Assembly: GCF_000719115.1 (NCBI RefSeq)
Contig: NZ_JOEA01000003.1
Coordinates: forward strand, 310,001-374,000
Direction: 5' to 3'
DNA: 64,000 nt
Source: Lentzea albidocapillata
Lineage (GTDB): Bacteria; Actinomycetota; Actinomycetes; Mycobacteriales; Pseudonocardiaceae
Numbering within the stretch: position 1 is the first letter of the stretch; each line of letters opens with the position of its first letter. Both the position numbers and the translations under genes were made by a program. Shown piece by piece: positions 1 to 64,000 of the stretch. The notes beneath the pieces are model-generated. The model ran no database searches and was not told where the DNA came from. It saw nothing but the letters and a program-made list of their open reading frames with translations.

Positions 1-1595
1 CCGCCACCCTCCTCACCGCAGTTGGCGCGGCAGTTGGCCGACCGGTGGGCGTAGGGCACCCGCACGGTGTTCAGCTCGAAGAGGTTGTTGCGCTCCCAGC
101 CGCCGTGCAGGTTCAGGTCGGAGTCGAAGTCGTTGCCGATCACGACGTTGCCCGAGGCGGACCACTGGAACGTGAAGTGCCGCAGGTTGCGCGAGGTGTT
201 GCCGGTGTAGAGCGAGTCCCAGACACGCGAGCCGCGGAAGTAACCGTTGCCGCCCTTGCCCTTGTTCCACGAACCGTCGAGCTCGTTGTTCACGATCTGC
301 AGGTTCTTGGCCTCCTCGGTGACGATCGGGTGCGACCCGGTCATCTCCGCGCGGATGCCCTTCACCCACGAGTTCGCCGCCCACTTGAAGACGATGCCGT
401 GCATCTCGGCGGCGGGAGCCATGTTGCCGTAGTTGTTGATCGAGTCGGCCTGGTTGAGGCCGGGCATCGCCTGGGAGAAGCCGAAGTCCTCGAAGCCGAC
501 GCCGACGACCGGGTCCACCAGCGGGGAGGCCTTGGAGTCGTAGGCGGCGCCCGCGATCGGCGCGGAACCGTCCGAAGTGGACGTCACCGGGACGTCGTAC
601 TCCAGCGGCTTGTCGAGCGTGACGGTCTTGTTCGCCGTGTCCACGGCCGAGATCGTGAAGATCTGCGCCCGCATGTGCATGTTCAGCATCGGGAAGTCGG
701 TGCCGGTGGCCTTCTGCTGCTCGTAGAACTTCACCGAGTTCGCCGCGCGGATGTTGATGAACGACCCGACGGTCATGGCCGCCATGTTCGCGTTCGTCGC
801 CAGGTGGACCACGCGGTCGCCCTGCTTGGCGGAGTTCACCGCGTCACCCGGCTTGGCGCGCAGCTTCGAGCCGGCCTTCCAGTGCACGTTGACCGTGCCC
901 TCGAAGATGTCCTTGCGGTTCTCCGGTGCCGCCGCGTAGTCGCTCGCGTAGCTGGAGTGCACGCCCCGCGACTGCACCCGGAAAAGGCCGCGGCCCGGCC
1001 ACAGCCAGCCGCCCTTGCCCTGCCCGGACGTCATCCCGTCCTCGTCCCAGTCCGAACCGTCCGGGGTCAGGGAGTCGTACAGGGTGTTCGCGTCCGGCCG
1101 GAAGGTGATCTTCGTGGCGTCCCTGCCGGCGCCGCGGATGATCAGGTAGTCCGCGTCGGCGTGCAGTTCGCGCGAGACCGCCAGCTCGCCGGCGGGCAGC
1201 GTGATCAGGCTGAGCCTGGAGTAGCTCGCCGACGGCGAGCAGGTCGTCCTGATCGAGTCGATGGCCGCCTGCAGACCCGCCGAGTCGTCGAGTCCGTCGT
1301 TCGGCTTCACAGCGAACTGGCTCGCCAGTTCGGCGGCGGTGATCTGGCACGCCGCGCTGGAGTTGATCTCGCTCGGACCGGGGAGGTTCTGGCCTCCGCG
1401 ATAACCGGCCCTGCTCCAGTCGTACAACCCGCTGACGGGTGCCCGGCGATTGCCCGCCGAGGTGTCCAACCCGGTGAGCGCGCCCGCGCCAGGGGCCGCG
1501 TCGGCCGTGTTCACCAGCACGGCGATACCCGCCGCGGCGACTGTGCCCACAATGCCGAGCACAGCTGCTCGACGTAGGCCTTGACTTCGGGACAC
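1..1595 (-). CDS. Secreted beta-helix-like protein, C-terminus cut by window edge
   Basis: Only the first ~531 codons are present; the gene runs off the left edge. I start it at GTG 1595, which sits 5 nt after GGAGG; the ATG at 1599 is in another frame and too close to that site. Residues ~8-35 are a hydrophobic Ala-rich signal peptide ending near NTADAAPGA, so the product is exported. The mature part is Asn/Gly/Asp-rich, with stretches such as LQIVNNELDGSWNKG and GNVVIGNDFDSDLNLHGG that resemble rungs of a right-handed parallel beta-helix (pectate-lyase-like fold), and a Cys pair in CRANC. I see no catalytic motif; a polysaccharide-acting enzyme is plausible but inferred. Two inverted repeats lie in its upstream region. 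Confidence 0.75.
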   Translation of the reverse strand, partial: MSRSQGLRRAAVLGIVGTVAAAGIAVLVNTADAAPGAGALTGLDTSAGNRRAPVSGLYDWSRAGYRGGQNLPGPSEINSSAACQITAAELASQFAVKPNDGLDDSAGLQAAIDSIRTTCSPSASYSRLSLITLPAGELAVSRELHADADYLIIRGAGRDATKITFRPDANTLYDSLTPDGSDWDEDGMTSGQGKGGWLWPGRGLFRVQSRGVHSSYASDYAAAPENRKDIFEGTVNVHWKAGSKLRAKPGDAVNSAKQGDRVVHLATNANMAAMTVGSFINIRAANSVKFYEQQKATGTDFPMLNMHMRAQIFTISAVDTANKTVTLDKPLEYDVPVTSTSDGSAPIAGAAYDSKASPLVDPVVGVGFEDFGFSQAMPGLNQADSINNYGNMAPAAEMHGIVFKWAANSWVKGIRAEMTGSHPIVTEEAKNLQIVNNELDGSWNKGKGGNGYFRGSRVWDSLYTGNTSRNLRHFTFQWSASGNVVIGNDFDSDLNLHGGWERNNLFELNTVRVPYAHRSANCRANCGEEGG

Positions 1596-1707
1596 GCATG
1601 CCTCCAGGGACTGTTCGGACCGCGGTTGTGGGGCGGCTCACACTGCGGAATCGAATTGTGAATAGCCCACGAAGTCCCCGTCAACAATTCGTGCGAGATT
1701 CGCAGAA

Positions 1708-1727
1708 ATGTTCGAGCATGTGAACAT
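1708..1727. promoter_or_regulatory. Inverted repeat upstream of secreted-protein gene
   Basis: ATGTTC and GAACAT arms separated by 8 nt, in the AT-richer 257-bp stretch (1596-1852) upstream of the beta-helix gene. It is a possible regulator site. The half-site ATGTTC is the same as in the palindrome upstream of the TetR gene at 50048-50062, which may be coincidence. Confidence 0.35.
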
Positions 1728-1747
1728 CAGATATGTGAATTAGGGAA

Positions 1748-1764
1748 TCTGCAACGTTTGCAGA
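1748..1764. promoter_or_regulatory. LacI-type operator-like palindrome
   Basis: A perfect inverted repeat, TCTGCAA-CGT-TTGCAGA (7+3+7), about 150 bp upstream of the start of the secreted beta-helix gene. TGCAA half-sites around a CG-containing centre are typical of LacI/GalR-family operators. No LacI gene lies next to it; the only one in the window is at 29774-30979, and its own candidate operator is different. Confidence 0.45.
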
Positions 1765-1852
1765 AGTCTATTTGACCGCACTTTCAACGACCGCCAGAAT
1801 GGATTCAGGATCAAGTTCGCCGCCTCCGGAGCGGACGCTCCACAGTGGAGAC

Positions 1853-3214
1853 TCAGCTCCTCGACGCGGAGAGCACCTCGTCTGCGGCACGGTCACCCGA
1901 GGTGATGGCGCCGTCGACGTAACCGTTCCAGACCGACGCCGTCTCGGTCCCCGCCCAGTGCAGGGCACCGGTCGGGGCACGCCAGCCGTGCTCGCCGTAC
2001 TGCGTCCAGCCGCCGGGGTAGACGAAGCACGCGTAGCCGCCGATGGTCCAGCCGTCCTCGGACCAGGCCATCTCGGCATAGTCGATGGGCATGCGCGCAC
2101 GGGCGCCCGCGACCTCCGCCAGCGCAGCGAGGACATCGGCACGGCGAACGTCGTCGGGCGCGGCGGCCCAGCGGTCGACGCTGTCGCCGTGGACGAACGC
2201 GACGAGCACACCTCGTGACGCGTCCTGCGGCGAGTTGTCGAACACCGCTCCCACGGGGTTACGGCCGTGGAGGGCGGCGATGCCGGAGCGGTCCTTCTTG
2301 CGCCAGAACGGTTCCTCGTAGACCGCGTGCACCTTCGCGACCCGCCCCATCGGCGTGTGGCCCGTCCAGCCGCGCCGCGCGGCAGGTAAGGCGGGCTCGA
2401 AGCCGATGCGTCCCAACGCCGCGGGCGGCACGGTGACGATCGCCCGCCGCGCCCGCACCACCGCCTTGCCGGTGATCACCTCGACGCCGTCGGCCGTGTG
2501 CCGGATCGTCAGCACCGGCTCGCCCAGCCGGACGGTCAGCGACGCGGCCATCGCCAGGGCGAGAGCATCCGCGCCGTCGGCGAAACGGGAGTCCTGCGCG
2601 CTTCCGGAGACCAGCTGCCCGTAACCACCCGCCGAGGCGACGTAGAACAACACGTGGAAGAACGAGATCTCCCTCGGCTCGCAACACCACACGCCCTGCA
2701 CCGCGTGCGCCAGCCTGCGCAGCGCGTCCTCGTCGTCGGTCTGCGAGTGGAAGAACTCCTCGGCGGACATCGCGTCGAGGACCTCGAAGCTGGGCGTGAG
2801 CCAGGGCTGGTCCAGGTCGACGGTCAGCGCGAGCTCGTCGAGCAGCGCGGTGACGCGCCCGTACTCGACGATGCCGGGACCGGACTTCGGCAACGTGCCG
2901 GAGTAGTCGCTCCGGGTGCCGTCGTGCCAGACCTCGACGTGCCGGCCGGTCTCCCAGGCCGGGAACGTCCCGCACTCGTACTGCGCCGCGAGCTCGTGGA
3001 ACCGCTTCTGGGACGGGCCGATCCACTGTGCGCCGTGGTCGACGCGCACTCCGGACGGCAGCACCTCGCTGACCGCCCGGCCGCCCACGCGGTCCGCGGC
3101 CTCCAGGACGACCACACCGAGTCCGGCAGCCGTCAGGCGCGACGCGGCCGCGAGACCCGCGTAGCCGGCGCCGACGACAACGACGTCGGCGGAATGCTGC
3201 TCCAGTCCAGTCAC
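1853..3214 (-). CDS. Flavin monoamine oxidase family protein
   Basis: A flavoprotein of about 453 residues with the amine-oxidase fold. The FAD dinucleotide motif VVVVGAGYAGLAAASRL is at the N-terminus, followed by an E-x6-GGR-type motif (LEAADRVGGRA). The C-terminal FAD signature WAGTETASVWNGYVDGA is that of monoamine/putrescine oxidases, which oxidise amines to aldehydes with release of ammonia and H2O2. Substrate cannot be read from the sequence. I use GTG 3214 because it lies ~10 residues before the FAD motif; an in-frame TTG at 3250 would add 12 residues. No signal peptide, so probably cytoplasmic. It appears monocistronic. Confidence 0.85.
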   Translation of the reverse strand: MTGLEQHSADVVVVGAGYAGLAAASRLTAAGLGVVVLEAADRVGGRAVSEVLPSGVRVDHGAQWIGPSQKRFHELAAQYECGTFPAWETGRHVEVWHDGTRSDYSGTLPKSGPGIVEYGRVTALLDELALTVDLDQPWLTPSFEVLDAMSAEEFFHSQTDDEDALRRLAHAVQGVWCCEPREISFFHVLFYVASAGGYGQLVSGSAQDSRFADGADALALAMAASLTVRLGEPVLTIRHTADGVEVITGKAVVRARRAIVTVPPAALGRIGFEPALPAARRGWTGHTPMGRVAKVHAVYEEPFWRKKDRSGIAALHGRNPVGAVFDNSPQDASRGVLVAFVHGDSVDRWAAAPDDVRRADVLAALAEVAGARARMPIDYAEMAWSEDGWTIGGYACFVYPGGWTQYGEHGWRAPTGALHWAGTETASVWNGYVDGAITSGDRAADEVLSASRS

Positions 3215-3315
3215 GACGCACACGATGGGCAGAACCGACCTGGCAGTCAAGGCAGGAGCCGCGCAGCGATACAGGCCCTAGTGGCGTGGCCCAGCCGGCG
3301 TGCCGAGCCGCACCA

Positions 3316-3747
3316 TCAGAAGTCGTCGCCGCTCGTGAGCGCGTGCTCCATGGCGTCCGCGCGGGCGACCAGCAACGCGAGCGGGCGTTCGAACTCCTCC
3401 CGCACGCTCAGGTCCTCCAGCGGCACCATGTGCTTGAGCAACGCGAGACCGTCCACCACGGCCGCCCCACCCACCTGCGACTCGCCCGCGAGCTCAAGGA
3501 AACGGCGCAGGTCGACGTCCGCGGCGCGGCCGACCGGCGAGGAGATCTCCACCCACGCCGCTCCGCCGAGGTCCGGCAGGTGGTGCACCGAGACCTGCTG
3601 GGTCCGCGCGCCGTCGGTGTCGAGACGGAAGCGCAGCCAGGCGTCCGACTCCTCCAGCACCTCGTACCGCAGCCGGACATAGTTGATCACTTCAACCCAG
3701 GACGTCACGCCCGGTTCCGCCTCTCTCACGCCCGTTGCCACCACCAC
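3316..3747 (-). CDS. Conserved hypothetical protein
   Basis: About 140 residues, acidic, with no transmembrane segment, signal peptide or motif I recognise. Its composition (alternating hydrophobic strands, then a Leu/Arg-rich helical C-terminal half ending HALTSGDDF) suggests a small soluble alpha/beta protein. Several GTG codons cluster at the start (3747, 3744, 3741 and 3729), so the N-terminus is uncertain by up to six residues. It is divergent from the NYN-domain gene across 190 bp. That gap holds a TACCCT -10-like element and a 13-codon leaderless-type ORF starting at ATG 3884. Confidence 0.6.
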   Translation of the reverse strand: MVVATGVREAEPGVTSWVEVINYVRLRYEVLEESDAWLRFRLDTDGARTQQVSVHHLPDLGGAAWVEISSPVGRAADVDLRRFLELAGESQVGGAAVVDGLALLKHMVPLEDLSVREEFERPLALLVARADAMEHALTSGDDF

Positions 3748-3938
3748 CGTAATGCGGGAACAGGGCGTTCGTGCCGCTTTGGCCGATCGTGTCGGACGGG
3801 TGTCGCAACCGGGTCATGAGGTGTCCGGTGAACACGAAGCGGACGCACAGTGCACTTAGGTGATGATCGAGTACCCTCCGCTCATGGCCGACGAACGCGC
3901 GCCGACGCCGCGCCAGGTCACCTGAAAGGCGAACGACC

Positions 3939-4694
3939 GTGGTCACTGCCAATGAGAGCGCCGTCAAACTCGCGGTGCTGATCGACGCGGACAACGCCCA
4001 GCCCTCGATCACCGAGGCGCTGCTGGCCGAGATCGCCAAGTACGGCACCGCACACGTCAAGCGCGCGTACGGCGACTGGACCGGCACCAGCCTCAAGGGC
4101 TGGAAGGACCACCTGCTGGCCCAGTCGATCCAGCCGATCCAGCAGTTCGCCTACACGACCGGCAAGAACGCGACCGACGCGGCGATGGTCATCGACGCGA
4201 TGGACCTGCTGTACTCCGACCGCTTCGACGGCTTCTGCATCGTCTCGAGCGACTCCGACTTCACCCGCCTCGCCGCCCGCCTGCGCGAGTCCGGGCTCAC
4301 CGTCTACGGCTTCGGCGAACGCAAGACGCCCAAGCCGTTCGTCGCGGCCTGCGACAAGTTCATCTACGTCGAGAACCTCGCCTACCCCGAGGCCGAAGCC
4401 CCTACCGAAACGCCGCTGACGCGGAAGTCCACGGTGTCCGTCGCCCAACTCAAGGGCGACACCACCCTCGTCAAGCTGCTGCGCAACGCCGTCGAGGCGG
4501 CGTCCGACGAGGACGGCTGGGCCTCGCTCGCCGCGGTCGGCAGCATCATCACCAAGCAGCGGCCCGAGTTCGACTCCCGCACGTACGGCTACTCCAAGCT
4601 CAGCGACCTGATCACCGCGACGACGTTGTTCGAGGTCGACCGCCGTGTTCAGGGCAAGAAGTCGGCGGTCTACGTGCGGGACCGTCGTCGATGA
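3939..4694 (+). CDS. NYN domain protein with C-terminal OST-HTH/LOTUS-type domain
   Basis: 251 residues. Residues ~10-150 form a NYN/PIN-like nuclease domain: LIDADNAQPS at the N-terminus, the helix DAAMVIDAMDLLY, and the acidic strand IVSSDSDF supply the conserved Asp residues that bind metal in this RNase family. Residues ~165-250 resemble a LOTUS/OST-HTH domain (VKLLRNAVEAASDEDGWASL...), which in this family binds RNA. The likely role is cleavage or handling of RNA; the target is unknown. Start GTG 3939 is supported by GAAAGG 8 nt upstream. It converges with the LLM oxidoreductase, with 42 bp between stops. Confidence 0.85.
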   Translation: MVTANESAVKLAVLIDADNAQPSITEALLAEIAKYGTAHVKRAYGDWTGTSLKGWKDHLLAQSIQPIQQFAYTTGKNATDAAMVIDAMDLLYSDRFDGFCIVSSDSDFTRLAARLRESGLTVYGFGERKTPKPFVAACDKFIYVENLAYPEAEAPTETPLTRKSTVSVAQLKGDTTLVKLLRNAVEAASDEDGWASLAAVGSIITKQRPEFDSRTYGYSKLSDLITATTLFEVDRRVQGKKSAVYVRDRRR

Positions 4695-4736
4695 TTCTTT
4701 TCGGTCAACACTGAAGCAATAGAGATTGCTGACCCG

Positions 4737-5759
4737 TCAGCGCCAGCCCAGTGCCGGTGCCACGTGCGTCAGGATGTTCTCCAGGACGTGCACGTTGAAC
4801 TCGACGCCGAGCTGGTTCGGCACGGTCAGCAGCAGCGTGTCCGCCTCGGCGATCGCCTCGTCCCCCGCGAGCTGCTCGACCAGCACGTCGGGCTCGGCCG
4901 CGTAGGAACGGCCGAAGATCGCCTTGTTCGGGCCGTCGATGAAACCGACCTGGTCGGTGCTCTTGCCGTCGCCGCCGAAGTACATGCGGTCGAGGTCCGT
5001 GGTGAGCGCGAAGATGCTGCGTGACACCGAGACGCGCGGCTCGTGCTTCCAGCCGGCCTCGGTCCAGGCCTTGCGGAACGCCCTGATCTGGTCGGCCTGC
5101 TGCACGTGGAACGGCGCGCCGCCCTCGTCGAACTTCAGGGTGGAGCTCATCAGGTTCATGCCCTGCTGGGCTGCCCAGGCGGCGGTGCCGTTGGAACCCG
5201 CGCCCCACCAGATCCGGTCGCGCAGGCCCGGCGCGTGCGGCTCGAGGCGGAGCAGGCCGGGCGGGTTCGGGAACATCGGGCGGGGGTGGGGCTCCGCGAA
5301 GCCGCCGCCTTCCAGCATCTTCAGGAACAGTTCGGCGTGCATGCGGGCCATGTCGGCGTCGGTCTCGCCCTCACCGGGCCCGTAGCCGAAGTGCCGCCAG
5401 CCGTCGATGACCTGCTCGGGCGATCCCCGCGAGATGCCGAGCTGCAGCCTGCCACCGGCGATGAGGTCGGCGGCGCCCGCGTCCTCGGCCATGTACATCG
5501 GGTTCTCGTAGCGCATGTCGATCACGCCGGTGCCGATCTCGATGCGCTCGGTCTTCGCGCCGATCGCGGCGAGCAGCGGGAACGGCGACGCGAGCTGCCG
5601 GGCGAAGTGGTGCACGCGGAAGTAGGCACCGTCCGCGCCGAGCTCCTCGGCGGCCACGGCCAGGTCGATCGACTGCAGCAACGTGTCGGCCGCCGACCTC
5701 GTCTGCGAGTGCGGGCTGTCCGTCCAGTGCCCGAACGACAGAAAACCGATCTTCTTCAT
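4737..5759 (-). CDS. LLM-class flavin-dependent oxidoreductase
   Basis: 340 residues, the usual length for bacterial luciferase-like monooxygenases. The N-terminus KKIGFLSFGHW, the strand GADGAYFRVHHFARQ, and IEIGTGVIDMRYENPMYMAED with LQLGISRGSPEQV match the F420/FMN-binding TIM barrel of this family. These enzymes oxidise organic substrates with reduced flavin; the substrate is not deducible. I chose ATG 5759 over the in-frame TTG 5777 because the MKKIG start fits the first barrel strand. It stands alone. Confidence 0.88.
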   Translation of the reverse strand: MKKIGFLSFGHWTDSPHSQTRSAADTLLQSIDLAVAAEELGADGAYFRVHHFARQLASPFPLLAAIGAKTERIEIGTGVIDMRYENPMYMAEDAGAADLIAGGRLQLGISRGSPEQVIDGWRHFGYGPGEGETDADMARMHAELFLKMLEGGGFAEPHPRPMFPNPPGLLRLEPHAPGLRDRIWWGAGSNGTAAWAAQQGMNLMSSTLKFDEGGAPFHVQQADQIRAFRKAWTEAGWKHEPRVSVSRSIFALTTDLDRMYFGGDGKSTDQVGFIDGPNKAIFGRSYAAEPDVLVEQLAGDEAIAEADTLLLTVPNQLGVEFNVHVLENILTHVAPALGWR

Positions 5760-5817
5760 GCTGCCAAGATAGTTCAATGTTCAAGTAAATGCCTGTGACT
5801 CGTGCGTCACGTGCCGA

Positions 5818-7116
5818 TCAGCGCTTCGGCCGGCGGTCCACGATCCGCTTCATCTTGCCGACGGACCGCTCGATCCCGCCCGGCGCGACGACGTCCACCG
5901 CGACGGTGACGCCGATCGAGTTCTTCACCAGCCGCCGCAGCTCCTCCCCCGCGTCCCCGGCCGCGGCGTCCTCGCGGTACTCCACCAGCACGGTCAGGTC
6001 GTCGAGGTTGCCGGTGCGGCTCAGCACGCACTGGAAGTGCGGCGACAGCGCGGGAACGCGCAGGATCAGCTCCTCGATCTGGGTCGGGAACAGGTTCACG
6101 CCGCGCAGGATGATCATGTCGTCGGTGCGGCCGGTGATCTTCTCGATCCGTCGCATGGTCCGCGCCGTGCCCGGCAGCAACCGGGTCAGGTCACGCGTGC
6201 GGTAGCGGATGATCGGCATCGCCTGCTTGGTCAGCGAGGTGAAGACGAGCTCGCCCTCCTCGCCGTCGGGCAGCACCTCACCCGTGACCGGGTCGATGAT
6301 CTCCGGATAGAAGTGGTCCTCCCAGACGTGCAGACCGTCCTTGGTCTCCACGCATTCACTCGCCACGCCCGGCCCGATCACCTCGGACAGCCCGTAGATG
6401 TCCACCGCGTGCATGTCCAGGCGGCGTTCCATCTCGTGGCGCATGTCGTTCGTCCACGGCTCGGCGCCGAAGATGCCGACCTTCAACGACGTCGAGCGCG
6501 GATCGACGCCCTGCCGCTCCATCTCGTCGATGATCGAGAGCATGTACGACGGCGTCACCATGATGACGTCCGGCTCGAAGTCGCGGATCAGCTGGACCTG
6601 GCGCTCGGTCATGCCACCGGACACCGGAACCACCGTGCAGCCCAGCAGTTCCGCGCCCGCGTGCGCGCCGAGTCCGCCGGTGAACAGGCCGTAGCCGTAG
6701 GCGTTGTGCAGGACGTGCCCGGCCCGGCCGCCCGCGGCGCGGATGCTGCGCGCCATGACCTTCGCCCACGTGTCCAGGTCGGCTTTCGTGTAGCCGACGA
6801 CGGTCGGTTTGCCGGTCGTTCCCGACGAGGCGTGCACGCGGGAGACCTCCGCGCGCGGAACGGCGAACATGCCGAACGGGTAGTTGTCCCGCAGGTCGGC
6901 CTTGGTCGTGAAGGGCAGCTTCGCCAGGTCCTCCAGCGACTTCACGTCACCGGGGTGCACACCACCGGCGTCGAGGGAGGCGCGGTAGTGCGGCACGTTC
7001 TCGTAGGCGTGGCGGACCGACCACTGCAGCCGTTCGAGTTGCAACGCCCGCAACTCGTCGATCGAGGCAGTTTCGATGGCCTCCAGGTCGCCCGGCCGCG
7101 GGCTCAGGTCCAGCAT
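5818..7116 (-). CDS. paaK: Phenylacetate-CoA ligase
   Basis: 432 residues, the normal length of PaaK. It activates phenylacetate (or a similar aryl acid) to its CoA thioester through an acyl-adenylate. Visible motifs are the P-loop VHASSGTTGKPTVVGYT, YGLSEVIGPG, and TGRTDDMIILRGVNLFP near the C-terminus, followed by the PaaK-type C-terminal domain. A longer open frame extends upstream, but the family N-terminus (LDLSPRPGDLEAIE) begins at ATG 7116. No other paa gene (paaABCDE, paaZ) is near, so this is an orphan ligase; the PaaX regulator at 59424 is far away. It may serve another aryl acid. Confidence 0.92.
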   Translation of the reverse strand: MLDLSPRPGDLEAIETASIDELRALQLERLQWSVRHAYENVPHYRASLDAGGVHPGDVKSLEDLAKLPFTTKADLRDNYPFGMFAVPRAEVSRVHASSGTTGKPTVVGYTKADLDTWAKVMARSIRAAGGRAGHVLHNAYGYGLFTGGLGAHAGAELLGCTVVPVSGGMTERQVQLIRDFEPDVIMVTPSYMLSIIDEMERQGVDPRSTSLKVGIFGAEPWTNDMRHEMERRLDMHAVDIYGLSEVIGPGVASECVETKDGLHVWEDHFYPEIIDPVTGEVLPDGEEGELVFTSLTKQAMPIIRYRTRDLTRLLPGTARTMRRIEKITGRTDDMIILRGVNLFPTQIEELILRVPALSPHFQCVLSRTGNLDDLTVLVEYREDAAAGDAGEELRRLVKNSIGVTVAVDVVAPGGIERSVGKMKRIVDRRPKR

Positions 7117-7142
7117 GCCGCCACCGTAGACGACCGTCCGGC

Positions 7143-7916
7143 TCAGGCCCGGCGGAGCAGCCGGTGGGTGCGCCGGACCGCCGCGAGGCGTTCGTCGCCG
7201 TTCATCGCGAGGGCGCGGACCACCGGGTCGTCCGGTCCCCTTCGCTGCCGGATCTCGGCCAGCCTGCCCTGCACCGTCGTAGGACTGCCATCGGGACCGG
7301 TGCTCATGTCGCAGTACCAGAGGGCGTCCCGCAGACGGCCGCGGTTGTCCGCGAACTCCCCGAGGGCACCTGCCAGCCCGACGAGCTCGGCCACGGCCGA
7401 CGCGCCGGAGTGGTGCGCGACCAGGCCGCAGATCCGTTCCGACACGCCCGCCCTGCGCAGGTAGCGCGCCCCGTCGAGCGAGTGCAGGCCGGTGTCGCTC
7501 ACCTCGGCGGCGTAGCCGATGTCGTGCACCCAGGCCGCGGCGACGAGCAGCTCGCGTTCCTCTTCGGGCAGCACGCGCGCCACGTGTTCGGCACGGCGTG
7601 CCACCCCGGCCGTGTGCGCCCAGCGACGGGGCAGCTCGGCGGCGAGCAGGCGGCGGGCGGTGTTGCACGCCCAGGTCGACAGGAACGTTCCCTCCGTCGC
7701 CTCGACCGGGAACGCCCGCGCCGAAGCCCGCACCTCACGGGCCACGAACAACGGCACGTAGTCCTGCAGCCGCGCACCTCCGAACCGCGCTCGCGCCCGT
7801 TCGATCCACTCGTGCACGAGGCTCGGTGGCACGTCGCCGTACTCACGAACCAGCTGGGACTCCAGGCGCCGGATCTTCTCGTCCGCCTGGCTCACAACCT
7901 CCGCTGTGATCGTCAC
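7143..7916 (-). CDS. HD-domain protein with N-terminal helical domain
   Basis: 257 residues. Residues ~1-55 are a three-helix segment (ADEKIRRLESQLVREYGDVPP) of the type found as a small N-terminal domain in actinobacterial proteins. From ~85 onward is an HD metal phosphohydrolase domain: RRWAHTAGVARRAEHVARVLP, then the AAAWVHDIGYA core and GLVAHHSGA. The full H...HD...H...D set points to a metal-dependent phosphohydrolase, probably on a nucleotide. It ends 26 bp upstream of paaK on the same strand, so co-transcription is possible. Substrate unknown. Confidence 0.85.
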   Translation of the reverse strand: MTITAEVVSQADEKIRRLESQLVREYGDVPPSLVHEWIERARARFGGARLQDYVPLFVAREVRASARAFPVEATEGTFLSTWACNTARRLLAAELPRRWAHTAGVARRAEHVARVLPEEERELLVAAAWVHDIGYAAEVSDTGLHSLDGARYLRRAGVSERICGLVAHHSGASAVAELVGLAGALGEFADNRGRLRDALWYCDMSTGPDGSPTTVQGRLAEIRQRRGPDDPVVRALAMNGDERLAAVRRTHRLLRRA

Positions 7917-8024
7917 CCGTCCACCGTAAGCTCTGGCGCACCGCCTCGGCCACCGTCGTTCCGCGGGGTTTGGATCACATGGGGGCCGGACTGCCGCCGC
8001 AGTTCGGCGCGGGGCGCGGGCGGT

Positions 8025-9071
8025 TCAGGCCGGATAGACGTGGACCTCGGTCGCCTTCACCGCCGCCCACAACGCGTCTCCCGGACGCAGCCGCAGGTCG
8101 GCGAGCGTGGCGGTGGTGATGTCCGCGAGCACGTTCGGCGCGCCGTCCAGGCGGACGCGGGTGGTGTGTGCGTGCTGCTCGATCGCGTCGACCGTGACAG
8201 GCCAGACGTTGCGCGGGCTTCCCCCCGGCCGTTCCGCGTGCAGGCTCACGGCGTTGGGCGGGAACACGACGTGCACCGGTCCGTCGACGGGCCGCGGGAT
8301 CGTGAGCGTGCCGCCTCCCTCCAGGCCGGCCTCGGTGCCCGATGCGGTGCCGCGGTAGAAGTTCAGGCCGACGAGGTTGGCGACGTAGTCGGTGCGCGGC
8401 TGGCGGGCGACCTCCGCCGGCGGCCCCGTTTGCACCGCACGGCCGCCTTCCAGGATCACCAGCCGGTCGGCCAGCACCATGGCGTCCAACGGATCGTGGG
8501 TGACCAGCAGCGTGTGGCCGCCGAAGTCCGCGAGGTGCCGGCCCAGTTCCGAGCGGACCTGCAGGCGGGTGCTCGCGTCCAGCGCGGCGAGCGGTTCGTC
8601 GAGCAGCAGCAGGCTCGGGCCGGTGGCCAGGGCACGAGCGAGAGCGACCCGTTGCGCCTGCCCGCCCGACAACGAACGCGGCTTGGTCTGCGCGTAGCCG
8701 TCCAGCCCGACCCGTCCAAGCCAGCGCGCCGCCTCGGCCCGTGCCTCGTTCCGCCGCGTGCCACGGGATCTGAGGCCGAACGCGACGTTCTCCAGCGCGG
8801 ACATGTGCGCGAAGAGCAGGTAGTCCTGGAACACCACGCCGATCGGCCGTTTCTCGGCGGGCAGGAACGCGTCCGCACCGTCCCAGGTGGACTCACCGAC
8901 GGTGATGTGCCCTGACGTCAACGGGAGCAGGCCCGCCAGGGCGCGGAGCGCGGTGGACTTGCCGGCGCCGTTCGGGCCGAGCAGCGCGACGACCTCGCCC
9001 GGTGCGATCGTCAGGCCGAGGTCGAGGGTGAAGGTGCCGCGCGTGACGCGCAGGTCCGCTTTCAGGGTCAC
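8025..9071 (-). CDS. modC: Molybdate ABC transporter, ATP-binding protein
   Basis: 348 residues. Walker A GPNGAGKST (~35), ABC signature LSGGQAQRVALARAL (~130), Walker B LLLLDEPLAALD (~150) and the switch His in LLVTHDPLDAM, then a ~100-residue TOBE-type C-terminal domain that binds oxyanion in ModC. It powers ModAB import of molybdate at the inner face of the membrane. GTG 9071 overlaps the modB stop by 4 nt (GTGA), so translation is coupled. Imported molybdenum would supply the molybdenum hydroxylase at 26843-29337. Confidence 0.93.
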   Translation of the reverse strand: MTLKADLRVTRGTFTLDLGLTIAPGEVVALLGPNGAGKSTALRALAGLLPLTSGHITVGESTWDGADAFLPAEKRPIGVVFQDYLLFAHMSALENVAFGLRSRGTRRNEARAEAARWLGRVGLDGYAQTKPRSLSGGQAQRVALARALATGPSLLLLDEPLAALDASTRLQVRSELGRHLADFGGHTLLVTHDPLDAMVLADRLVILEGGRAVQTGPPAEVARQPRTDYVANLVGLNFYRGTASGTEAGLEGGGTLTIPRPVDGPVHVVFPPNAVSLHAERPGGSPRNVWPVTVDAIEQHAHTTRVRLDGAPNVLADITTATLADLRLRPGDALWAAVKATEVHVYPA

Positions 9072-9865
9072 GTCGGCCCGCTGATCCACCGGTCGCGCAG
9101 ACCGGCCAGCACACCGACGGACACCAGCAGCAGCACGATGCTCAGCACGATCGCCGCGTCCGGGTCCGTTTCCAGGGCCAGGTAGACCGCCAGCGGCATG
9201 GTCGTCGTCTCGCCGGGGAAGTTGCCCGCGAACGTGATCGTCGCACCGAACTCCCCCAGCGCCCGCGCCCAGCACAGCACCGCCCCCGCCACCACGCCGG
9301 GCAGCACCGACGGCAGCGTCACCCGCCGGAACGTCAGCCACCGGGACGCACCCAGCGTGGCCGCCGCCTCCTCGTAACGCGGATCGGCGGCCCGCAGCGC
9401 GCCCTCCACCGAGATCACCAGGAACGGCATGGCCACGAACGCCTCCGCGACGACGACCCCGGCGGTGGTGAACGGCAGCGAGATGCCGAACCAGGCGTCG
9501 AGGTGCTCGCCGATCAGCCCGCGCCGGCCCAGCACCAGCAACAACGCGACGCCGCCGACGACCGGTGGCAGCACGAGCGGCACGGTGACAAGCGCGCGCA
9601 GGAATCCTCGTCCCGGCAGGCCGGACCGAGCCAGCAGCCAGGCCAGCGGGATGCCGAGGAACAGGCACAGCACCGTCGCCAGCGAGGCGCAGATCAGCGA
9701 CAACCGCAGCGCCTCACCGACTTCGGCACTGAGCGAAGTGGACAGTGAGGCCCAGGGAGTCTTGATGAGCAGCCCGGCGAGCGGCACCAGCAGGAACGCC
9801 AGGCCGATGACGGCGGGCAGGACGAGGACGACGGGCAGCCGTCCGTGCACTCGGTTGCGCCTCAC
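9068..9865 (-). CDS. modB: Molybdate ABC transporter permease
   Basis: 265 residues with about six hydrophobic membrane segments. The EAA loop (PRYEEAAATLGASRW...P) for docking to ModC lies at ~165-185. It forms the molybdate channel in the cytoplasmic membrane. Start GTG 9865 overlaps the modA stop by 4 nt (GTGA). Order modA-modB-modC is the standard operon order. Confidence in molybdate rather than tungstate or sulfate comes from the ModA partner. Confidence 0.93.
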   Translation of the reverse strand: MRRNRVHGRLPVVLVLPAVIGLAFLLVPLAGLLIKTPWASLSTSLSAEVGEALRLSLICASLATVLCLFLGIPLAWLLARSGLPGRGFLRALVTVPLVLPPVVGGVALLLVLGRRGLIGEHLDAWFGISLPFTTAGVVVAEAFVAMPFLVISVEGALRAADPRYEEAAATLGASRWLTFRRVTLPSVLPGVVAGAVLCWARALGEFGATITFAGNFPGETTTMPLAVYLALETDPDAAIVLSIVLLLVSVGVLAGLRDRWISGPT

Positions 9866-10632
9866 GGGTTGTCGAAGCCCGCCGCGCTCAGCACCGCGCG
9901 GCCCTTGCCGGACAGCACGAAGTCCACGAAGGCCTTGGCGGCCACGGCATTGGGTGCCTTGGCCAGCGGGGCGATCGGGTAGTCGTTGACCGCCTGCGCG
10001 GACTCGGCGAACTCGATGCCCTCGACCTTGTCGCCCGCGGCCTTCGCGTCCGTCCGGTAGACGAGCGCGGCGTCGACCTCGCCGAGCGAGACCTTGGTGA
10101 GCACCGCCTTGACGTCCTGCTCCAGCGTGTCCGGCGCGGGCGTGACCTTGGCGAGCTCGAAGACCTTCTTCGACGCGGCACCGCACGGCACCTGCTCCGC
10201 GCACAGCGCGATCTTCTTGCCGGCGTCGGCGAAGTCCGCGAGTCGCGAGATCCCGCCGGGGTTGCCCTTCGGCACCACGATGGCGAGCTTGTTCTTCGCG
10301 AACGTCCTCGGCGCGTCCGTGATCGTCTTCGTGTCGGTCACCTGCTTCATGTTCGCAGGAGCGGCGCTCGCGAACACGTCGGCGGGCGCGCCCTGGTCGA
10401 GCTGCTGCGCGAGCGCCGAACTGCCGCCGAAGTTGAACCTGACCTTCGTGCCGGGGTTGGCCTCCTCGAAGTCCTCGCCCAGCCGGGTGAACGTCTCGGT
10501 CAGCGACGCCGCCGCGAACACGGTGACGTCACCGGTGACGGTCCCGGACGCGGTGGCCGCCCGGTCGCCGGAGCCGCACCCCGCGAGCACCAGCGCGGCG
10601 CCCACGAGCACGCTGTTCGCGATTCTGGACAT
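9862..10632 (-). CDS. modA: Molybdate-binding lipoprotein
   Basis: 256 residues. N-terminal lipoprotein signal with lipobox LAGC (~17-20), so the protein is anchored to the outer face of the membrane. The family start VTVFAAASLTETF, the FGGSSALAQQLDQGAPADVFASA stretch, and the late LVYRTDAKAAG are ModA-type oxyanion-binding elements. It captures molybdate and hands it to ModB. ATG 10632, with GGAGGCC upstream, gives a proper signal peptide; a longer in-frame start at 10683 would not. First gene of modABC. Confidence 0.94.
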   Translation of the reverse strand: MSRIANSVLVGAALVLAGCGSGDRAATASGTVTGDVTVFAAASLTETFTRLGEDFEEANPGTKVRFNFGGSSALAQQLDQGAPADVFASAAPANMKQVTDTKTITDAPRTFAKNKLAIVVPKGNPGGISRLADFADAGKKIALCAEQVPCGAASKKVFELAKVTPAPDTLEQDVKAVLTKVSLGEVDAALVYRTDAKAAGDKVEGIEFAESAQAVNDYPIAPLAKAPNAVAAKAFVDFVLSGKGRAVLSAAGFDNP

Positions 10633-10700
10633 GGTCCCGGCCTCCAGGCGGTCGACTTCAAGGCCGATCCGCAGATTCGGCACTCCCTCATCTTAGGTTC

Positions 10701-10747
10701 CGCTTCTACGGATGCAATGCCCACCCTGAGGAGCTTCTGCGGATCGC
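10701..10747. promoter_or_regulatory. Direct repeats in the mod/dehydratase divergent region
   Basis: Two near-identical direct repeats, CGCTTCTACGGATGC (from 10701) and AGCTTCTGCGGATCGC (from 10732), start 31 nt apart, about three helical turns. They lie in the 160-bp gap between modA and the divergent dehydratase gene. This arrangement suits a regulator dimer or tandem binding. A molybdate-responsive regulator is one idea, but none is encoded nearby. Confidence 0.4.
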
Positions 10748-10792
10748 TGCTACGGCGTACCGTGGCGGTTCGGCGCACCCTAGGCTGGCGCC

Positions 10793-11749
10793 ATGGCGGA
10801 GCTGCTGACCATCGACGACGTCCGGGCCGCGGCCGAGGTGCTCGACGGACGGGTGCTGCGCACGCCCACGCTCCCCTCGCCGGGACTGTCCGCGCTGCTG
10901 GGCGTTGCGACGACGGTGAAGCTGGAACTGTTGCAGCGCAGCGGTTCGTTCAAGACGCGCGGCGCGTTCGCGAAGATCCTCTCGCTGTCCGCCGATGCAC
11001 GGGCGGCTGGTGTCGTCGGGGTCAGCGGCGGCAACCACGGGATAGCGCTGGCCGTCGCCGCGCGCGAACTCGGCGTGGCCGCGACCGTCGTGATGCCCTC
11101 CACGGCGCCCGCGCGCTCGGTCGAACTCGCTCGGGCATCCGGTGCGGACGTGCGGCTCACCGACGGCCTGGCGGCGGCGTTCGCGCTGCTGAACGACCTG
11201 GTGGAGGCGGGCGCGACGCTCGTGCACCCCTACGACGACCCGGTCGTGGTCGCCGGGCAGGGCACCGCGGGCCTGGAGTTCGCGACCGACGCGCCGGCCG
11301 TCACCGACGTGCTGGTGAGCATCGGCGGCGGTGGATTCATCGCGGGCGTCGCGACGGCGTTCCACGCGCTCGTGCCCGGCGTGCGCGTGTGGGGCGTCGA
11401 GGTCGAGGGCGCGGACGCGATGCACCGCGCACTCGCCGCGGGTGGTCCGGTGGAGATCGCGCCGACGTCGATCGTCTCGACCCTCTCGGCGCCGCACGTG
11501 TCGCAGCTGACCTACGACCACGCCGTCGCGCTGGTCGAGGACGTCCTGGTGGTGTCCGACGCGGACGCCGTGCGGGGGTCGGTCACGCTGGCCGAGACGC
11601 AGAAGGTGTGGGCGGAACCCGCCGCCGGGTGCCTGGTGGCGGCGGCGCCCGCCGTGCTCGACCGGGTCGGTCCCGGCGCGCGGCTGGGCATCGTGGTGTG
11701 CGGCGGGAACGTGACCTTCGCGGACATGGCCCGCTGGACGAACTCCTAG
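10793..11749 (+). CDS. PLP-dependent threonine/serine dehydratase family protein
   Basis: 318 residues, fold type II PLP enzyme. The PLP lysine lies in GSFKTRGAFAK (~53), the phosphate-binding loop is SIGGGGFIAG (~175), and VSGGNHGIALA is the substrate Ser/Asn loop. There is no C-terminal ACT regulatory domain, so it resembles the short catabolic threonine/serine dehydratases (or serine/hydroxyaspartate racemase-like enzymes) rather than IlvA. The reaction expected is deamination of a hydroxy-amino acid to a 2-oxo acid. A TAGGCT -10-like hexamer just before ATG 10793 suggests a near-leaderless transcript. Confidence 0.87.
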   Translation: MAELLTIDDVRAAAEVLDGRVLRTPTLPSPGLSALLGVATTVKLELLQRSGSFKTRGAFAKILSLSADARAAGVVGVSGGNHGIALAVAARELGVAATVVMPSTAPARSVELARASGADVRLTDGLAAAFALLNDLVEAGATLVHPYDDPVVVAGQGTAGLEFATDAPAVTDVLVSIGGGGFIAGVATAFHALVPGVRVWGVEVEGADAMHRALAAGGPVEIAPTSIVSTLSAPHVSQLTYDHAVALVEDVLVVSDADAVRGSVTLAETQKVWAEPAAGCLVAAAPAVLDRVGPGARLGIVVCGGNVTFADMARWTNS

Positions 11750-11833
11750 GCCGCTGCGCGCAACGGTTTCGACGGTCTCGCGGCGTGGCCGTGGAGCTGG
11801 TTTTCGCACTTCAACGCTGGGTACTCGGCTGAC

Positions 11834-12046
11834 ATGGAGACCACGGAGGAGGACGGGGAGACCGAGTTGCGGCAGGTGCTGGACGACCTGTCCTACCCGG
11901 CCGACAAGGTGCGCATCGTCATCTGTGCCGAAGTCCACGACCTCGGCACCGACCTCCGCCGCCGGCTGCACCACCTCCCCCACCGCCGCTACACCTCTCC
12001 GTCCGAGGTGCTGGACGCGCTGTCGTCCGGCACGACCCGGCCGTGA
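11834..12046 (+). CDS. DUF2795-type small protein
   Basis: 70 residues. The core ELRQVLDDLSYPADKVRIV... followed by a short helix and YTSPSEVLDAL resembles the DUF2795 family, common in actinobacteria and of unknown function. No signal peptide or membrane segment. It begins 84 bp after the dehydratase stop and is followed by a strong hairpin terminator. Confidence 0.7.
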   Translation: METTEEDGETELRQVLDDLSYPADKVRIVICAEVHDLGTDLRRRLHHLPHRRYTSPSEVLDALSSGTTRP

Positions 12047-12090
12047 ACTCGTTGGGGGACAACGACCGGCACGGCTTGCGGTCGCCGTGA

Positions 12091-12126
12091 CGGCGCGGGA
12101 CCTGTCAGCCGGCAGGTCCCGCGCCG
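12091..12126. terminator. Bidirectional hairpin terminator
   Basis: A perfect 14-bp GC-rich stem (12091-12104 with 12113-12126) and an 8-nt loop, without a T-tract as is usual in actinobacteria. It lies between the converging DUF2795 gene and rpf gene and can serve both. Confidence 0.8.
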
Positions 12127-12130
12127 GACG

Positions 12131-12963
<833 letters not shown>

Positions 12964-13356
12964 TCACCTGTCGGTGTGCTCGGAGTACGCGGCGGCACTG
13001 AGTCGCTGACGCTCGCGCTTGAGCTGCTTCTCGAAACCGTGCCGCTCGCCGTCCGCCAAGTCGTCCCGGACGGCGCGTTCGACGTCGCGGAACACGTCGT
13101 GGTACATGTCGTCGTAGTCCTCGACGATCTGGAAGGTCCACCGTCCAGGAAGGACGTTGCGGCCGAGCAGCTCGCGTTGCACGCGGTTCGCGTGGTCGGT
13201 GTGCCCCGCCTCGCGCAACGCCGTGACCGCGTCACCGAGCTCGAAGTCGGCGGTGCCGGTGAGCTGGTGGAACGAGTACAGGTGACCACGGGCGCGTTCG
13301 GTGGTCTCCAGCGCCTTGCGGAGCTTGCCCAGCGCCTCGATCGTCTTGTCGTCCAT
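12964..13356 (-). CDS. Conserved hypothetical helical protein
   Basis: 130 residues, charged and apparently all-helical (KTIEALGKLRKALETTERARGHL..., then FQIVEDYDDMYHDVFRDVERAV), with no signal peptide or membrane segment. Similar short proteins occur in actinobacteria without known function. ATG 13356 starts it; a longer open frame upstream overlaps the divergent carboxylate-amine ligase and is not credible. The 84-bp gap to that gene must hold both promoters. Confidence 0.7.
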   Translation of the reverse strand: MDDKTIEALGKLRKALETTERARGHLYSFHQLTGTADFELGDAVTALREAGHTDHANRVQRELLGRNVLPGRWTFQIVEDYDDMYHDVFRDVERAVRDDLADGERHGFEKQLKRERQRLSAAAYSEHTDR

Positions 13357-13440
13357 ACCGGCCCGAGTACCCCGTTGTGGTTCGCCCCTATCCCGCACGG
13401 GTACTCGGGCGGCGAGGTCCAGAAGAGCGGAGATGGGCAC

Positions 13441-14430
13441 TTGCCGGATGCGTGCGCTGACACCGTTGGGGTGGAAGAAGAGTTTCTGCTCGTCGACGCT
13501 GCGTCCCAGCGGACGGTGATGCGCGCGCAGGCCGTGCTGGCGAGGGTGCGGGACACCGAACTGACGAAGTTTCACGCGGAGCTGGCCGGAACCCAGGTGG
13601 AGGCCGCGACCGGACCGTGCACCGGTGTGGCCGCCCTGGGTGAGGCACTCACGCAGGCCCGCGCGATGCTCGCCGGCGCCGCCCGTGCGGAAGGCGTGGA
13701 GCTGATCTCCCGCGGCACGCCGGTCAAAGCCGCGACGCGCTCGGTCATCGCGGACGGCTCACGGTTCCACCGCGTCCTCGACATGTACGCGGGCGTCGTC
13801 GAGGACTACGAGGCGTGCGGCTGCCACGTGCACGTCGGTGTGCCGGACCGCGAGACCGCGGTGGCCGTGCTGAACCACGTACGGCCGTGGCTGCCGACGC
13901 TGCTGGCCCTGTCCGCCAACTCCTCCGGCCACGGCTACGCGAGCTGGCGGATGGTGCTGCAGTCGAGGTTCCCCGGCTCGGGCGTGCCTCCGCTGTTCCG
14001 CGACGCGCGGGACTACGACGCCCACGTCGCCCGGATGGTGACCTGCGGAACGCTCGTGGACGCGGCGCAGTCGTTCTGGCTGGTGCGGCTGGCATCCCGG
14101 CTGCCGACCGTGGAGTTCCGCGCGGCGGACGCCGCTGCGGAGGTCGACGGCGCAGTGCTGCAGGCCGCACTGTCCCGTGCTCTCGTCCACGCCGCCCACG
14201 AGGACGTCCAGAAAGGCGTGGAACCTTCCGCGGTGCGCGACGACGTGCTCGCCGCCGCCGTGTGGACCGCGTCCAGGTACGGCATCGGCGGTGACGCGGT
14301 CGACCCGTGGCGGGAGTGCCGCGTGCCCGCGACCGTGCTGCTGGACGACCTGGTCGAGCACGTGACGCCCGCGTTGGAGGAGCGCCGCGAACTGGCGCTC
14401 GTGCGTGAGTTGGTCGCCGCGCGGGTATGA
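13441..14430 (+). CDS. GCS2-family carboxylate-amine ligase (YbdK-like), copy 1
   Basis: 329 residues. The hallmark N-terminus [11 protein letters not shown], then ACGCHVHVGVPDRETAVAVLNHVRPWLP and the late LPTVEFRAADAA match the glutamate-cysteine ligase type 2 / YbdK family, which forms amide bonds between a carboxylate and an amine with ATP. Start TTG 13441 is chosen because GGAGAT lies 6 nt upstream and it gives the usual short lead-in to VGVEEEF. The true substrate pair is not known; EgtA-like or mycothiol-related roles are only guesses. A divergent paralogue lies at 23034-24170. The stop is 7 bp before the next gene. Confidence 0.88.
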   Translation: MPDACADTVGVEEEFLLVDAASQRTVMRAQAVLARVRDTELTKFHAELAGTQVEAATGPCTGVAALGEALTQARAMLAGAARAEGVELISRGTPVKAATRSVIADGSRFHRVLDMYAGVVEDYEACGCHVHVGVPDRETAVAVLNHVRPWLPTLLALSANSSGHGYASWRMVLQSRFPGSGVPPLFRDARDYDAHVARMVTCGTLVDAAQSFWLVRLASRLPTVEFRAADAAAEVDGAVLQAALSRALVHAAHEDVQKGVEPSAVRDDVLAAAVWTASRYGIGGDAVDPWRECRVPATVLLDDLVEHVTPALEERRELALVRELVAARV

Positions 14431-14437
14431 CATCGGA

Positions 14438-15427
14438 GTGCAACTACCCTCGCCGCGCGGCCCCTTGTCAGAGCGGGTCGTCGCCACGCTGAACGGTGAA
14501 CCCGACGGACGCGTCATCGAGTTCGCCGACGCCGACCCGTACGGCGAAGACCTGACCATCGCTCTGCACATGTTGTACGAGCTGCATTACGGCGGTTTCG
14601 ACGGCGTGCACCCGGCCTGGGAGTGGGATCCGGAACTCCTGCGGCTGCGGGCTCGGATCGAGGACGTGTTCCTCACCCGACTCCGGTCCGACGTGGACGG
14701 CGGCGAGGACCTCGACGCGGCCCTGGGAGACCTGCTGGTCGAGCACGTTCCCGGCAGCGGGGTGTCACACCACCTGCGCGACAACGGGACCTGGGACCAG
14801 ATGTGCGAGTACTTCGCGCATCGTTCGGTGTACCACCACAAGGAAGCAGACCCGCATGCGTGGGTCATCCCCCGGTTACGGGGCAGGGCGAAGGCCGCGC
14901 TGGTGGCGGTGGAGTTCGACGAGTTCGGCGGTGGACGCGCCGATCGCATGCATTCCCGGCTCTACGCCGACCTGCTCGAAGGCGCGGGGATGTCCCCCGG
15001 CTACCTGCACTACCTCGACGACGTGCCGGCGCCCGCCATCGCGATCGTCAACATGATGTCGCTGTTCGGCCTGCACCGGTCGTCGCGCGGCGCCCTGGTC
15101 GGCCACTTCGCGGCAGCCGAGATCACGACGGCGCCGAGTGCCCGGCGCATGGCCCAGGCGTTGGAGCGCCTGGGCGCCGACCCGCGATGTGTCGAGTTCT
15201 TCACCGAGCACATCGAGGCCGACGCCGTGCACGAGCAGATCATGCGCAACGACGTCATCGGCTCGTTGCTGGAGCAGGAACCGTCACTCAGGGCCGACGT
15301 GGTGTTCGGCATCCAGGCGACGGAACACCTCGAGTCACGGCTCGCCGCTCACCTGCTGTCGTCCTGGGACTCGGGCGAGTCGTCACTGCGGACCCGGCGA
15401 CGGTGGCTGGTGTCGCAGAACGGATAG
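14438..15427 (+). CDS. Iron-containing redox enzyme family protein (haem-oxygenase-like fold)
   Basis: 329 residues from GTG 14438 (an in-frame GTG at 14405 would overlap the upstream gene). The sequence has the helical, His/Glu-rich pattern of the haem-oxygenase-like di-iron family: ALHMLYELHYGGF, then E...H pairs such as YFAHRSVYHHKEADPHAW and FFTEHIEADAVHEQIM, likely metal ligands. Reaction unknown; relatives include oxygenases and desaturase-like enzymes. It follows the YbdK gene by 7 bp, suggesting an operon, and its last 79 nt overlap the CDGSH gene on the other strand. Confidence 0.82.
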   Translation: MQLPSPRGPLSERVVATLNGEPDGRVIEFADADPYGEDLTIALHMLYELHYGGFDGVHPAWEWDPELLRLRARIEDVFLTRLRSDVDGGEDLDAALGDLLVEHVPGSGVSHHLRDNGTWDQMCEYFAHRSVYHHKEADPHAWVIPRLRGRAKAALVAVEFDEFGGGRADRMHSRLYADLLEGAGMSPGYLHYLDDVPAPAIAIVNMMSLFGLHRSSRGALVGHFAAAEITTAPSARRMAQALERLGADPRCVEFFTEHIEADAVHEQIMRNDVIGSLLEQEPSLRADVVFGIQATEHLESRLAAHLLSSWDSGESSLRTRRRWLVSQNG

Positions 15428-15576
15428 CGCTTGCTGCGGCGGCACGCGCACACCGCGACGACGAACCGATCGCTCGTGTGGGTCACGCCGTCGTCGGTGA
15501 CGAGTTCGACCGGCCCCTCAACCAGCACGGGGCCGTTCGGCACGATCGTCACCCTGCGCGAGCGGGCTTCGGTCAC
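15349..15576 (-). CDS. CDGSH iron-sulfur domain protein
   Basis: 75 residues, a single mitoNEET-like domain. C43-A-C45-R-R-S-K-R-Y-P-F-C54-D-T-S-H58 gives the three Cys and one His that hold a labile [2Fe-2S] cluster (consensus CDGSH reads CDTSH here). Such proteins transfer electrons or clusters. GTG 15576 lies inside the end of the HemK2-like gene (59-nt same-strand overlap), so the two are probably co-translated. The C-terminal 26 codons overlap the iron-redox gene antisense; C54 and H58 fall in that shared stretch. Confidence 0.85.
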   Translation of the reverse strand: MTEARSRRVTIVPNGPVLVEGPVELVTDDGVTHTSDRFVVAVCACRRSKRYPFCDTSHRRRVRSDDSPESQDDSR

Positions 15577-16204
15577 CGCGGATCACCACCAGTTCCTCGT
15601 CCACCTGTCCTGGCTCGATCAGGCCGTGCCGTTCCAGGAACGCCGTCCTGGACCGCATCACCGGCCCGAACGGCACCCGGCGCCGTTGCACGACAGAGGC
15701 TTTCAACCCGCACTCACGCAACTGCTGCAACGTCAGGTCCACTCCGCACAGTGCGGAGTGGACCATCAGCAGCACGCCGCCGGGCGCGAGCAGGTCGAAC
15801 GATAAGGCGCACAAGGGATTCAGGAGCTCGCGGCCGTCCAGCCCGGCGTCCCACGCCCTCGCCCTTCCTCGCGCGACGCAGTTCGCGGGCACGTACGGCG
15901 GATTGGCCAGCACGAGGTCGAAGCTCTCGTCTCTCACGACGTCGAGCACGTTGCCCTGGCGGACACGGATCGGCGCGCGGTTCATCAACGCGTTGATCCG
16001 TGCCGTCCACACGGCACGCCGGGAAACATCCACAGCGGTCACATCGGCGGCACCGGCGCGCATGGCGGCCAGCGCGAGCGCGCCCGTGCCGGTCCCGATG
16101 TCCAGAACGCGGGCGCCCCTGGGGATCGCTGCCGCGTGGAGCGCTTCAAGCAGAAGCGCGGTGTCGTCTTGGGGCGCGTACACGCCCCGCGCTCTGAGCA
16201 ACAT
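15518..16204 (-). CDS. HemK2/MTQ2-family protein methyltransferase
   Basis: 228 residues from ATG 16204 (an in-frame ATG at 16252 would add 16 residues; the shorter form matches the family start LLRARGVYAPQDDT). Class I SAM fold: VLDIGTGTGALALAAM binds SAM and LVLANPPYVP is the NPPY motif of enzymes that methylate the side-chain amide of Gln or Asn in proteins. Relatives modify release factors. The neighbourhood with a CDGSH protein and an iron-containing redox enzyme recurs in actinobacteria as I recall it; the functional link is not known. Confidence 0.85.
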   Translation of the reverse strand: MLLRARGVYAPQDDTALLLEALHAAAIPRGARVLDIGTGTGALALAAMRAGAADVTAVDVSRRAVWTARINALMNRAPIRVRQGNVLDVVRDESFDLVLANPPYVPANCVARGRARAWDAGLDGRELLNPLCALSFDLLAPGGVLLMVHSALCGVDLTLQQLRECGLKASVVQRRRVPFGPVMRSRTAFLERHGLIEPGQVDEELVVIRGDRSPLAQGDDRAERPRAG

Positions 16205-16318
16205 CACGAACGTGGAATCGGCCTGCCACAAGGCCTTGAAACAAGCTGACATCGCGTGTTTGCGGGCCGGTCACGGGGGCACCCGCCTCACAACTGTGTT
16301 TTTCGGGAAGGAGCCTCG

Positions 16319-17509
16319 ATGAAGGCGGTCACCTGGCACGGCAAGCGCGACGTCCGGGTGGAGACGGTGCCCGATCCCCGGATCGTGTCTCCGACGGACG
16401 CCGTCATCAGAGTCACCTCCACCGGTGTGTGCGGCTCGGATCTTCACCTGTACGAGGTGCTCGGCCCGTTCATGACCGAGGGCGACGTCCTGGGACACGA
16501 ACCCATGGGCGTCGTCGAGGAGGTCGGCGCGGAGGTCACCTCGCTCAAGGCCGGAGACCGGGTGGTCGTGCCGTTCAACATCTCCTGCGGCCACTGCTTC
16601 ATGTGCGAGCGCGGCCTGCAGTCGCAGTGCGAGACGACCCAGGTCACCAGCCAGGGCAAGGGCGCGGCGCTGTTCGGCTACACGGTGCTCTACGGGCAGG
16701 TGCCCGGCGGCCAGGCCGAGTACCTGCGGGTGCCCCAGGCGCAGTACGGGCCGATCAAGGTGCCGGACGGCCCGCCGGACGACCGGTTCGTCTACCTGTC
16801 CGACGTGCTGCCGACGGCCTGGCAGGCGGTCGAGTACGCCGAGATCCCGGCGGAAGGCTCCGTCGTGGTCTTCGGCCTCGGGCCGATCGGGCAGATGTGC
16901 GCCCGCGTCGCCCTGCACAAGGGCGCCGGCCTGGTCATCGGGATCGACCTCGTGTCCGAACGCCTGGCACGCGCCGAAGCGCACGGGGCAACGGTGATCG
17001 ACACACGCGACCACGACAACATCGGCGACGCCGTCCGCGCACTCACCTCGGGCCGGGGCGCGGACTCCGTCATCGACGCGGTGGGCATGGAGGCGCACGG
17101 CGCACCGGCCGCCCGGATCACGCACAACCTGGTGGCCGCACTGCCCAAGGCCGTCGGTGCGCTGATCACCGAGAAGGCGGGCATCGACCGCCTGAGCGTG
17201 CTGTACGCCGCCATCGACTCCGTGCGGCGCGGCGGCACGATCTCGCTGTCCGGCGTGTACGGCGGCATGATCGACCCGATGCCCATGATGGAACTGTTCG
17301 ACAAACAGATCAGGCTCCACATGGGACAGGCGAACGTGCACCGCTGGGTCGACGAGATCCTGCCGTTGCTCTCCGGCACCGACGATCCGCTCGGCGTCGA
17401 CGACTTCGCCACCCACCGGTTGCCGTTGCAGGAAGCCCCGCGCGCCTACGAGATGTTCCAGAAGAAGCTCCACGGCGCTCAGAAGGTCCTGCTGCAACCC
17501 GCGAGCTAG
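16319..17509 (+). CDS. Zinc-dependent alcohol dehydrogenase (formaldehyde-dehydrogenase-like)
   Basis: 396 residues, medium-chain dehydrogenase. Catalytic zinc site: GVCGSDLHLYE and LGHEPMGVVEEVG; structural zinc: four Cys in CGHCFMCERGLQSQC; NAD(P) Rossmann motif GLGPIGQMC. The long loop and the 396-residue length fit the glutathione-independent formaldehyde dehydrogenase-like branch. Cytoplasmic. ATG 16319 is preceded by GGGAAGGAG. Monocistronic: a perfect terminator hairpin begins 11 bp after the stop. Confidence 0.9.
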   Translation: MKAVTWHGKRDVRVETVPDPRIVSPTDAVIRVTSTGVCGSDLHLYEVLGPFMTEGDVLGHEPMGVVEEVGAEVTSLKAGDRVVVPFNISCGHCFMCERGLQSQCETTQVTSQGKGAALFGYTVLYGQVPGGQAEYLRVPQAQYGPIKVPDGPPDDRFVYLSDVLPTAWQAVEYAEIPAEGSVVVFGLGPIGQMCARVALHKGAGLVIGIDLVSERLARAEAHGATVIDTRDHDNIGDAVRALTSGRGADSVIDAVGMEAHGAPAARITHNLVAALPKAVGALITEKAGIDRLSVLYAAIDSVRRGGTISLSGVYGGMIDPMPMMELFDKQIRLHMGQANVHRWVDEILPLLSGTDDPLGVDDFATHRLPLQEAPRAYEMFQKKLHGAQKVLLQPAS

Positions 17510-17519
17510 AACCGCTACG

Positions 17520-17561
17520 GCGAAACGGTGGGCATCGCCTTTGCGATGCCCACCGTTTCGC
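17520..17561. terminator. Perfect 19-bp hairpin terminator
   Basis: GCGAAACGGTGGGCATCGC (17520-17538) pairs perfectly with 17543-17561 across a CTTT loop; no T-tract follows. It sits between the converging dehydrogenase and DUF4383 genes and is likely bidirectional. Confidence 0.9.
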
Positions 17562-17587
17562 TGTCATCAGGAATACCGGCACTCCGA

Positions 17588-18031
17588 TCAGCGCGTGCGC
17601 GCGACGCGGCTGCGGCCCAGCGCCAGACCGAGGGCGATCATGCCGACGCCGAGGAACAGGTGCAGCCAGTTGTCGGCGTTGTTGAGCGGCACGAAGTTGG
17701 CCTGGCTGTCGTGGTCGATCACCAACCCGTACAGCCACAGCACCAGGTAGATCGCTCCGCCGCCGACGAGGTACCAGTACGCGCCGCCGGGCGTGCGGGC
17801 CATCAGGAAGCCGGCCACGCCGAAGGCGAGGTGCACGATGTTGTGGAAGACCGACACCGCGAACAGCCCCAGCAGCAACGCCTGGGACTCGTGGCCGGCC
17901 AGCTCCAGCATGTCGTAGTTCGTGGTCAGGCCTGGGATGAACCCGGCGATGCCCACCAGCGTGAACACGGCGGCGACGACCATCGCGGCGATCTGGACGG
18001 TGCCACGTCGCGCCGTTTCGGTTCGGGACAT
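17588..18031 (-). CDS. DUF4383 membrane protein
   Basis: 147 residues with four hydrophobic segments: ~13-33, ~50-75 (LLLGLFAVSVFHNIVHLAFG), ~85-105 and ~120-140. The HNIVHLAFG and GGGAIYLVLWLYG stretches match DUF4383, a small actinobacterial integral membrane family of unknown function often found among stress genes. A SigB-like promoter (18097-18073) points at it, and it is divergent from the catalase gene, which fits a general stress role. Confidence 0.88.
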   Translation of the reverse strand: MSRTETARRGTVQIAAMVVAAVFTLVGIAGFIPGLTTNYDMLELAGHESQALLLGLFAVSVFHNIVHLAFGVAGFLMARTPGGAYWYLVGGGAIYLVLWLYGLVIDHDSQANFVPLNNADNWLHLFLGVGMIALGLALGRSRVARTR

Positions 18032-18072
18032 GACGACTCCCTCGGATATGAGCCCTCTTCGGACGCGATCGG

Positions 18073-18097
18073 CTACCCCCGCGAAGTCGCGCCAAAC
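18073..18097 (-). promoter_or_regulatory. SigB-like promoter for the DUF4383 gene
   Basis: On the minus strand GTTT (18097-18094), a 15-nt spacer and GGGTAG (18078-18073) fit the actinobacterial SigB pattern GNNT-N14-16-GGGTAY in all but the last base, 42 nt before the DUF4383 ATG. The -35 half is part of the palindrome AAACGTTT (18094-18101), which also gives a GTTT facing katE, followed after 14 nt by the weaker GGTGTC. Confidence 0.5.
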
Positions 18098-18174
18098 GTT
18101 TGTGCTCGAGTGGTTGGTGTCCGCGAATCACCGGATACTCCCTCACTGACATTCCCGTGCGGTAGGAGGATGCA

Positions 18175-20373
18175 GTGGCCAGCCACAAGCCAGGCAAGCT
18201 CGTGAAGGCGGCGCTGGAGAAGGCGGTCGACAAGGTCACCGAACTGGTGAACCCGCCGATCCCCGGCACCCCGGGCAGTGAGCCGCCGTCGCTCGACGAG
18301 CCGACCGAGCCGCGGGGGCCGTTGCCGCCCAAGCCCGACCAGACCGGACCGGAGACGGTGTCGCCGACGGGCGCCCCGACCGGAGCACCCCAGCTGTCCC
18401 GGGGCCAGCAGGGTGAGTTCCTCACCACCTCCACCGGCGCTCGGCTGCACGACACCGACCACTCGCTGAAGGCCGGAGAACGCGGGCCGACGTTGCTGCA
18501 GGACCACCACCTGCGTGAGAAGGTCATGCACTTCGACCACGAACGCATTCCGGAGCGCGTCGTGCACGCGCGTGGGTACGGGGCGCACGGCGTGTTCGTC
18601 GGCTACGGCACCGCGTCGAACGTCTGCATGGCCGGCTTTCTCGGCGACGGCGTGGAAACGCCCGTGTTCGTGCGGTTCTCGACCGTGCTGGGCTCGCGCG
18701 GCTCGGCGGACACCGTGCGGGACACCCGCGGGTTCGCGACGAAGTTCTACACCAAGGAGGGCAACTTCGACCTGGTGGGAAACAACATGCCGGTGTTCTT
18801 CATCCAGGACGGGATCAAGTTCCCGGACGTGATCCACGCGGGCAAGCCCCACCCGGACCGGGAGATCCCGCAGGCACAGAGCGCGCACGACACGTTCTGG
18901 GACTTCGTCTCGACCCACACCGAGGCCACCCACCACGTCATGTGGAACATGTCCGACCGCGGCATCCCCCGCTCGTACCGCATGATGGAAGGCTTCGGCG
19001 TCCACACGTTCCGCCTCGTCAACGCCGAGGGCGAGACCGTGCTCGCGAAGTTCCACTGGAAGCCGAAGCTGGGCGTGCACTCCCTGGTGTGGGAGGAGGC
19101 CCAGCTGGCCGGCGGCTTCGACCCCGACTTCCACCGCCGCGACCTCGCCGACGCCATCGAGTCCGGCGCGTACCCGCAGTGGGAGCTCGGCCTGCAGATC
19201 ATGCCCGACAGTCCACAACAGACCTTCGAGGGCATCGACCTGCTCGACCCGACGAAGATCGTCCCGGAGGAGCTCGCGCCGGTGCAGCCGATCGGCATGC
19301 TGACGCTCAACCGCAACCCGCAGAACTACTTCGCGGAGACCGAGCAGGTGGCGTTCCACGTCGGCAACCTGGTGCCGGGCGTCGACGTCACCGACGACCC
19401 GCTGCTGCAGGCCCGGCTGTTCTCCTACCTGGACACCCAGCTGACCAGGCTCGCGGGTCCCAACTTCAACCAGATCCCGATCAACCGCCCGCACGCGCCG
19501 GTCAACGACATGCTCCGCGACGGGTTCCACCAGCACGCGGTGCACGCGGGCGTCGCCCCCTACCGGCCGAACACGCTCGACGGCGGCAACCCGTTCGTCG
19601 CGAAGGCCCAGGACCGGCCGCTCGTCGAGGTGGCGCAACCGTTGCCGAGGGCCGTCAAGGTCCGTGAGGCGCCTAAGTCGTTCGCGGACCACTTCACGCA
19701 GCCGAGGTTGTTCTGGCAGAGCCTGTCGCCGGTCGAGAAGGAACACCTCGTGAACGCGTTCACCTTCGAACTGGGCAAGTGCTACGAGCAGGCGATCAAG
19801 GAACGCGAGCTGCTGGTGCTGGCAGGCGTCGACGCCACGCTGTGCGCGGGGGTGGCCAGGGGGCTGGGACTTCCGGTGCCGGCGACGGCCAGGCTGAAGA
19901 AGGTCACGCCCAGTCCGGCCCTGTCGCAGGTCGGGCACACGTGGCCCCCGGATGGTCGCATCATCGGGATCGTGGTCGACCCAGCCGATCTCGACGGCGT
20001 GCGCACGGTGCGCGAGACCGTCCTGGCGGGCGGAATGGTGCCGTTGCTGATCGCTCCGACCGGCGGGCCGCTCGGCGACAGCGATCTGGTCGCGCAGCGC
20101 ACGTTCCACACCGCGCGATCGATCGAGTTCGACGCACTGCTGGTCGCGGGCAACGCCACCGACCCGCGCGTCGCCCTCATGATCCAGGAGTGCTTCCGCC
20201 ATGCCAAGGCCATCGGGGCGTGGGGCACCGGACGCACCGCCCTGGAAGCCGCGGGATGCGGGACGGGACCGGGGATCGTGGTCGACGACGACCCGTCGAA
20301 GGTCCTCGCGGAGGTCACCACGCTGCTCGGTGCCCACCGCGTGTGGGACCGCTTCCCCCCGGCCATCGCATGA
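18175..20373 (+). CDS. katE: Large-subunit catalase (HPII/KatE type)
   Basis: 732 residues, the length of clade 2 large catalases. Residues ~1-85 are a polar Pro-rich extension. The catalytic His lies in RVVHARGYGAHG (~130), the distal Asn in GNNMPVFF (~203), and the haem-ligand Tyr in RLFSYLDTQ (~417). Residues ~590-730 form the C-terminal flavodoxin/DJ-1-like domain typical of HPII. It dismutates H2O2 in the cytoplasm. GTG 18175 follows GGTAGGAGG. The stop overlaps the ankyrin gene (ATGA), so the two are translated together. Confidence 0.96.
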   Translation: MASHKPGKLVKAALEKAVDKVTELVNPPIPGTPGSEPPSLDEPTEPRGPLPPKPDQTGPETVSPTGAPTGAPQLSRGQQGEFLTTSTGARLHDTDHSLKAGERGPTLLQDHHLREKVMHFDHERIPERVVHARGYGAHGVFVGYGTASNVCMAGFLGDGVETPVFVRFSTVLGSRGSADTVRDTRGFATKFYTKEGNFDLVGNNMPVFFIQDGIKFPDVIHAGKPHPDREIPQAQSAHDTFWDFVSTHTEATHHVMWNMSDRGIPRSYRMMEGFGVHTFRLVNAEGETVLAKFHWKPKLGVHSLVWEEAQLAGGFDPDFHRRDLADAIESGAYPQWELGLQIMPDSPQQTFEGIDLLDPTKIVPEELAPVQPIGMLTLNRNPQNYFAETEQVAFHVGNLVPGVDVTDDPLLQARLFSYLDTQLTRLAGPNFNQIPINRPHAPVNDMLRDGFHQHAVHAGVAPYRPNTLDGGNPFVAKAQDRPLVEVAQPLPRAVKVREAPKSFADHFTQPRLFWQSLSPVEKEHLVNAFTFELGKCYEQAIKERELLVLAGVDATLCAGVARGLGLPVPATARLKKVTPSPALSQVGHTWPPDGRIIGIVVDPADLDGVRTVRETVLAGGMVPLLIAPTGGPLGDSDLVAQRTFHTARSIEFDALLVAGNATDPRVALMIQECFRHAKAIGAWGTGRTALEAAGCGTGPGIVVDDDPSKVLAEVTTLLGAHRVWDRFPPAIA

Positions 20374-20786
20374 GCGGCCAGGAAGCGCTCACCGAGCAGG
20401 AGCTGGCCTTCCTCCGCTCGATGTTCGACCTGGCCCGCGCCGGGGACACGGCGCGACTGGCCGAGGCGGTCGACGCGGGGATACCGGTCAACCTCACCAA
20501 CGGTGCGGGCGACACCCTGCTGATCCTCGCCGCCTACCACCGCCATCCGGACGCGGTCGAGGCGTTGCTGGAGCGGGGCGCCGACACCGGCAGGATCAAC
20601 GACCGGGGACAGACCGCCCTGGGAGCCGCGGTGTTCCGGCGCTCGGAGCGCATCGTCCGCCTGCTGCTCGCCGCGGGGGCGGACCCCGCTCTCGGACCGA
20701 GGTCCGCGCTCGACGTCGCCCGGCACTTCGACCTGCCGGAGATGCTGGCGCTGCTGGAGCCCGTCCTGGGTGCGCATACCCGGTGA
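20370..20786 (+). CDS. Ankyrin-repeat protein coupled to catalase
   Basis: 138 residues with about three ankyrin repeats: RAGDTARLAEAVDAGIPVNLTN, then GDTLLILAAYHRHPDAVEALL and GQTALGAAVFRRSERIVRLLL. No signal peptide. Its ATG overlaps the katE stop by 4 nt, so it is made in proportion to the catalase. In Pseudomonas aeruginosa the ankyrin protein AnkB is encoded beside a catalase gene and supports its activity; a similar helper or scaffold role here is inference. Confidence 0.88.
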   Translation: MSGQEALTEQELAFLRSMFDLARAGDTARLAEAVDAGIPVNLTNGAGDTLLILAAYHRHPDAVEALLERGADTGRINDRGQTALGAAVFRRSERIVRLLLAAGADPALGPRSALDVARHFDLPEMLALLEPVLGAHTR

Positions 20787-20846
20787 AACCGCACGTGGGC
20801 GGGGCGGCGCCACGCTGCCTCGCCCGCGATTCGCGGACGAACCGGC

Positions 20847-21134
20847 CTACCTCGGAGCGATGTCCACGACCAGCGGCCACATCACCATGTCGAGCGTCAG
20901 GTCGCTGCGGATCACCGGGATCCACCGCAGGTTCGTGCCGGGGTCGACCATCTCCGGCCCGACCGCGACCGCACGCCGGAACGGCGGCTCGGCGGACGGG
21001 GAGGGATCGAAGTACGTCACGACGGCACCGTTCTCGAGGTGCTCGGTGACGGTACTTCCGCGTTCGGATACCGGCTTTCGGTTGTCCGGCGGCCGGGGTG
21101 GTTCGCCGCGCGGCGCTGACGGTGTGGTGGCCAT
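20847..21134 (-). CDS. Hypothetical protein
   Basis: 95 residues from ATG 21134. The N-terminal third is Pro/Arg-rich and probably disordered (APRGEPPRPPDNRKP); the rest alternates strands (GAVVTYFDPSPS, LRWIPVIRSDLTLDMVMWPL). No motif recognised, and no signal peptide. It converges with the ankyrin gene. A longer open frame upstream runs into the transposase remnant and is not used. Confidence 0.5.
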   Translation of the reverse strand: MATTPSAPRGEPPRPPDNRKPVSERGSTVTEHLENGAVVTYFDPSPSAEPPFRRAVAVGPEMVDPGTNLRWIPVIRSDLTLDMVMWPLVVDIAPR

Positions 21135-21228
21135 GGTCAGAAATACCCCGGCCGGACCGGGATAACCGTGACGACCGGAGTCAGGTTTGGTCATGCAGCG
21201 CACCGAGAGCGTCCCGGCGCGTCCCGAT

Positions 21229-21612
21229 GAAGCGCAACAGGGTTCACCATCGCACCGCCGCCCTCCGGCGGAATGCGATCCACACTCACCACCGGACTGG
21301 CTCGCGAGTACGGCACCGTCGTCGTGGAAGACCTCAATGTCTCGGGCATGCTCAGCAACCGCACGCTGGCCCGGCACCTGGCGGATGTCTCCTTCGGTGA
21401 GATCAGACGCCAGCTCACCTACAAAACCACCTGGAACGGCGGCCGTCTCGACGTCGCGAGCCGCTGGTTCCCCAGTTCCAAGACGTGCTCGGGCTGTCAG
21501 GCAGTGAAAACCAAACTGCCTCTCCGATCAGTACACCTACGCCTGTGAGCACTGCGGCCTGGTCCTCGATCGGGATGAGAACGCCGCGCTCAACCTCGGC
21601 AGGTGGCCGTGA
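21229..21612 (+). pseudogene. IS200/IS605-type tnpB remnant (C-terminal part)
   Basis: The C-terminal ~120 residues of a TnpB/OrfB protein in three frame pieces. MKRNRVHHRTAALRRNAIH (from 21229) is followed, after a frameshift near 21273, by LTTGLAREYGTVVVEDLNVSGML. Then comes the zinc-knuckle and RuvC region CSGCQAVKTKLPL, and after a one-base deletion near 21520 YACEHCGLVLDRDENAALNL, ending at 21612. The RuvC Glu (VVVEDLNV) and final Asp (DRDEN) are visible, but the N-terminal two thirds are missing, so it is dead. No transposase tnpA or element ends are evident. Confidence 0.9.
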
Positions 21613-21739
21613 AGCGTCTACCCCCACCAGCTACCTGGACAAGACGGGGACTTTCGTCCAGCAATAGACGAATCACTGATGTTACCTAGACCTCAGTGAA
21701 CGGGTACCTGATCAGATCTGGCTCAACGGAAGGCAGACA

Positions 21740-23023
21740 GTGGATCCAGGACCGCTGCTGTACGCCGGTGCGGGCTTGGCGACGCTCACCGCCGCACTGC
21801 TCCCCCGGTTGCTCGACCGCGCACCGATCTCCATGCCGATGCTGTTCCTCGGCGCGGGCGCCCTGACGTTCACGGTGGCCGACGCCCTGCCCGATCCCGA
21901 CCCCGTCGCGCACAGCGGCGTGCTCCTGCGTCTGACCGAGCTCTGCGTGATCATCTCGCTGATGGGCGCGGGCCTCGCGCTGAACCGCCAGGTCAGCCTG
22001 CGCGGCTGGGCGAGCACCTGGCGGCTGCTCGCCATCACCATGCCCCTGTCCATGCTCGCCGTGGCCCTGCTCGGCTGGGGTGCGCTGGGCCTCGGCGCCG
22101 GGGCCGCCGTCCTGCTCGCGGCCGTGCTCGCGCCCACCGACCCGGTGCTGGCCAGTGAGGTGCAGGTCGCCGAACCCGCCGAGCACCCGGACTCCGACGA
22201 GGACGAGGCCAGGTTCGCGCTCACCTCGGAGGCGGGGCTCAACGACGGGCTGGCGTTCCCGTTCACCTACGCCGCCATCGCCATCAGCCTGGCCGGGGCG
22301 GCGCCGTCGCAGTGGCTCGGGCACTGGCTCGCGGTGGACGTGCTGTGGCGGCTCGCGGCCGCGGTCGCGGTCGGCCTGCTGATCGGCTGGGCGCTGGGCA
22401 AGCTGTTCTTCTCGGCACCGTCGAAGAAGTTCCGCCTGGCCGAGCACGCGGAGGGCTTCGTGGCGCTCGCGGCGACGTTCCTCGCCTACGGGATCGCCGA
22501 ACTGGTGGAGGGGTACGGGTTCGTCGCGGTCTTCGTGTGCGCGTGCGCGGTCCGGGCGGGCGAACGCCGCCACGGCTACCACCAGGTCCTGCACCGCTAC
22601 GTCGAGCAGGCCGAGCGCATGCTCACCGTGCTGATCGTCTTCCTGCTCGGCGGTGCCGCCGCCACCGGACTGCTGGCGGGCGTGGGCTGGCGGCAGGTCC
22701 TCGTCGCCGCGGCGGTGCTGCTGCTCGTGCGGCCGCTGGCGGGGTGGATCGGCCTGCTCGGCGGCAGGACCGGTCCGCGCGAACGGACCGTCATCGCGTT
22801 CTTCGGGGTGCGTGGGGTCGGCTCGTTGTTCTACCTCGTGTACGCCCTGCAGCACGGCGAGTTCGCCGAGCAGACCGCGCTGTGGCAGGTCGTCGGGCTC
22901 GTCGTGATCGGCTCGATCCTCCTGCACGGGGTCTCCGCGTCCCCGGTCATGTGGCTGCTGGACCGGAAACGACGGCGCAAAGCCCAGGCACAGCACGAAG
23001 AGACCTCTGACACCCACGTGTGA
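21740..23023 (+). CDS. CPA1-type Na+(K+)/H+ antiporter
   Basis: 427 residues, polytopic: about 12 hydrophobic segments from residue 5 to 415. The ion-binding region LAPTDPVLASEVQV (~130) and LTSEAGLNDGLAFPF (~160) match the CPA1/NhaP family with its Asn-Asp pair. It exchanges monovalent cations for protons across the cytoplasmic membrane, for pH or salt homeostasis. A basic tail (RKRRRKAQAQHEE) is cytoplasmic. GTG 21740 is preceded by GGAAGG. It stands alone between the tnpB remnant and the converging ligase. Confidence 0.9.
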   Translation: MDPGPLLYAGAGLATLTAALLPRLLDRAPISMPMLFLGAGALTFTVADALPDPDPVAHSGVLLRLTELCVIISLMGAGLALNRQVSLRGWASTWRLLAITMPLSMLAVALLGWGALGLGAGAAVLLAAVLAPTDPVLASEVQVAEPAEHPDSDEDEARFALTSEAGLNDGLAFPFTYAAIAISLAGAAPSQWLGHWLAVDVLWRLAAAVAVGLLIGWALGKLFFSAPSKKFRLAEHAEGFVALAATFLAYGIAELVEGYGFVAVFVCACAVRAGERRHGYHQVLHRYVEQAERMLTVLIVFLLGGAAATGLLAGVGWRQVLVAAAVLLLVRPLAGWIGLLGGRTGPRERTVIAFFGVRGVGSLFYLVYALQHGEFAEQTALWQVVGLVVIGSILLHGVSASPVMWLLDRKRRRKAQAQHEETSDTHV

Positions 23024-23033
23024 GGTCAGCGGT

Positions 23034-26785
<3,752 letters not shown>

Positions 26786-26786
<1 letters not shown>

Positions 26787-26795
26787 TATGCATAA
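26786..26795. promoter_or_regulatory. Palindrome TTATGCATAA, candidate MarR operator
   Basis: A perfect 10-bp AT-rich palindrome in the 56-bp gap between the membrane-protein gene and the divergent molybdenum hydroxylase operon; it touches the ATG of the former. The MarR regulator at the end of that operon is the obvious candidate to bind it. Copies of GCTGAGC flank it on both sides. Confidence 0.45.
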
Positions 26796-26842
26796 CCCGG
26801 CGTGCTACGTTCAGTGCGCTGAGCAAATCAGGAGGTATCGCG

Positions 26843-27313
26843 GTGGCCCGATATCTGTTGCGCGTCAACGGTGAACGGCGCGAGGTCGACGTCGACGGAG
26901 ACACTCCCCTGCTGTGGGTGCTGCGCGACGAGCTGGGGTTGACGGGGGTCAAGTACGGGTGCGGGGTCGGCCTGTGCGGTGCCTGCACGTCCCATGTGGA
27001 CGGTGCGGCGGCGCGGCCCTGCGTGCGCACGGCGGCCGACAGCGCGCAGACCCGGATCACGACGATCGAGGGGCTGTCCCGCGACGGGGACCACCCGGTG
27101 CAGCGGGCGTGGCGGGAGCTCGACGTGGCGCAGTGCGGTTACTGCCAGCCCGGCCAGGTCATGGCCGCGGCGGCGCTGCTCGCCCGTGATCCCGATCCCG
27201 ACGACGCGGCGATCGAGGAAGCCCTGCGCGACAACGTGTGCCGCTGCGGGAGCTACCCCCGCATCCGCGCCGCCGTGCGCCGCGCGAGCCGGATCATGCG
27301 GGAGGAACGGTGA
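26843..27313 (+). CDS. (2Fe-2S)-binding subunit of molybdenum hydroxylase (IorA/CoxS type)
   Basis: 156 residues. Plant-type [2Fe-2S] site YGCGVGLCGACTSHVDG (~43-60) and the second cluster in CGYCQPGQVMAAAALL and CRCGSYPRIRAAV (~98-145). It passes electrons from the molybdenum subunit to an acceptor. GTG 26843 follows AGGAGG. The stop overlaps the large-subunit start (GTGA), the usual arrangement for a heterodimer. It has no signal of its own and would be exported with its Tat-targeted partner. Confidence 0.94.
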   Translation: MARYLLRVNGERREVDVDGDTPLLWVLRDELGLTGVKYGCGVGLCGACTSHVDGAAARPCVRTAADSAQTRITTIEGLSRDGDHPVQRAWRELDVAQCGYCQPGQVMAAAALLARDPDPDDAAIEEALRDNVCRCGSYPRIRAAVRRASRIMREER

Positions 27314-29337
27314 TCAGCAGGCGGACGTTGTTGCGCGGCGCGGGAATCGGTGCGCTGGTCGTCGCGGTGCCGGTGCCCGCGCTCGCCGCGGAGGGGCTCG
27401 TGCCGAACGTCTTCGTGCGGCTGGACGACGCGGGCCGGATCACCGCGACCGTGCCCCGCCCGGACACCGGCCAGGGCGTGCGGACCGTGGTCGCGCTGAT
27501 GGTCGCCGAGGAACTGGCGGTCGAGGCCGGCGACGTCGCGCTGGAGCAGGCACACGGTGACACCGAACGCTTCGGCTCGCAGGCCGTGGCGAACTCGGCC
27601 TCGGTGCGGCAGCTCGCCACGCCCATCCGCACGGCCGCCGCGACCGCGCGCTGCCTGCTCGTCACCGCCGCCGCGCAGCGCTGGAGCGTGCCGGTCGCCG
27701 AATGCACCGCTCGCGACGGCTTCGTGCGCCACCCGCGCCGCGGGAAGCTCCCCTACCGGGCGCTGGTCCGGGCCGCGGCCGCACTCGATCCCGCCACCGT
27801 GCCCGTCGAGCTCACGCCACCGGAGAAGTGGCGGCTGCTGGGCAAGACCCGCGGCGGACGCGTGGACGCCCGCGACGTCGTCACCGGCCGCACCACGTAC
27901 GGCATCGACGCGCGGCCACCCGGAGGTCTGGTCGCCGTGGTCGCCCGCCCACCGTGGATCGGCGCGGTCCCCGACACGATCGACGACACCGCCGCCCGCG
28001 GTCTGCCGGGTGTGGTCGACGTCCTCACGCTCACCGCGCCGGCCGACGGACAGGGCGGCGTCGCGGTCATCGCCCGGTCGACCCACCAGGCGTTGCGCGG
28101 CCGCGACGCGCTGCGGATCACCTGGCGCGGCGGCACACCCACCGCCGACAGCCGCGCGTGGCTCGCGGACCTGCACGCGGCGTTGCCCGCGCAGAGCCCG
28201 ATCGACGGCGTCCAGCAGGTCTACTCCATGCCGTTGCTCGCGCACGCGCCGATGGAACCGATGAACGCCACCGCGTACGTCCGTCCGGATGGCGTGACCA
28301 TCTGGGCTCCCACGCAGGATCCCGGTGGCCTGCGCACCCAGCTGGCCCGCCAGCTCGGCGTGCCCGCCGCGTCCGTGCGGGTGGAGGCGACGGCGGCGGG
28401 AGGCGCGTTCGGGCGGCGCATCGAACCCGACCCGGTGCTGGAGGCGGTGGCCTGCTCACGGCGGGCCGGCGCTCCGGTCCAGGTGCTGTGGACCAGGGCC
28501 GACGACATGCGTCACGACTCGTACCGGCCGATGTCCGTGCACCGGATGTCGGCGGAGATCGGTTCCGATGGTCTGCCCATCCGAAGGGCCCACGAGGTCG
28601 TCACCTGGCCGTTGACCGTCCTGCCGCTGTTCGCCAACCCCGCCCTGATCAAGGCCAGCGGCGACCACTTCCCGTACACCGTGCCGGGGAACGTCTCGGT
28701 CATCGTGCGGCCCGCGCCGCTGCGCACCGGGTTCTGGCGGTCCGTCTACGCGGGACAGTTCGTCTACGCCGAGGAGAACTTCCTCAGCGAGATCGGCAGG
28801 AGTTCCGGCCTCGACCAGGTCGCACTGCGCCGTTCGCTGCTGCCCGCCGGCTCGCGGCTGCACAAGGTGCTCGACACCGTCGCCGACCGCGCCCGCTGGA
28901 CCAGGCCGCCCGCGCCGGGCACCTCACGCGGCGTCGCGTGCCTGGAGGAATACGGCTCCGCGATAGCGGTGATCGCCGTCGCCGAGCCGGGCTCACGCCG
29001 CGTGCTGCGCGTGCACGCGGCCGTCGACGTCGGCGTCGCGCTGCACCCGTCCGGCGTCCGCGCCCAGGTCGAGGGCTGCGTGACCGACGCGCTGTCCACT
29101 GTGCTCGGTGCGCAGATCACCGTCCGGGAAGGCGGGGTGGCGGAGTCGTCGTTCGGCGACTACCGGTGGGCGCGGATCGGCCAGACACCCGACATCGACG
29201 TCACCATCGTGCAGTCGAACGCCCCGCTGGGAGGTCTCGGCGAGCTCGCCTATCCGCCGGCGGCAGCCGCCATCGCGTCGGCGATCGCGGGCGACACGCC
29301 CGTGACCAGCATGCCGTTCGGGACCGCCGTGGGGTGA
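27310..29337 (+). CDS. Molybdopterin-dependent aldehyde/N-heterocycle oxidoreductase, large subunit (IorB type)
   Basis: 675 residues. N-terminus ISRRTLLRGAGIGALVVAV is a twin-arginine signal, so the folded enzyme is exported. The molybdopterin motif GGAFGRR (~360), the substrate-channel stretch YSMPLLAHAPMEPMNATAY (~305) and the C-terminal NAPLGGLGELAYPP with the conserved Glu fit isoquinoline 1-oxidoreductase beta-type xanthine-oxidase relatives. They hydroxylate aldehydes or N-heterocycles with water. Substrate unknown. GTG 27310 overlaps the small subunit. No cytochrome subunit follows, so the electron acceptor is unclear. Confidence 0.93.
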   Translation: MISRRTLLRGAGIGALVVAVPVPALAAEGLVPNVFVRLDDAGRITATVPRPDTGQGVRTVVALMVAEELAVEAGDVALEQAHGDTERFGSQAVANSASVRQLATPIRTAAATARCLLVTAAAQRWSVPVAECTARDGFVRHPRRGKLPYRALVRAAAALDPATVPVELTPPEKWRLLGKTRGGRVDARDVVTGRTTYGIDARPPGGLVAVVARPPWIGAVPDTIDDTAARGLPGVVDVLTLTAPADGQGGVAVIARSTHQALRGRDALRITWRGGTPTADSRAWLADLHAALPAQSPIDGVQQVYSMPLLAHAPMEPMNATAYVRPDGVTIWAPTQDPGGLRTQLARQLGVPAASVRVEATAAGGAFGRRIEPDPVLEAVACSRRAGAPVQVLWTRADDMRHDSYRPMSVHRMSAEIGSDGLPIRRAHEVVTWPLTVLPLFANPALIKASGDHFPYTVPGNVSVIVRPAPLRTGFWRSVYAGQFVYAEENFLSEIGRSSGLDQVALRRSLLPAGSRLHKVLDTVADRARWTRPPAPGTSRGVACLEEYGSAIAVIAVAEPGSRRVLRVHAAVDVGVALHPSGVRAQVEGCVTDALSTVLGAQITVREGGVAESSFGDYRWARIGQTPDIDVTIVQSNAPLGGLGELAYPPAAAAIASAIAGDTPVTSMPFGTAVG

Positions 29338-29363
29338 TCGGGCGGGTCTGGGATGATGGGGCC

Positions 29364-29849
29364 GTGGCCGAGGGAGACGAGCTGGCGGTGGCCGACCGCC
29401 CGGACCAGGTGGGCGCGGACGTCGCCACCTGGCCCACCGGCAGGCTCCTGTCCGTGGCGGCACGCGTCGTCGAGAAGCGCTTCGAGGACTTCCTGGCGAC
29501 CCGCGGCCTCACCCACGCCGGCATGATCACCCTGCACCACCTGGCCGACGGCCCGCGCTCGCAACGCGAACTGGCCCTGCTCTGCCGCGTCACCGACCAG
29601 ACCATGAGCCGCACGATCGAACACCTCGACCGAGGCGCCCACGTCGTGCGCAGCCAGGACACCAAGGACCGCCGCCGGACGTCGGTGAAGATCACTCCGG
29701 CGGGCCGCCGCGCCCTCGCCGCCGTCCGCCGCGAGGAACGCGAGTCCGACACGCTGCTCGGTGCCGTGGAGGACTACGAACACTTCCGGCAGCAGCTGAT
29801 CGCGCTCATCGCGGCGGCAACGTCCACAGAGGACCAGCGCCTCGGGTAG
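29364..29849 (+). CDS. MarR-family transcriptional regulator
   Basis: 161 residues from GTG 29364; an in-frame GTG at 29334 would overlap the upstream stop (GTGA) and add 10 residues. Winged-helix core: HAGMITLHHLADGPRSQRELA, then RVTDQTMSRTIEHLDRGAHVVRSQD and the wing TKDRRRTSVKITPAGRRAL with the DxR signature. It likely controls the molybdenum hydroxylase genes just upstream and the divergent membrane protein, probably through a small aromatic or aldehyde ligand. Its last 76 nt overlap the extended tail of the converging LacI frame. Confidence 0.9.
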   Translation: MAEGDELAVADRPDQVGADVATWPTGRLLSVAARVVEKRFEDFLATRGLTHAGMITLHHLADGPRSQRELALLCRVTDQTMSRTIEHLDRGAHVVRSQDTKDRRRTSVKITPAGRRALAAVRREERESDTLLGAVEDYEHFRQQLIALIAAATSTEDQRLG

Positions 29850-30979
29850 TGCCGTCCGTCAGGCCGCGAGTGCGCCACCCGGCTCTCGTCGCGCTCAGGG
29901 CTCCTTCGTACCGCAGATGAGCACGAAACCGCACCCGCGTACATCACCGCCGCTAGGGCGTGTCCCGTAAGTCTCGTCCGCGATAGTCGCGGCCGAGGGC
30001 CCCGGAGGCGGCACCGCCGCAACGCCCGAATACGCCCGGTATGAGGCGCCACCCCGAACCCCGGCTTGTCCTGGGCCACCGTCGTCAGCGCCGGATCGAC
30101 CACCGAGGCGATCTCGATGTCGTCGAACCCGACCAGCGCCAGGTCCCGCGGCACCCGCAACCCGGCGGCACGGGCGGCGAGCAACGCGCCGACCGCCATC
30201 TCGTCGCTGGCCGCGAACACCGCGGTGGGCGGCTCGTCCAGTGCCAGAAGTCGTTGCATGGCAGCGGTTCCGCTCGCCCGGTAGAAGTCGCCGGCGACGA
30301 CGTAGCCGGCGCGCGGTTCGGCACCCGCGTCCCTCAGTGCCGCGCGGTAGCCGGAAAGCCGGGCGTCGGACGGCTGGTTGCCGGGCGGGCCGGTGATCGT
30401 GGCGATCCGCGAGTGGCCCAGGCCGACGAGGTGGGCGACGGCCGCTCGGGCGCCGCCGGAGTTGTCCGACGTGACGTAGGTGGCCCGGGGTCCGTCGACG
30501 GCCACGTCCAGCGCGACGCACGGAACTCCGGACTGGGCGAAGGCTTCGAACGCCTCGGCGTCGGAGCCGCTGTCGATCAGGACGAGCCCGCCGAGGTGGT
30601 GGCGGCGGGTCATGTTCACGTAGCCGACCGGGTCGGCGAGCGATGCGCCCACCTCACGGGCGTCGCCGCTGGTCGCGAGCATCAGCAGGTGGTAGCCGTG
30701 CGCGCTCAGGGCGGACTTGAGGCCTATCAACAGGTCCTGCAGGTACGGGTGCCGCCAGCCGGGCCTGCGGTGGTCGGTGTCCCAGACCAGTCCGATCATC
30801 GTCGACTGCTTCGTCGACAACGCCCGCGCGGACTCGTTGGGCCGGTAGTCCAGCTCTTTCGCGACGCGCAGCACACGTTCCCGCGTGTCCTCGTTCACCG
30901 TTTCCGGCTGGTTGAAGACGCGCGACACCGTCGCCACGGACACGCCGCAGAGCTGGGCGATCTCTCGCCCGGTCGCCAT
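29774..30979 (-). CDS. LacI-family regulator with abnormal C-terminus
   Basis: The HTH (ATGREIAQLCGVSVATVSRVFNQP, residues 2-25) and periplasmic-binding-like sensor domain are normal up to FDDIEIASVVDPALTTVAQDKPGFG (~309). The last ~30 residues of the family are missing; the frame instead runs through unrelated Arg-rich sequence to a TAG at 29774 (401 residues) and overlaps the MarR gene. ATG 30979 has GGAGGTCCG before it. It lies divergent to the beta-glucoside import genes, like CebR in Streptomyces, and a GTAA-N4-TTAC site lies 19 bp upstream. It may be impaired for ligand binding or still function as a truncated repressor. Confidence 0.8.
   Translation of the reverse strand: MATGREIAQLCGVSVATVSRVFNQPETVNEDTRERVLRVAKELDYRPNESARALSTKQSTMIGLVWDTDHRRPGWRHPYLQDLLIGLKSALSAHGYHLLMLATSGDAREVGASLADPVGYVNMTRRHHLGGLVLIDSGSDAEAFEAFAQSGVPCVALDVAVDGPRATYVTSDNSGGARAAVAHLVGLGHSRIATITGPPGNQPSDARLSGYRAALRDAGAEPRAGYVVAGDFYRASGTAAMQRLLALDEPPTAVFAASDEMAVGALLAARAAGLRVPRDLALVGFDDIEIASVVDPALTTVAQDKPGFGVAPHTGRIRALRRCRLRGPRPRLSRTRLTGHALAAVMYAGAVSCSSAVRRSPERDESRVAHSRPDGRHYPRRWSSVDVAAAMSAISCCRKCS
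29953..30053. mobile_element. Possible insertion-sequence end remnant
   Basis: The stretch where the LacI gene loses homology. It begins with CTAGGGCGTGTCCCGTAAG and contains a CCGCGA-TAG-TCGCGG hairpin (29978-29992). GGCGTGTCCCGTAAG-like ends are seen in actinomycete insertion sequences, from memory. No transposase is present, so this could be a leftover end, or unrelated sequence. Confidence 0.25.
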
Positions 30980-30997
30980 CGGACCTCCCGTTTCACC

Positions 30998-31009
30998 GTA
31001 AGCGGTTAC
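30998..31009. promoter_or_regulatory. LacI-type operator of the sugar operon
   Basis: GTAAGCGGTTAC: GTAA and TTAC arms around a central CG, typical of LacI-family sites, 19 bp upstream of the LacI start and 186 bp upstream of the sugar-binding gene. It differs from the CebR box of Streptomyces (TGGGAGCGCTCCCA). Confidence 0.6.
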
Positions 31010-31079
31010 ATAGACCCTAGGAGCAGCACTTCTCCTAGTCAAACGCCCGCGCGAGTTGATCTGTTTATCGTTTCGTTAC

Positions 31080-31109
31080 TTGACTGGAGGCGTGTAACAC
31101 CGCTGTCAT
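31080..31109 (+). promoter_or_regulatory. Candidate promoter of the sugar import operon
   Basis: TTGACT (31080-31085) and TGTCAT (31104-31109) spaced by 18 nt, 75 bp upstream of the binding-protein ATG. GTTAC and GTAAC half-sites (31075-31079 and around 31094) straddle the -35 and could bind the same repressor as the site at 30998. Confidence 0.45.
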
Positions 31110-31183
31110 AGGCGCCACACAAATCTTCCCGGAGAACCACTTCTCTGGTTGAGCGCGCCCAAAAACCAACGGAGGCCAGGAAA

Positions 31184-32440
31184 ATGCGCCCCAAAGCACT
31201 CGTACTCGGCTGCGCGGCACTGGCGACCGCCGTGGTGCTCAGCGGTTGCGGCAGTGACACCGCGTCCGGCGGCAAGACCAAGCTGACCATCGGGCTGTTC
31301 GGCAACTTCGGGTACGCCGAGCTGCTCAAGGAGTACGCCGCCGCGCACCCGGACGTCGAGATCTCGGACCGCACCGCGTCGTACTCCGACCACCACAAGA
31401 ACCTCGCCGCCCACCTCGCCACCAGCAGCGGCGCCGCCGACATCGAGGCGGTCGACACCGGCTACGTCAACCAGTTCAAGGCCACGCCGGACAAGTTCGT
31501 CGACCTCAACACCAAGGGCGGCGACCAGCTGAAGGACCGCTGGCTCCCGTGGAAGTGGGAGGGCTCGCTCAGCAAGGACGGCAAGCAGATCGGCTACGGC
31601 ACCGACATCGGCGGCCTGGCCATCTGCTACCGCCGCGACCTGCTGCAGAACGCCGGGCTGCCGGCCGACCGCGACCAGGTCGCCGCGCTGTGGCCGACCT
31701 GGCAGGAGTTCATGGCCGCCGGCAAGAAGTTCCAGGAGAAGGCGCCCGAGGGCGTGAAGTGGTTCGACGGCGGTCCGACCGTGCTCAACGCCATCGTCGG
31801 CCAGGCGTCCGTCGGCTACTACGACAAGTCCGACAAGATCGTCGTCGGCGAGAACAAGGAGATCAAGGCGGGCTGGGACCTCGTCGTCGACGGCGTGCAG
31901 TCCGGCCTGTCCTCGAAGCTGCTCTACTCCACGCCCGTCTGGAACACCGGCTTCAAGCAGGGCCAGTTCGCGACCGTGACCTGCCCCGCCTGGCAGATGG
32001 CCAAGATCAAGGACCAGGCCGGTCCGGAGGCCGCCGGCAAGTGGGACGTCACGTCCGTGCCGGGCGGTGGCGGCAACTGGGGCGGCTCGTACCTCACCGT
32101 TCCCAAGTCGGGCAAGAACATCGACAAGGCCGTGGAGCTGGCGGCGTGGCTGACCGCGCCCGAGCAGCAGGCCAAGGTGTTCAAGAGCGCCGGGCTGCTG
32201 CCGTCGATCCCGAAGCTGTACGAGGACCCGTCGATCGTCGACTACAAGAACCCGTACTTCAACGACGCCCCCATCGGCAAGCTGTTCACCGACGCGGCGA
32301 AGAAGCTGAACCCGCAGTACCAGGGTCCGAAGGCGGGCGACATCCAGACCGCGATCGGCAACGCGATGCAGCGCGTCGAGCAGGGCAAGCAGAACGGCGA
32401 GGACTCGTGGCGCCAGTTCGTCGGCGACGTCCAGAAGTGA
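31184..32440 (+). CDS. Sugar ABC transporter substrate-binding lipoprotein (CebE-like)
   Basis: 418 residues. Lipoprotein signal with lipobox LSGC (~19-22), followed by a family 1 solute-binding protein: LTIGLFGNFGYAELLKEYAAAHP, and the Trp/Asp-rich sugar-site region WKWEGSLSKDGKQIGYGTD. It captures an oligosaccharide, probably cellobiose or another beta-glucoside, given the GH1 enzyme at the operon end. ATG 31184 follows GGAGG. First gene of a four-gene operon; the order binding protein, two permeases, beta-glucosidase with a divergent LacI is that of cebEFG-bglC. Confidence 0.9.
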   Translation: MRPKALVLGCAALATAVVLSGCGSDTASGGKTKLTIGLFGNFGYAELLKEYAAAHPDVEISDRTASYSDHHKNLAAHLATSSGAADIEAVDTGYVNQFKATPDKFVDLNTKGGDQLKDRWLPWKWEGSLSKDGKQIGYGTDIGGLAICYRRDLLQNAGLPADRDQVAALWPTWQEFMAAGKKFQEKAPEGVKWFDGGPTVLNAIVGQASVGYYDKSDKIVVGENKEIKAGWDLVVDGVQSGLSSKLLYSTPVWNTGFKQGQFATVTCPAWQMAKIKDQAGPEAAGKWDVTSVPGGGGNWGGSYLTVPKSGKNIDKAVELAAWLTAPEQQAKVFKSAGLLPSIPKLYEDPSIVDYKNPYFNDAPIGKLFTDAAKKLNPQYQGPKAGDIQTAIGNAMQRVEQGKQNGEDSWRQFVGDVQK

Positions 32441-32449
32441 TGCGCTGAC

Positions 32450-33370
32450 ATGGTCTTGATGGACAAGACGGCCAGAAGGCACCGGTGGGACACGAAGTTC
32501 GCGCCGTACGGGTACGTGGCGCCGTACTTCCTGATCTTCGGTGTCTTCGGGCTGTTCCCCCTCCTCTACACGATCTGGGTCTCGCTGCAGGACCGCAACC
32601 TGCTGGAGTCCGAAGCGGCGACCTTCGTGTGGTTCGCCAACTACGCCAAGCTGATGGCGGACCCGTACTTCTGGAACGCCATGGGCAACACGCTCAGCCT
32701 GTGGCTGCTCACCACGGTTCCGCAGATCCTCTTCGCGCTGTTCATCGCGCAGCTGCTCAACCGCAAGGTCCGCACCCGCACGCTGTTCCGGATGGGCGTG
32801 ATCCTGCCGAACATCACCTCGGTGGCGGCGGTCACGATCATCTTCGCGCAGCTGTTCGGCCGGGACTTCGGCCTGGTCAACTGGGTGCTGGAGCTGTTCG
32901 GCGCGGGACAGATCGACTGGCAGGCGGGCACTGCCAGCTCGCACGTCGCCATCGCCGTGATGGTGGTGTGGCGCTGGACCGGCTACCACGCGCTGATCTT
33001 CCTGGCCTCCATGCAGGCGATCCCGTCGACGCTGTACGAGGCGGCCACCCTGGACGGTGCGAACGGCCGTCAGCAGTTCTGGCGCATCACGGTCCCGTTG
33101 CTGCGGCCCCAGATCATCTTCACGACGATCATCGCGACCACCGGCAACATGCGGCTGCTCGCCGAGCCGCTGCTGTTCAACCCCGGCGCCGCGGCCGCGA
33201 CGGGTGGCTCCGACCGGCAGTTCCAGACCGCCGCGCTGTACCTCTACGAGCAGGGCTTCACGAAGTACGACTTCGGCTACAGCTCGTCGATCGCGGTCGT
33301 GCTGGCCATCGCCACCGTCATCGTCGCCGGTCTCGGCTACCTGGCGACCAAACGGATCCGGACGGAGTGA
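32450..33370 (+). CDS. Sugar ABC transporter permease (CebF-like)
   Basis: 306 residues, about six membrane segments (first YVAPYFLIFGVFGLFPLLY, ~25-45). The EAA loop YEAATLDGANGRQQFW (~195-215) contacts the ATPase. It pairs with the next gene to form the membrane channel. It begins 10 bp after the binding-protein gene. No ATPase is encoded in the operon, so a shared MsiK-type ATPase elsewhere is expected. Confidence 0.9.
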   Translation: MVLMDKTARRHRWDTKFAPYGYVAPYFLIFGVFGLFPLLYTIWVSLQDRNLLESEAATFVWFANYAKLMADPYFWNAMGNTLSLWLLTTVPQILFALFIAQLLNRKVRTRTLFRMGVILPNITSVAAVTIIFAQLFGRDFGLVNWVLELFGAGQIDWQAGTASSHVAIAVMVVWRWTGYHALIFLASMQAIPSTLYEAATLDGANGRQQFWRITVPLLRPQIIFTTIIATTGNMRLLAEPLLFNPGAAAATGGSDRQFQTAALYLYEQGFTKYDFGYSSSIAVVLAIATVIVAGLGYLATKRIRTE

Positions 33371-33374
33371 CCCC

Positions 33375-34262
33375 ATGACCGCTGTGCTGGAACGCCCCGC
33401 GCCGGTGCGGCCTGCCGGTCCCGCGACGAGGGCGCGCAGGCTGGCCCGGCGCGTCGGCGGGCCGTGGACCTACGCCGCCCTGATCGCCGTGCTGGCCGGC
33501 TCGGCCTTCCCGGTGTACTGGTCGTTCGTGGTGTCCTCGCAGACACCGGACGCGATCGACAGCGTGCCGCCCGTCCTGGTGCCGGGCGGACACCTCTTCG
33601 CGAACATCGCCCGCGTCTTCGACACCACCGACTTCGCGCTGGCGATGGTGAACTCGATCGTCGTGTCGGGCACCGTGACCATCTCGGTGGTGCTGTTCTC
33701 GACGCTGGCGGGCTTCGCGTTCGCCAAGCTGAAGTTCCGCGGCCGCAACGTGTTGCTGCTGCTCATCATCGGCACACAGGCGATCCCGACCGAGCTCGGC
33801 ATCATCCCGCTCTACATGATGATGGCCGAGTTCGGCTGGGCGGGTGAGATCCACGCGGTGATCGTGCCGGGGCTCGTGACCGCGTTCGGCGTGTTCTTCA
33901 TGCGCCAGTACTTCGAGCGGGCGATCCCGGACGAACTGCTGGAGGCGGGCCGGATGGACGGCTGCCACTCGCTGCGGCTGTTCTGGCACGTCGCGCTGCC
34001 CGCGGCCCGTCCGGCTGCGGCCGTGCTGGGCCTGTTTACGTTCATGCAGGCGTGGAACGACTTCTTCTGGCCCCTGGTCGTCCTCACGCCGGAGAACCCC
34101 ACCGTGCAGACCGCTCTGTCCACTTTGGCCAGTGGCTACACCACCGACTACACACTGGTGCTGACCGCCGCGACGATCGGCACGGTGCCGGTACTGGCCG
34201 TGTTCCTGTTGTTCGGCCGTCAGATCGTCGGCGGCATCATGTCCGGCGCCGTCAAGGGCTGA
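33375..34262 (+). CDS. Sugar ABC transporter permease (CebG-like)
   Basis: 295 residues from ATG 33375, 5 bp after the preceding gene. A basic N-terminal stretch, then about six membrane segments and the EAA loop LEAGRMDGCHSLRLFW (~195-215). Second half of the heterodimeric channel for the beta-glucoside importer. The C-terminus GGIMSGAVKG is the usual short tail of this family. A longer upstream open frame is only overlap with the previous gene. Confidence 0.9.
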   Translation: MTAVLERPAPVRPAGPATRARRLARRVGGPWTYAALIAVLAGSAFPVYWSFVVSSQTPDAIDSVPPVLVPGGHLFANIARVFDTTDFALAMVNSIVVSGTVTISVVLFSTLAGFAFAKLKFRGRNVLLLLIIGTQAIPTELGIIPLYMMMAEFGWAGEIHAVIVPGLVTAFGVFFMRQYFERAIPDELLEAGRMDGCHSLRLFWHVALPAARPAAAVLGLFTFMQAWNDFFWPLVVLTPENPTVQTALSTLASGYTTDYTLVLTAATIGTVPVLAVFLLFGRQIVGGIMSGAVKG

Positions 34263-34281
34263 CTTTCTTTTGGAGACTGCT

Positions 34282-35634
34282 GTGAGCTTTCCGGACGGTT
34301 TTCGCTGGGGCGTGGCGACCTCGGCCTTCCAGATCGAAGGAGCGGCGCGGCTCGACGGCCGCGGTCCGTCCATCTGGGACACCTTCGCCCAGGTGCCCGG
34401 TGCCGTCGCGTCCGGCGACACCGGGGACGTGGCGGCGGACCACTACCACCGCTGGGCCGAGGACATCCAGCTGCTCGCCGGCCTGGGCGTCGACGCCTAC
34501 CGGTTCTCGGTGTCGTGGTCGCGGATCCTGCCCGAGGGGCACGGCAAGGTCGAGCAGCGTGGTCTCGACTTCTACCGGCGGCTCGTCGAGGCGTTGCTGG
34601 GCAAGGGGATCGAGCCCTTCCTGACGCTGTACCACTGGGACCTGCCCCAGGCGCTGGAGGACGAGGGCGGCTGGCGCAACCGCGACACGGCCCACAGGTT
34701 CGCCGACTACGCCGCCATCGTGCACGCGGAACTCGGTGACGTGGTCAGGAAGTGGACCACGCTGAACGAACCGTACTGCTCCTCGATCGTGGGCTACGGC
34801 GAAGGCCGGCACGCCCCCGGCGCGCGCGAAGGTCATGGAGCGCTGGCGGCGGTGCACCATCTCCTGCTGGGTCACGGCCTCGCCGTGCAGTCGATGCGGG
34901 CGAACGGGTTGCCCGAGCAGGAGTTCGGCATCGTGCTCAACCAGTCCCCCGCCGTGCCCGTGACGGACTCGCCCGCCGATGTCGCCGCCGCGAACCGCCA
35001 GGACGTCCTGCTGCGCAGGCAGTTCACGGATCCGCTGTTCGGTTCCGCCTATCCGGACGAGCTGACGTCGATGTTCGGCGACATCAGCGACTTCTCGTTC
35101 CGGCAGGACGGCGACCTGGAGATCATCGGGCAGCCGCTGGGCTACGTCGGCCTCAACTACTACTACCGGCTGCACGTCGCCGACGCACCGCACCGCGAGC
35201 CCGATCCCGCCAAGCGCACGGCGCACGACATCGGCGTCGACACGACGCAACTGCCGGACGTCCCGCGCACCGGTATGGGCTGGCCCGTCGAACCGGCCGG
35301 CATGACGACCGCGCTGGCGGACCTCCAGGCACGGCACCCCGCCCTGCCGCCCGTCTACGTCACCGAGAACGGCTGCGTCTACCCCGACGTGGAAGGCTTC
35401 GAGGACACCGAACGCATCTCCTACCTGCGCGACCACATCGCGGCAGCGCAGGCGGCGGACGTGGACCTGCGTGGCTACTTCTGCTGGTCGCTGCTCGACA
35501 ACTTCGAGTGGGCGCACGGGTACAAGCACCGGTTCGGCCTGGTGCACGTCGACTACCAGACGCTGGAACGCACACCGCGGGCCAGCTTCCACTGGTACCG
35601 CGACTTCATCACCGAGGCACGGCAGGACAGCTGA
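34282..35634 (+). CDS. bglC: GH1 beta-glucosidase
   Basis: 450 residues, the usual GH1 length. Acid/base Glu in TTLNEPY (~160), nucleophile Glu in YVTENGCVY (~360), and the N-terminal FPDGFRWGVATSAFQIEG signature. No signal peptide, so it hydrolyses the imported beta-glucoside (for example cellobiose) inside the cell. GTG 34282 is preferred over TTG 34270 because GGAG lies 6 nt before it. Last gene of the import operon; the stop is 14 bp from the converging crtI stop, with no obvious hairpin between. Confidence 0.94.
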   Translation: MSFPDGFRWGVATSAFQIEGAARLDGRGPSIWDTFAQVPGAVASGDTGDVAADHYHRWAEDIQLLAGLGVDAYRFSVSWSRILPEGHGKVEQRGLDFYRRLVEALLGKGIEPFLTLYHWDLPQALEDEGGWRNRDTAHRFADYAAIVHAELGDVVRKWTTLNEPYCSSIVGYGEGRHAPGAREGHGALAAVHHLLLGHGLAVQSMRANGLPEQEFGIVLNQSPAVPVTDSPADVAAANRQDVLLRRQFTDPLFGSAYPDELTSMFGDISDFSFRQDGDLEIIGQPLGYVGLNYYYRLHVADAPHREPDPAKRTAHDIGVDTTQLPDVPRTGMGWPVEPAGMTTALADLQARHPALPPVYVTENGCVYPDVEGFEDTERISYLRDHIAAAQAADVDLRGYFCWSLLDNFEWAHGYKHRFGLVHVDYQTLERTPRASFHWYRDFITEARQDS

Positions 35635-35648
35635 CCACGGGCCGCTGC

Positions 35649-37112
35649 TCACCGCCCGAGACGCTCGGCCGCCAGCCTGCCCGAGATCAGCGCAGGAGGG
35701 ATGCCGACACCCGGTGTGGTGCCGCTGCCCGCCAGTACGACGTTGCCGTCCCGGAACGGCAGGTTCCCCGGCCGGAACGGACCGGTCTGGCCGAACGTGT
35801 GGGCGGCGGAGAAGGGCGTGCCGGCGGCCTGGCCGTCGCGCGCCCAGTCGTCCGGCGTCACGACCGCGAGCGGTTCGGCGTCGACGAGGAGCTTGCGCGC
35901 CGCCATCTCGTCGACGAGTTCCTCGGCGTAGCGGTGCGCCAGCGCGTCCCAGCGCAGCGGGGCGGCGTCGAGGTTCGGGCAGGGCGCGAGCAGGTACTGC
36001 AGGTGCCTGCCTTCCGGCGCCAGCGCGGGATCGGTCAGGGTGGGCGTGGTGAGCAGCAACGACGGATCGCTCATCAGCCTTCCCTGCCGGATGATCTCGT
36101 CGAAGGTGCCGTTCCACTTGTCGCCGAAGGAGATCGTGTGGTGGGCGAGGTCGTCGGCCACGCGACCGGAGCTGAGGTGCACGACCACGGCGGACGGTGA
36201 CCAGCGCAGGGGCACGACGCGGCGCGGTTCGCCGCGCAGCAGCCGGGTGCTCTGGGCGGGCCCGGTGGCCAGGACGACGGCGTCGCACGGGAACCGGCTG
36301 TCGGCCGTGCGCACCGCGTTCACCCGGTGACCGGTCCGTTCGAGCTCCTCGACCTCGGCGCCGTAGTGGAACAGGACCCCGGCGTCGGCTGCCGCGTCGG
36401 CCAACGCCTGCGGCACAGCGCGCATGCCGCCGCGCGGGAACCACACACCCGCAATGGTGTCCATGTAGGCGATGACGGCATAAGCGGCGAGAGCGTCCTT
36501 CGGTGCGACGCCGGCGTAGAGAGACTGGAAGGTGAAGACGCGCCGGAGGCGGTCGTCGCGCAGAAACCGTCCGACCGCCTTCGCCAGCGAGCCGAAGCCG
36601 CCGAGCCGGGCGAGCCTCACCAGATCGGGACCCACGAGGTCGAGCGGCGAGTCGAAGCTCGCGCCGATGAACCTGTCGCGCTCCACCTCGAACAGCTTCG
36701 TGAGCCACGCCCGCAGGTCGCGGTATCCCTGCGCTTCCCGGTCCCCCGCGAAGTCGCGCACCGCCTGCTCCATGCGGTCCGCGTCGGTGTGCACGTCCAG
36801 CGCCGTGCCGTCGGAGAACGTCGCGCGGTAGGCGGGGTGCAGCGGCAGCAGCTCCAGGTGGTCCTCGCGCTTGTGACCCACCGCGGCGAAGGCGTCGTCC
36901 AGCAGTTCCGGCATCGTCAGCACGGTCGGGCCGGTGTCGATCCGGTGGCCGCCGACGTCGAGCCGGCCCGCAAGCCCGCCGGGGTGCGGGTGTCGTTCGA
37001 GGACCGTCACCTCGTGCCCCGCGCCGCGCAGGTGCAGCGCCGCCGACAGCCCCGAGAGTCCCGCCCCGACCACGACCACCCGGTCCGTGCGGCCTTTCAC
37101 CACGTGCACCAC
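35649..37112 (-). CDS. crtI: Phytoene desaturase
   Basis: 487 residues. FAD motif VVVVGAGLSGLSAALHLRGAG at the N-terminus and LERHPHPGGLAGRLDVGG; C-terminal carotenoid-desaturase signature GNVVLAGSGTTPGVGIPPAL. It introduces double bonds into phytoene to give lycopene, at the membrane. GTG 37112 follows GAGGGGAA. It lies 10 bp after crtE and is co-transcribed with it. Confidence 0.93.
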   Translation of the reverse strand: MVHVVKGRTDRVVVVGAGLSGLSAALHLRGAGHEVTVLERHPHPGGLAGRLDVGGHRIDTGPTVLTMPELLDDAFAAVGHKREDHLELLPLHPAYRATFSDGTALDVHTDADRMEQAVRDFAGDREAQGYRDLRAWLTKLFEVERDRFIGASFDSPLDLVGPDLVRLARLGGFGSLAKAVGRFLRDDRLRRVFTFQSLYAGVAPKDALAAYAVIAYMDTIAGVWFPRGGMRAVPQALADAAADAGVLFHYGAEVEELERTGHRVNAVRTADSRFPCDAVVLATGPAQSTRLLRGEPRRVVPLRWSPSAVVVHLSSGRVADDLAHHTISFGDKWNGTFDEIIRQGRLMSDPSLLLTTPTLTDPALAPEGRHLQYLLAPCPNLDAAPLRWDALAHRYAEELVDEMAARKLLVDAEPLAVVTPDDWARDGQAAGTPFSAAHTFGQTGPFRPGNLPFRDGNVVLAGSGTTPGVGIPPALISGRLAAERLGR

Positions 37113-37122
37113 TGCGTTCCCC

Positions 37123-38199
37123 TCAGGTTGTTCGCGTCACGGCACGGCCGGCGAGGCGCACCAGCTCGTGCCGCACATCGTCGGGTACGGCCGCGCGGTC
37201 CAGCGCCACCATCCCCGTTCCCGCCAGCCTCTCGATGAGCTTCTCCACAGCGGCGACGGCTCCGAGCTCGACGAGCAGTGCGCGCACGTCGTCAACGGTC
37301 CGGTCGCTGACGGTGCCACTTTCCAGGCATCGCCGGAGCAGCCTCTGCGCGGCGGGTTTGCCCTGCGCGCGAGAGAGGGCGATGGACATCAACGGCGTCC
37401 GCTTGCCCTCCCTCAGATCCTCCCCCACCGGTTTCCCGGTGGCAGAGGAGTCACCGAAGACATCGATCAGGTCGTCTCTCAGCTGGAAGGCGACGCCGAT
37501 GTCGTGGCCGTACGAGCGCAGGCAGTCCACGACGTCGTCGTCGGCTCCGGCGAGGGCGGCGCCGAGGTGCAGCGGCCGTTCCACGGTGTAGGCGGCGGTC
37601 TTCAGCGCCGCCACGCGGACGGCGTGCTCCAGCGACTCCTCACGTCGCGCGACGGCGAGGAGGTCGAGGTGCTGTCCCATGATCATCTCAGTCCGCATCG
37701 CCTGCCACGGCCCCCAGGCGCGGCTCAGTGCCTCGGCGGACAGGCCGGCGGTCACCAGCGCGTCGTCCGCCCACGCCAGCGCGAGGTCGCCGACCAGGAT
37801 CGCCGCGGAGTCGCCGTACTGGCGGGCGCTCGCGGCCCACCGTTCCCGCCGGTGCCGCGCCGCGAAGGACTCGTGCACCGACGGCTTGCCCCGCCTGGTC
37901 GCCGAGCGGTCCATCACGTCGTCGTGCACCAGCGCGCAACATTGCAGCAGTTCCAGCGCCACCATCGCCCGCACCACGGCGTCCACCGGCGGCGAGCCGC
38001 CTCCCGCACGCCATCCCCACCACGCGAACGTCGGCCTGATTCTCTTGCCACCGGCGAGGATCAGCTCCCGCAGCTCGGCGGCGAGCTCGGGAGCGAGGTC
38101 CTGCCTGGCGAGCAGGAAGTCGTGCAGTGCGCCGTCGAGCAGGACGCGGAAGTCGTCCACCTGCGACGTGCGAGCGTCCACGCTGGTCAGCAGCGACAT
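37123..38199 (-). CDS. crtE: Geranylgeranyl diphosphate synthase
   Basis: 358 residues. First Asp-rich motif CALVHDDVMD (~95-104) and second FQLRDDLIDVFGD (~240), with GGKRIRP near the N-terminus: a short-chain trans-prenyl transferase. It makes the C20 precursor for phytoene. A small residue pair ahead of the first Asp motif fits a C20 product. ATG 38199 follows GGGGGAACG. Divergent from crtB across 143 bp. Confidence 0.93.
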   Translation of the reverse strand: MSLLTSVDARTSQVDDFRVLLDGALHDFLLARQDLAPELAAELRELILAGGKRIRPTFAWWGWRAGGGSPPVDAVVRAMVALELLQCCALVHDDVMDRSATRRGKPSVHESFAARHRRERWAASARQYGDSAAILVGDLALAWADDALVTAGLSAEALSRAWGPWQAMRTEMIMGQHLDLLAVARREESLEHAVRVAALKTAAYTVERPLHLGAALAGADDDVVDCLRSYGHDIGVAFQLRDDLIDVFGDSSATGKPVGEDLREGKRTPLMSIALSRAQGKPAAQRLLRRCLESGTVSDRTVDDVRALLVELGAVAAVEKLIERLAGTGMVALDRAAVPDDVRHELVRLAGRAVTRTT

Positions 38200-38342
38200 C
38201 GGCGTTCCCCCGGAAGTGGGTCGGTGTTCGGCTTTTCGAGCTAAGCAGCGCGGCAGGGGGTCTGCATGATGAGCGGCGCCGTTGTGCGAAGGGCAACTCG
38301 CGGACTTAGCGTGGAGGAACCTCCTCCGCGAAAGGACCGCTG

Positions 38343-39269
38343 ATGTCGGCTGAACGCGAACTGGACGCCGCGGGTGTCACCGCGCCGGCGTTGCGCGACG
38401 CGTACCGGCGCTGCCGTGAGCTCAACGCACAGCACGGCCGGACCTATTACCTGGCAACCAGGTTGCTCAGCGCGGAGCAACGGCCCGCCGTGCACGCGCT
38501 GTACGGGTTCGCCCGCTGGGTGGACGACGTCGTCGACGACCTCCACAGTGGACCGGACGAGAAGTCCGCCGCGCTGCTGGCGATCGACGGACGGCTCCAG
38601 ACCGCGCTGAGGGACGGGGCGACGGACGACCCGGTGCTGGCGGCGCTGATCGACACCGTGCACCGCTACGACATCCCGGTCCGGCATTTCCAGGACTTCA
38701 TGGAGTCGATGCGAATGGATCTCACCGTCACCGGCTACCCCACATTCGCCGATCTCGAACAGTACGTGCACGGATCCGCCGCCGTGATCGGCCTGCAGGT
38801 GCTGCCGGTGCTCGGCACCAGCGTGCCCCGCGAGGAGGCGGAGCCCGCGGCGGCCGCGCTCGGCGTCGCGTTCCAGCTCACCAACTTCATCCGCGACATC
38901 GGCGAGGACCTCGACCGCGGCCGGGTGTACCTGCCCGCCGACGAGCTCGCGGCGTTCGGCGTCGACCGGGAACGACTGCTGCGCGCACGGGCGGAGGGCA
39001 GGGCCGACCAGCAGGTGCGGGCCGCGCTGCGGGACCAGGTGCGCAGGGCGCGGCAGGTCTACGAGCGGGCCCGGCCGGGCATCGGCATGCTCGCGCCGCG
39101 CTCCAGGCCGTGCGTGCTCACCGCGTACCGGTTGTACGGGCGGATCCTCGACCTCGTCGAACACGCGGACTGCGACGTGCTCTCGCGCCGCGTGGTCGTG
39201 TCGAACGGCAGGCGCCTCGCCGTCGCCCTGCCCGCGCTGGCCAGGGCGGTGTTCGCCCGTGCGGCCTGA
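38343..39269 (+). CDS. crtB: Phytoene synthase
   Basis: 308 residues. YGFARWVDDVVDDL (~55) is the first Asp-rich motif, and TNFIRDIGEDLDRGRVYLPADEL (~180-200) the second: a squalene/phytoene synthase that joins two GGPP into phytoene. ATG 38343 follows AAAGGAC. A TTGTGC hexamer near 38282 and ACTTAG 16 nt later form a candidate promoter, with a GGAGG/CCTCC hairpin between it and the gene. Confidence 0.94.
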   Translation: MSAERELDAAGVTAPALRDAYRRCRELNAQHGRTYYLATRLLSAEQRPAVHALYGFARWVDDVVDDLHSGPDEKSAALLAIDGRLQTALRDGATDDPVLAALIDTVHRYDIPVRHFQDFMESMRMDLTVTGYPTFADLEQYVHGSAAVIGLQVLPVLGTSVPREEAEPAAAALGVAFQLTNFIRDIGEDLDRGRVYLPADELAAFGVDRERLLRARAEGRADQQVRAALRDQVRRARQVYERARPGIGMLAPRSRPCVLTAYRLYGRILDLVEHADCDVLSRRVVVSNGRRLAVALPALARAVFARAA

Positions 39270-40236
39270 GAGGATGCGTGACCGGATCCCGCTGCGGGTC
39301 TACTCCAGCCCGCCGTGGCGCGAGCAGCGGCCGACGTGGCAGGACGCCAAGCCCGCGCTGATCGAGTCGGCGCTCAAGCGCGCGACCGCGCGACCGTCCG
39401 GCAACTGGTTCGTGGCCGGCGCGAGCCGCGACGTCGTGAAGGGCAAACCGTGTGGGCGCACCATCGCGGATCAGGAGGTCGTGCTGTGGCGCGGGCCCCA
39501 CGGCGTGCTCATGGCCGGTTCGGGCTCGTGTCCGCACCTCGGCGCCCCGCTGTGCGACGGAGCCGTGGCCGAGGGCAAGCTGATCTGCCGCTGGCACGGC
39601 CTCGCGCTCGACGGCACGCGGTTCGGCGCCTGGGCGCCGTTCCCCGCGCACGACGACGGCGTGCTGGTGTGGGTCCGCCTCGACCAGGCAGGGGGCGAGG
39701 AACCCCTGTCCGCCCCGGTGCTGCCGGAGCGGCCGCCCGCGGGATCGATCGACGCGGTGGCCACGCTCATCGGCCGCTGCGATCCCGAGGACGTGGTCGC
39801 GAACCGCCTCGACCCGTGGCACGGCGCGTGGTTCCACCCCTACTCGTTCGCGAACCTGCACGTCCTGGAGACCCCGACCGAGTCGGACGACCGCTTCCTG
39901 GTGGAGGTGACGTTCCGGCTCGCCGGCCGCGTCGGTGTCCCCGTCATCGCCGCGTTCACCTGCCCGGAGCCGCGCACCGTCGTGATGCACATCGTCGAGG
40001 GCGAGGGTGAGGGCAGCGTCGTCGAGACGCACGCGACCCCGATCCGCGATGGCCGCACAGCGGTGGTGGAGGCGACCATCGCGCACTCGGAGCGCCCTGG
40101 GTTCGCGCTGGCCAGGCCGGTCGCGGTGGCGTTGCGGCCGGTCATGCGCTGGGCCGCGGCACGGCTGTGGCGCGACGACCTCGCCTACGCCGAACGACGG
40201 TACGAACTACGCCAGAAGGGCCGATTTCCCGACTGA
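39259..40236 (+). CDS. Rieske (2Fe-2S) protein of the carotenoid locus (DUF5914-like)
   Basis: 325 residues. Rieske motif: SCPHLGAPLCDG (~90) and CRWHGLALDG (~112) give two Cys and two His. A ~180-residue C-terminal domain follows (FHPYSFANLHVLETP...), like the DUF5914 extension. The protein resembles the oxygenase component of Rieske enzymes but I see no full non-haem iron site, so its reaction is unknown. GTG 39259 overlaps the crtB stop by 11 nt; ATG 39274 is the alternative. Coupling to crtB implies a role in carotenoid modification. Confidence 0.82.
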   Translation: MRPERMRDRIPLRVYSSPPWREQRPTWQDAKPALIESALKRATARPSGNWFVAGASRDVVKGKPCGRTIADQEVVLWRGPHGVLMAGSGSCPHLGAPLCDGAVAEGKLICRWHGLALDGTRFGAWAPFPAHDDGVLVWVRLDQAGGEEPLSAPVLPERPPAGSIDAVATLIGRCDPEDVVANRLDPWHGAWFHPYSFANLHVLETPTESDDRFLVEVTFRLAGRVGVPVIAAFTCPEPRTVVMHIVEGEGEGSVVETHATPIRDGRTAVVEATIAHSERPGFALARPVAVALRPVMRWAAARLWRDDLAYAERRYELRQKGRFPD

Positions 40237-40246
40237 GCACCCTGAG

Positions 40247-40275
40247 TTGCGTCGTTTCTGAGTCGATTTTACGAT
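40247..40275 (+). promoter_or_regulatory. Promoter of the whiB-merR pair
   Basis: TTGCGT (40247-40252) and TACGAT (40270-40275) with the ideal 17-nt spacer, 42 nt before the whiB ATG. A good housekeeping-type promoter. Confidence 0.6.
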
Positions 40276-40317
40276 GGTGTCCCCATCAACGTCGACTCAC
40301 CGGAGGACGTGCTCGTC

Positions 40318-40605
40318 ATGCCTGAACTGTCCCGTCTGCCTCAGCCGGTCGTGGAGTCGTGGGACTGGCAACTGGCTGGTCTGTGCCGTGGCATGGACAG
40401 CGCCTACTTCTTCCACACCCCCAACGAACGGGGCTCCGCGCGAGACCAGCGCGAGGCCGCGGCGAAGGCCATCTGCCGGCGCTGCCCGGTCATGGAAAAA
40501 TGCCGATCGCACGCGCTGGAGGTGCACGAGACCTTCGGCATCTGGGGTGGACTCGGCGAGAGTGAGTTGAGGGCGATGCTGTCGAAACGCGCACGTAGAA
40601 CGTGA
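40318..40605 (+). CDS. WhiB-family iron-sulfur regulator
   Basis: 95 residues. Four cluster Cys: one in AGLCRGMDS (~24) and three in ICRRCPVMEKC (~55-64), then the GIWGGLGE turn and a basic C-terminus KRARRT for DNA binding. WhiB proteins hold an O2/NO-sensitive [4Fe-4S] cluster and act with the principal sigma factor. ATG 40318 lies ~10 nt after GGAGGA. Its stop overlaps the next regulator (GTGA), so the two are made together. Position inside the carotenoid locus suggests they control it. Confidence 0.92.
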   Translation: MPELSRLPQPVVESWDWQLAGLCRGMDSAYFFHTPNERGSARDQREAAAKAICRRCPVMEKCRSHALEVHETFGIWGGLGESELRAMLSKRARRT

Positions 40606-41465
40606 CGTACACGCCTCGCGCCGTGGCCGGCATGCTCGGCATCGCCCCCACCACGCTCAGAACCTGGGACCAGCGCTACGGCCTGGGGCCCTCCGTCCGC
40701 ACCGACGGCGGCCACCGCCGTTACGAGGACGCGGACATCGAGGTGTTGCGCCGGATGGTGGGGCTGACCGCACAGGGTGTGGCGGCGTCCGCCGCGGCGG
40801 TATTGGCGCGCAAGCAGCCGGTGGCTCCGCCCGACGGCGAGCGCACTCCGATCGGCTCCGCGGCAGCCTTGATGGCACAGCAGAGTTTCCTGGGCGCCGC
40901 GAAACGTCTCGACGAACCCACGATGGCCGATCTCGCCGCGAAGCTCCTCGCCGCGCACGGTGTCGTGGCCGCGTGGGACGCGGTGTTCGTACCGGCGCTG
41001 GTCGAACTCGGCGAACTGGTCGCCGCGAGCGGTCAGGGCGTGGAGACCGAGCACCTGGCGAGCGGAAGCATCCTGCACGCACTGCGCGGGATCCCGCGCA
41101 CCAGCGGTCCCGGTCCGCTCTCCGTGTTGATGTCGTGCGCACCGGACGAGCAGCATTGGCTTCCCTTGGAAGCTCTCGGCGCGGCACTGTCCGAACAGGA
41201 CCGCAGGTGGGGCAACCTCGGAGCACGCGTGCCCGCCGAGGCGTTGCGCGACGCGGTGGCCCGCTTGTGTCCCCAGGTCGTGCTGGTCTGGGCGCACCGG
41301 CAGGACCTGGCGCTTCGTGTGCCGTTGGAGGAGCTCGGCACCCGCTCGGGGGCGGTGATCGCGGTCGCAGGTTCCGGGTGGGACGGCGTGGCGCTGCCGT
41401 CGTTCGTACGCCGGCCGAAGTCCCTGACCGAGGCGATCGGGCTCGTGCTGGACCTCGTGCGCTAG
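40602..41465 (+). CDS. MerR-family regulator with B12-binding-like domain (LitR/CarH type)
   Basis: 287 residues. Residues ~1-70 are a MerR HTH (RAVAGMLGIAPTTLRTWDQRYGLG...GGHRRYEDADIEVLRRM). Residues ~95-285 resemble the helical plus Rossmann cobalamin domain of LitR/CarH, including TEHLASG and CAPDEQHWLPLEALG, where the His could ligate cobalt. In LitR/CarH adenosylcobalamin makes repression of carotenoid genes light-sensitive. The canonical W-x9-EH spacing is not kept, so B12 binding is not assured. GTG 40602 overlaps the whiB stop. Confidence 0.85.
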   Translation: MTYTPRAVAGMLGIAPTTLRTWDQRYGLGPSVRTDGGHRRYEDADIEVLRRMVGLTAQGVAASAAAVLARKQPVAPPDGERTPIGSAAALMAQQSFLGAAKRLDEPTMADLAAKLLAAHGVVAAWDAVFVPALVELGELVAASGQGVETEHLASGSILHALRGIPRTSGPGPLSVLMSCAPDEQHWLPLEALGAALSEQDRRWGNLGARVPAEALRDAVARLCPQVVLVWAHRQDLALRVPLEELGTRSGAVIAVAGSGWDGVALPSFVRRPKSLTEAIGLVLDLVR

Positions 41466-42676
41466 AAGATCTCTCCGCGCAGGTCGGCCAGCACGGCGTG
41501 CGCGGCCCTGCGCCCCGAGTGGAGTGCTCCCTGGATCGAGCTGGTGTCACGGTGATCGCCGCACACGTACCGGCGGCCGCCCGCGCGAACGGACTGCGTC
41601 AATCGGTGCGGCGCGGTCATCGCGGGGATCGCCTGCGGGATGTCGTAGCGCCGCAGGACCTCCCACCGGCTGGTGTCCGTGCCGTACAAGCGATCCAGGT
41701 GCGTGCGCACGGCCTGCTCACCGGCTTCGCCGAGCACCGAGGCGTGCACCAGTGGGGCGAACGGCGAGTACGGGCGCGACACCTCCGACATCACCGCCGT
41801 GTTCACGACCGGGCCACCGCCCGCGTCGACGACCAGGCACCCGTCGCGTAGCGGGGACCGCGGCGGGCGGAAGTACCAGGTGGTCACGCCGTTCCAGCGG
41901 GGTTCGGCCAGGCCCGGCAGCAGGCGGGCAGCGGTCGTGCCGTCCGTCGCCACCACCACGGCGTCGGCGTCGATCCGGCCACCCTCCTCCAGTTCCACGC
42001 CGGTGTCGTGCACGGCCCTCACCGCGGTCTCCAGCTGGACGACGTCTTTGGGCAACCGTTCCGCCATCGCCTTCGGCAACTCCCCCATGCCGAGCGCCGG
42101 CACCACGGCACCGCCTCGGGCGAAACTGCGCCACACCAGGTGGAAGAACCTCGACGACGTGCTCAGTTCCGGTTCCAGGAACACGCCGGACAGGAACGGC
42201 CGGAACACCGCCTCGACCGCACGGTCGGACATGCCCAGCCGCCGCAGTTCCTCGCGAGTCGTGCGGTCCGGCGCGGTGAGCAAGGGCCGCACCGGCCCGA
42301 AGGCGTCCGGACCCGAGAACCGGGCGATCGCCGCCACGTCCCGCGCGCTCAGGACGTGCTGGCGCACGAACCCGTCCCAGGCCGCCGGCCCGCTGCGCGG
42401 ATCGGCGAGCAGGTCGTGCCTGCCGTCGTCGTGCACGAACACACCCGGCCTGAAGTACCGCAACGGGAACGGGTCCAGGCCCAGCCGCGCCAGGTCGGGG
42501 TAGGCGGGCAGCATGATCTGGAAACCGCGGTCGAACCGCACGCCGTCCTCGACGTCGGTCCGCACCCGGCCACCGACCTCGTCGCCCGCCTCGAGCACGG
42601 TGACCTCGACGCCCGCCGCCGCCAGTTCCAGCGCGGCGTTCAAGCCCGCCAGACCGGCTCCCACCACGACGATCAC
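41462..42676 (-). CDS. FAD-dependent oxidoreductase of the carotenoid operon
   Basis: 404 residues. IVVVGAGLAGLNAALELAAAG and LEAGDEVGGRVRTD form the FAD site; the late stretch VCGDHRDTSSIQGALHSGRRAA is the C-terminal FAD motif of amine-oxidase-like enzymes. It is shorter than CrtI/CrtU and could act on a modified carotenoid or an end group; reaction unknown. GTG 42676 overlaps the crtU stop by 4 nt, with GGAGG upstream. Last gene of the crtYc-Yd-T-U operon; its stop overlaps the stop of the converging MerR gene. Confidence 0.85.
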   Translation of the reverse strand: MIVVVGAGLAGLNAALELAAAGVEVTVLEAGDEVGGRVRTDVEDGVRFDRGFQIMLPAYPDLARLGLDPFPLRYFRPGVFVHDDGRHDLLADPRSGPAAWDGFVRQHVLSARDVAAIARFSGPDAFGPVRPLLTAPDRTTREELRRLGMSDRAVEAVFRPFLSGVFLEPELSTSSRFFHLVWRSFARGGAVVPALGMGELPKAMAERLPKDVVQLETAVRAVHDTGVELEEGGRIDADAVVVATDGTTAARLLPGLAEPRWNGVTTWYFRPPRSPLRDGCLVVDAGGGPVVNTAVMSEVSRPYSPFAPLVHASVLGEAGEQAVRTHLDRLYGTDTSRWEVLRRYDIPQAIPAMTAPHRLTQSVRAGGRRYVCGDHRDTSSIQGALHSGRRAAHAVLADLRGEIF

Positions 42677-44196
42677 AACGTCCTCCAGCGTCGGGCGACC
42701 GAGCGCAGCAGCGGAACGCGGCCCTCGGCCGGCACCGTCCACAGATCCGTGCCCGCGACGCCCCAGCGGCTCAGCAGATGGTTGGCGGCGGCGAAACCGG
42801 TGGTGGCCGCGCGTTCCATCAGCGCGACCGGCAGGTCGATGCGCACCAGATCGCCCGCCACCACGAGGAAGTCGTCCGGTGTGGTGACTCCCGGCCGCGT
42901 GGCGTACCCACCGGCCGGGAAGAGCGGGCAGTCCTCGCGCAGCTCGTGGCGTTCGTCGACGACCCCAGCCCGTTTGGTCTCCGGGTAGACCTCGGTGAGC
43001 TGTTCCCAGAGCCGGGCGCGTGCGTCCTGTTCGTCCACATCGGACGGCAGCGCGTAGCCGTGCAGTTCCACCACGGAACCGCCCGTGCGTGCGGCCCAGG
43101 CCCGTGCCTCGTGCTCGTAGTGGTTGAGGACGCTGATGTTGTCGAGCAGGTCGTGGCCGCCGGTGCCGAGGAAACCGGGCCGGTCCGCGTCCACCGGCGT
43201 GTCCAGCCAATACCTCGACACGAGGAACCGGGGTGCGGTGCGCAGCCCGCCGACCTTCTCACGCCACGCGGCGTCGCCGAGCGCGGGCGAGCCTCCGACG
43301 AGGGCCCGCAGGCCCGGGACGTCCGCGGCGAGCACCACGGCGTCCGCCTCGATCGCGCCATCGCCGATGGTGACGGAGAACCGCCTGTGCTCGCCCGGCA
43401 GCACGGACCTGGCCTCGGTGCCCGTGCACACCGTCGCGCCCACCAGGGCGAGGTGGCGCCTGAGCGGCTCCCACAGGCCGTGCGGGAACGGGTCCGCGGC
43501 CATGTCGAACAGCAGTCCCTCGCTGGAGCCGAGGAAGTAGATGTGGAACATCACCGCGAGCTCGGCGGCCGACATGCGGGTGGGGTGGGCGAAGAAGCTG
43601 CGGGAGAACACCTCGAAGGCGAGGGCGTGCGCGGCCTCGGGGAACCGGATCCGCTCCAGGTAGGTCGCGGCGTCGATGCCGTCGAGCTCCTCGTACACCC
43701 GTGGCACCGACACGTCGAGCAACGACAGCGCGGCCCGTGCGTTGACGTCGGGCAGGTCGCGCCAGCGGAACGTGGGGCTGCCGCGCAGGAACGCGAGGGC
43801 GTTCCACGGCACGGCCTTCGGGAGGTTCGCGAAACCGTCCCGGTGGCCGGTGGCGTGCTGCAACGGGTAGTCCGGCACTCCGACCAGCGCACGTCCGGCC
43901 GGGTCGACGCGGTCGAGCAGGGCCCGGAGGTTGTAGTACTGCCGGAAGAACGCGTGGAAGCCGCGGGTCATCGTGGCGTCGCTGCCGTCCGCGAGCCTGG
44001 TGCTCCAGCCGCCGACGCGTCCGCCCAGGTAGTCCTCCCGTTCGCACAGCACGACCTGCGCCCCGCGTTCGGCGAGCAGCGTCGCGGCGGAGAGCCCGGC
44101 GATGCCACCGCCCACCACGGCGACGACGGGGGCGGTCCCATCGAACTGCGCGCGACCGGCCGGGGCCGGGATCCGCACGGCCTTACGATCCCTCAC
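42673..44196 (-). CDS. crtU: Isorenieratene synthase (carotenoid phi-ring desaturase/methyltransferase)
   Basis: 507 residues. FAD motif VAVVGGGIAGLSAATLLAERG at ~25, then the CrtU hallmark TRGFHAFFRQYYNLRALL (~85), and the C-terminal LVVAGDLVRIDLPVALMERA. CrtU desaturates the beta-ionone ring and shifts a methyl group to give the aromatic phi-ring, turning beta-carotene into isorenieratene. GTG 44196 overlaps the crtT stop (GTGA). The pairing with crtT and crtY genes matches aromatic carotenoid clusters of Streptomyces and Brevibacterium. Confidence 0.9.
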   Translation of the reverse strand: MRDRKAVRIPAPAGRAQFDGTAPVVAVVGGGIAGLSAATLLAERGAQVVLCEREDYLGGRVGGWSTRLADGSDATMTRGFHAFFRQYYNLRALLDRVDPAGRALVGVPDYPLQHATGHRDGFANLPKAVPWNALAFLRGSPTFRWRDLPDVNARAALSLLDVSVPRVYEELDGIDAATYLERIRFPEAAHALAFEVFSRSFFAHPTRMSAAELAVMFHIYFLGSSEGLLFDMAADPFPHGLWEPLRRHLALVGATVCTGTEARSVLPGEHRRFSVTIGDGAIEADAVVLAADVPGLRALVGGSPALGDAAWREKVGGLRTAPRFLVSRYWLDTPVDADRPGFLGTGGHDLLDNISVLNHYEHEARAWAARTGGSVVELHGYALPSDVDEQDARARLWEQLTEVYPETKRAGVVDERHELREDCPLFPAGGYATRPGVTTPDDFLVVAGDLVRIDLPVALMERAATTGFAAANHLLSRWGVAGTDLWTVPAEGRVPLLRSVARRWRTL

Positions 44197-44885
44197 CGCT
44201 GCTCCTGTTCCGGCACGTGGCCGCGGAAGGTGTGCACCACACCGAGTTGCAGGCCCGGCAGCGGCGCGCTGCGCACGCCGACGAAGCCGTTGCGCCGCAA
44301 CCTGTCCCGCAGCGCCGTCGCCCCGTCGAAGTCCATCACGCTGCGCCACAGGTAGGTGTAGAGCGAACGGTCGCCGGTGACCAGCCATCCCGCCGGCACG
44401 ATGAACCCGCACAGCAGCGTCCACAGTGCCGTGCTTGTCAGGGAGTCGCGCACCGAGTACTCGTGCAGCACCAGCGTTCCGCCGGGTCTCAGCAGAGCCT
44501 TGATCCGGGTGAGCGTCGCGTCCGGCTCGGGCAGGTTGCGCACCAGGTACGCGGCGAACACCACGTCGAACTCGCCCTCGTCCACGTCCTCGGCGCGGCT
44601 GTGCACGAACCTCACCGTGGCGGGCCAGCGCTTCTCCCGTGCCCGCGCGATCATGCCCGCCGAGGCGTCCACGGCGACGATCTCCACGCCGGGCGCGGCC
44701 GCGACCAGCGCGGCGGTGGAGGCGCCCGTGCCGCAGCCCAGGTCGAGCACCCGCATGCCGGGGCGCAGGCCGAGCGCTCGCGCGGACAGGCGCAGCGCCT
44801 GGTGATAGCCGGGGTTCAGTCCTACCAGGAAGTCGTAACCACGGGCCGCCCGGTCGAACTTCGCCGGTACCTCAAGCTTGTTCAC
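44193..44885 (-). CDS. crtT: SAM-dependent methyltransferase of the carotenoid operon
   Basis: 230 residues, class I SAM methyltransferase: VLDLGCGTGASTAALVAA binds SAM (~45), with IVAVDASAGMIARAREK and LLRPGGTLVLHEYSV. The UbiE-like look and the place between crtY and crtU match CrtT of Streptomyces aromatic-carotenoid clusters; its exact substrate there is not well settled. GTG 44885 overlaps the crtYd end by 14 nt. Confidence 0.87.
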   Translation of the reverse strand: MNKLEVPAKFDRAARGYDFLVGLNPGYHQALRLSARALGLRPGMRVLDLGCGTGASTAALVAAAPGVEIVAVDASAGMIARAREKRWPATVRFVHSRAEDVDEGEFDVVFAAYLVRNLPEPDATLTRIKALLRPGGTLVLHEYSVRDSLTSTALWTLLCGFIVPAGWLVTGDRSLYTYLWRSVMDFDGATALRDRLRRNGFVGVRSAPLPGLQLGVVHTFRGHVPEQEQR

Positions 44886-45189
44886 GTGCCGGCCTTCCCC
44901 GTTCCCACAACAACAACACGGCGGTGACCATGGCGAACCCGTAGAGGAAGTCCTCCACCGGGATGTCCCACGGCACCCGCACCCCGCTGATCGCCCAGTC
45001 CGCGTACAACACGATCGGCGCGTCGAGCCTCGTCAGCCATCCGTCCACCGGCACCTGGAACCCGAGCACGATCGCCATCGTGATCCAGTACGCCGGACGC
45101 TTGAACAAACCCGTGCGCAGCAAGAAGAACTCCAGCAGCAGCACCACGACAACCGCCGCCACCGCGGCGAACGAGTACTCCTCAACCAT
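44872..45189 (-). CDS. crtYd: Lycopene cyclase subunit, CrtYd type
   Basis: 105 residues, three membrane segments (~8-25, ~35-52, ~80-98). The motif WDIPVEDFLYGFA (~75-87) is the conserved acidic motif of the heterodimeric lycopene cyclase. With CrtYc it closes both ends of lycopene to beta-rings. ATG 45189 lies within the last codons of crtYc (8-nt overlap). Streptomyces usually has a single FAD-type CrtY here; the split membrane type is that of Brevibacterium, Corynebacterium and Mycobacterium. Confidence 0.9.
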   Translation of the reverse strand: MVEEYSFAAVAAVVVVLLLEFFLLRTGLFKRPAYWITMAIVLGFQVPVDGWLTRLDAPIVLYADWAISGVRVPWDIPVEDFLYGFAMVTAVLLLWERGRPAREQA

Positions 45190-45508
45190 CACGCAACCAG
45201 CGCTCGGAGTGCCCGCGCACGGCCTCGTAGGTCAGCACCGCGCAGAGCGGGATCGCCACGAAGAACAGGACTTCCTCAATCGGCAGCACCCCACCGATCA
45301 ACACCCCCGTCGTCGCCTCGGGATGAAAACTCCAATGCCCTCGCACGATCGCGACGACGTCCCAGACGGCGAGGGCGAGCAGCACGGGCGCGATGGCACG
45401 CGCCAGGTCCGGGCCACGGCGGTAGACGCCGCGTCCCATCCACTCCAGCGGCAGCGTGATGAGCACGCATACACCCAGCACCATCAGGTATTCGTACTGG
45501 CTTCGCAT
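45182..45508 (-). CDS. crtYc: Lycopene cyclase subunit, CrtYc type
   Basis: 108 residues, three membrane segments. LPIEEVLFFVAIPLCAVLTYEAV (~75-97) carries the conserved Pro-Glu-Glu motif of CrtYc. First gene of the operon crtYc-crtYd-crtT-crtU-FAD oxidoreductase. ATG 45508 is 6 nt after GGAGG; the adjacent GTG 45511 is less well spaced. About 80 bp of non-coding DNA precede it. Confidence 0.9.
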   Translation of the reverse strand: MRSQYEYLMVLGVCVLITLPLEWMGRGVYRRGPDLARAIAPVLLALAVWDVVAIVRGHWSFHPEATTGVLIGGVLPIEEVLFFVAIPLCAVLTYEAVRGHSERWLRDG

Positions 45509-45592
45509 CACCGACCTCCCACAACGACCGTATGGGCGGCGCGACGAGTCTGCACAACGGCGAGCCGGCTTCGTCAGATCGAGGTTTCGCCG

Positions 45593-46054
45593 TCAGGTCG
45601 TTTCCGTCTTGGCGATCGCGTAGTAGGCGTCCACGGTGTCGCCGTCGATGCCCACGTAAGTGTCGATCCACGCCGCGGTGGCACGTACGAGCACCAGCAC
45701 CGCGTCAAACTGCTGGTCCTCCGTCAACCTCGCCAGCACCAGGGCGACGCGCTGATCATCACCGCACGCCAGTCCGCTCAACACCTCCGAGGCGACCTCG
45801 GCCGCCCGCGCGCAGGTCGCGTCACCCCGCGTCGCCGGCACGGAGATCGGAATGCGGACGGACGGCTCGAGCGAGCCGCGCGGCACACCACGCAGCAGGA
45901 TCGCCGCACACGTGTCGATCGCGACCACCCGCGTCCGCTCGTCCGACACCAGGCACCGCACGGCGTCGACGGACCACAGGTGATCGCGCCTGTTGACCGC
46001 ACCCACCGCGGCCAGGGTCAGTTCCCTGGCCTGCACTTCATCGAGTCGATGCAT
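45593..46054 (-). CDS. Hypothetical DUF4192-like protein
   Basis: 153 residues from ATG 46054. Helical and Ala/Val-rich with alternating Asp (DEVQARELTLAAVGAVNRRD..., CGDDQRVALVLARLTEDQQF, VRATAAWIDTYVGIDGDTVDAY). No membrane segment, signal or catalytic motif seen. The regular repeat-like helices could suit a DUF4192-like fold, but this is a weak impression. An ATG at 46120 would add 22 residues. Upstream it shares a 214-bp gap with the divergent phosphatase gene; that gap holds two direct repeats, ATGTTGATACC and ATGTTGACAACC (46225-46253). Confidence 0.55.
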   Translation of the reverse strand: MHRLDEVQARELTLAAVGAVNRRDHLWSVDAVRCLVSDERTRVVAIDTCAAILLRGVPRGSLEPSVRIPISVPATRGDATCARAAEVASEVLSGLACGDDQRVALVLARLTEDQQFDAVLVLVRATAAWIDTYVGIDGDTVDAYYAIAKTETT

Positions 46055-46268
46055 CGACTCCCGGTCTCCTTCGCGATCGGCCCCGACTGCGCCCCCGCAC
46101 ACGGAATTCTGTGTTGCCACAATCGCAACTCAGCCATGGTCAAACGACCGGGCTCGCGCTGCACGACGAGTGGCCCGCAGTTCACCCGTCCGCACCATCG
46201 CATTCGAGCCCACTACCCGTTCCAGATGTTGATACCATCCCGATGTTGACAACCTGGGAGGGTTAACG

Positions 46269-46856
46269 ATGGCGACGCGGCACCTCTACGTGGTCCGTCA
46301 CGGCGCAGCAGATCCGTTCGGCGAGCTCACCGGTACCGGTGAACAACAGACGCACCTGCTGGGCGAGCGCCTCGCCCGGTCACCGATCGACGCCGTCCTG
46401 CACTCGCCCCTGGCCAGAGCGACGAGCACAGCCCAGATCCTGGGCGAGCACCTGCCAGGCGTCCCCGTCACCGAGGCCCCCGAACTGGTCGACCACGTAC
46501 CGCACGTGCCGGCCGATCCCCCGCCCGCGTGGGCAGGTTTCTTCGACGGCTACGACGCGGCAGAAGCAGCCGCGGGCGCGGGCCTCGCCGAGTCCTTGAC
46601 CGCCCGGTTCGCGCGTCCCGCCGAGACCGAGACCCACGAGGTGCTGGTCACGCACGCCTACCAGGTGGCGTGGCTGGTGCGGCACGCCCTGGGCGCACCG
46701 CCGGACCGGTGGCTGGCGATGAGTTGCGGCAACACCGCGCTGACCGTCATCCAGTTCCGCGACGGCACGCCACCGGCCTTGCTGCTGTACAACGACATGA
46801 GCCACCTGCCGGACGAGCTGCGCTGGACGGGCTTCGGCCCAGGCACTCGACCTTGA
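46269..46856 (+). CDS. Histidine phosphatase family protein
   Basis: 195 residues. Catalytic RHG in LYVVRHGAADP (~7-16) and the second His in LVTHAYQVAWLVRHAL (~128), with the Arg of LARATSTAQIL: phosphoglycerate-mutase-like fold. It removes or transfers phosphate through a phosphohistidine; substrate not evident. Cytoplasmic. GGGAGGG lies 8 nt before ATG 46269. The 149 bp after its stop hold no gene or clear hairpin. Confidence 0.9.
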   Translation: MATRHLYVVRHGAADPFGELTGTGEQQTHLLGERLARSPIDAVLHSPLARATSTAQILGEHLPGVPVTEAPELVDHVPHVPADPPPAWAGFFDGYDAAEAAAGAGLAESLTARFARPAETETHEVLVTHAYQVAWLVRHALGAPPDRWLAMSCGNTALTVIQFRDGTPPALLLYNDMSHLPDELRWTGFGPGTRP

Positions 46857-47005
46857 ACCGCCGTCCGGCGCGCATCCCTGCCCGCACACCCGGCCGCCGC
46901 TCCGCCAACGCGCCGAAGCAGGCCCACGCTCCCTGGCCAGCCGCCACACTCCCGCAGGCGCCATGCCCCGCTTCCGTGCCGCCTGAGCACCTTCGACCAC
47001 GCTCT

Positions 47006-48352
47006 TCAAGCGCCCTGGCGCCGCCGAAGCACAGCCTGCGCGGCCTCCAGACGCTCGGCCTCGTCCCGCTCCGAACAGTCCCCGGACACCTCATCGGCCC
47101 ACCCCAGCAACCGGCGCAGGTGCTCGTCCGCCCCTCCCGTGACGACGCGCGGCGTGCCGAGGACGACCTCACCGCCGGTCCCGTCGATGGTCACCATCGC
47201 GGCCACGCCAACCGTGCGCCCGCCCATCGCCACCGAGTCGCTGCCCACGTGAAGGTCGGCGACACCTACGACGGCGGGTTTTCCCATCGAGCGGGCGACG
47301 ACGGCCGCGTGGCTCGCCGGGCCGCCCCGCGCGGTGACGATGCCGGTGGCCGCCGCCAGGCCGCGGATGTCCTCCGGTGACGTCTCCGGACGCACCAGGA
47401 CGACCGGGCCGTCGGCGGCCATGCGCACCGCCTCGTCGGAGGTGACCGCCACCCTGCCCGCCGCCACTCCCGGGCAGACGCCCAGTCCGCGTGCGATGAC
47501 GTCGGCATCCGGTGCGATCCGGGGTACGCGGACGTGCCGGAGGTGGTGCGGCGCCACCCGCAGGAGTGCGTCGTCGCGGGTGATCGCACCGGCGTCGGCC
47601 AGGTCGGTGGCGAGGCGGACGGCGGCGGCGCCGGTGAACCTGCCCGGCCGCACCTGCAGCAGCCACAACACGCCCGACTCGAAGGTGAACTCGACGTAGC
47701 ACGCGTCGCGGTAATGCTGTTCGATGCGGCTCAGGGCGTCGAGCAGGTCTCGCCAGACCGCGGGTTCACGGTCCGCGATCGTGTGCAGGGGCAGTGTCAG
47801 CGTCCGGCCGGAGACGACGTCGTCGCCCTGGTGTCCGAAGAGGACTTCGCCGAACGGCACGTTCTCGCCTGTGCCGGGGTCGCGGCTGAACGCGACGCCG
47901 GAGCCGCTGCGGTCGTCGCGGTCTCCGAAGACCATCCGCTGCACGACCACGGCCGTACCCAGGTCGTGCGGGATGCCGTGGAGGGTGCGGTAGGTACGGG
48001 CGCGGGGCGTGTTCCACGACGCGAACACCGACTTCAGCGCCTCGTCGAGCGAGTCCGGCGTGAGGCGGAGGTTGAGGATCGTGTCCATCATGCCGGGCAT
48101 CGACACGGCGGCCCCGGAACGCACCGAGACCGTCGACGGTCCCAGGACTTCGATGGCGGAGGCCAGTTCGTCGGCGAGATCGCCGGGAAGCCGGCCCGTG
48201 CGGAGGAAGACCCGGCAGGCCTCGGTGGTGACGACGAAACCGGCTGGCACCGGCAGGCCGAGGCGGTGCAGCAGCACGAGGCCGTGAGCCTTGCCGCCGA
48301 CGACTTCCGGCGGTTCGCCGAGCGCGCCCGACAGGTGCCTCACCCACTCCAT
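47006..48352 (-). CDS. PPDK-like protein with ATP-grasp and phosphohistidine domains only
   Basis: 448 residues, half of a normal pyruvate phosphate dikinase (~880). Residues ~1-330 are the nucleotide-binding domain (GKAHGLVLLHRLGLPVPAGF; SVRSGAAVSMPGMMDTILN). Residues ~340-425 are the swivelling domain with the phosphorylated His in ARGGPASHAAVVARSMGK. The C-terminal PEP/pyruvate barrel is absent and the frame ends cleanly, so this looks like a stable short form rather than a break. Its acceptor is unknown. The start overlaps the preceding gene by 13 nt. Confidence 0.85.
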   Translation of the reverse strand: MEWVRHLSGALGEPPEVVGGKAHGLVLLHRLGLPVPAGFVVTTEACRVFLRTGRLPGDLADELASAIEVLGPSTVSVRSGAAVSMPGMMDTILNLRLTPDSLDEALKSVFASWNTPRARTYRTLHGIPHDLGTAVVVQRMVFGDRDDRSGSGVAFSRDPGTGENVPFGEVLFGHQGDDVVSGRTLTLPLHTIADREPAVWRDLLDALSRIEQHYRDACYVEFTFESGVLWLLQVRPGRFTGAAAVRLATDLADAGAITRDDALLRVAPHHLRHVRVPRIAPDADVIARGLGVCPGVAAGRVAVTSDEAVRMAADGPVVLVRPETSPEDIRGLAAATGIVTARGGPASHAAVVARSMGKPAVVGVADLHVGSDSVAMGGRTVGVAAMVTIDGTGGEVVLGTPRVVTGGADEHLRRLLGWADEVSGDCSERDEAERLEAAQAVLRRRQGA

Positions 48353-48948
48353 CGCGCGATTCCCAACGTGGCGAGCAGGTCCTCGTGCAGTTCCGCCCAG
48401 ATCGTGTGGAACGAGTCGATGGCGTCGGCCAGGCGCTCCAACTCCCCCGCCTGAGCGCGGTCCAGGGCTTCGGACAGGCGAGCGTCGTAACGGCCGAACC
48501 GGGGCACGGCGGCGGCCAGAGCGGCGATCACCACGACGGCACGCGCGTGGAAGTCGGTGAACAAGGCGAGGACGCGGGCGTCGTAGGCGGTGTCGCTGTG
48601 GTCGTTGATGGTCGTGACGCCGTCGGTGGACCGGACCTGCCACGCCGTGCACAGGTCGAGCAGTTCGGGGTTGAGCACGAGGAACGCGTCGAACGCCTCG
48701 GCGAGCGCGGGACGGGTGCCGGCCGACTCCAACTCGGCCTTGGTCCGCGCCGCGTTGGCGGACCGGCCGGACTCCGTCAGCGCCCACCCCCCGAAACCCC
48801 TGTGGTGCGTGACGAGACCGGCGACCGCGAGATCGATCAGCTCGGACTCCACATCGGACTCGTCGAGCCCCGTGAACGACGCCACGCGGGTGAGTCCGGT
48901 GGTACCGACGCAGCGCAACGCGTGCAGCACCAGCAAATCTCTGCTCAC
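48340..48948 (-). CDS. Winged-helix-like hypothetical protein, partner of the PPDK-like gene
   Basis: 202 residues. Residues ~1-70 look like a winged helix (LLVLHALRCVGTTGLTRVASFTGLDESDVESELIDLAVAGLVTHH cut into helix-turn-helix and wing), followed by an all-helical domain. Possibly a regulator or adaptor for the PPDK-like phosphotransferase. GTG 48948 overlaps the TetR-fusion stop by 4 nt (GTGA), and its 3' end overlaps the PPDK-like gene, so all three are translated as one unit. Confidence 0.7.
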   Translation of the reverse strand: MSRDLLVLHALRCVGTTGLTRVASFTGLDESDVESELIDLAVAGLVTHHRGFGGWALTESGRSANAARTKAELESAGTRPALAEAFDAFLVLNPELLDLCTAWQVRSTDGVTTINDHSDTAYDARVLALFTDFHARAVVVIAALAAAVPRFGRYDARLSEALDRAQAGELERLADAIDSFHTIWAELHEDLLATLGIARWSG

Positions 48949-50021
48949 GACGTCGCCTCCCGCCGACGTGCACCAGCCGCATGGCCGGCACCGCGGCCGT
49001 GGGCACGCGCGACGATCACGCCGTCCCGCACGCTGACCGCGGACTCGGTGTCGTCGCAGGGATCGGTGACACCGATCGCGGACGCCACCAGCGCGTCGTC
49101 GTCGAGCATCAGCCGGACGTGCTGCCAGACCTCGGGCGCGAACACCCGCCTCAGACAGCCGACGGCGTCCGTCACCCGGAGCCGGACGAGGCGCCCTGTC
49201 TCCTCCTGATCACCGGTGACGATGGCCAGCGTGACCTGTTCGCCGGGCTTCGCGGACCGCACAGCCTCCTCGGCCGCGCCGAGACGACTCGCGCCCAGCA
49301 CCACCACCAGTCCGTTCGCGAGGCCGACCCGCTCACCGCTGATCTGGTCGACGAGACCTTCGGGCGCGGTCCAGGCGTCCGCACACGTGCGCGCCGGGGC
49401 GACGTACGGCAGGTGCGGTGGCGCCCAGGTGTCCTCCAGGTCGATCTCGGCCATGTGCCTGCACGCGTGCGCGACGTCGAACGGGTCACCGAACCCCGGC
49501 GACGTCTCGGCCCGGTGACCGGCGCCGTCCAGCATCGTCAGCACCAGTTCCGCCAGCCGCACCCGCCGGGCCGGTGCACCCCGTTCGAGGGCGATGGCCA
49601 GCAGCAACGCCTCCAGCCGCGCGAGCTGCGCCAGCACGGCCGGACCGCGTTCGTCCTCGAAGACCCCGTCCAGCGACCGCAACTGCAGCCGCCCGCCCGG
49701 CGCCGCGTCGCCCACCAATGGCAACCGTTCGAGCCAGACCCTCGCGAACACCCCGAGCGCGTCGACTCGCGATGTCGGCGACACCGTCGCCTGCGGCTCA
49801 CCCCCAGACGCCTTCCCGACCAGGTCGATCAGCACCGCCAGGTACAGCGCCCGTTTGCTCGGGAAGTTCGAGTACACCGCCCCACGGGTCAGCTCCGCCC
49901 GTTCGGCGATCCGGTCGACCTTCGCCGGCACGAAACCGTGCTCGGCGAACTCCTCCCGTGCCGCCGCCAGCACCGCGGCACGCGTACGCGCCTGCTGCTG
50001 CACCCGAGTCAGCCGAACCAT
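48945..50021 (-). CDS. TetR-family regulator fused to a thioredoxin-like C-terminal domain
   Basis: 358 residues, far longer than the usual ~200. Residues ~5-60 are a TetR HTH (TRAAVLAAAREEFAEHGF; RIAERAELTRGAVYSNFPSK). A helical ligand domain follows to ~200. Residues ~220-340 look like a thioredoxin/peroxiredoxin-like fold (GLVVVLGASRLGAAEEAV; VTDPCDDTESAVSVRDGVIVARAHG) with no CxxC pair. GAGGAG before ATG 50021 fixes the start. A perfect 15-bp palindrome lies 27 nt upstream, likely its operator. Confidence 0.82.
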   Translation of the reverse strand: MVRLTRVQQQARTRAAVLAAAREEFAEHGFVPAKVDRIAERAELTRGAVYSNFPSKRALYLAVLIDLVGKASGGEPQATVSPTSRVDALGVFARVWLERLPLVGDAAPGGRLQLRSLDGVFEDERGPAVLAQLARLEALLLAIALERGAPARRVRLAELVLTMLDGAGHRAETSPGFGDPFDVAHACRHMAEIDLEDTWAPPHLPYVAPARTCADAWTAPEGLVDQISGERVGLANGLVVVLGASRLGAAEEAVRSAKPGEQVTLAIVTGDQEETGRLVRLRVTDAVGCLRRVFAPEVWQHVRLMLDDDALVASAIGVTDPCDDTESAVSVRDGVIVARAHGRGAGHAAGARRREATS

Positions 50022-50047
50022 CGCCACTCCTCGCCGAGCGCAATCGA

Positions 50048-50062
50048 GATGTTCTGAACATC
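50048..50062. promoter_or_regulatory. Palindromic operator upstream of the TetR fusion
   Basis: GATGTTC-T-GAACATC, a perfect 7+1+7 palindrome, 27 nt before the TetR ATG and just after a TAATCT -10-like element on the minus strand. Its place over the expected transcription start fits autorepression. Confidence 0.6.
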
Positions 50063-50120
50063 CAGATTACCTTAACGTCCGAGTTGCGGCTTGGCGGGAG
50101 CAGGTCCACACCCAGCGGGC

Positions 50121-52445
50121 TCAGCCCAGCACGCAGAGCAGTGAACAGGCCTTCGCGGACGACCACTCGCTGTACAGGCGGCCGGCACCGACCGGCGTGT
50201 ACTTCGCCTTCGCCTTGTTGGTCAAGGGGAACAGCGATAGCAACGCGTACGTCGAGCAGTGGACCACGTTCGACTCACCGGGCTGCAGCGTGAACGGCCC
50301 GGTCCGGCAGGCCGGTTCCACGTCGTCGACCACGTAGGCGTCGACGATCGGGATCGGGCCGTTGTTCGTCACGGTGACCCGCCAGTACGCGGTGGCGTTC
50401 AGCAGGCCGAGGACGCCCACGGGTGCTTGCTTCACCCACGGACCAGAGCCGCCCGCCTTGCAGTTGGCCGGCGTGTACGAACCGCAGATCTCCTTGTTCA
50501 CCAGCACGTTCGGCAGGCACGCGGTTCCTGGCGCGACCTGACGGGTCACCGTGTTGGACGAGAAGCCGCCGGTCGCGTCGGTCCCGTTCGCCGTGTTCGC
50601 GACGGACGTGACCGCGCACTCCGCGGAGATCGTGGTGCGGAAGCACATCTGTGGCGGGTCACCGTTGAACTCCACGGCCAGGGACGGCTGGTTGCCGCCG
50701 CCGAAGTCCGCGGCGTTGTTCAGCACGAGCGACGCGGTGAGCGTCAGCGAACCGGCGGTGACGCCGGTCAGGTCCACCGTGCCGTCCAGGGCGAACCCCG
50801 GTGTGGCAACAGGGTTCCCACCACCGTCCACGGCCTTCACTGTCGACGCGCCGAAGTTCACGTTCGCTGGTGTCATGCCGATGAGCCGTGCTTTGCTGTA
50901 AGTGGTGGTGTGCGGTTGTCCGTCGCAGTAGAACTGCGAGGGGTTGAGCGACACGGAGGCGCCGCTGCGAACGCAGGGCGACGCCCCCGTGTCAGGATCC
51001 AGTGAGAACAGCACGCCCGCGTCTCCCAGCCCGAGCAGACAGCCGGTGGGAGCGTCGTAGGCGTAGCCGTAATCTCTCGTGATGCCGTTGTTGACCGTCG
51101 GATGTGTGATGCGCGATGGCATTCCGGCGCACGACGTCCCGGTGCTCCAGTCGTGGCACACCGTCGCGCCCACGTACGGGCCGCTCCAGATACCGAAGTA
51201 GCTGCGCACGCGGTCTCCGGTGCGCACCACCTCCGGGGTGAACACCCAGGTGTGGCTCTCCAGCGCGCCCATGCCACCGGACAGCGGCGAACCGTCGATG
51301 GCGTAACAGGTGGTGACGTTCGTGGCTCCGGACGTGCTCGCGCACGCACCGGTCTCCTCACCCGTTGTGCTGTAAGCGGTGTAGGCGTTGTAGGTGTAGT
51401 TGGCCGGGGGGCCGAGCGTCTTCGGGGCCGGCCAGCCCGCGCACGCGCTCGTCGTACCGGGGTCGAAACAGCCCATCATGGGCACACCGCTGCCGTACAG
51501 CGACGACGACGCGAACAGCTTGCCTCCGGCGACGGCCAGCGCGCCGAGGTAGTAGCCGCCGTGGTCGGTGAACGGCACGATCGGCGCGTAGGGCTGGCCC
51601 CCGCACGGGCTCTGCGTGGCGGTCGTCCAGCACACCACGTGCCCGGAGTTCGCCACGCCGTAGAGGTTTCCGCCGACCTGGACGAGTCCCGCCATCTCGA
51701 ACGTCTGCCCGGTCCGGTTCATCAGCGGCCAGTAGCCGCAGTTGCCCGGCGCGGCGAGGTCGAGGCAGCCGACGCCGATCGAGGACGCCGTGGTGGCCGA
51801 GTAGTACACGCGGGCGGGGTTCGCCGGGTCGCGGACGTACTGCGGCGCGAGGGGGCTGGAGATGTCGCCCGTGTACCCCGTCCCGAGCGGGCCGGGCGCG
51901 GTGTTGAGCGGCTTCGGCCACGGACCGCCCGCACAGAGCGAGCTCGTCGCGAGATCGGTGCACACCAGCTTCGGATCGGTGAGACCCAGGTGGTGGTAGA
52001 CGTTCCACGCCTGCAGGCGCCCGTCCGGCGTGCGGTGCAGCATCGGGATGAAGCCGTCACCGCCGGTGCTGCTCGCGCTGGCCCGCACCGGCGGCGTCAG
52101 CACGCTGGAGAACGACTTGCCTCCGTTGCGCACGTCGGGGTGTGTGGCGGTGACCGGGTTGCCCTCGGTGCCGGTCCAGCCCGGCGGCACCTGCAGCGAG
52201 CCGGCCAGCAAGGTCTGGCCCGCGCCGATGGGGTCGGTGATCGAAGCGGCACCGTTGGCACCGTTCGGGTAGGACACGACCCAGGAGGCGACATCGCCGT
52301 GGGAGGCGGGATCGGACACGCCCTGCACGGACTTGGTGAGAGTGGACACGGGCGGCTGAGCGGCCACGGGTACTGCGGCGGTGAGCGTGCTGCCAGCGAG
52401 CACGCCCGCTAGCACCATCGCCGGCAAACGTCTTCGCACGAGCAT
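50121..52445 (-). CDS. Large secreted protein with DUF11-like C-terminal domain
   Basis: 774 residues. Signal peptide ~1-30 (ending AVPVAAQPP). The N-terminal part VQGVSDPASHGDVASWVVSY and C-terminal YWRVTVTNNGPIPIVDAYVV resemble DUF11-type repeat domains of surface proteins. The middle (~120-520) is Gly/Thr/Cys-rich with repeated blocks such as CAGGPWPKPL and CAGWPAPKTL, like a beta-propeller. The many Cys fit an extracellular protein. No LPxTG anchor or membrane tail. The 195 bp upstream hold no gene; a GTGCA-N9-TGCAC repeat lies near 52533. Confidence 0.8.
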   Translation of the reverse strand: MLVRRRLPAMVLAGVLAGSTLTAAVPVAAQPPVSTLTKSVQGVSDPASHGDVASWVVSYPNGANGAASITDPIGAGQTLLAGSLQVPPGWTGTEGNPVTATHPDVRNGGKSFSSVLTPPVRASASSTGGDGFIPMLHRTPDGRLQAWNVYHHLGLTDPKLVCTDLATSSLCAGGPWPKPLNTAPGPLGTGYTGDISSPLAPQYVRDPANPARVYYSATTASSIGVGCLDLAAPGNCGYWPLMNRTGQTFEMAGLVQVGGNLYGVANSGHVVCWTTATQSPCGGQPYAPIVPFTDHGGYYLGALAVAGGKLFASSSLYGSGVPMMGCFDPGTTSACAGWPAPKTLGPPANYTYNAYTAYSTTGEETGACASTSGATNVTTCYAIDGSPLSGGMGALESHTWVFTPEVVRTGDRVRSYFGIWSGPYVGATVCHDWSTGTSCAGMPSRITHPTVNNGITRDYGYAYDAPTGCLLGLGDAGVLFSLDPDTGASPCVRSGASVSLNPSQFYCDGQPHTTTYSKARLIGMTPANVNFGASTVKAVDGGGNPVATPGFALDGTVDLTGVTAGSLTLTASLVLNNAADFGGGNQPSLAVEFNGDPPQMCFRTTISAECAVTSVANTANGTDATGGFSSNTVTRQVAPGTACLPNVLVNKEICGSYTPANCKAGGSGPWVKQAPVGVLGLLNATAYWRVTVTNNGPIPIVDAYVVDDVEPACRTGPFTLQPGESNVVHCSTYALLSLFPLTNKAKAKYTPVGAGRLYSEWSSAKACSLLCVLG

Positions 52446-52640
52446 GATCCCTTCGGTGGCGGGTTCGTTCGGGAACTGACCGCCGACGCTAGGGACGTCC
52501 TCTGTGCGGGAAAAACCCCCTCACCCGCGTGCACGTGATGTCTGCACCATCAGACCAATGTGCGAATGCTGAACATGTGACCGGACAAGAGATTCCATTT
52601 CGTTGCCGAATCAAGTTTCACCTGAACGCCACTGAAACGC

Positions 52641-55013
52641 CTATGCGAGAAGCGAATGCTCGCGGTGCGGGGTCCAGCGCAGGTGCACGGTGCGGTCGGG
52701 CGGGTCGGCTCGCAGCAGGGACAACCGCGGCCGGACGGCGTCGGTGCGCGCGGACGGCGGCTTGCGGCTGCCGGCGCGGTACTGGACCGGCCACTCGGCC
52801 CGGTAGCCCTGTTCGGCCGCCGCGTGCAGCGTCCAGTGCGGGTCGTACAGGTGCGTGCGCCCGATCGCGCACAGGTCCGCGCGGCCCGCCAGCAGGATGG
52901 AGTTGACGTCGTCGTAGGAGGCGATGGCGCCGACCGCGATGACGGCCGCGCCCGTGACCTCGTGGCGGATGCGGTCCGCGAACGGCGTCTGGTAGCTGCG
53001 GCCGTACGCAGGGCGCTCGTCCGCCGTGACCTGGCCGGTGGAGACGTCGATCGCGTCCGCGCCGTGGGCGACGAACGCGCGGGCGATCTCCACGGCGTCG
53101 TGCTCGGTGTTGCCGCCGTCGACCCAGTCGGTCGCAGAGATGCGCACGATCATCGGGCGCTCGGCCGGCCACACGGCACGGACGGCGTCGAACACTTCCA
53201 GGGGGAACCTCAGCCGGTTGGCCAGCGAACCGGCGTACTCGTCCGTGCGCTGGTTCGCGATCGGTGAGAGGAACGAGGACAACAGATAGCCGTGCGCGCA
53301 GTGCAGTTCGAGCAGGTCGAACCCTGCTTCGGCACCACGTTCCGCAGCCGCGACGAACTCCGCGGTGATCCGGTCCAGATCCTCGCGAGCGGCCTCGGCG
53401 GGGATCGGCGATCCGGGGCCGTACGGCAGCGGAGATGGGCCGATGACGTCCCAGTTGCCCTCGGGCAGCGGTTCGTCCATGCCCTCCCACATCAGGCGGG
53501 TGGAGCCCTTGCGGCCGGAGTGGCCGAGTTGCAGGCCGATGCGGGCGGTGCTCCGCTCGTGCGCGAAGGCCACGATCCGGGCCCAGGAGTCGCGCTGCTC
53601 GTCGGTCCACATACCGGTGCAGCCGGGCGTGATGCGGCCCTCGGACGAGACGCAGACCATTTCGGTCATCACCAGTCCCGCGCCGCCCATGGCCTTCGAC
53701 CCCAGGTGGACGAGGTGGAAGTCGCCCGGCACGCCGTCGACGGCGGAGTACATGTCCATCGCCGAGACGATCACGCGGTTCTTGAGTTCCAGCTGTCCCA
53801 GGCGGAACGGCTGGAACATCGCCGGGGCCGTGCTCCGGAGTCCCTGGGAGGCGGCGAAGGCGGCGTCGACGCGGTCGGCGAACTCCGGGTCGCGGGTGCG
53901 CAGGTTGTCGTAGGTGATCCGGCGCGAGCGCGTGAGCAGGTTGAAGCAGAACCGGGTCGGCTCCTGCTCCGCGTACATGCCGATGTTCTCGAACCACTCC
54001 AGGGACGCCTGGGCAGCCCGCTGGGTCGACTCGACGACGGGGCGCCGCTCGGTCTCGTAGGCCGTCAGCGCGGTCTCGACGTCACGGTGTTCGTGCAGGC
54101 ACGCGGCGAGGGCGAGCGAGTCCTCCATCGCGAGTTTGGTGCCCGAGCCGATCGAGAAGTGCGCGGTGTGCGCGGCGTCGCCCACGAGGACGACGTTGCC
54201 GTGGTGCCACCGTTCATTGCGCACGGTGGTGAAGCTGAGCCACTTCGAGTTGTTGGCGAACACCTGGTGGCCGGCCAGCTCCTCCGCGAACAGCTCGCGG
54301 ATCCGCTGGACGGCGTGTTCGTCCGAGACACCCGGCGCGAACTCCTGGGCGGTGTCGAAACCGGCGCGGCGCCACACGTCCTCGTGCATCTCGACGATGA
54401 ACGTGGAACCGCTGTCGGAGTAGGGATAGCCGTGGACCTGCATGGTCCCCCACGGCGTGTCCTTGATGAAGAACTGGAACGCCTCGAAGACCAGATCCGT
54501 GCCGAGCCACATGTACTTGTTGCGGCGCGGGTCCACAGTGGAACGGAAGACGTCCGGGAAGGACTGCCGCACCAGCGAGTTGACGCCGTCCGCGCCGACC
54601 ACGAGGTCATGTGACGCGCTCAGGACTTCCGCGGCGGGCGCGGGCGTCGAGAAGTGCACGACCACGCCGAGATCGCGGCACCGCCGCTGGAGGAGACCGA
54701 GCAGTTCCTTGCGGCTCATCGCGGCGAACCCCTGCCCGCCCACGGTGTGGCTCTCGCCGCGGTAGTGGATGTCGATGTCCGTCCAGCGCGCGAACCGGCG
54801 TGACATTGCCTCGGCGAACTCCGGGTCGGCGTTCTCGATCCCGCCGAGCGTCTCGTCGGAGAACACCACGCCGAAGCCGAACGTCACGTCGGCAGCGTCG
54901 CGTTCCCAGATGGTGACATCATGCGAAGGGTCGAGCTGTTTCATCAGCGCGGCGAGGTAGAGCCCACCGGGGCCGCCTCCGACGATCGCGATCTTTCTGG
55001 CTGCGATCCTCAT
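52641..55013 (-). CDS. Bifunctional aryl-CoA 5-hydroxylase / old-yellow-enzyme reductase (salicylyl-CoA or 2-aminobenzoyl-CoA type)
   Basis: 790 residues, two flavoprotein halves. Residues ~1-390 are a class A FAD monooxygenase: IAIVGGGPGGLYLAALMKQ, VVGADGVNSLVRQ, VVLVGDAAHTAHFSIGSGTK. Residues ~400-770 are an OYE barrel: FRLGQLELKNRVIVSAMD, LELHCAHGYLLSSFLSP, RTDEYAGSLANR. The same fusion is seen in 2-aminobenzoyl-CoA monooxygenase/reductase, and databases call such proteins salicylyl-CoA 5-hydroxylase/oxidoreductase. It should hydroxylate an aryl-CoA at C5 and may reduce the ring. ATG 55013 overlaps the ligase stop (ATGA). Last gene of its operon. Confidence 0.9.
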   Translation of the reverse strand: MRIAARKIAIVGGGPGGLYLAALMKQLDPSHDVTIWERDAADVTFGFGVVFSDETLGGIENADPEFAEAMSRRFARWTDIDIHYRGESHTVGGQGFAAMSRKELLGLLQRRCRDLGVVVHFSTPAPAAEVLSASHDLVVGADGVNSLVRQSFPDVFRSTVDPRRNKYMWLGTDLVFEAFQFFIKDTPWGTMQVHGYPYSDSGSTFIVEMHEDVWRRAGFDTAQEFAPGVSDEHAVQRIRELFAEELAGHQVFANNSKWLSFTTVRNERWHHGNVVLVGDAAHTAHFSIGSGTKLAMEDSLALAACLHEHRDVETALTAYETERRPVVESTQRAAQASLEWFENIGMYAEQEPTRFCFNLLTRSRRITYDNLRTRDPEFADRVDAAFAASQGLRSTAPAMFQPFRLGQLELKNRVIVSAMDMYSAVDGVPGDFHLVHLGSKAMGGAGLVMTEMVCVSSEGRITPGCTGMWTDEQRDSWARIVAFAHERSTARIGLQLGHSGRKGSTRLMWEGMDEPLPEGNWDVIGPSPLPYGPGSPIPAEAAREDLDRITAEFVAAAERGAEAGFDLLELHCAHGYLLSSFLSPIANQRTDEYAGSLANRLRFPLEVFDAVRAVWPAERPMIVRISATDWVDGGNTEHDAVEIARAFVAHGADAIDVSTGQVTADERPAYGRSYQTPFADRIRHEVTGAAVIAVGAIASYDDVNSILLAGRADLCAIGRTHLYDPHWTLHAAAEQGYRAEWPVQYRAGSRKPPSARTDAVRPRLSLLRADPPDRTVHLRWTPHREHSLLA

Positions 55014-56596
55014 GTCAGCACCTCGTCCTCGACGATCTTGCGGAGTGCGAAGCGCTGCAGCTTGCCGCTGGCGTTGCGCGGCAACGACGTGCGGAACCGC
55101 ACCTCGCGCGGGTACTTGTAGGGCGCGATGGTCCGCTTCACGTGGTCCTGGATCTCCCTGGCCTTCGCGTCGGAGCCCGGCACGCCGTCGCGCAGCACCA
55201 CGAAGGCGCAGACGACCGCGCCGCGTTCGTCGTCGGGCTTGGCGACGACAGCGGACTCCAGCACGTCCGGGTGGGTGTCGATGGCCTCCTCGACCTCGGG
55301 GCCGCCGATGTTGTAGCCGGAGGAGACGATCATGTGGTCGCTGCGGGCGTGGTAGTGGAAGTAGCCGTCCTCGTCGCGGTGGAAGACGTCACCGGTGACG
55401 TTCCAGCCGTCCACCACGTAGTCCTTCTGCCGCTCGTCGTCGAGGTAGCGGCAGCCGACGGGGCCGATCACGCCGAGGCGTCCCTGCTCGCCGGGGCCGA
55501 GTTCCTCGCCGTCGGGGCCGAGCACGGTGGCGCGGTAGCCCGGCACCGGTTTGCCGGTGGAGCCGGGCCGGATGTCGTCACCGGCGGCAGAGATGAAGAT
55601 GTGCAACAGCTCCGTGGCGCCGATGCCGTCGATCACCTTCAGCCCCAGCCGATCCCGCAGCCGTTGCCAGGTCTCCTGGGGGATGTGCTCGCCGGCCGAC
55701 ACCGCGGTCCGCAGGCCGCCGAGCTTCGCCTCGATGCCCTCGCGCAGGATCGCCTTGTACGCGGTCGGCGCCGTCGCGAGCACCGTGACTCCGTGCTGTT
55801 GCACGAGGTCCGCGACCTGGGCGGGCGTGGCGGCCTCGGTCAGCAGGGCGCAGGCACCGGCCCGCAGCGGGAAGACGACGAGCATGCCCAGGCCGAACGT
55901 GAAGGCGAACGGGGCGGTGCAGGCGACGACGTCGTCCTCGGTCAGCCGCAGCACGTGCCGGCCGAAGGTGTTGTCGATGGACAGGACGTCGCGGTGGAAG
56001 TGCGCGGTGATCTTCGGTGTGCCGGTGCTGCCGGACGTCGGCGCCAGCAACGCCACGTCGTCGGCGGCGGTGTCCACGGCGGTGAACTGCCCCGACCTGG
56101 TCGCGGCGAGCACCTGGAGGTCGTCGTAGTCCACCACGGTCAGCGACGGCAGGTCTCGGACGTCCTCCGTGAACCGCTGGTCCACCAACGCGATCGACGG
56201 ACGGGTGCGCTCGACGATCGGCGCGAGTTCGCGGGTCCTCAACGCGGCCATGGTCGTCACCACGACACCGCCCGCCTTGAGGACGCCGAGCCACGCGGCC
56301 ACGGTCCACGGGTTGTTGGGCGAGCGGAGCAGAACCCGTTGTCCTGGAACGAGACCGAGCTCTTCGGTCAGCACCTGGGCCACCTGGTTCGCGCGGGTCA
56401 GCAACTCGCCGTAGGACCACGTCTCCCCCGCCGGCGTGCGCAGCGCGGGGCGGTCGGGGCCGAACCTCGCCACCGGGACGTCGATGAGCTCGGTGGCGGC
56501 GTTGAGCCGGGCCGGGTAGTCCAGTTCCGGCGTCGTGAACTCGATGGCAGGCCACAGCGCCGCGGGAGGTAAGTGGTCGCGAGCGAAGGTGTCCAT
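55010..56596 (-). CDS. Aryl-CoA ligase (benzoate/2-aminobenzoate-CoA ligase family)
   Basis: 528 residues. AMP-binding P-loop LAPTSGSTGTPKITAHF (~195), IDGIGATELLHIFIS (~330), and the C-terminal SDHMIVSSGYNIGGPEVEEA with lysine in PRNASGKLQR. Closest in look to benzoate- and 2-aminobenzoate-CoA ligases. It forms the aryl-CoA substrate of the next enzyme; ATGA overlap with that gene shows close coupling. ATG 56596 is 9 nt after AAGGA. Substrate is inferred from neighbours, not read from the pocket. Confidence 0.9.
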   Translation of the reverse strand: MDTFARDHLPPAALWPAIEFTTPELDYPARLNAATELIDVPVARFGPDRPALRTPAGETWSYGELLTRANQVAQVLTEELGLVPGQRVLLRSPNNPWTVAAWLGVLKAGGVVVTTMAALRTRELAPIVERTRPSIALVDQRFTEDVRDLPSLTVVDYDDLQVLAATRSGQFTAVDTAADDVALLAPTSGSTGTPKITAHFHRDVLSIDNTFGRHVLRLTEDDVVACTAPFAFTFGLGMLVVFPLRAGACALLTEAATPAQVADLVQQHGVTVLATAPTAYKAILREGIEAKLGGLRTAVSAGEHIPQETWQRLRDRLGLKVIDGIGATELLHIFISAAGDDIRPGSTGKPVPGYRATVLGPDGEELGPGEQGRLGVIGPVGCRYLDDERQKDYVVDGWNVTGDVFHRDEDGYFHYHARSDHMIVSSGYNIGGPEVEEAIDTHPDVLESAVVAKPDDERGAVVCAFVVLRDGVPGSDAKAREIQDHVKRTIAPYKYPREVRFRTSLPRNASGKLQRFALRKIVEDEVLT

Positions 56597-56622
56597 GGGT
56601 GAAGTCCTTCCCGGGCGGCGGG

Positions 56623-57522
56623 TCAGGAAGCGCGGATCATGCCCTCCTGGGCAACGGTGGCGAGGTGGAGGCCATCGCGGGTGAAGAAGCGGCCGTGGCC
56701 GAGTCCCCGGCCCGCGTCGGCGGCGACGGCCTCCTGCACGTAGAGGAGCCAGTCGTCGATCGGACCCTCGCGGTGGAACCACATCGCGTGGTCGAGGCTC
56801 GCGGTGACGAGGCCCGGCCGGGCCCACGGCAGGTCGAGGACCCGCAGGACGGGCTCGAGGATCGTGTAGTCGCAGACGTAGGCCAGTGCGGCGAGGTCAC
56901 GCTGGGCGTCGGTCAGGCCGTCGACCGGGCGCAGCGCGTCGAACGGCTTGATCCACACGGCCTGGTGCGGGACCTTCTCGCCTTCGACCGCGAGGTAGAC
57001 CGGGCCGGGCGCGTGCCGCATGTCGAAGCTGCGGCCGCCGGACCAGTAGGCCTTCGACTCCTCGGTCATCGAACCGCCGGAGCGTCCCGCGAGGAAGTCC
57101 GCGGAGCTTTCCAGCTCGTCCGGGCCTGGCAGGTCGCCGGTGAACTCGGTCCGATACCCGCCGCCCGGCTCGCCCGCGGCGAAGTTCGCGAGGCAGGCGT
57201 AGAGGGGCTTGCCGTTCTGGTAGCCGCGGACCTGCCGGGTGCTGTAGCCGCGGCCGTCGCGCAGCAGCTCGACCTCGTACCGCACCTGGGCGCCGATGTC
57301 GGCCGGGCGCAGGAAGTAGCTGTGCATCGAGTGCAGCGTCTTGCCGTCCGTCACCGAACGCATGGCGGCGGCTGCGGCTGCGGCGACCAGGTCCCCGCCG
57401 TAGGCCTTGGGCCACGGGCAGGGCTGGGTGACGGCGGTGAAGGCGAGGTCGAAGTGCTCCGGATCGGCCTTCTCCAGCGCGATGGCCTCGGTGAAGATCG
57501 CCGAAGTCGGCACGGGCGTCAT
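56623..57522 (-). CDS. Acyl-CoA thioesterase, TesB/double-hotdog type
   Basis: 299 residues. KAYGGDLVAAAAAAAMRSV and HSMHSYFLRPADIGAQVRYEV (first hotdog), TASLDHAMWFHREGPIDDWL (second hotdog) match the TesB family. In this operon it probably frees the hydroxylated aromatic acid from CoA before ring cleavage. ATG 57522 overlaps the cupin stop (ATGA), and the ligase follows 26 bp after its stop. Confidence 0.88.
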   Translation of the reverse strand: MTPVPTSAIFTEAIALEKADPEHFDLAFTAVTQPCPWPKAYGGDLVAAAAAAAMRSVTDGKTLHSMHSYFLRPADIGAQVRYEVELLRDGRGYSTRQVRGYQNGKPLYACLANFAAGEPGGGYRTEFTGDLPGPDELESSADFLAGRSGGSMTEESKAYWSGGRSFDMRHAPGPVYLAVEGEKVPHQAVWIKPFDALRPVDGLTDAQRDLAALAYVCDYTILEPVLRVLDLPWARPGLVTASLDHAMWFHREGPIDDWLLYVQEAVAADAGRGLGHGRFFTRDGLHLATVAQEGMIRAS

Positions 57523-58001
57523 CGGCTCAGCCAGTCGCGCAGGTCCTCGTCCGGCACGTCGTCGAGGTTCACGACGATGTTCTCCGGCGTCCGCGTGGTC
57601 ATCCACGTGAGCGACTTGTTGCGGTCGAGGTTGCACTCGATGTGCGGCATGAACGGCGGCACGAACACCCAGTCACCCTCCTCCATGTCGACGTAGTCCT
57701 CGAACTTCTCCCCGAAGTAGATTCGCGCCCGGCCGGACAGCACGTAGCCGCCGGTCTCGGCCTCGCCGTGGTGGTGGGTGACCGAGCGGTAGCCCGGTTC
57801 GTTGGTGACCTTCCCGAACCACAGCTTCGTCGCCGGGGTGTGCTGGATGCTCACCCCCGAGATCCGGATCGCACCGCCGGAGTTCGCGGTGTCCGGGTTC
57901 TCGGCACCGCCGCGCGTCACGACCGGCGCGACCAGGCCGCTGGGCAGCCGGTACATCGAGTTGTCGCCGTCGAGCTGGTACTTGCTCAGGTCGGGCTCCA
58001 T
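57519..58001 (-). CDS. Single-domain cupin, possible ring-cleavage dioxygenase
   Basis: 160 residues, one cupin barrel. Motif 1 SVTHHHGEAETGGYVLSG keeps the H-x-H-x3-E metal ligands; motif 2 VFVPPFMPHIECN keeps the second His. It is much shorter than gentisate 1,2-dioxygenase (~340) and near the size of 3-hydroxyanthranilate dioxygenase. As first gene of an aryl-CoA operon with no other dioxygenase, it is the best candidate for opening the ring; isomerase or storage roles cannot be excluded. ATG 58001 is at the predicted transcription start, so the mRNA is probably leaderless. Confidence 0.85.
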   Translation of the reverse strand: MEPDLSKYQLDGDNSMYRLPSGLVAPVVTRGGAENPDTANSGGAIRISGVSIQHTPATKLWFGKVTNEPGYRSVTHHHGEAETGGYVLSGRARIYFGEKFEDYVDMEEGDWVFVPPFMPHIECNLDRNKSLTWMTTRTPENIVVNLDDVPDEDLRDWLSR

Positions 58002-58008
58002 ATCTCGT

Positions 58009-58036
58009 ATTCTTCACGACCGTCAGATAGTGTCAA
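58009..58036 (-). promoter_or_regulatory. Promoter of the cupin operon
   Basis: On the minus strand a perfect TTGACA (58036-58031), 16 nt, and AAGAAT (58014-58009), 7-8 nt before the cupin ATG at 58001. This leaves no room for a leader. The whole divergent gap to ridA is 40 bp (58002-58041); GTATT/AATAC arms (58007-58011, 58035-58039) frame it and could bind PaaX. Confidence 0.6.
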
Positions 58037-58041
58037 TACTC

Positions 58042-58458
58042 ATGAGGCCAGCAGCAGTGAACCCGGCCAGCCTTCCGGCGCCGAGCGGCTACTCCCACGG
58101 CACCCTCGCCGGCAACACCCTCCACCTCGGCGGGCAGACCGCCCTGGACGCCGACATGAAGATCGTTCCCGGTGGCATCGTCGAGCAGTTCCGCCAGGCG
58201 TTCGGCAACGTGCTGGCGACGTTGCGCGCGGCCGGGGGCGAACCGGAGGACCTGGTCAGCATCACGATCTACCTCACCGACATCCCGGACTACCAGGCTC
58301 ACGGCAGGGAGATCGGCAAGGTGTGGCGCGAGCTCGCCGGCCCCGTCTACCCGGCCATGGCGGGCATCGGCTGCACCGCGCTGTGGCAGCCGGAAGCACT
58401 GATCGAGATCCTCGGCGTCGCCGTGATCCCGGAAGACCGGCTGGTCAGGCCCAGCTGA
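58042..58458 (+). CDS. RidA-family enamine/imine deaminase
   Basis: 138 residues, usual RidA length. GNTLHLGGQTALDADMKIV, FGNVLATLRAAGGEPEDLV and the C-terminal ILGVAVIPEDRLV match the YjgF/RidA fold, which hydrolyses enamines and imines and includes 2-aminomuconate deaminases. ATG 58042 has no ribosome site and may be leaderless; GTG 58057 with GAGG upstream would remove 5 residues. A deaminase here is the main hint that the aromatic substrate carries an amino group. Confidence 0.9.
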   Translation: MRPAAVNPASLPAPSGYSHGTLAGNTLHLGGQTALDADMKIVPGGIVEQFRQAFGNVLATLRAAGGEPEDLVSITIYLTDIPDYQAHGREIGKVWRELAGPVYPAMAGIGCTALWQPEALIEILGVAVIPEDRLVRPS

Positions 58459-58516
58459 ATCGATAGCGCTTTCATGATCTACGCAACGTGAACGCGATAG
58501 TCGAGGAGGTTCGCGG

Positions 58517-59389
58517 GTGAAGCTCGCTTCTGTGACGGTCGGCGGCGTCCGTCGTGGCGGTGTCGTCGACGGGGAGTCGATCGCGCTGCTGTCGTGCACG
58601 GTCGATGACGTCGTGCGGGGCGCTCCGGTCGAGACCGGCGAGGTCCTGCCGCTGGCGGAAGTGCGGCTGGAGGCGCCGCTGCACCGGTTCAACCGCGACA
58701 TCCTCTGCACCGGCTGGAACTACTGGGACCACTTCGAGGAGTCCGCCGGCAAGCGCGAGGGTCAGGACCCGGTCTCCCGTCCGCTGCGCCCGACCTTCTT
58801 CACCAAGGGCCCGGACACGGTCGTCGGGCCGCACGACGCCATCGCCTACGACCCCGGGTTGTCCCAGAAGTGGGACTACGAGGCCGAGATCGCGATGGTC
58901 ATCGGGCGCGACGGCCGTTCGATCCCGGAGGAGAAGGCGCTGGACCACGTGTTCGGCTTCCTCGTCGCCAACGACGTTTCGCAGCGCGATCTCCAACGCG
59001 CGCACGGCGGCCAATGGCTCAAGGGCAAGAGTCTCGACGCCACGATGCCGCTCGGACCGTGGCTGACCACCGTCGACGAGATCCACGACCTCGGCGGGCT
59101 GCGGGTCCAGTGCGAGGTCAACGGTGTCCTGCTGCAGGACGCGACCAGCGCGCAGATGGCGTTCTCCTTCGCGCGGATCATCGCCGAGCTCAGTCACGGC
59201 ATGACCCTGCGCGCCGGCGACGTGATCCTGACCGGCACTCCCAGCGGCGTCGGCAACGCCCGCGAACCGCAGCTCTTCCTGCGCGACGGCGACGTCGTGG
59301 TCACGCGCGTCAGCGGCTTGGGCGAACTGCGCAACACCGTCACGCTGACCGACCTCGCCGGGCCGGGCGTTAAGCTCGCCGGCAGCTGA
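58517..59389 (+). CDS. Fumarylacetoacetate hydrolase family protein
   Basis: 290 residues. C-terminal FAH catalytic core: ICTGWNYWDHFEE, WDYEAEIAMVIG with the metal Glu residues, FGFLVANDVSQRDLQ, and GDVILTGTPSGVG. FAH enzymes hydrolyse C-C bonds in acylpyruvates or decarboxylate oxo-acids, e.g. fumarylpyruvate hydrolase at the end of gentisate-type pathways. It would release central metabolites after ring opening. GTG 58517 follows CGAGGAGG. It lies 58 bp after ridA; that gap has GATAGCGC and CGCGATAG repeats. Confidence 0.92.
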   Translation: MKLASVTVGGVRRGGVVDGESIALLSCTVDDVVRGAPVETGEVLPLAEVRLEAPLHRFNRDILCTGWNYWDHFEESAGKREGQDPVSRPLRPTFFTKGPDTVVGPHDAIAYDPGLSQKWDYEAEIAMVIGRDGRSIPEEKALDHVFGFLVANDVSQRDLQRAHGGQWLKGKSLDATMPLGPWLTTVDEIHDLGGLRVQCEVNGVLLQDATSAQMAFSFARIIAELSHGMTLRAGDVILTGTPSGVGNAREPQLFLRDGDVVVTRVSGLGELRNTVTLTDLAGPGVKLAGS

Positions 59390-59423
59390 TCAAGGTGAGG
59401 AGAGGGCACTGAACGTCGCGGAC

Positions 59424-60248
59424 ATGACCGTGGAAGCCGCGGCTCCCGCCGGTCGCGACCGGCTCGGCCCGCTCATCATCACGATCTTCGGCCTCTACGC
59501 GCGCGGCGAGCACAACTGGCTCTCCGTGGCCTCCGTCGTCCAGCTCATGGCCGACCTCGGCGTGGACGGCCAGGCCGCCCGGTCCTCAATCTCCCGCCTG
59601 AAGCGCCGGGGCGTCGTCCGGGCCGAACGCCGCGACGGCGCCGGCTACGCCCTGGCCGAGTCCACACTGGAGACCCTGGCCGAGGGCGACACCCGCATCT
59701 TCGAACGCCGCCGGGCCACCACCGAGGACGGCTGGCTCGTGGTCGTGTTCTCCGTGCCCGAGTCCGAACGCGAGAAGCGCCACGCCCTGCGCACCAGCCT
59801 GACCCAGCTCGGCTTCGGCACCACGGCCCCCGGCGTGTGGGTGGCACCGGGCAACCTGGCCACCGAGACCCGCCGCACCCTGGAGCGCCGCGGGTTGTCC
59901 GAGTACGTGGACATCTTCACCGGCGACCACTTCGCGTTCGGCGACCTGCGCTCCAAGGTCCGCGCCTGGTGGGACCTGGACGAACTGGCCGACCTGTACG
60001 CCGACTTCCTGCGCCGCCACCGCCCCGTCCTGGATGCCGGCATCACCTCACCCGAGCAGGCGTTCCAGACGTACGTGCCGATGCTCACCGCGTGGCGCCG
60101 CCTGCCGTACAGCGACCCCGGCCTTCCTCTCTCGCTGCTGCCTCCCGGCTGGAACGGCGTCACGGCCGAGGCCCTGTTCGAGCAGCTCAACACCACTTTG
60201 AGCGCACCTGCCCGCGAACACGCGCTGGCCGTGATTCACGGCCGTTAG
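59424..60248 (+). CDS. PaaX-family transcriptional regulator
   Basis: 274 residues. N-terminal winged helix (IITIFGLYARGEHNWLSVASVV...ARSSISRLKRRGVV), central PaaX domain (GWLVVVFSVPESEREKRHALR...LGFGTTAPGVWVAPG) and C-terminal domain ending before YVPMLTAWRRLPYSDPGLP. PaaX proteins sense aryl-CoA thioesters and repress their catabolic genes. Located 34 bp after the FAH gene, it probably controls both arms of this cluster with the aryl-CoA as inducer. The stop overlaps the converging peptidase stop by 4 nt. Confidence 0.93.
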   Translation: MTVEAAAPAGRDRLGPLIITIFGLYARGEHNWLSVASVVQLMADLGVDGQAARSSISRLKRRGVVRAERRDGAGYALAESTLETLAEGDTRIFERRRATTEDGWLVVVFSVPESEREKRHALRTSLTQLGFGTTAPGVWVAPGNLATETRRTLERRGLSEYVDIFTGDHFAFGDLRSKVRAWWDLDELADLYADFLRRHRPVLDAGITSPEQAFQTYVPMLTAWRRLPYSDPGLPLSLLPPGWNGVTAEALFEQLNTTLSAPAREHALAVIHGR

Positions 60249-60772
60249 CCGGCGTTGCTCTGCGGCTGCGGACACTGGCCACCAGGCGTCGTCAGCAGCT
60301 CGAAGTGCCACATCTCGTTGGCGTAGGCCTGGCACAACCCGTAGTCCGAACCGTGCTGGATGAGCCAGTCGTCGGCGTTCGTCGGCCCGATGTCGATCGC
60401 CTTGCCCGTGACGTGCGCGGACTTGTCCGGCGGGTGCACCCACCGCCGCGCTTCCTTCTCGCTGCGGTACAGCTCGACGGCCTCGTCCAGCAGCCGCTGC
60501 TGGTACTCCGGGCTGCGCCAGCCCGACGTCACCCGCAACTCGACCCCGGCGAGCTTCGCGTCCGCCGCCGCCTTCCGCATGGCGGCGAGCAGCGCGGGAT
60601 CGAGGCGGGCGATCGCGGCGTGCTTGTCGTCGTCCAGCGAGATGCTCTCGTTCTCCGGGATGCTGCCGTCTTCGGTCATCTTCATCTGGAGGCTCGCCGC
60701 CTGCGGTCCGGCGGGTGCGCAGGCCGTCACCACCGCGAGCAGGAGCACCGTCCAAATTCCTTTACCAGTCAC
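60245..60772 (-). CDS. VanY/M15-type D,D-carboxypeptidase lipoprotein
   Basis: 175 residues. Lipobox VTAC (~15-18), then an M15 peptidase domain: LRVTSGWRSPEYQQRLLDEA, the zinc ligands in SAHVTGKAIDIGP and EMWHFELL. It trims the terminal D-Ala of peptidoglycan stem peptides outside the cell. GTG 60772 gives a proper lipoprotein signal. A vancomycin-type role would need van partners, none of which are near; general wall maturation is more likely. Confidence 0.9.
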   Translation of the reverse strand: MTGKGIWTVLLLAVVTACAPAGPQAASLQMKMTEDGSIPENESISLDDDKHAAIARLDPALLAAMRKAAADAKLAGVELRVTSGWRSPEYQQRLLDEAVELYRSEKEARRWVHPPDKSAHVTGKAIDIGPTNADDWLIQHGSDYGLCQAYANEMWHFELLTTPGGQCPQPQSNAG

Positions 60773-60904
60773 GACTTCGAGCGTTCAGGAGCGATGTCGC
60801 CGGACGGCCAGCGGAATGTGCTCGTTGTGCAACGAACCGTCGACAGCAGGCGGACCTGGACTGGCCGCTCCCGGTGAGCGGGAGGCATGAACTACGTTGG
60901 TGGC

Positions 60905-61390
60905 ATGGAGATCTACGACATCCCGGTCCAGACGCTCGCGGGCGAGCCCGGCGACCTGAGCGCGGTGCGGGGCAAGGTGGCGCTGGTCGTCAACGTCGCC
61001 TCCCGGTGTGGCCTCACCCCGCAGTACGCGGGTCTGGAGCGGTTGCAGGAGAAGTACGGGACCGAGGGTTTCTCCGTGGTCGGCTTCCCGTGCAACCAGT
61101 TCATGGGCCAGGAGCCGGGCACGTCCGAGGAGATCGCCACGTTCTGCTCGGCCACCTACGGGGTGTCGTTCCCCCTGTTCGAGAAGATCGAGGTCAACGG
61201 GCCGGACCAGCACCCGCTCTACCAGGAGCTGACGAAGCACGCGGACGCCGACGGGACCGCCGGTGACGTGCAGTGGAACTTCGAGAAGTTCCTCGTCTCG
61301 CGGGATGGTCAGGTCATCGCCCGGTTCCGGCCGCGCACCGAGCCCGAGGACGCCGTGATCACCGAGGCGATCGAGGCCGCGCTGCGGTAG
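60905..61390 (+). CDS. Glutathione peroxidase family protein
   Basis: 161 residues. ALVVNVASRCGLTPQYAGLE has the peroxidatic Cys (Cys form, not selenocysteine), VVGFPCNQFMGQEPGTSEE the Gln and the second Cys region, and VQWNFEKFLVSRDG the Trp-Asn pair. In actinobacteria, which lack glutathione, such enzymes usually use thioredoxin or mycothiol. Cytoplasmic peroxide defence. ATG 60905 is preferred to the longer ATG 60887. Monocistronic. Confidence 0.93.
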   Translation: MEIYDIPVQTLAGEPGDLSAVRGKVALVVNVASRCGLTPQYAGLERLQEKYGTEGFSVVGFPCNQFMGQEPGTSEEIATFCSATYGVSFPLFEKIEVNGPDQHPLYQELTKHADADGTAGDVQWNFEKFLVSRDGQVIARFRPRTEPEDAVITEAIEAALR

Positions 61391-61484
61391 CACTGCGAGT
61401 CGTCCTTGTCCCACCAATAGATATCTTGTCGCGCCACGGCGGCCGGCGGAACGTTGAACGCCCTACTTCATCCTGATGTAACGG

Positions 61485-62336
61485 TCAGGCGAAAGTCTTC
61501 GCCAGCACCTTGTTCACGTGATCGGCGATCTCGTCGGCCGCCTCCTCCAGGGCGAAGTGACCGGTGTCGAGCAGCACGACCTCGGCGGAGGGCACGTCCC
61601 GGCGGTAGGCCTCGGCGCCGGCCGCGACGAAGAACGTGTCGTTGCGGCCCCAGACGGCGAGGACGTGTGGCTGCCGTTCGCGCAGCCAGGCCTGCCAGGA
61701 CGGGTAACGGCCGGGGTTGGTCTGGTAGTCCCACAACAGGGACTTCATGTAGTCGGCGCGGCCGGGCAGGTCGATGACGGCCTGGTCGGCCAGCGCCTGC
61801 TCGGGGTCGATGTTCTCGGGGTCCTTCGCGCCCACCAGCCACTGGTGCCGCGTGCCCTCCAGGCTGACGACCCAGTCGACGGCGTCCTGGTACTTGGCCT
61901 TCTCGCTCCACCACGCGTTCAACGCCTCGGCATCGGGGCCGAAGCCTTCGACGTAGGCGTTGCCGTTCTGCGTGATCACGGCCTGGACGCGCCGGTCGTG
62001 CTCGAGCGCGATCCGGAAGCCGACGGGCGCGCCGAAGTCGAACATGTAGACGGCGTAGTCGCCGATGCCGAGCAGGTCGATGACCTGGCCCGTGACCTCG
62101 GCCAGCCGGTCGAACGTCGGGACGCCGGGCAGCGGGTCGGACGAGCCGAAGCCGGGGTAGTCGATCGCGACGACGTGCCAGTCGGAGGCGAGGCGGTCGA
62201 TCAGCCGCACGTAGGCGCGGGTGCTCGACGGAAAGCCGGGCAGCAGCACGATGACGGGCTTGCTCGCGTCACCGGCCTCGCGCACGAACACCTTCAGGCC
62301 GTCGACCTCGACGTGGCGGTGGCGAATCGCGGGCAT
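61485..62336 (-). CDS. Alpha/beta hydrolase (epoxide hydrolase/haloalkane dehalogenase-like)
   Basis: 283 residues. Oxyanion loop LLPGFPSSTRAY, nucleophile elbow YMFDFGAPVGFRIAL in which Asp replaces Ser, a catalytic Asp in VWGRNDTFF, and the His in LLDTGHFALEEA. The Asp nucleophile points to epoxide hydrolases or dehalogenases rather than esterases; substrate unknown. No signal peptide. GAGGAG before ATG 62336 fixes the start. Divergent from the CGNR regulator across 124 bp with repeated CTAACG-type motifs. Confidence 0.88.
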   Translation of the reverse strand: MPAIRHRHVEVDGLKVFVREAGDASKPVIVLLPGFPSSTRAYVRLIDRLASDWHVVAIDYPGFGSSDPLPGVPTFDRLAEVTGQVIDLLGIGDYAVYMFDFGAPVGFRIALEHDRRVQAVITQNGNAYVEGFGPDAEALNAWWSEKAKYQDAVDWVVSLEGTRHQWLVGAKDPENIDPEQALADQAVIDLPGRADYMKSLLWDYQTNPGRYPSWQAWLRERQPHVLAVWGRNDTFFVAAGAEAYRRDVPSAEVVLLDTGHFALEEAADEIADHVNKVLAKTFA

Positions 62337-62354
62337 GTCGTTCTCCTCGTGTCG

Positions 62355-62453
62355 TCCTAATGGATAGCACGACCGTATACACGTTAGGTCGCGCGCTGCA
62401 AGCGTTCCTGGCGAGAATCTGCTAACGTCTCGATCGTTGCTTCAACCGTTAGG
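62355..62453. repeat. Four CTAAYG/CRTTAG motifs in a divergent promoter region
   Basis: CCTAATGG (62355), ACGTTAGGT (62381-62389), GCTAACGT (62421-62428) and CCGTTAGG (62446-62453), in both orientations, between the alpha/beta hydrolase and the CGNR regulator. They look like operator half-sites for the regulator; the last overlaps the regulator's own ribosome site. Confidence 0.45.
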
Positions 62454-62460
62454 AGACGGC

Positions 62461-63045
62461 GTGGCCGCGACCTTGCCCGAGTTCCAGGCGGCAGGCTTCC
62501 CCATGGGCGCCGAGCCGCTCGTGGCGCTCGACCTGGTGGACACGCACGCGCTGTGCCTGGACCCGGTCCGGGACCTGCTCGCGGACGAGGCCGGGCACGC
62601 GACCTGGTGGGCGCTGCAGGCAGATCGGCTGCCCGGCGCGGCGCCGCCGCCGATGAGCGCGACCCGCCGGCTCCGAGCGGTGCTGCGGGAGTTGTTCGAC
62701 GCCCACCTGACCCAGCGCACGCCTGATCCGGCACTGATCGCGGACCTCAACGCCGTCGCCGCCGCGGTGCCCACAAGCCCGCATCTCGACGGCTGGGGAG
62801 CCGAAGCGCGAGCAGGGGTCCGGTGGCACGACGACTACAACGGCCACCCCGCGCTGGCCGCGATCGCGGGCGAGGCGATCCGGCTGCTGGCCGACCGGAA
62901 ACGGCTGGACATGTTGCGCGCGTGCGCCAACCCGGCGTGTTCGATGTTGTTCCTGGCGGAGAACAAGCGCCGGGTCTGGTGCGCTGCCAACGTGTGCGGC
63001 AACCGGGCCCGGGTCGCCCGGCACTACGAGCGCACGCGCGCCTGA
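62461..63045 (+). CDS. CGNR zinc-finger (ABATE-type) regulator
   Basis: 194 residues. N-terminal stress-induced ABATE domain (PLVALDLVDTHAL...LRAVLRELFDAHL) and C-terminal CGNR zinc finger: CANPACSMLFLAENKRRVWC then VCGNRARVARHYER. The four Cys bind zinc for DNA contact. GTG 62461 follows TTAGGAG; the in-frame ATG at 62437 lies before that site and is not used. Probably controls the divergent alpha/beta hydrolase and itself. Confidence 0.9.
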   Translation: MAATLPEFQAAGFPMGAEPLVALDLVDTHALCLDPVRDLLADEAGHATWWALQADRLPGAAPPPMSATRRLRAVLRELFDAHLTQRTPDPALIADLNAVAAAVPTSPHLDGWGAEARAGVRWHDDYNGHPALAAIAGEAIRLLADRKRLDMLRACANPACSMLFLAENKRRVWCAANVCGNRARVARHYERTRA

Positions 63046-63124
63046 TCGTCCACATCGGACGAGACCCCTCACGAACGCACCGCTGAGGTCACCCGTCCGT
63101 GCACACGGGGTAGCGTGCCGCCGC

Positions 63125-63841
63125 ATGAGTGCGCGCTTCCAGGAACTCGACTACCGCCAGACCCCGCTGGGTGAGCTGAGCCTGCGCCGCCGGCTCGAAC
63201 CCGGCACCGGCAGGGAGATCCACGAGATCAAGCTCAACGAAGAGTTCCTGATGTCGAGCCTGTTCACCGTCGCCGAGGTCGAACTGGCCCACCTCGCACT
63301 CGCGGAACTGTCCGGGGACTCGCTGAACGTGGTCGTGGGCGGCCTCGGTCTCGGCTACACGGCACAGACGGTGCTGGAACACTCGAACGTCGGCTCGCTG
63401 CTGGTCGTCGACGCCCTCGGCGAGGTGATCGAGTGGCATCAGCAGGGCCTCATCCCCGCCGGGAGGACGCTGGCGGCCGACGAGCGGTGCCAGCTGGTCC
63501 ACGGCGACTTCTTCGCCCTGACCCGCTCCGGAGAGGGTTTCGACGCGGCGGCGCCGGGCAGGCTGTTCGACGCCATCGTCGTCGACATCGACCACTCACC
63601 ACGCCACCTGCTGCACCCGTCCAATGCCGACTTCTACACCGCCGAAGGCGCTCAGCGCCTCGCCGCGCTGCTCACGCCCGGCGGGGTGTTCGCGTTGTGG
63701 TCCAACGACCCGCCCGAGGACGAGTACGCCGCCACTCTCGCCACGGTCTTCACCGACGTGCGGGCCGAGGTCGTCACCTTCCCGAATCCGCTGCAGGAAA
63801 GGGATTCGACGAACACCGTCTACCTCGCGCGGCGCCGCTGA
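63125..63841 (+). CDS. Spermidine-synthase-like SAM-dependent protein
   Basis: 238 residues. Rossmann core LNVVVGGLGLGYTAQTVLE and LLVVDALGEVIEWHQQGL, a nucleotide-binding acidic residue in VHGDFF, and FDAIVVDIDHSPRHLL resemble spermidine synthase-type aminopropyl/methyl transferases. The polyamine-site residues are not clearly kept, so a true spermidine synthase is doubtful. Start ATG 63125 directly follows a short gap with weak ribosome site. The remaining 160 bp to the window end hold no confirmed gene. Confidence 0.82.
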   Translation: MSARFQELDYRQTPLGELSLRRRLEPGTGREIHEIKLNEEFLMSSLFTVAEVELAHLALAELSGDSLNVVVGGLGLGYTAQTVLEHSNVGSLLVVDALGEVIEWHQQGLIPAGRTLAADERCQLVHGDFFALTRSGEGFDAAAPGRLFDAIVVDIDHSPRHLLHPSNADFYTAEGAQRLAALLTPGGVFALWSNDPPEDEYAATLATVFTDVRAEVVTFPNPLQERDSTNTVYLARRR

Positions 63842-64000
63842 CCTCGGTGGCCGACCTCCCCGCAGAGCTCGGCATCCGCTCACGCGCCGAGCCGGCCGGC
63901 TGCCCTGACGCCCACGCGAACCCGTCGGGGTCGGTGAAGTCGCCGGCGCCGATCATCACGATCCGGTGCGAACCCGAACCCTCGGGCGCCACCCCGGCGT

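Follow-up and report, generated by a model that had tools for sequence, protein, structure and literature searches.

A cupin and FAH module as a candidate lower half of the 2-aminobenzoyl-CoA pathway in Lentzea albidocapillata and related clusters

Within the window analysed here (64,000 nucleotides of a contig of the soil actinobacterium Lentzea albidocapillata), seven genes in two divergent sets raise the question of how a ring-reduced anthraniloyl-CoA intermediate is finished, a process about which little is known. We read this cluster (Table 1) as an actinobacterial version of the 2-aminobenzoyl-CoA pathway in which a cupin and FAH module would replace the beta-oxidation half, a reading that we hold to be about evenly balanced between right and wrong.

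Table 1. Features of the gene cluster at positions 52641-60248 of the window
Feature	Position	Strand	Basis
FAD hydroxylase/old-yellow-enzyme fusion (2-aminobenzoyl-CoA monooxygenase/reductase)	52641..55013	-	NF006101, 74% identity to pAL1 enzyme, HxAHGYL
Aryl-CoA (anthranilate-CoA) ligase	55010..56596	-	AMP-binding, 63% identity to pAL1 ligase
TesB-like acyl-CoA thioesterase	56623..57522	-	4HBT_3 / Acyl_CoA_thio
160-aa monocupin, proposed ring-opening dioxygenase	57519..58001	-	Cupin_2, invariant ligand residues, cupin fold
Conserved 30-bp promoter/operator-like element TATTGACnnTnnnTGACGnnCGTGAAnAAn	58009..58038	-	Conservation and position across loci
RidA-family protein, proposed enamine hydrolase	58042..58458	+	PF01042 (Ribonuc_L-PSP), PAM motif
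FAH-superfamily hydrolase, proposed acylpyruvate (succinylpyruvate) hydrolase	58517..59389	+	PF01557, HxxE/ExE/GKSxD
PaaX-like regulator	59424..60248	+	PaaX, PaaX_M, PaaX_C domains

All frames are open, with no internal stops, and the seven genes lie where the preliminary description had placed them; of the overlapping order that it noted, two 4-bp overlaps are present (cupin/TesB and ligase/hydroxylase), but the order is not overlapping throughout, as the TesB and ligase genes are 26 bp apart. The cupin and RidA genes diverge across a 40-bp gap. The fused protein (790 aa) joins FAD_binding_3 (PF01494) to Oxidored_FMN (PF00724) and reaches 1214.9 bits in a profile search with NF006101 (cut-off 1078). 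The ligase (528 aa, AMP-binding) remains below the cut-off of TIGR02262 (328.7 vs 375.25 bits), its PDB relatives being benzoate- and anthranilate-CoA ligases, and the TesB-like protein (299 aa) scores under the TesB equivalog cut-off. The RidA-like and PaaX-like proteins comprise 138 and 274 aa, and the FAA_hydrolase protein (290 aa) has a GTG start.

The cupin belongs to a family for which 1972 homologues were found. In the best 80 of 122 confirmed loci, which were found by the cupin and so give no measure of its frequency, hydroxylase, ligase, TesB and RidA genes lie within 9 kb of it in every case, PaaX in 70 and FAH in 48, and clustering of these genes exceeds chance. Unlinked RidA and FAH genes in relatives had been named beforehand as a ground for refutation; RidA is linked throughout, but 32 of the 80 show no FAH gene over this distance, which weighs against the reading. 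Among these FAH-less loci, the contigs of L040 and L047 end no more than about 1.2 kb from RidA, and L050 holds a fragment; of 31 such genomes searched, two carry a close copy elsewhere (77-79%) and 29 have relatives at no more than 49% identity, while crude ORF calling in 30 of the loci gave no obvious substitute gene. Five loci with cupin relatives outside hydroxylase clusters were also examined: FAH genes occur within about 5 kb in three out of three where the cupin is 53-64% identical, and none is annotated near the most distant relatives (L101 and L102, 33-34% identical).

That anthranilate is the substrate of the cluster, as an aminobenzoate had been in the preliminary description, is well supported by comparison with plasmid pAL1 of Arthrobacter sp. 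Rue61a. This likewise carries RidA, FAH, cupin, TesB, ligase, monooxygenase/reductase and PaaX-type genes, at identities to Lentzea of 71% (RidA), 64% (cupin), 63% (ligase), 74% (fused enzyme) and 58% (TesB). It differs in having two PaaX-type genes where Lentzea has one, and in an FAH gene placed between RidA and cupin that belongs to the other of two FAH subfamilies in these clusters (42% identical to one another). According to the accessible portions of PMC3534580, the pAL1 ligase forms anthraniloyl-CoA, and the assayed enzyme can be matched to the pAL1 gene, the start of which agrees with the cloning primer given there; ligase activity is shown for this relative. The same portions report anthraniloyl-CoA, C7H7NO3-CoA and C7H8O4-CoA in anthranilate-grown cells, the last with a formula that fits a ring-reduced, deaminated product, although a pAL1-free strain still grows on anthranilate via paralogues, from which C7H8O4-CoA may therefore derive. 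They assign no function to cupin, TesB or FAH and set out no lower half.

Some related clusters adjoin genes likely to form anthranilate, namely aqdC1 in one case, tryptophan dioxygenase with a class-V aminotransferase (37% identical to kynureninase) in another, and tryptophan dioxygenase in L024. The Lentzea genome has a kynureninase scoring over the cut-off with an adjacent tryptophan-dioxygenase-like gene (38% identity), and a profile search of this genome for anthranilate 1,2-dioxygenase gave nothing over the cut-off.

A pair of histidines forms part of the active site of the reductase in old yellow enzymes (OYE). In the reductase half of the Lentzea fusion this pair is intact (HCAHGYL), the same motif position is histidine in two aligned solved OYEs, and 109 of the 110 fused enzymes in the comparison keep HxAHGYL; the remaining one belongs to a gentisate-type cluster. 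The first histidine is lost in L095, L139 and L140, clusters that carry a gentisate-type cupin. Ring reduction by this half of the enzyme is supported.

The histidine comparison bears directly on the route first suggested for this locus, in which hydroxylation alone would be followed by CoA release to 5-hydroxyanthranilate, opening of the still aromatic ring by the small cupin, and the action of RidA and FAH. The monooxygenase/reductase is reported to yield 5-hydroxyanthraniloyl-CoA when NADH is limiting, and C7H7NO3-CoA occurs in Rue61a (PMC3534580, portions accessible); the cupin has weak profile matches to 3-hydroxyanthranilate dioxygenase; and Nocardia opaca is reported to use 5-hydroxyanthranilate (review PMC4539516, in part). 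We nevertheless demoted this route, since the reductase histidines are kept in Lentzea and lost only in gentisate-type clusters. In those, moreover, RidA gave no match in L095 and is missing from the 11 annotated genes of L139, and a C-N hydrolase and an Asp/Glu-racemase-like gene are added in L139 and L141. Rue61a, in the accessible text of PMC3534580, does not grow on 5-hydroxyanthranilate, which it converts only cometabolically, or on gentisate. A free aromatic 5-hydroxyanthranilate intermediate is thus quite unlikely. The NCBI family name of NF006101, "salicylyl-CoA 5-hydroxylase", would instead suggest the salicylate-gentisate pathway, which the preliminary description had already set aside. 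We rejected it because the whole genome gave no match to gentisate dioxygenase (TIGR02272, E <= 0.001), so that the absence of this enzyme noted earlier within the cluster extends genome-wide. Among maleylpyruvate isomerases other than the mycothiol-dependent family, the search covered maiA (TIGR01262, E <= 0.001), likewise without a match. The constant RidA, the product of the pAL1 ligase and the lack of growth of Rue61a on salicylate (PMC3534580, same portions) also argue against the salicylate-gentisate pathway, and the family name is attached to beta-oxidation-type clusters beside kynureninase as well; we regard this pathway as very improbable.

What, then, does the cupin do? Its residues H76, H77, H78, E82 and H120 are invariant in a 96-sequence alignment, a ligand motif (3-His or 2-His-1-Glu metal site) that occurs in non-oxygenase cupins too. 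The best profile match is oxalate decarboxylase (E 5.5e-10), with 3-hydroxyanthranilate dioxygenase weak (E 0.007). A first predicted structure was unusable (mean pLDDT 52.1), and fold comparison was made on a second (80.9). The structure search confirmed a cupin fold but singled out no dioxygenase, the matches being tied among a Thermotoga cupin, oxalate decarboxylase, gentisate and salicylate dioxygenases, Ni-quercetinase and hydroxynitrile lyase. Neither sequence nor fold marks the cupin as a dioxygenase. A precedent for the proposed chemistry is the acetylacetone dioxygenase Dke1, a 153-aa cupin whose 3-His iron site uses O2 to cleave beta-dicarbonyls (PMC4019311, in part). The resemblance extends to size, motif and proposed chemistry but no further; Dke1 is absent among the 60 of 64 cupin profile matches listed and among the 50 matches listed in each of two fold comparisons.

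The Lentzea FAH protein has HxxE and ExE, as expected for an acylpyruvate hydrolase of the FAH superfamily, in which these motifs have recognised roles. It also has GKSxD, and its solved relatives include an acylpyruvase and a putative fumarylpyruvate hydrolase. Canonical RidA, a 2-aminoacrylate deaminase, uses the Arg of a PAR motif. The Lentzea Rid protein lacks this residue, having PAM where three aligned solved relatives have PAR, and PAM is found in 105 of 107 cluster Rid proteins (the other two were unread); this counts against our reading.

The argument for a lower-half module comes from loci chosen by the fused enzyme. Of 38 such loci, seven carry cupin and FAH with no abm-type ECH or ACAD, 29 carry ECH (26 also ACAD) with neither cupin nor FAH at the thresholds used, one has a gentisate-type cupin (L095) and one has none of these. 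That one or the other module accompanies the same conserved enzyme suggests that the two sets of genes have equivalent functions. The table comprises the window, every other genome that exceeded the NF006101 cut-off in a search of 396 (18 genomes), and, from 277 plasmid records, 19 that were hand-picked among the 60 listed; full-length NF006101 matches below the cut-off (e.g. 750-919 bits), the cupin-found loci L087, L088, L091-L093 and L100-L102, and L139-L141 lie outside it. A gene was counted when it lay within 8.5 kb and resembled a member of the reference set, with identity floors of 40% for ECH and ACAD, 35% for FAH and 50% for cupin. ECH or ACAD at 40% identity or more is absent from the window and the six other cupin-bearing loci. 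The apparent mutual exclusion of the modules therefore rests on similarity thresholds: the floors and the 8.5-kb limit leave uncounted a distant FAH-family member that is annotated next to sugar genes in L089 (ECH type) and, in L099 (cupin type), an acyl-CoA dehydrogenase annotated some 5 kb away. The RidA genes of L096, L098 and L134 lie beyond 8.5 kb, and L118, L127 and L131 end early at contig or record ends. On the fused-enzyme tree, which took in 20 of the 80 cupin-found loci, the module label changes at least three times.

For the cupin and FAH module we propose the following route. Anthranilate would be converted to its CoA ester by the ligase, and the fused enzyme would hydroxylate C5 with O2 and then reduce the ring to 2-amino-5-oxocyclohex-1-ene-carboxyl-CoA, the enamine of which Rid would hydrolyse to 2,5-dioxocyclohexane-carboxyl-CoA (a C7H8O4 acid). 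Action of Rid before the branch point is supported, while the chemistry of cupin, TesB and FAH is inferred. TesB may release the acid ("dihydrogentisate") either before or after ring opening, in which the monocupin would cleave C1-C2 of the cyclic beta-dicarbonyl with O2 to give succinylpyruvate (C7H8O6), and FAH would split this into succinate and pyruvate. The element balance closes, and since a saturated chain contains no cis double bond, the route would do without a maleylpyruvate isomerase. A hydrolytic lower half, in which FAH or the cupin performs a retro-Claisen reaction on 2,5-dioxocyclohexane-carboxyl-CoA to give 4-oxopimelate, with the cupin as decarboxylase, isomerase or tautomerase, also balances in formula, and the cupin's best sequence and fold neighbours include non-oxygenase cupins. 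However, 4-oxopimelyl-CoA would still need beta-oxidation, and the 80 cupin-found loci contain no abm-type ECH and a single ACAD match (32% identity), although enzymes elsewhere could serve; we consider this alternative unlikely. The "dihydrogentisate" pathway as a whole, with reduction of the ring as CoA ester, O2-dependent opening by a monocupin and an end in succinate and pyruvate, in many actinobacteria and, separately, in some alphaproteobacteria, is possible, and we place it a little short of an even chance.

The PaaX-like protein probably controls the two divergent promoters by way of the 30-bp element TATTGACnnTnnnTGACGnnCGTGAAnAAn. By its score, the regulator is a PaaX-domain protein and not PaaX itself (144.5 vs a cut-off of 264.55 for the equivalog TIGR02277). 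With up to four substitutions allowed, the element is present in 77 of 89 loci, and all 82 sites lie between the cupin and RidA starts or within 120 bp of them (backward control, 0). It has one site in the Lentzea genome at three mismatches or fewer and overlaps a match to TTGACA-16-AAGAAT; the 40-bp gap holds no useful inverted repeat.

As to novelty, the route had been called undescribed, which applies to its lower half only, as the ligase and monooxygenase/reductase steps are already described. The parts of open-licence PubMed Central covered by our search yielded no description of a cupin/FAH lower half, no match for "succinylpyruvate", and no assay of a cupin or FAH protein opening an already reduced ring. 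The reading would point to what this cupin family does and put right the database name "salicylyl-CoA 5-hydroxylase" where it is applied to such clusters, and the modules that replace each other supply a small set of proteins open to test. If true, the route would join reductive CoA-dependent and oxygenolytic strategies and add a further way to finish anthranilate.

The 2-aminobenzoyl-CoA (abm) pathway was first known from Azoarcus evansii. There, the ring-reduced intermediate has been assigned to beta-oxidation (review PMC4539516, in part). Our comparison covers abm-type clusters found here (Ruegeria, Paracoccus, Comamonas, Thalassospira, Sagittula, Streptomyces sp. BHT-5-2 and others). They share the fused monooxygenase/reductase with Lentzea and, in most cases, an aryl-CoA ligase and a Rid protein, but their lower half consists of ECH and mostly ACAD and SDR, without the 160-aa cupin family (two have an unrelated second cupin) and without a close FAH. 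The gentisate-type clusters of Cupriavidus taiwanensis (L095) and Caballeronia SBC1 (L139) resemble Lentzea in fused hydroxylase/OYE, cupin and FAH; their cupin, however, is a full-size protein of 375 aa and their OYE histidine is changed to Gln, whereas Lentzea combines a 160-aa cupin with the histidine kept.

The seven-gene divergent cluster announced in the preliminary description is confirmed, with all genes present on the strands it had assigned. The 8.64-Mb genome carrying the window encodes one full-length fused enzyme, and Lentzea albidocapillata subsp. violacea has the seven cluster proteins at 97–100% identity.

Genes of the cluster and related features in compared loci
Feature	Location	Coordinates	Strand
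Cupin	window		minus
TesB-like thioesterase	window		minus
Aryl-CoA ligase	window		minus
FAD/OYE fusion	window		minus
RidA-family protein	window		plus
FAH-family hydrolase	window		plus
PaaX-like regulator	window		plus
Gentisate-type cluster	L139, Caballeronia SBC1 plasmid	624-11323	
Cupin relative outside hydroxylase clusters	L091	8992-9423	
Cupin relative outside hydroxylase clusters	L093	9019-9447	
Cupin relative outside hydroxylase clusters	L100	8962-9390	
Second cupin, abm-type operon	L089, Paracoccus	13522-13974	
Second cupin, abm-type operon	L090, Ruegeria	13541-13993	

By tblastn of annotated plasmids, the same set was found on pAL1 of Arthrobacter sp. Rue61a, where RidA, FAH, cupin, TesB, ligase and fused enzyme are joined by two PaaX-type genes. 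The genome paper on this strain (PMC3534580) assigns anthranilate-CoA ligase activity to the pAL1 ligase, and reports anthraniloyl-CoA plus C7H7NO3- and C7H8O4-CoA esters (suggested by its authors to be hydroxyanthraniloyl-CoA and cyclohexanedione-carboxyl-CoA) in cells grown on anthranilate. The cloning primer of the assayed enzyme matches the ligase gene of the pAL1 cluster. Growth was reported there as absent on 5-hydroxyanthranilate, gentisate and salicylate, with cometabolic conversion of the first, while a plasmid-free strain kept growth on anthranilate, according to the authors via paralogues, so that the CoA metabolites need not stem from the pAL1 set (PMC3534580).

In the window's genome, another contig carries a kynureninase above the cut-off with an adjoining tryptophan-dioxygenase-like gene; neither gentisate dioxygenase nor maiA was found in this genome, and no anthranilate 1,2-dioxygenase exceeded the cut-off (one Rieske-type match, 107 bits vs 671.9). 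The cluster is the sole candidate route for anthranilate breakdown found there. In Rhodococcus erythropolis a plasmid copy of the cluster adjoins aqdC1 and its neighbours, genes of alkylquinolone breakdown, which yields anthranilate; on a second Rhodococcus plasmid it is next to genes for tryptophan 2,3-dioxygenase and for a class-V aminotransferase (37% identical to kynureninase). The pAL1 ligase activity and related data, these neighbours and the genome inventory together make anthranilate very probably the substrate, and the aminobenzoate originally proposed is thus upheld for this compound.

Clusters built on the fused enzyme fall into three kinds. The comparison covered 38 loci selected by this enzyme: the window, 18 further genomes from the same phylum, and 19 plasmid records. 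The 160-aa cupin and FAH occur together in seven, all of which also have RidA and TesB and lack abm-type ECH/ACAD; another 29 have ECH (26 with ACAD) and, by the script thresholds, neither this cupin nor FAH. One further locus has a full-size gentisate-type cupin with FAH, and one shows none of these. The 29 include nine loci of one same-class genus (L116–L122, L125, L126), with a PaaX-like gene and RidA, as well as Streptomyces sp. BHT-5-2 (L138). The split is blurred in ECH-type Paracoccus L089 by an annotated FAH-family gene beside sugar genes, and in cupin-type Rhodococcus L099 by an annotated acyl-CoA dehydrogenase at a distance of ~5 kb, in a stretch of transport and luciferase-like genes.

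Fisher's exact test of cupin against ECH gives p = 3e-6 over the 38 loci, but as these are not independent by descent, the tree carries more weight. In a tree of 52 rows, well-supported branches force three changes of the cupin label, and the label forms a single group in none of the bootstrap trees. The same cupin and FAH pair thus takes the place of the beta-oxidation genes in actinobacteria, two Rhizobium loci (L088, L092) and Alloyangia (L087). Each of the three changes could be a gain or a loss.

Since BHT-5-2 has ECH/ACAD with a PaaX-like gene and other Streptomyces (L024 and other named loci) are of the cupin type, one genus holds both lower halves. Core genes are kept, with order and strand rearranged, in loci of Nonomuraea, Streptosporangium and Spongiactinospora (L028, L032, L045, L034, L066). 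An indolepyruvate-ferredoxin-oxidoreductase-like gene near the cluster in L086, L087, L028, L032 and L078 perhaps takes the ligase's part, with an arylglyoxylate as the source of the aryl-CoA ester. The second cupin (150 aa) of L089 and L090 has no significant similarity to that of the window.

Of 89 cupin clusters, 77 contain a 30-bp element. Its 82 sites all fall between the cupin and RidA starts or no more than 120 bp from them; the pattern read backwards, as a control, gave zero sites. It occurs once in the window's genome, is overlapped by a promoter-like match, and is presumably paired with the PaaX-like protein. Among the 12 clusters that lack it are pAL1 and the remaining tested plasmid loci (L084–L088, L092, L099). 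The window's Rid protein is not a canonical RidA, because PAM replaces the PAR of three aligned solved relatives. PAM recurs in 105/107 cluster Rid proteins, of cupin and ECH kinds alike, and a protein working upstream of the branch point would be expected in both.

The upper half of the pathway is already known; the cupin/FAH lower half is widespread, and a description of it was found nowhere in the literature searched. We propose that ring-reduced 2-amino-5-oxocyclohexene-carboxyl-CoA would gain water and lose ammonia to form a C7H8O4 acid, which with O2 would give C7H8O6, succinylpyruvate, and this with water succinate and pyruvate; the computed formulas balance. Succinylpyruvate belongs to the acylpyruvates, a common class of FAH-family substrates. 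The window's FAH protein keeps the HxxE and ExE motifs, and its relatives include an acylpyruvase and a putative fumarylpyruvate hydrolase. The C1-C2 unit of the proposed acid is a beta-dicarbonyl like the substrates of Dke1, a 153-aa cupin that cleaves beta-dicarbonyls with O2 (PMC4019311).

That the cupin is the O2-dependent ring opener and FAH acts last has at best an even chance. In sequence and fold comparison the cupin was indistinguishable from non-oxygenase cupins, and its residues H76, H77, H78, E82 and H120, invariant in a 96-sequence alignment, indicate a metal site rather than a dioxygenase. Only 48 of the 80 cupin loci (the best 80 of 122) have an FAH gene within 9 kb, 28 with the Lentzea-type and 20 with the Arthrobacter-type protein; of 31 FAH-less genomes searched, two encode a close copy at another site, and in the other 29 the relatives reach at most 49% identity. 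The three tabulated cupin relatives outside hydroxylase clusters (L091, L093, L100; 53–64% identical) have FAH genes within ~5 kb and, in L091 and L100, an alkene reductase gene nearby.

Opening of aromatic 5-hydroxyanthranilate, as first suggested, is unlikely for the window's cluster. The old yellow enzyme motif HxAHGYL is kept in 109/110 fused enzymes; the sole exception, with Gln for the first histidine, is in the gentisate-type cluster L095, and a directed search for further such clusters found the same change in L139 and L140; it also turned up L141, which has the gentisate-type cupin and, in the stretch examined, no detectable fused enzyme. All four combine a 375-aa cupin with FAH; L139 and L141 also encode a C-N hydrolase and a protein resembling Asp/Glu racemases (Pfam Amdase), and the 11 genes annotated in L139 include an indolepyruvate-ferredoxin-oxidoreductase pair but not a ligase. 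This content would fit an aromatic 5-hydroxyanthranilate route (unreduced ring, C1-C2 cleavage to an amide, deamidation, maleate isomerisation), and the gentisate-type clusters may represent a true one, ending in maleamate, maleate and fumarate. The Lentzea cluster shows the opposite features, keeping the OYE histidine that gentisate-type clusters (n=3) have lost, and mainly for this reason ring reduction probably precedes ring opening in it.
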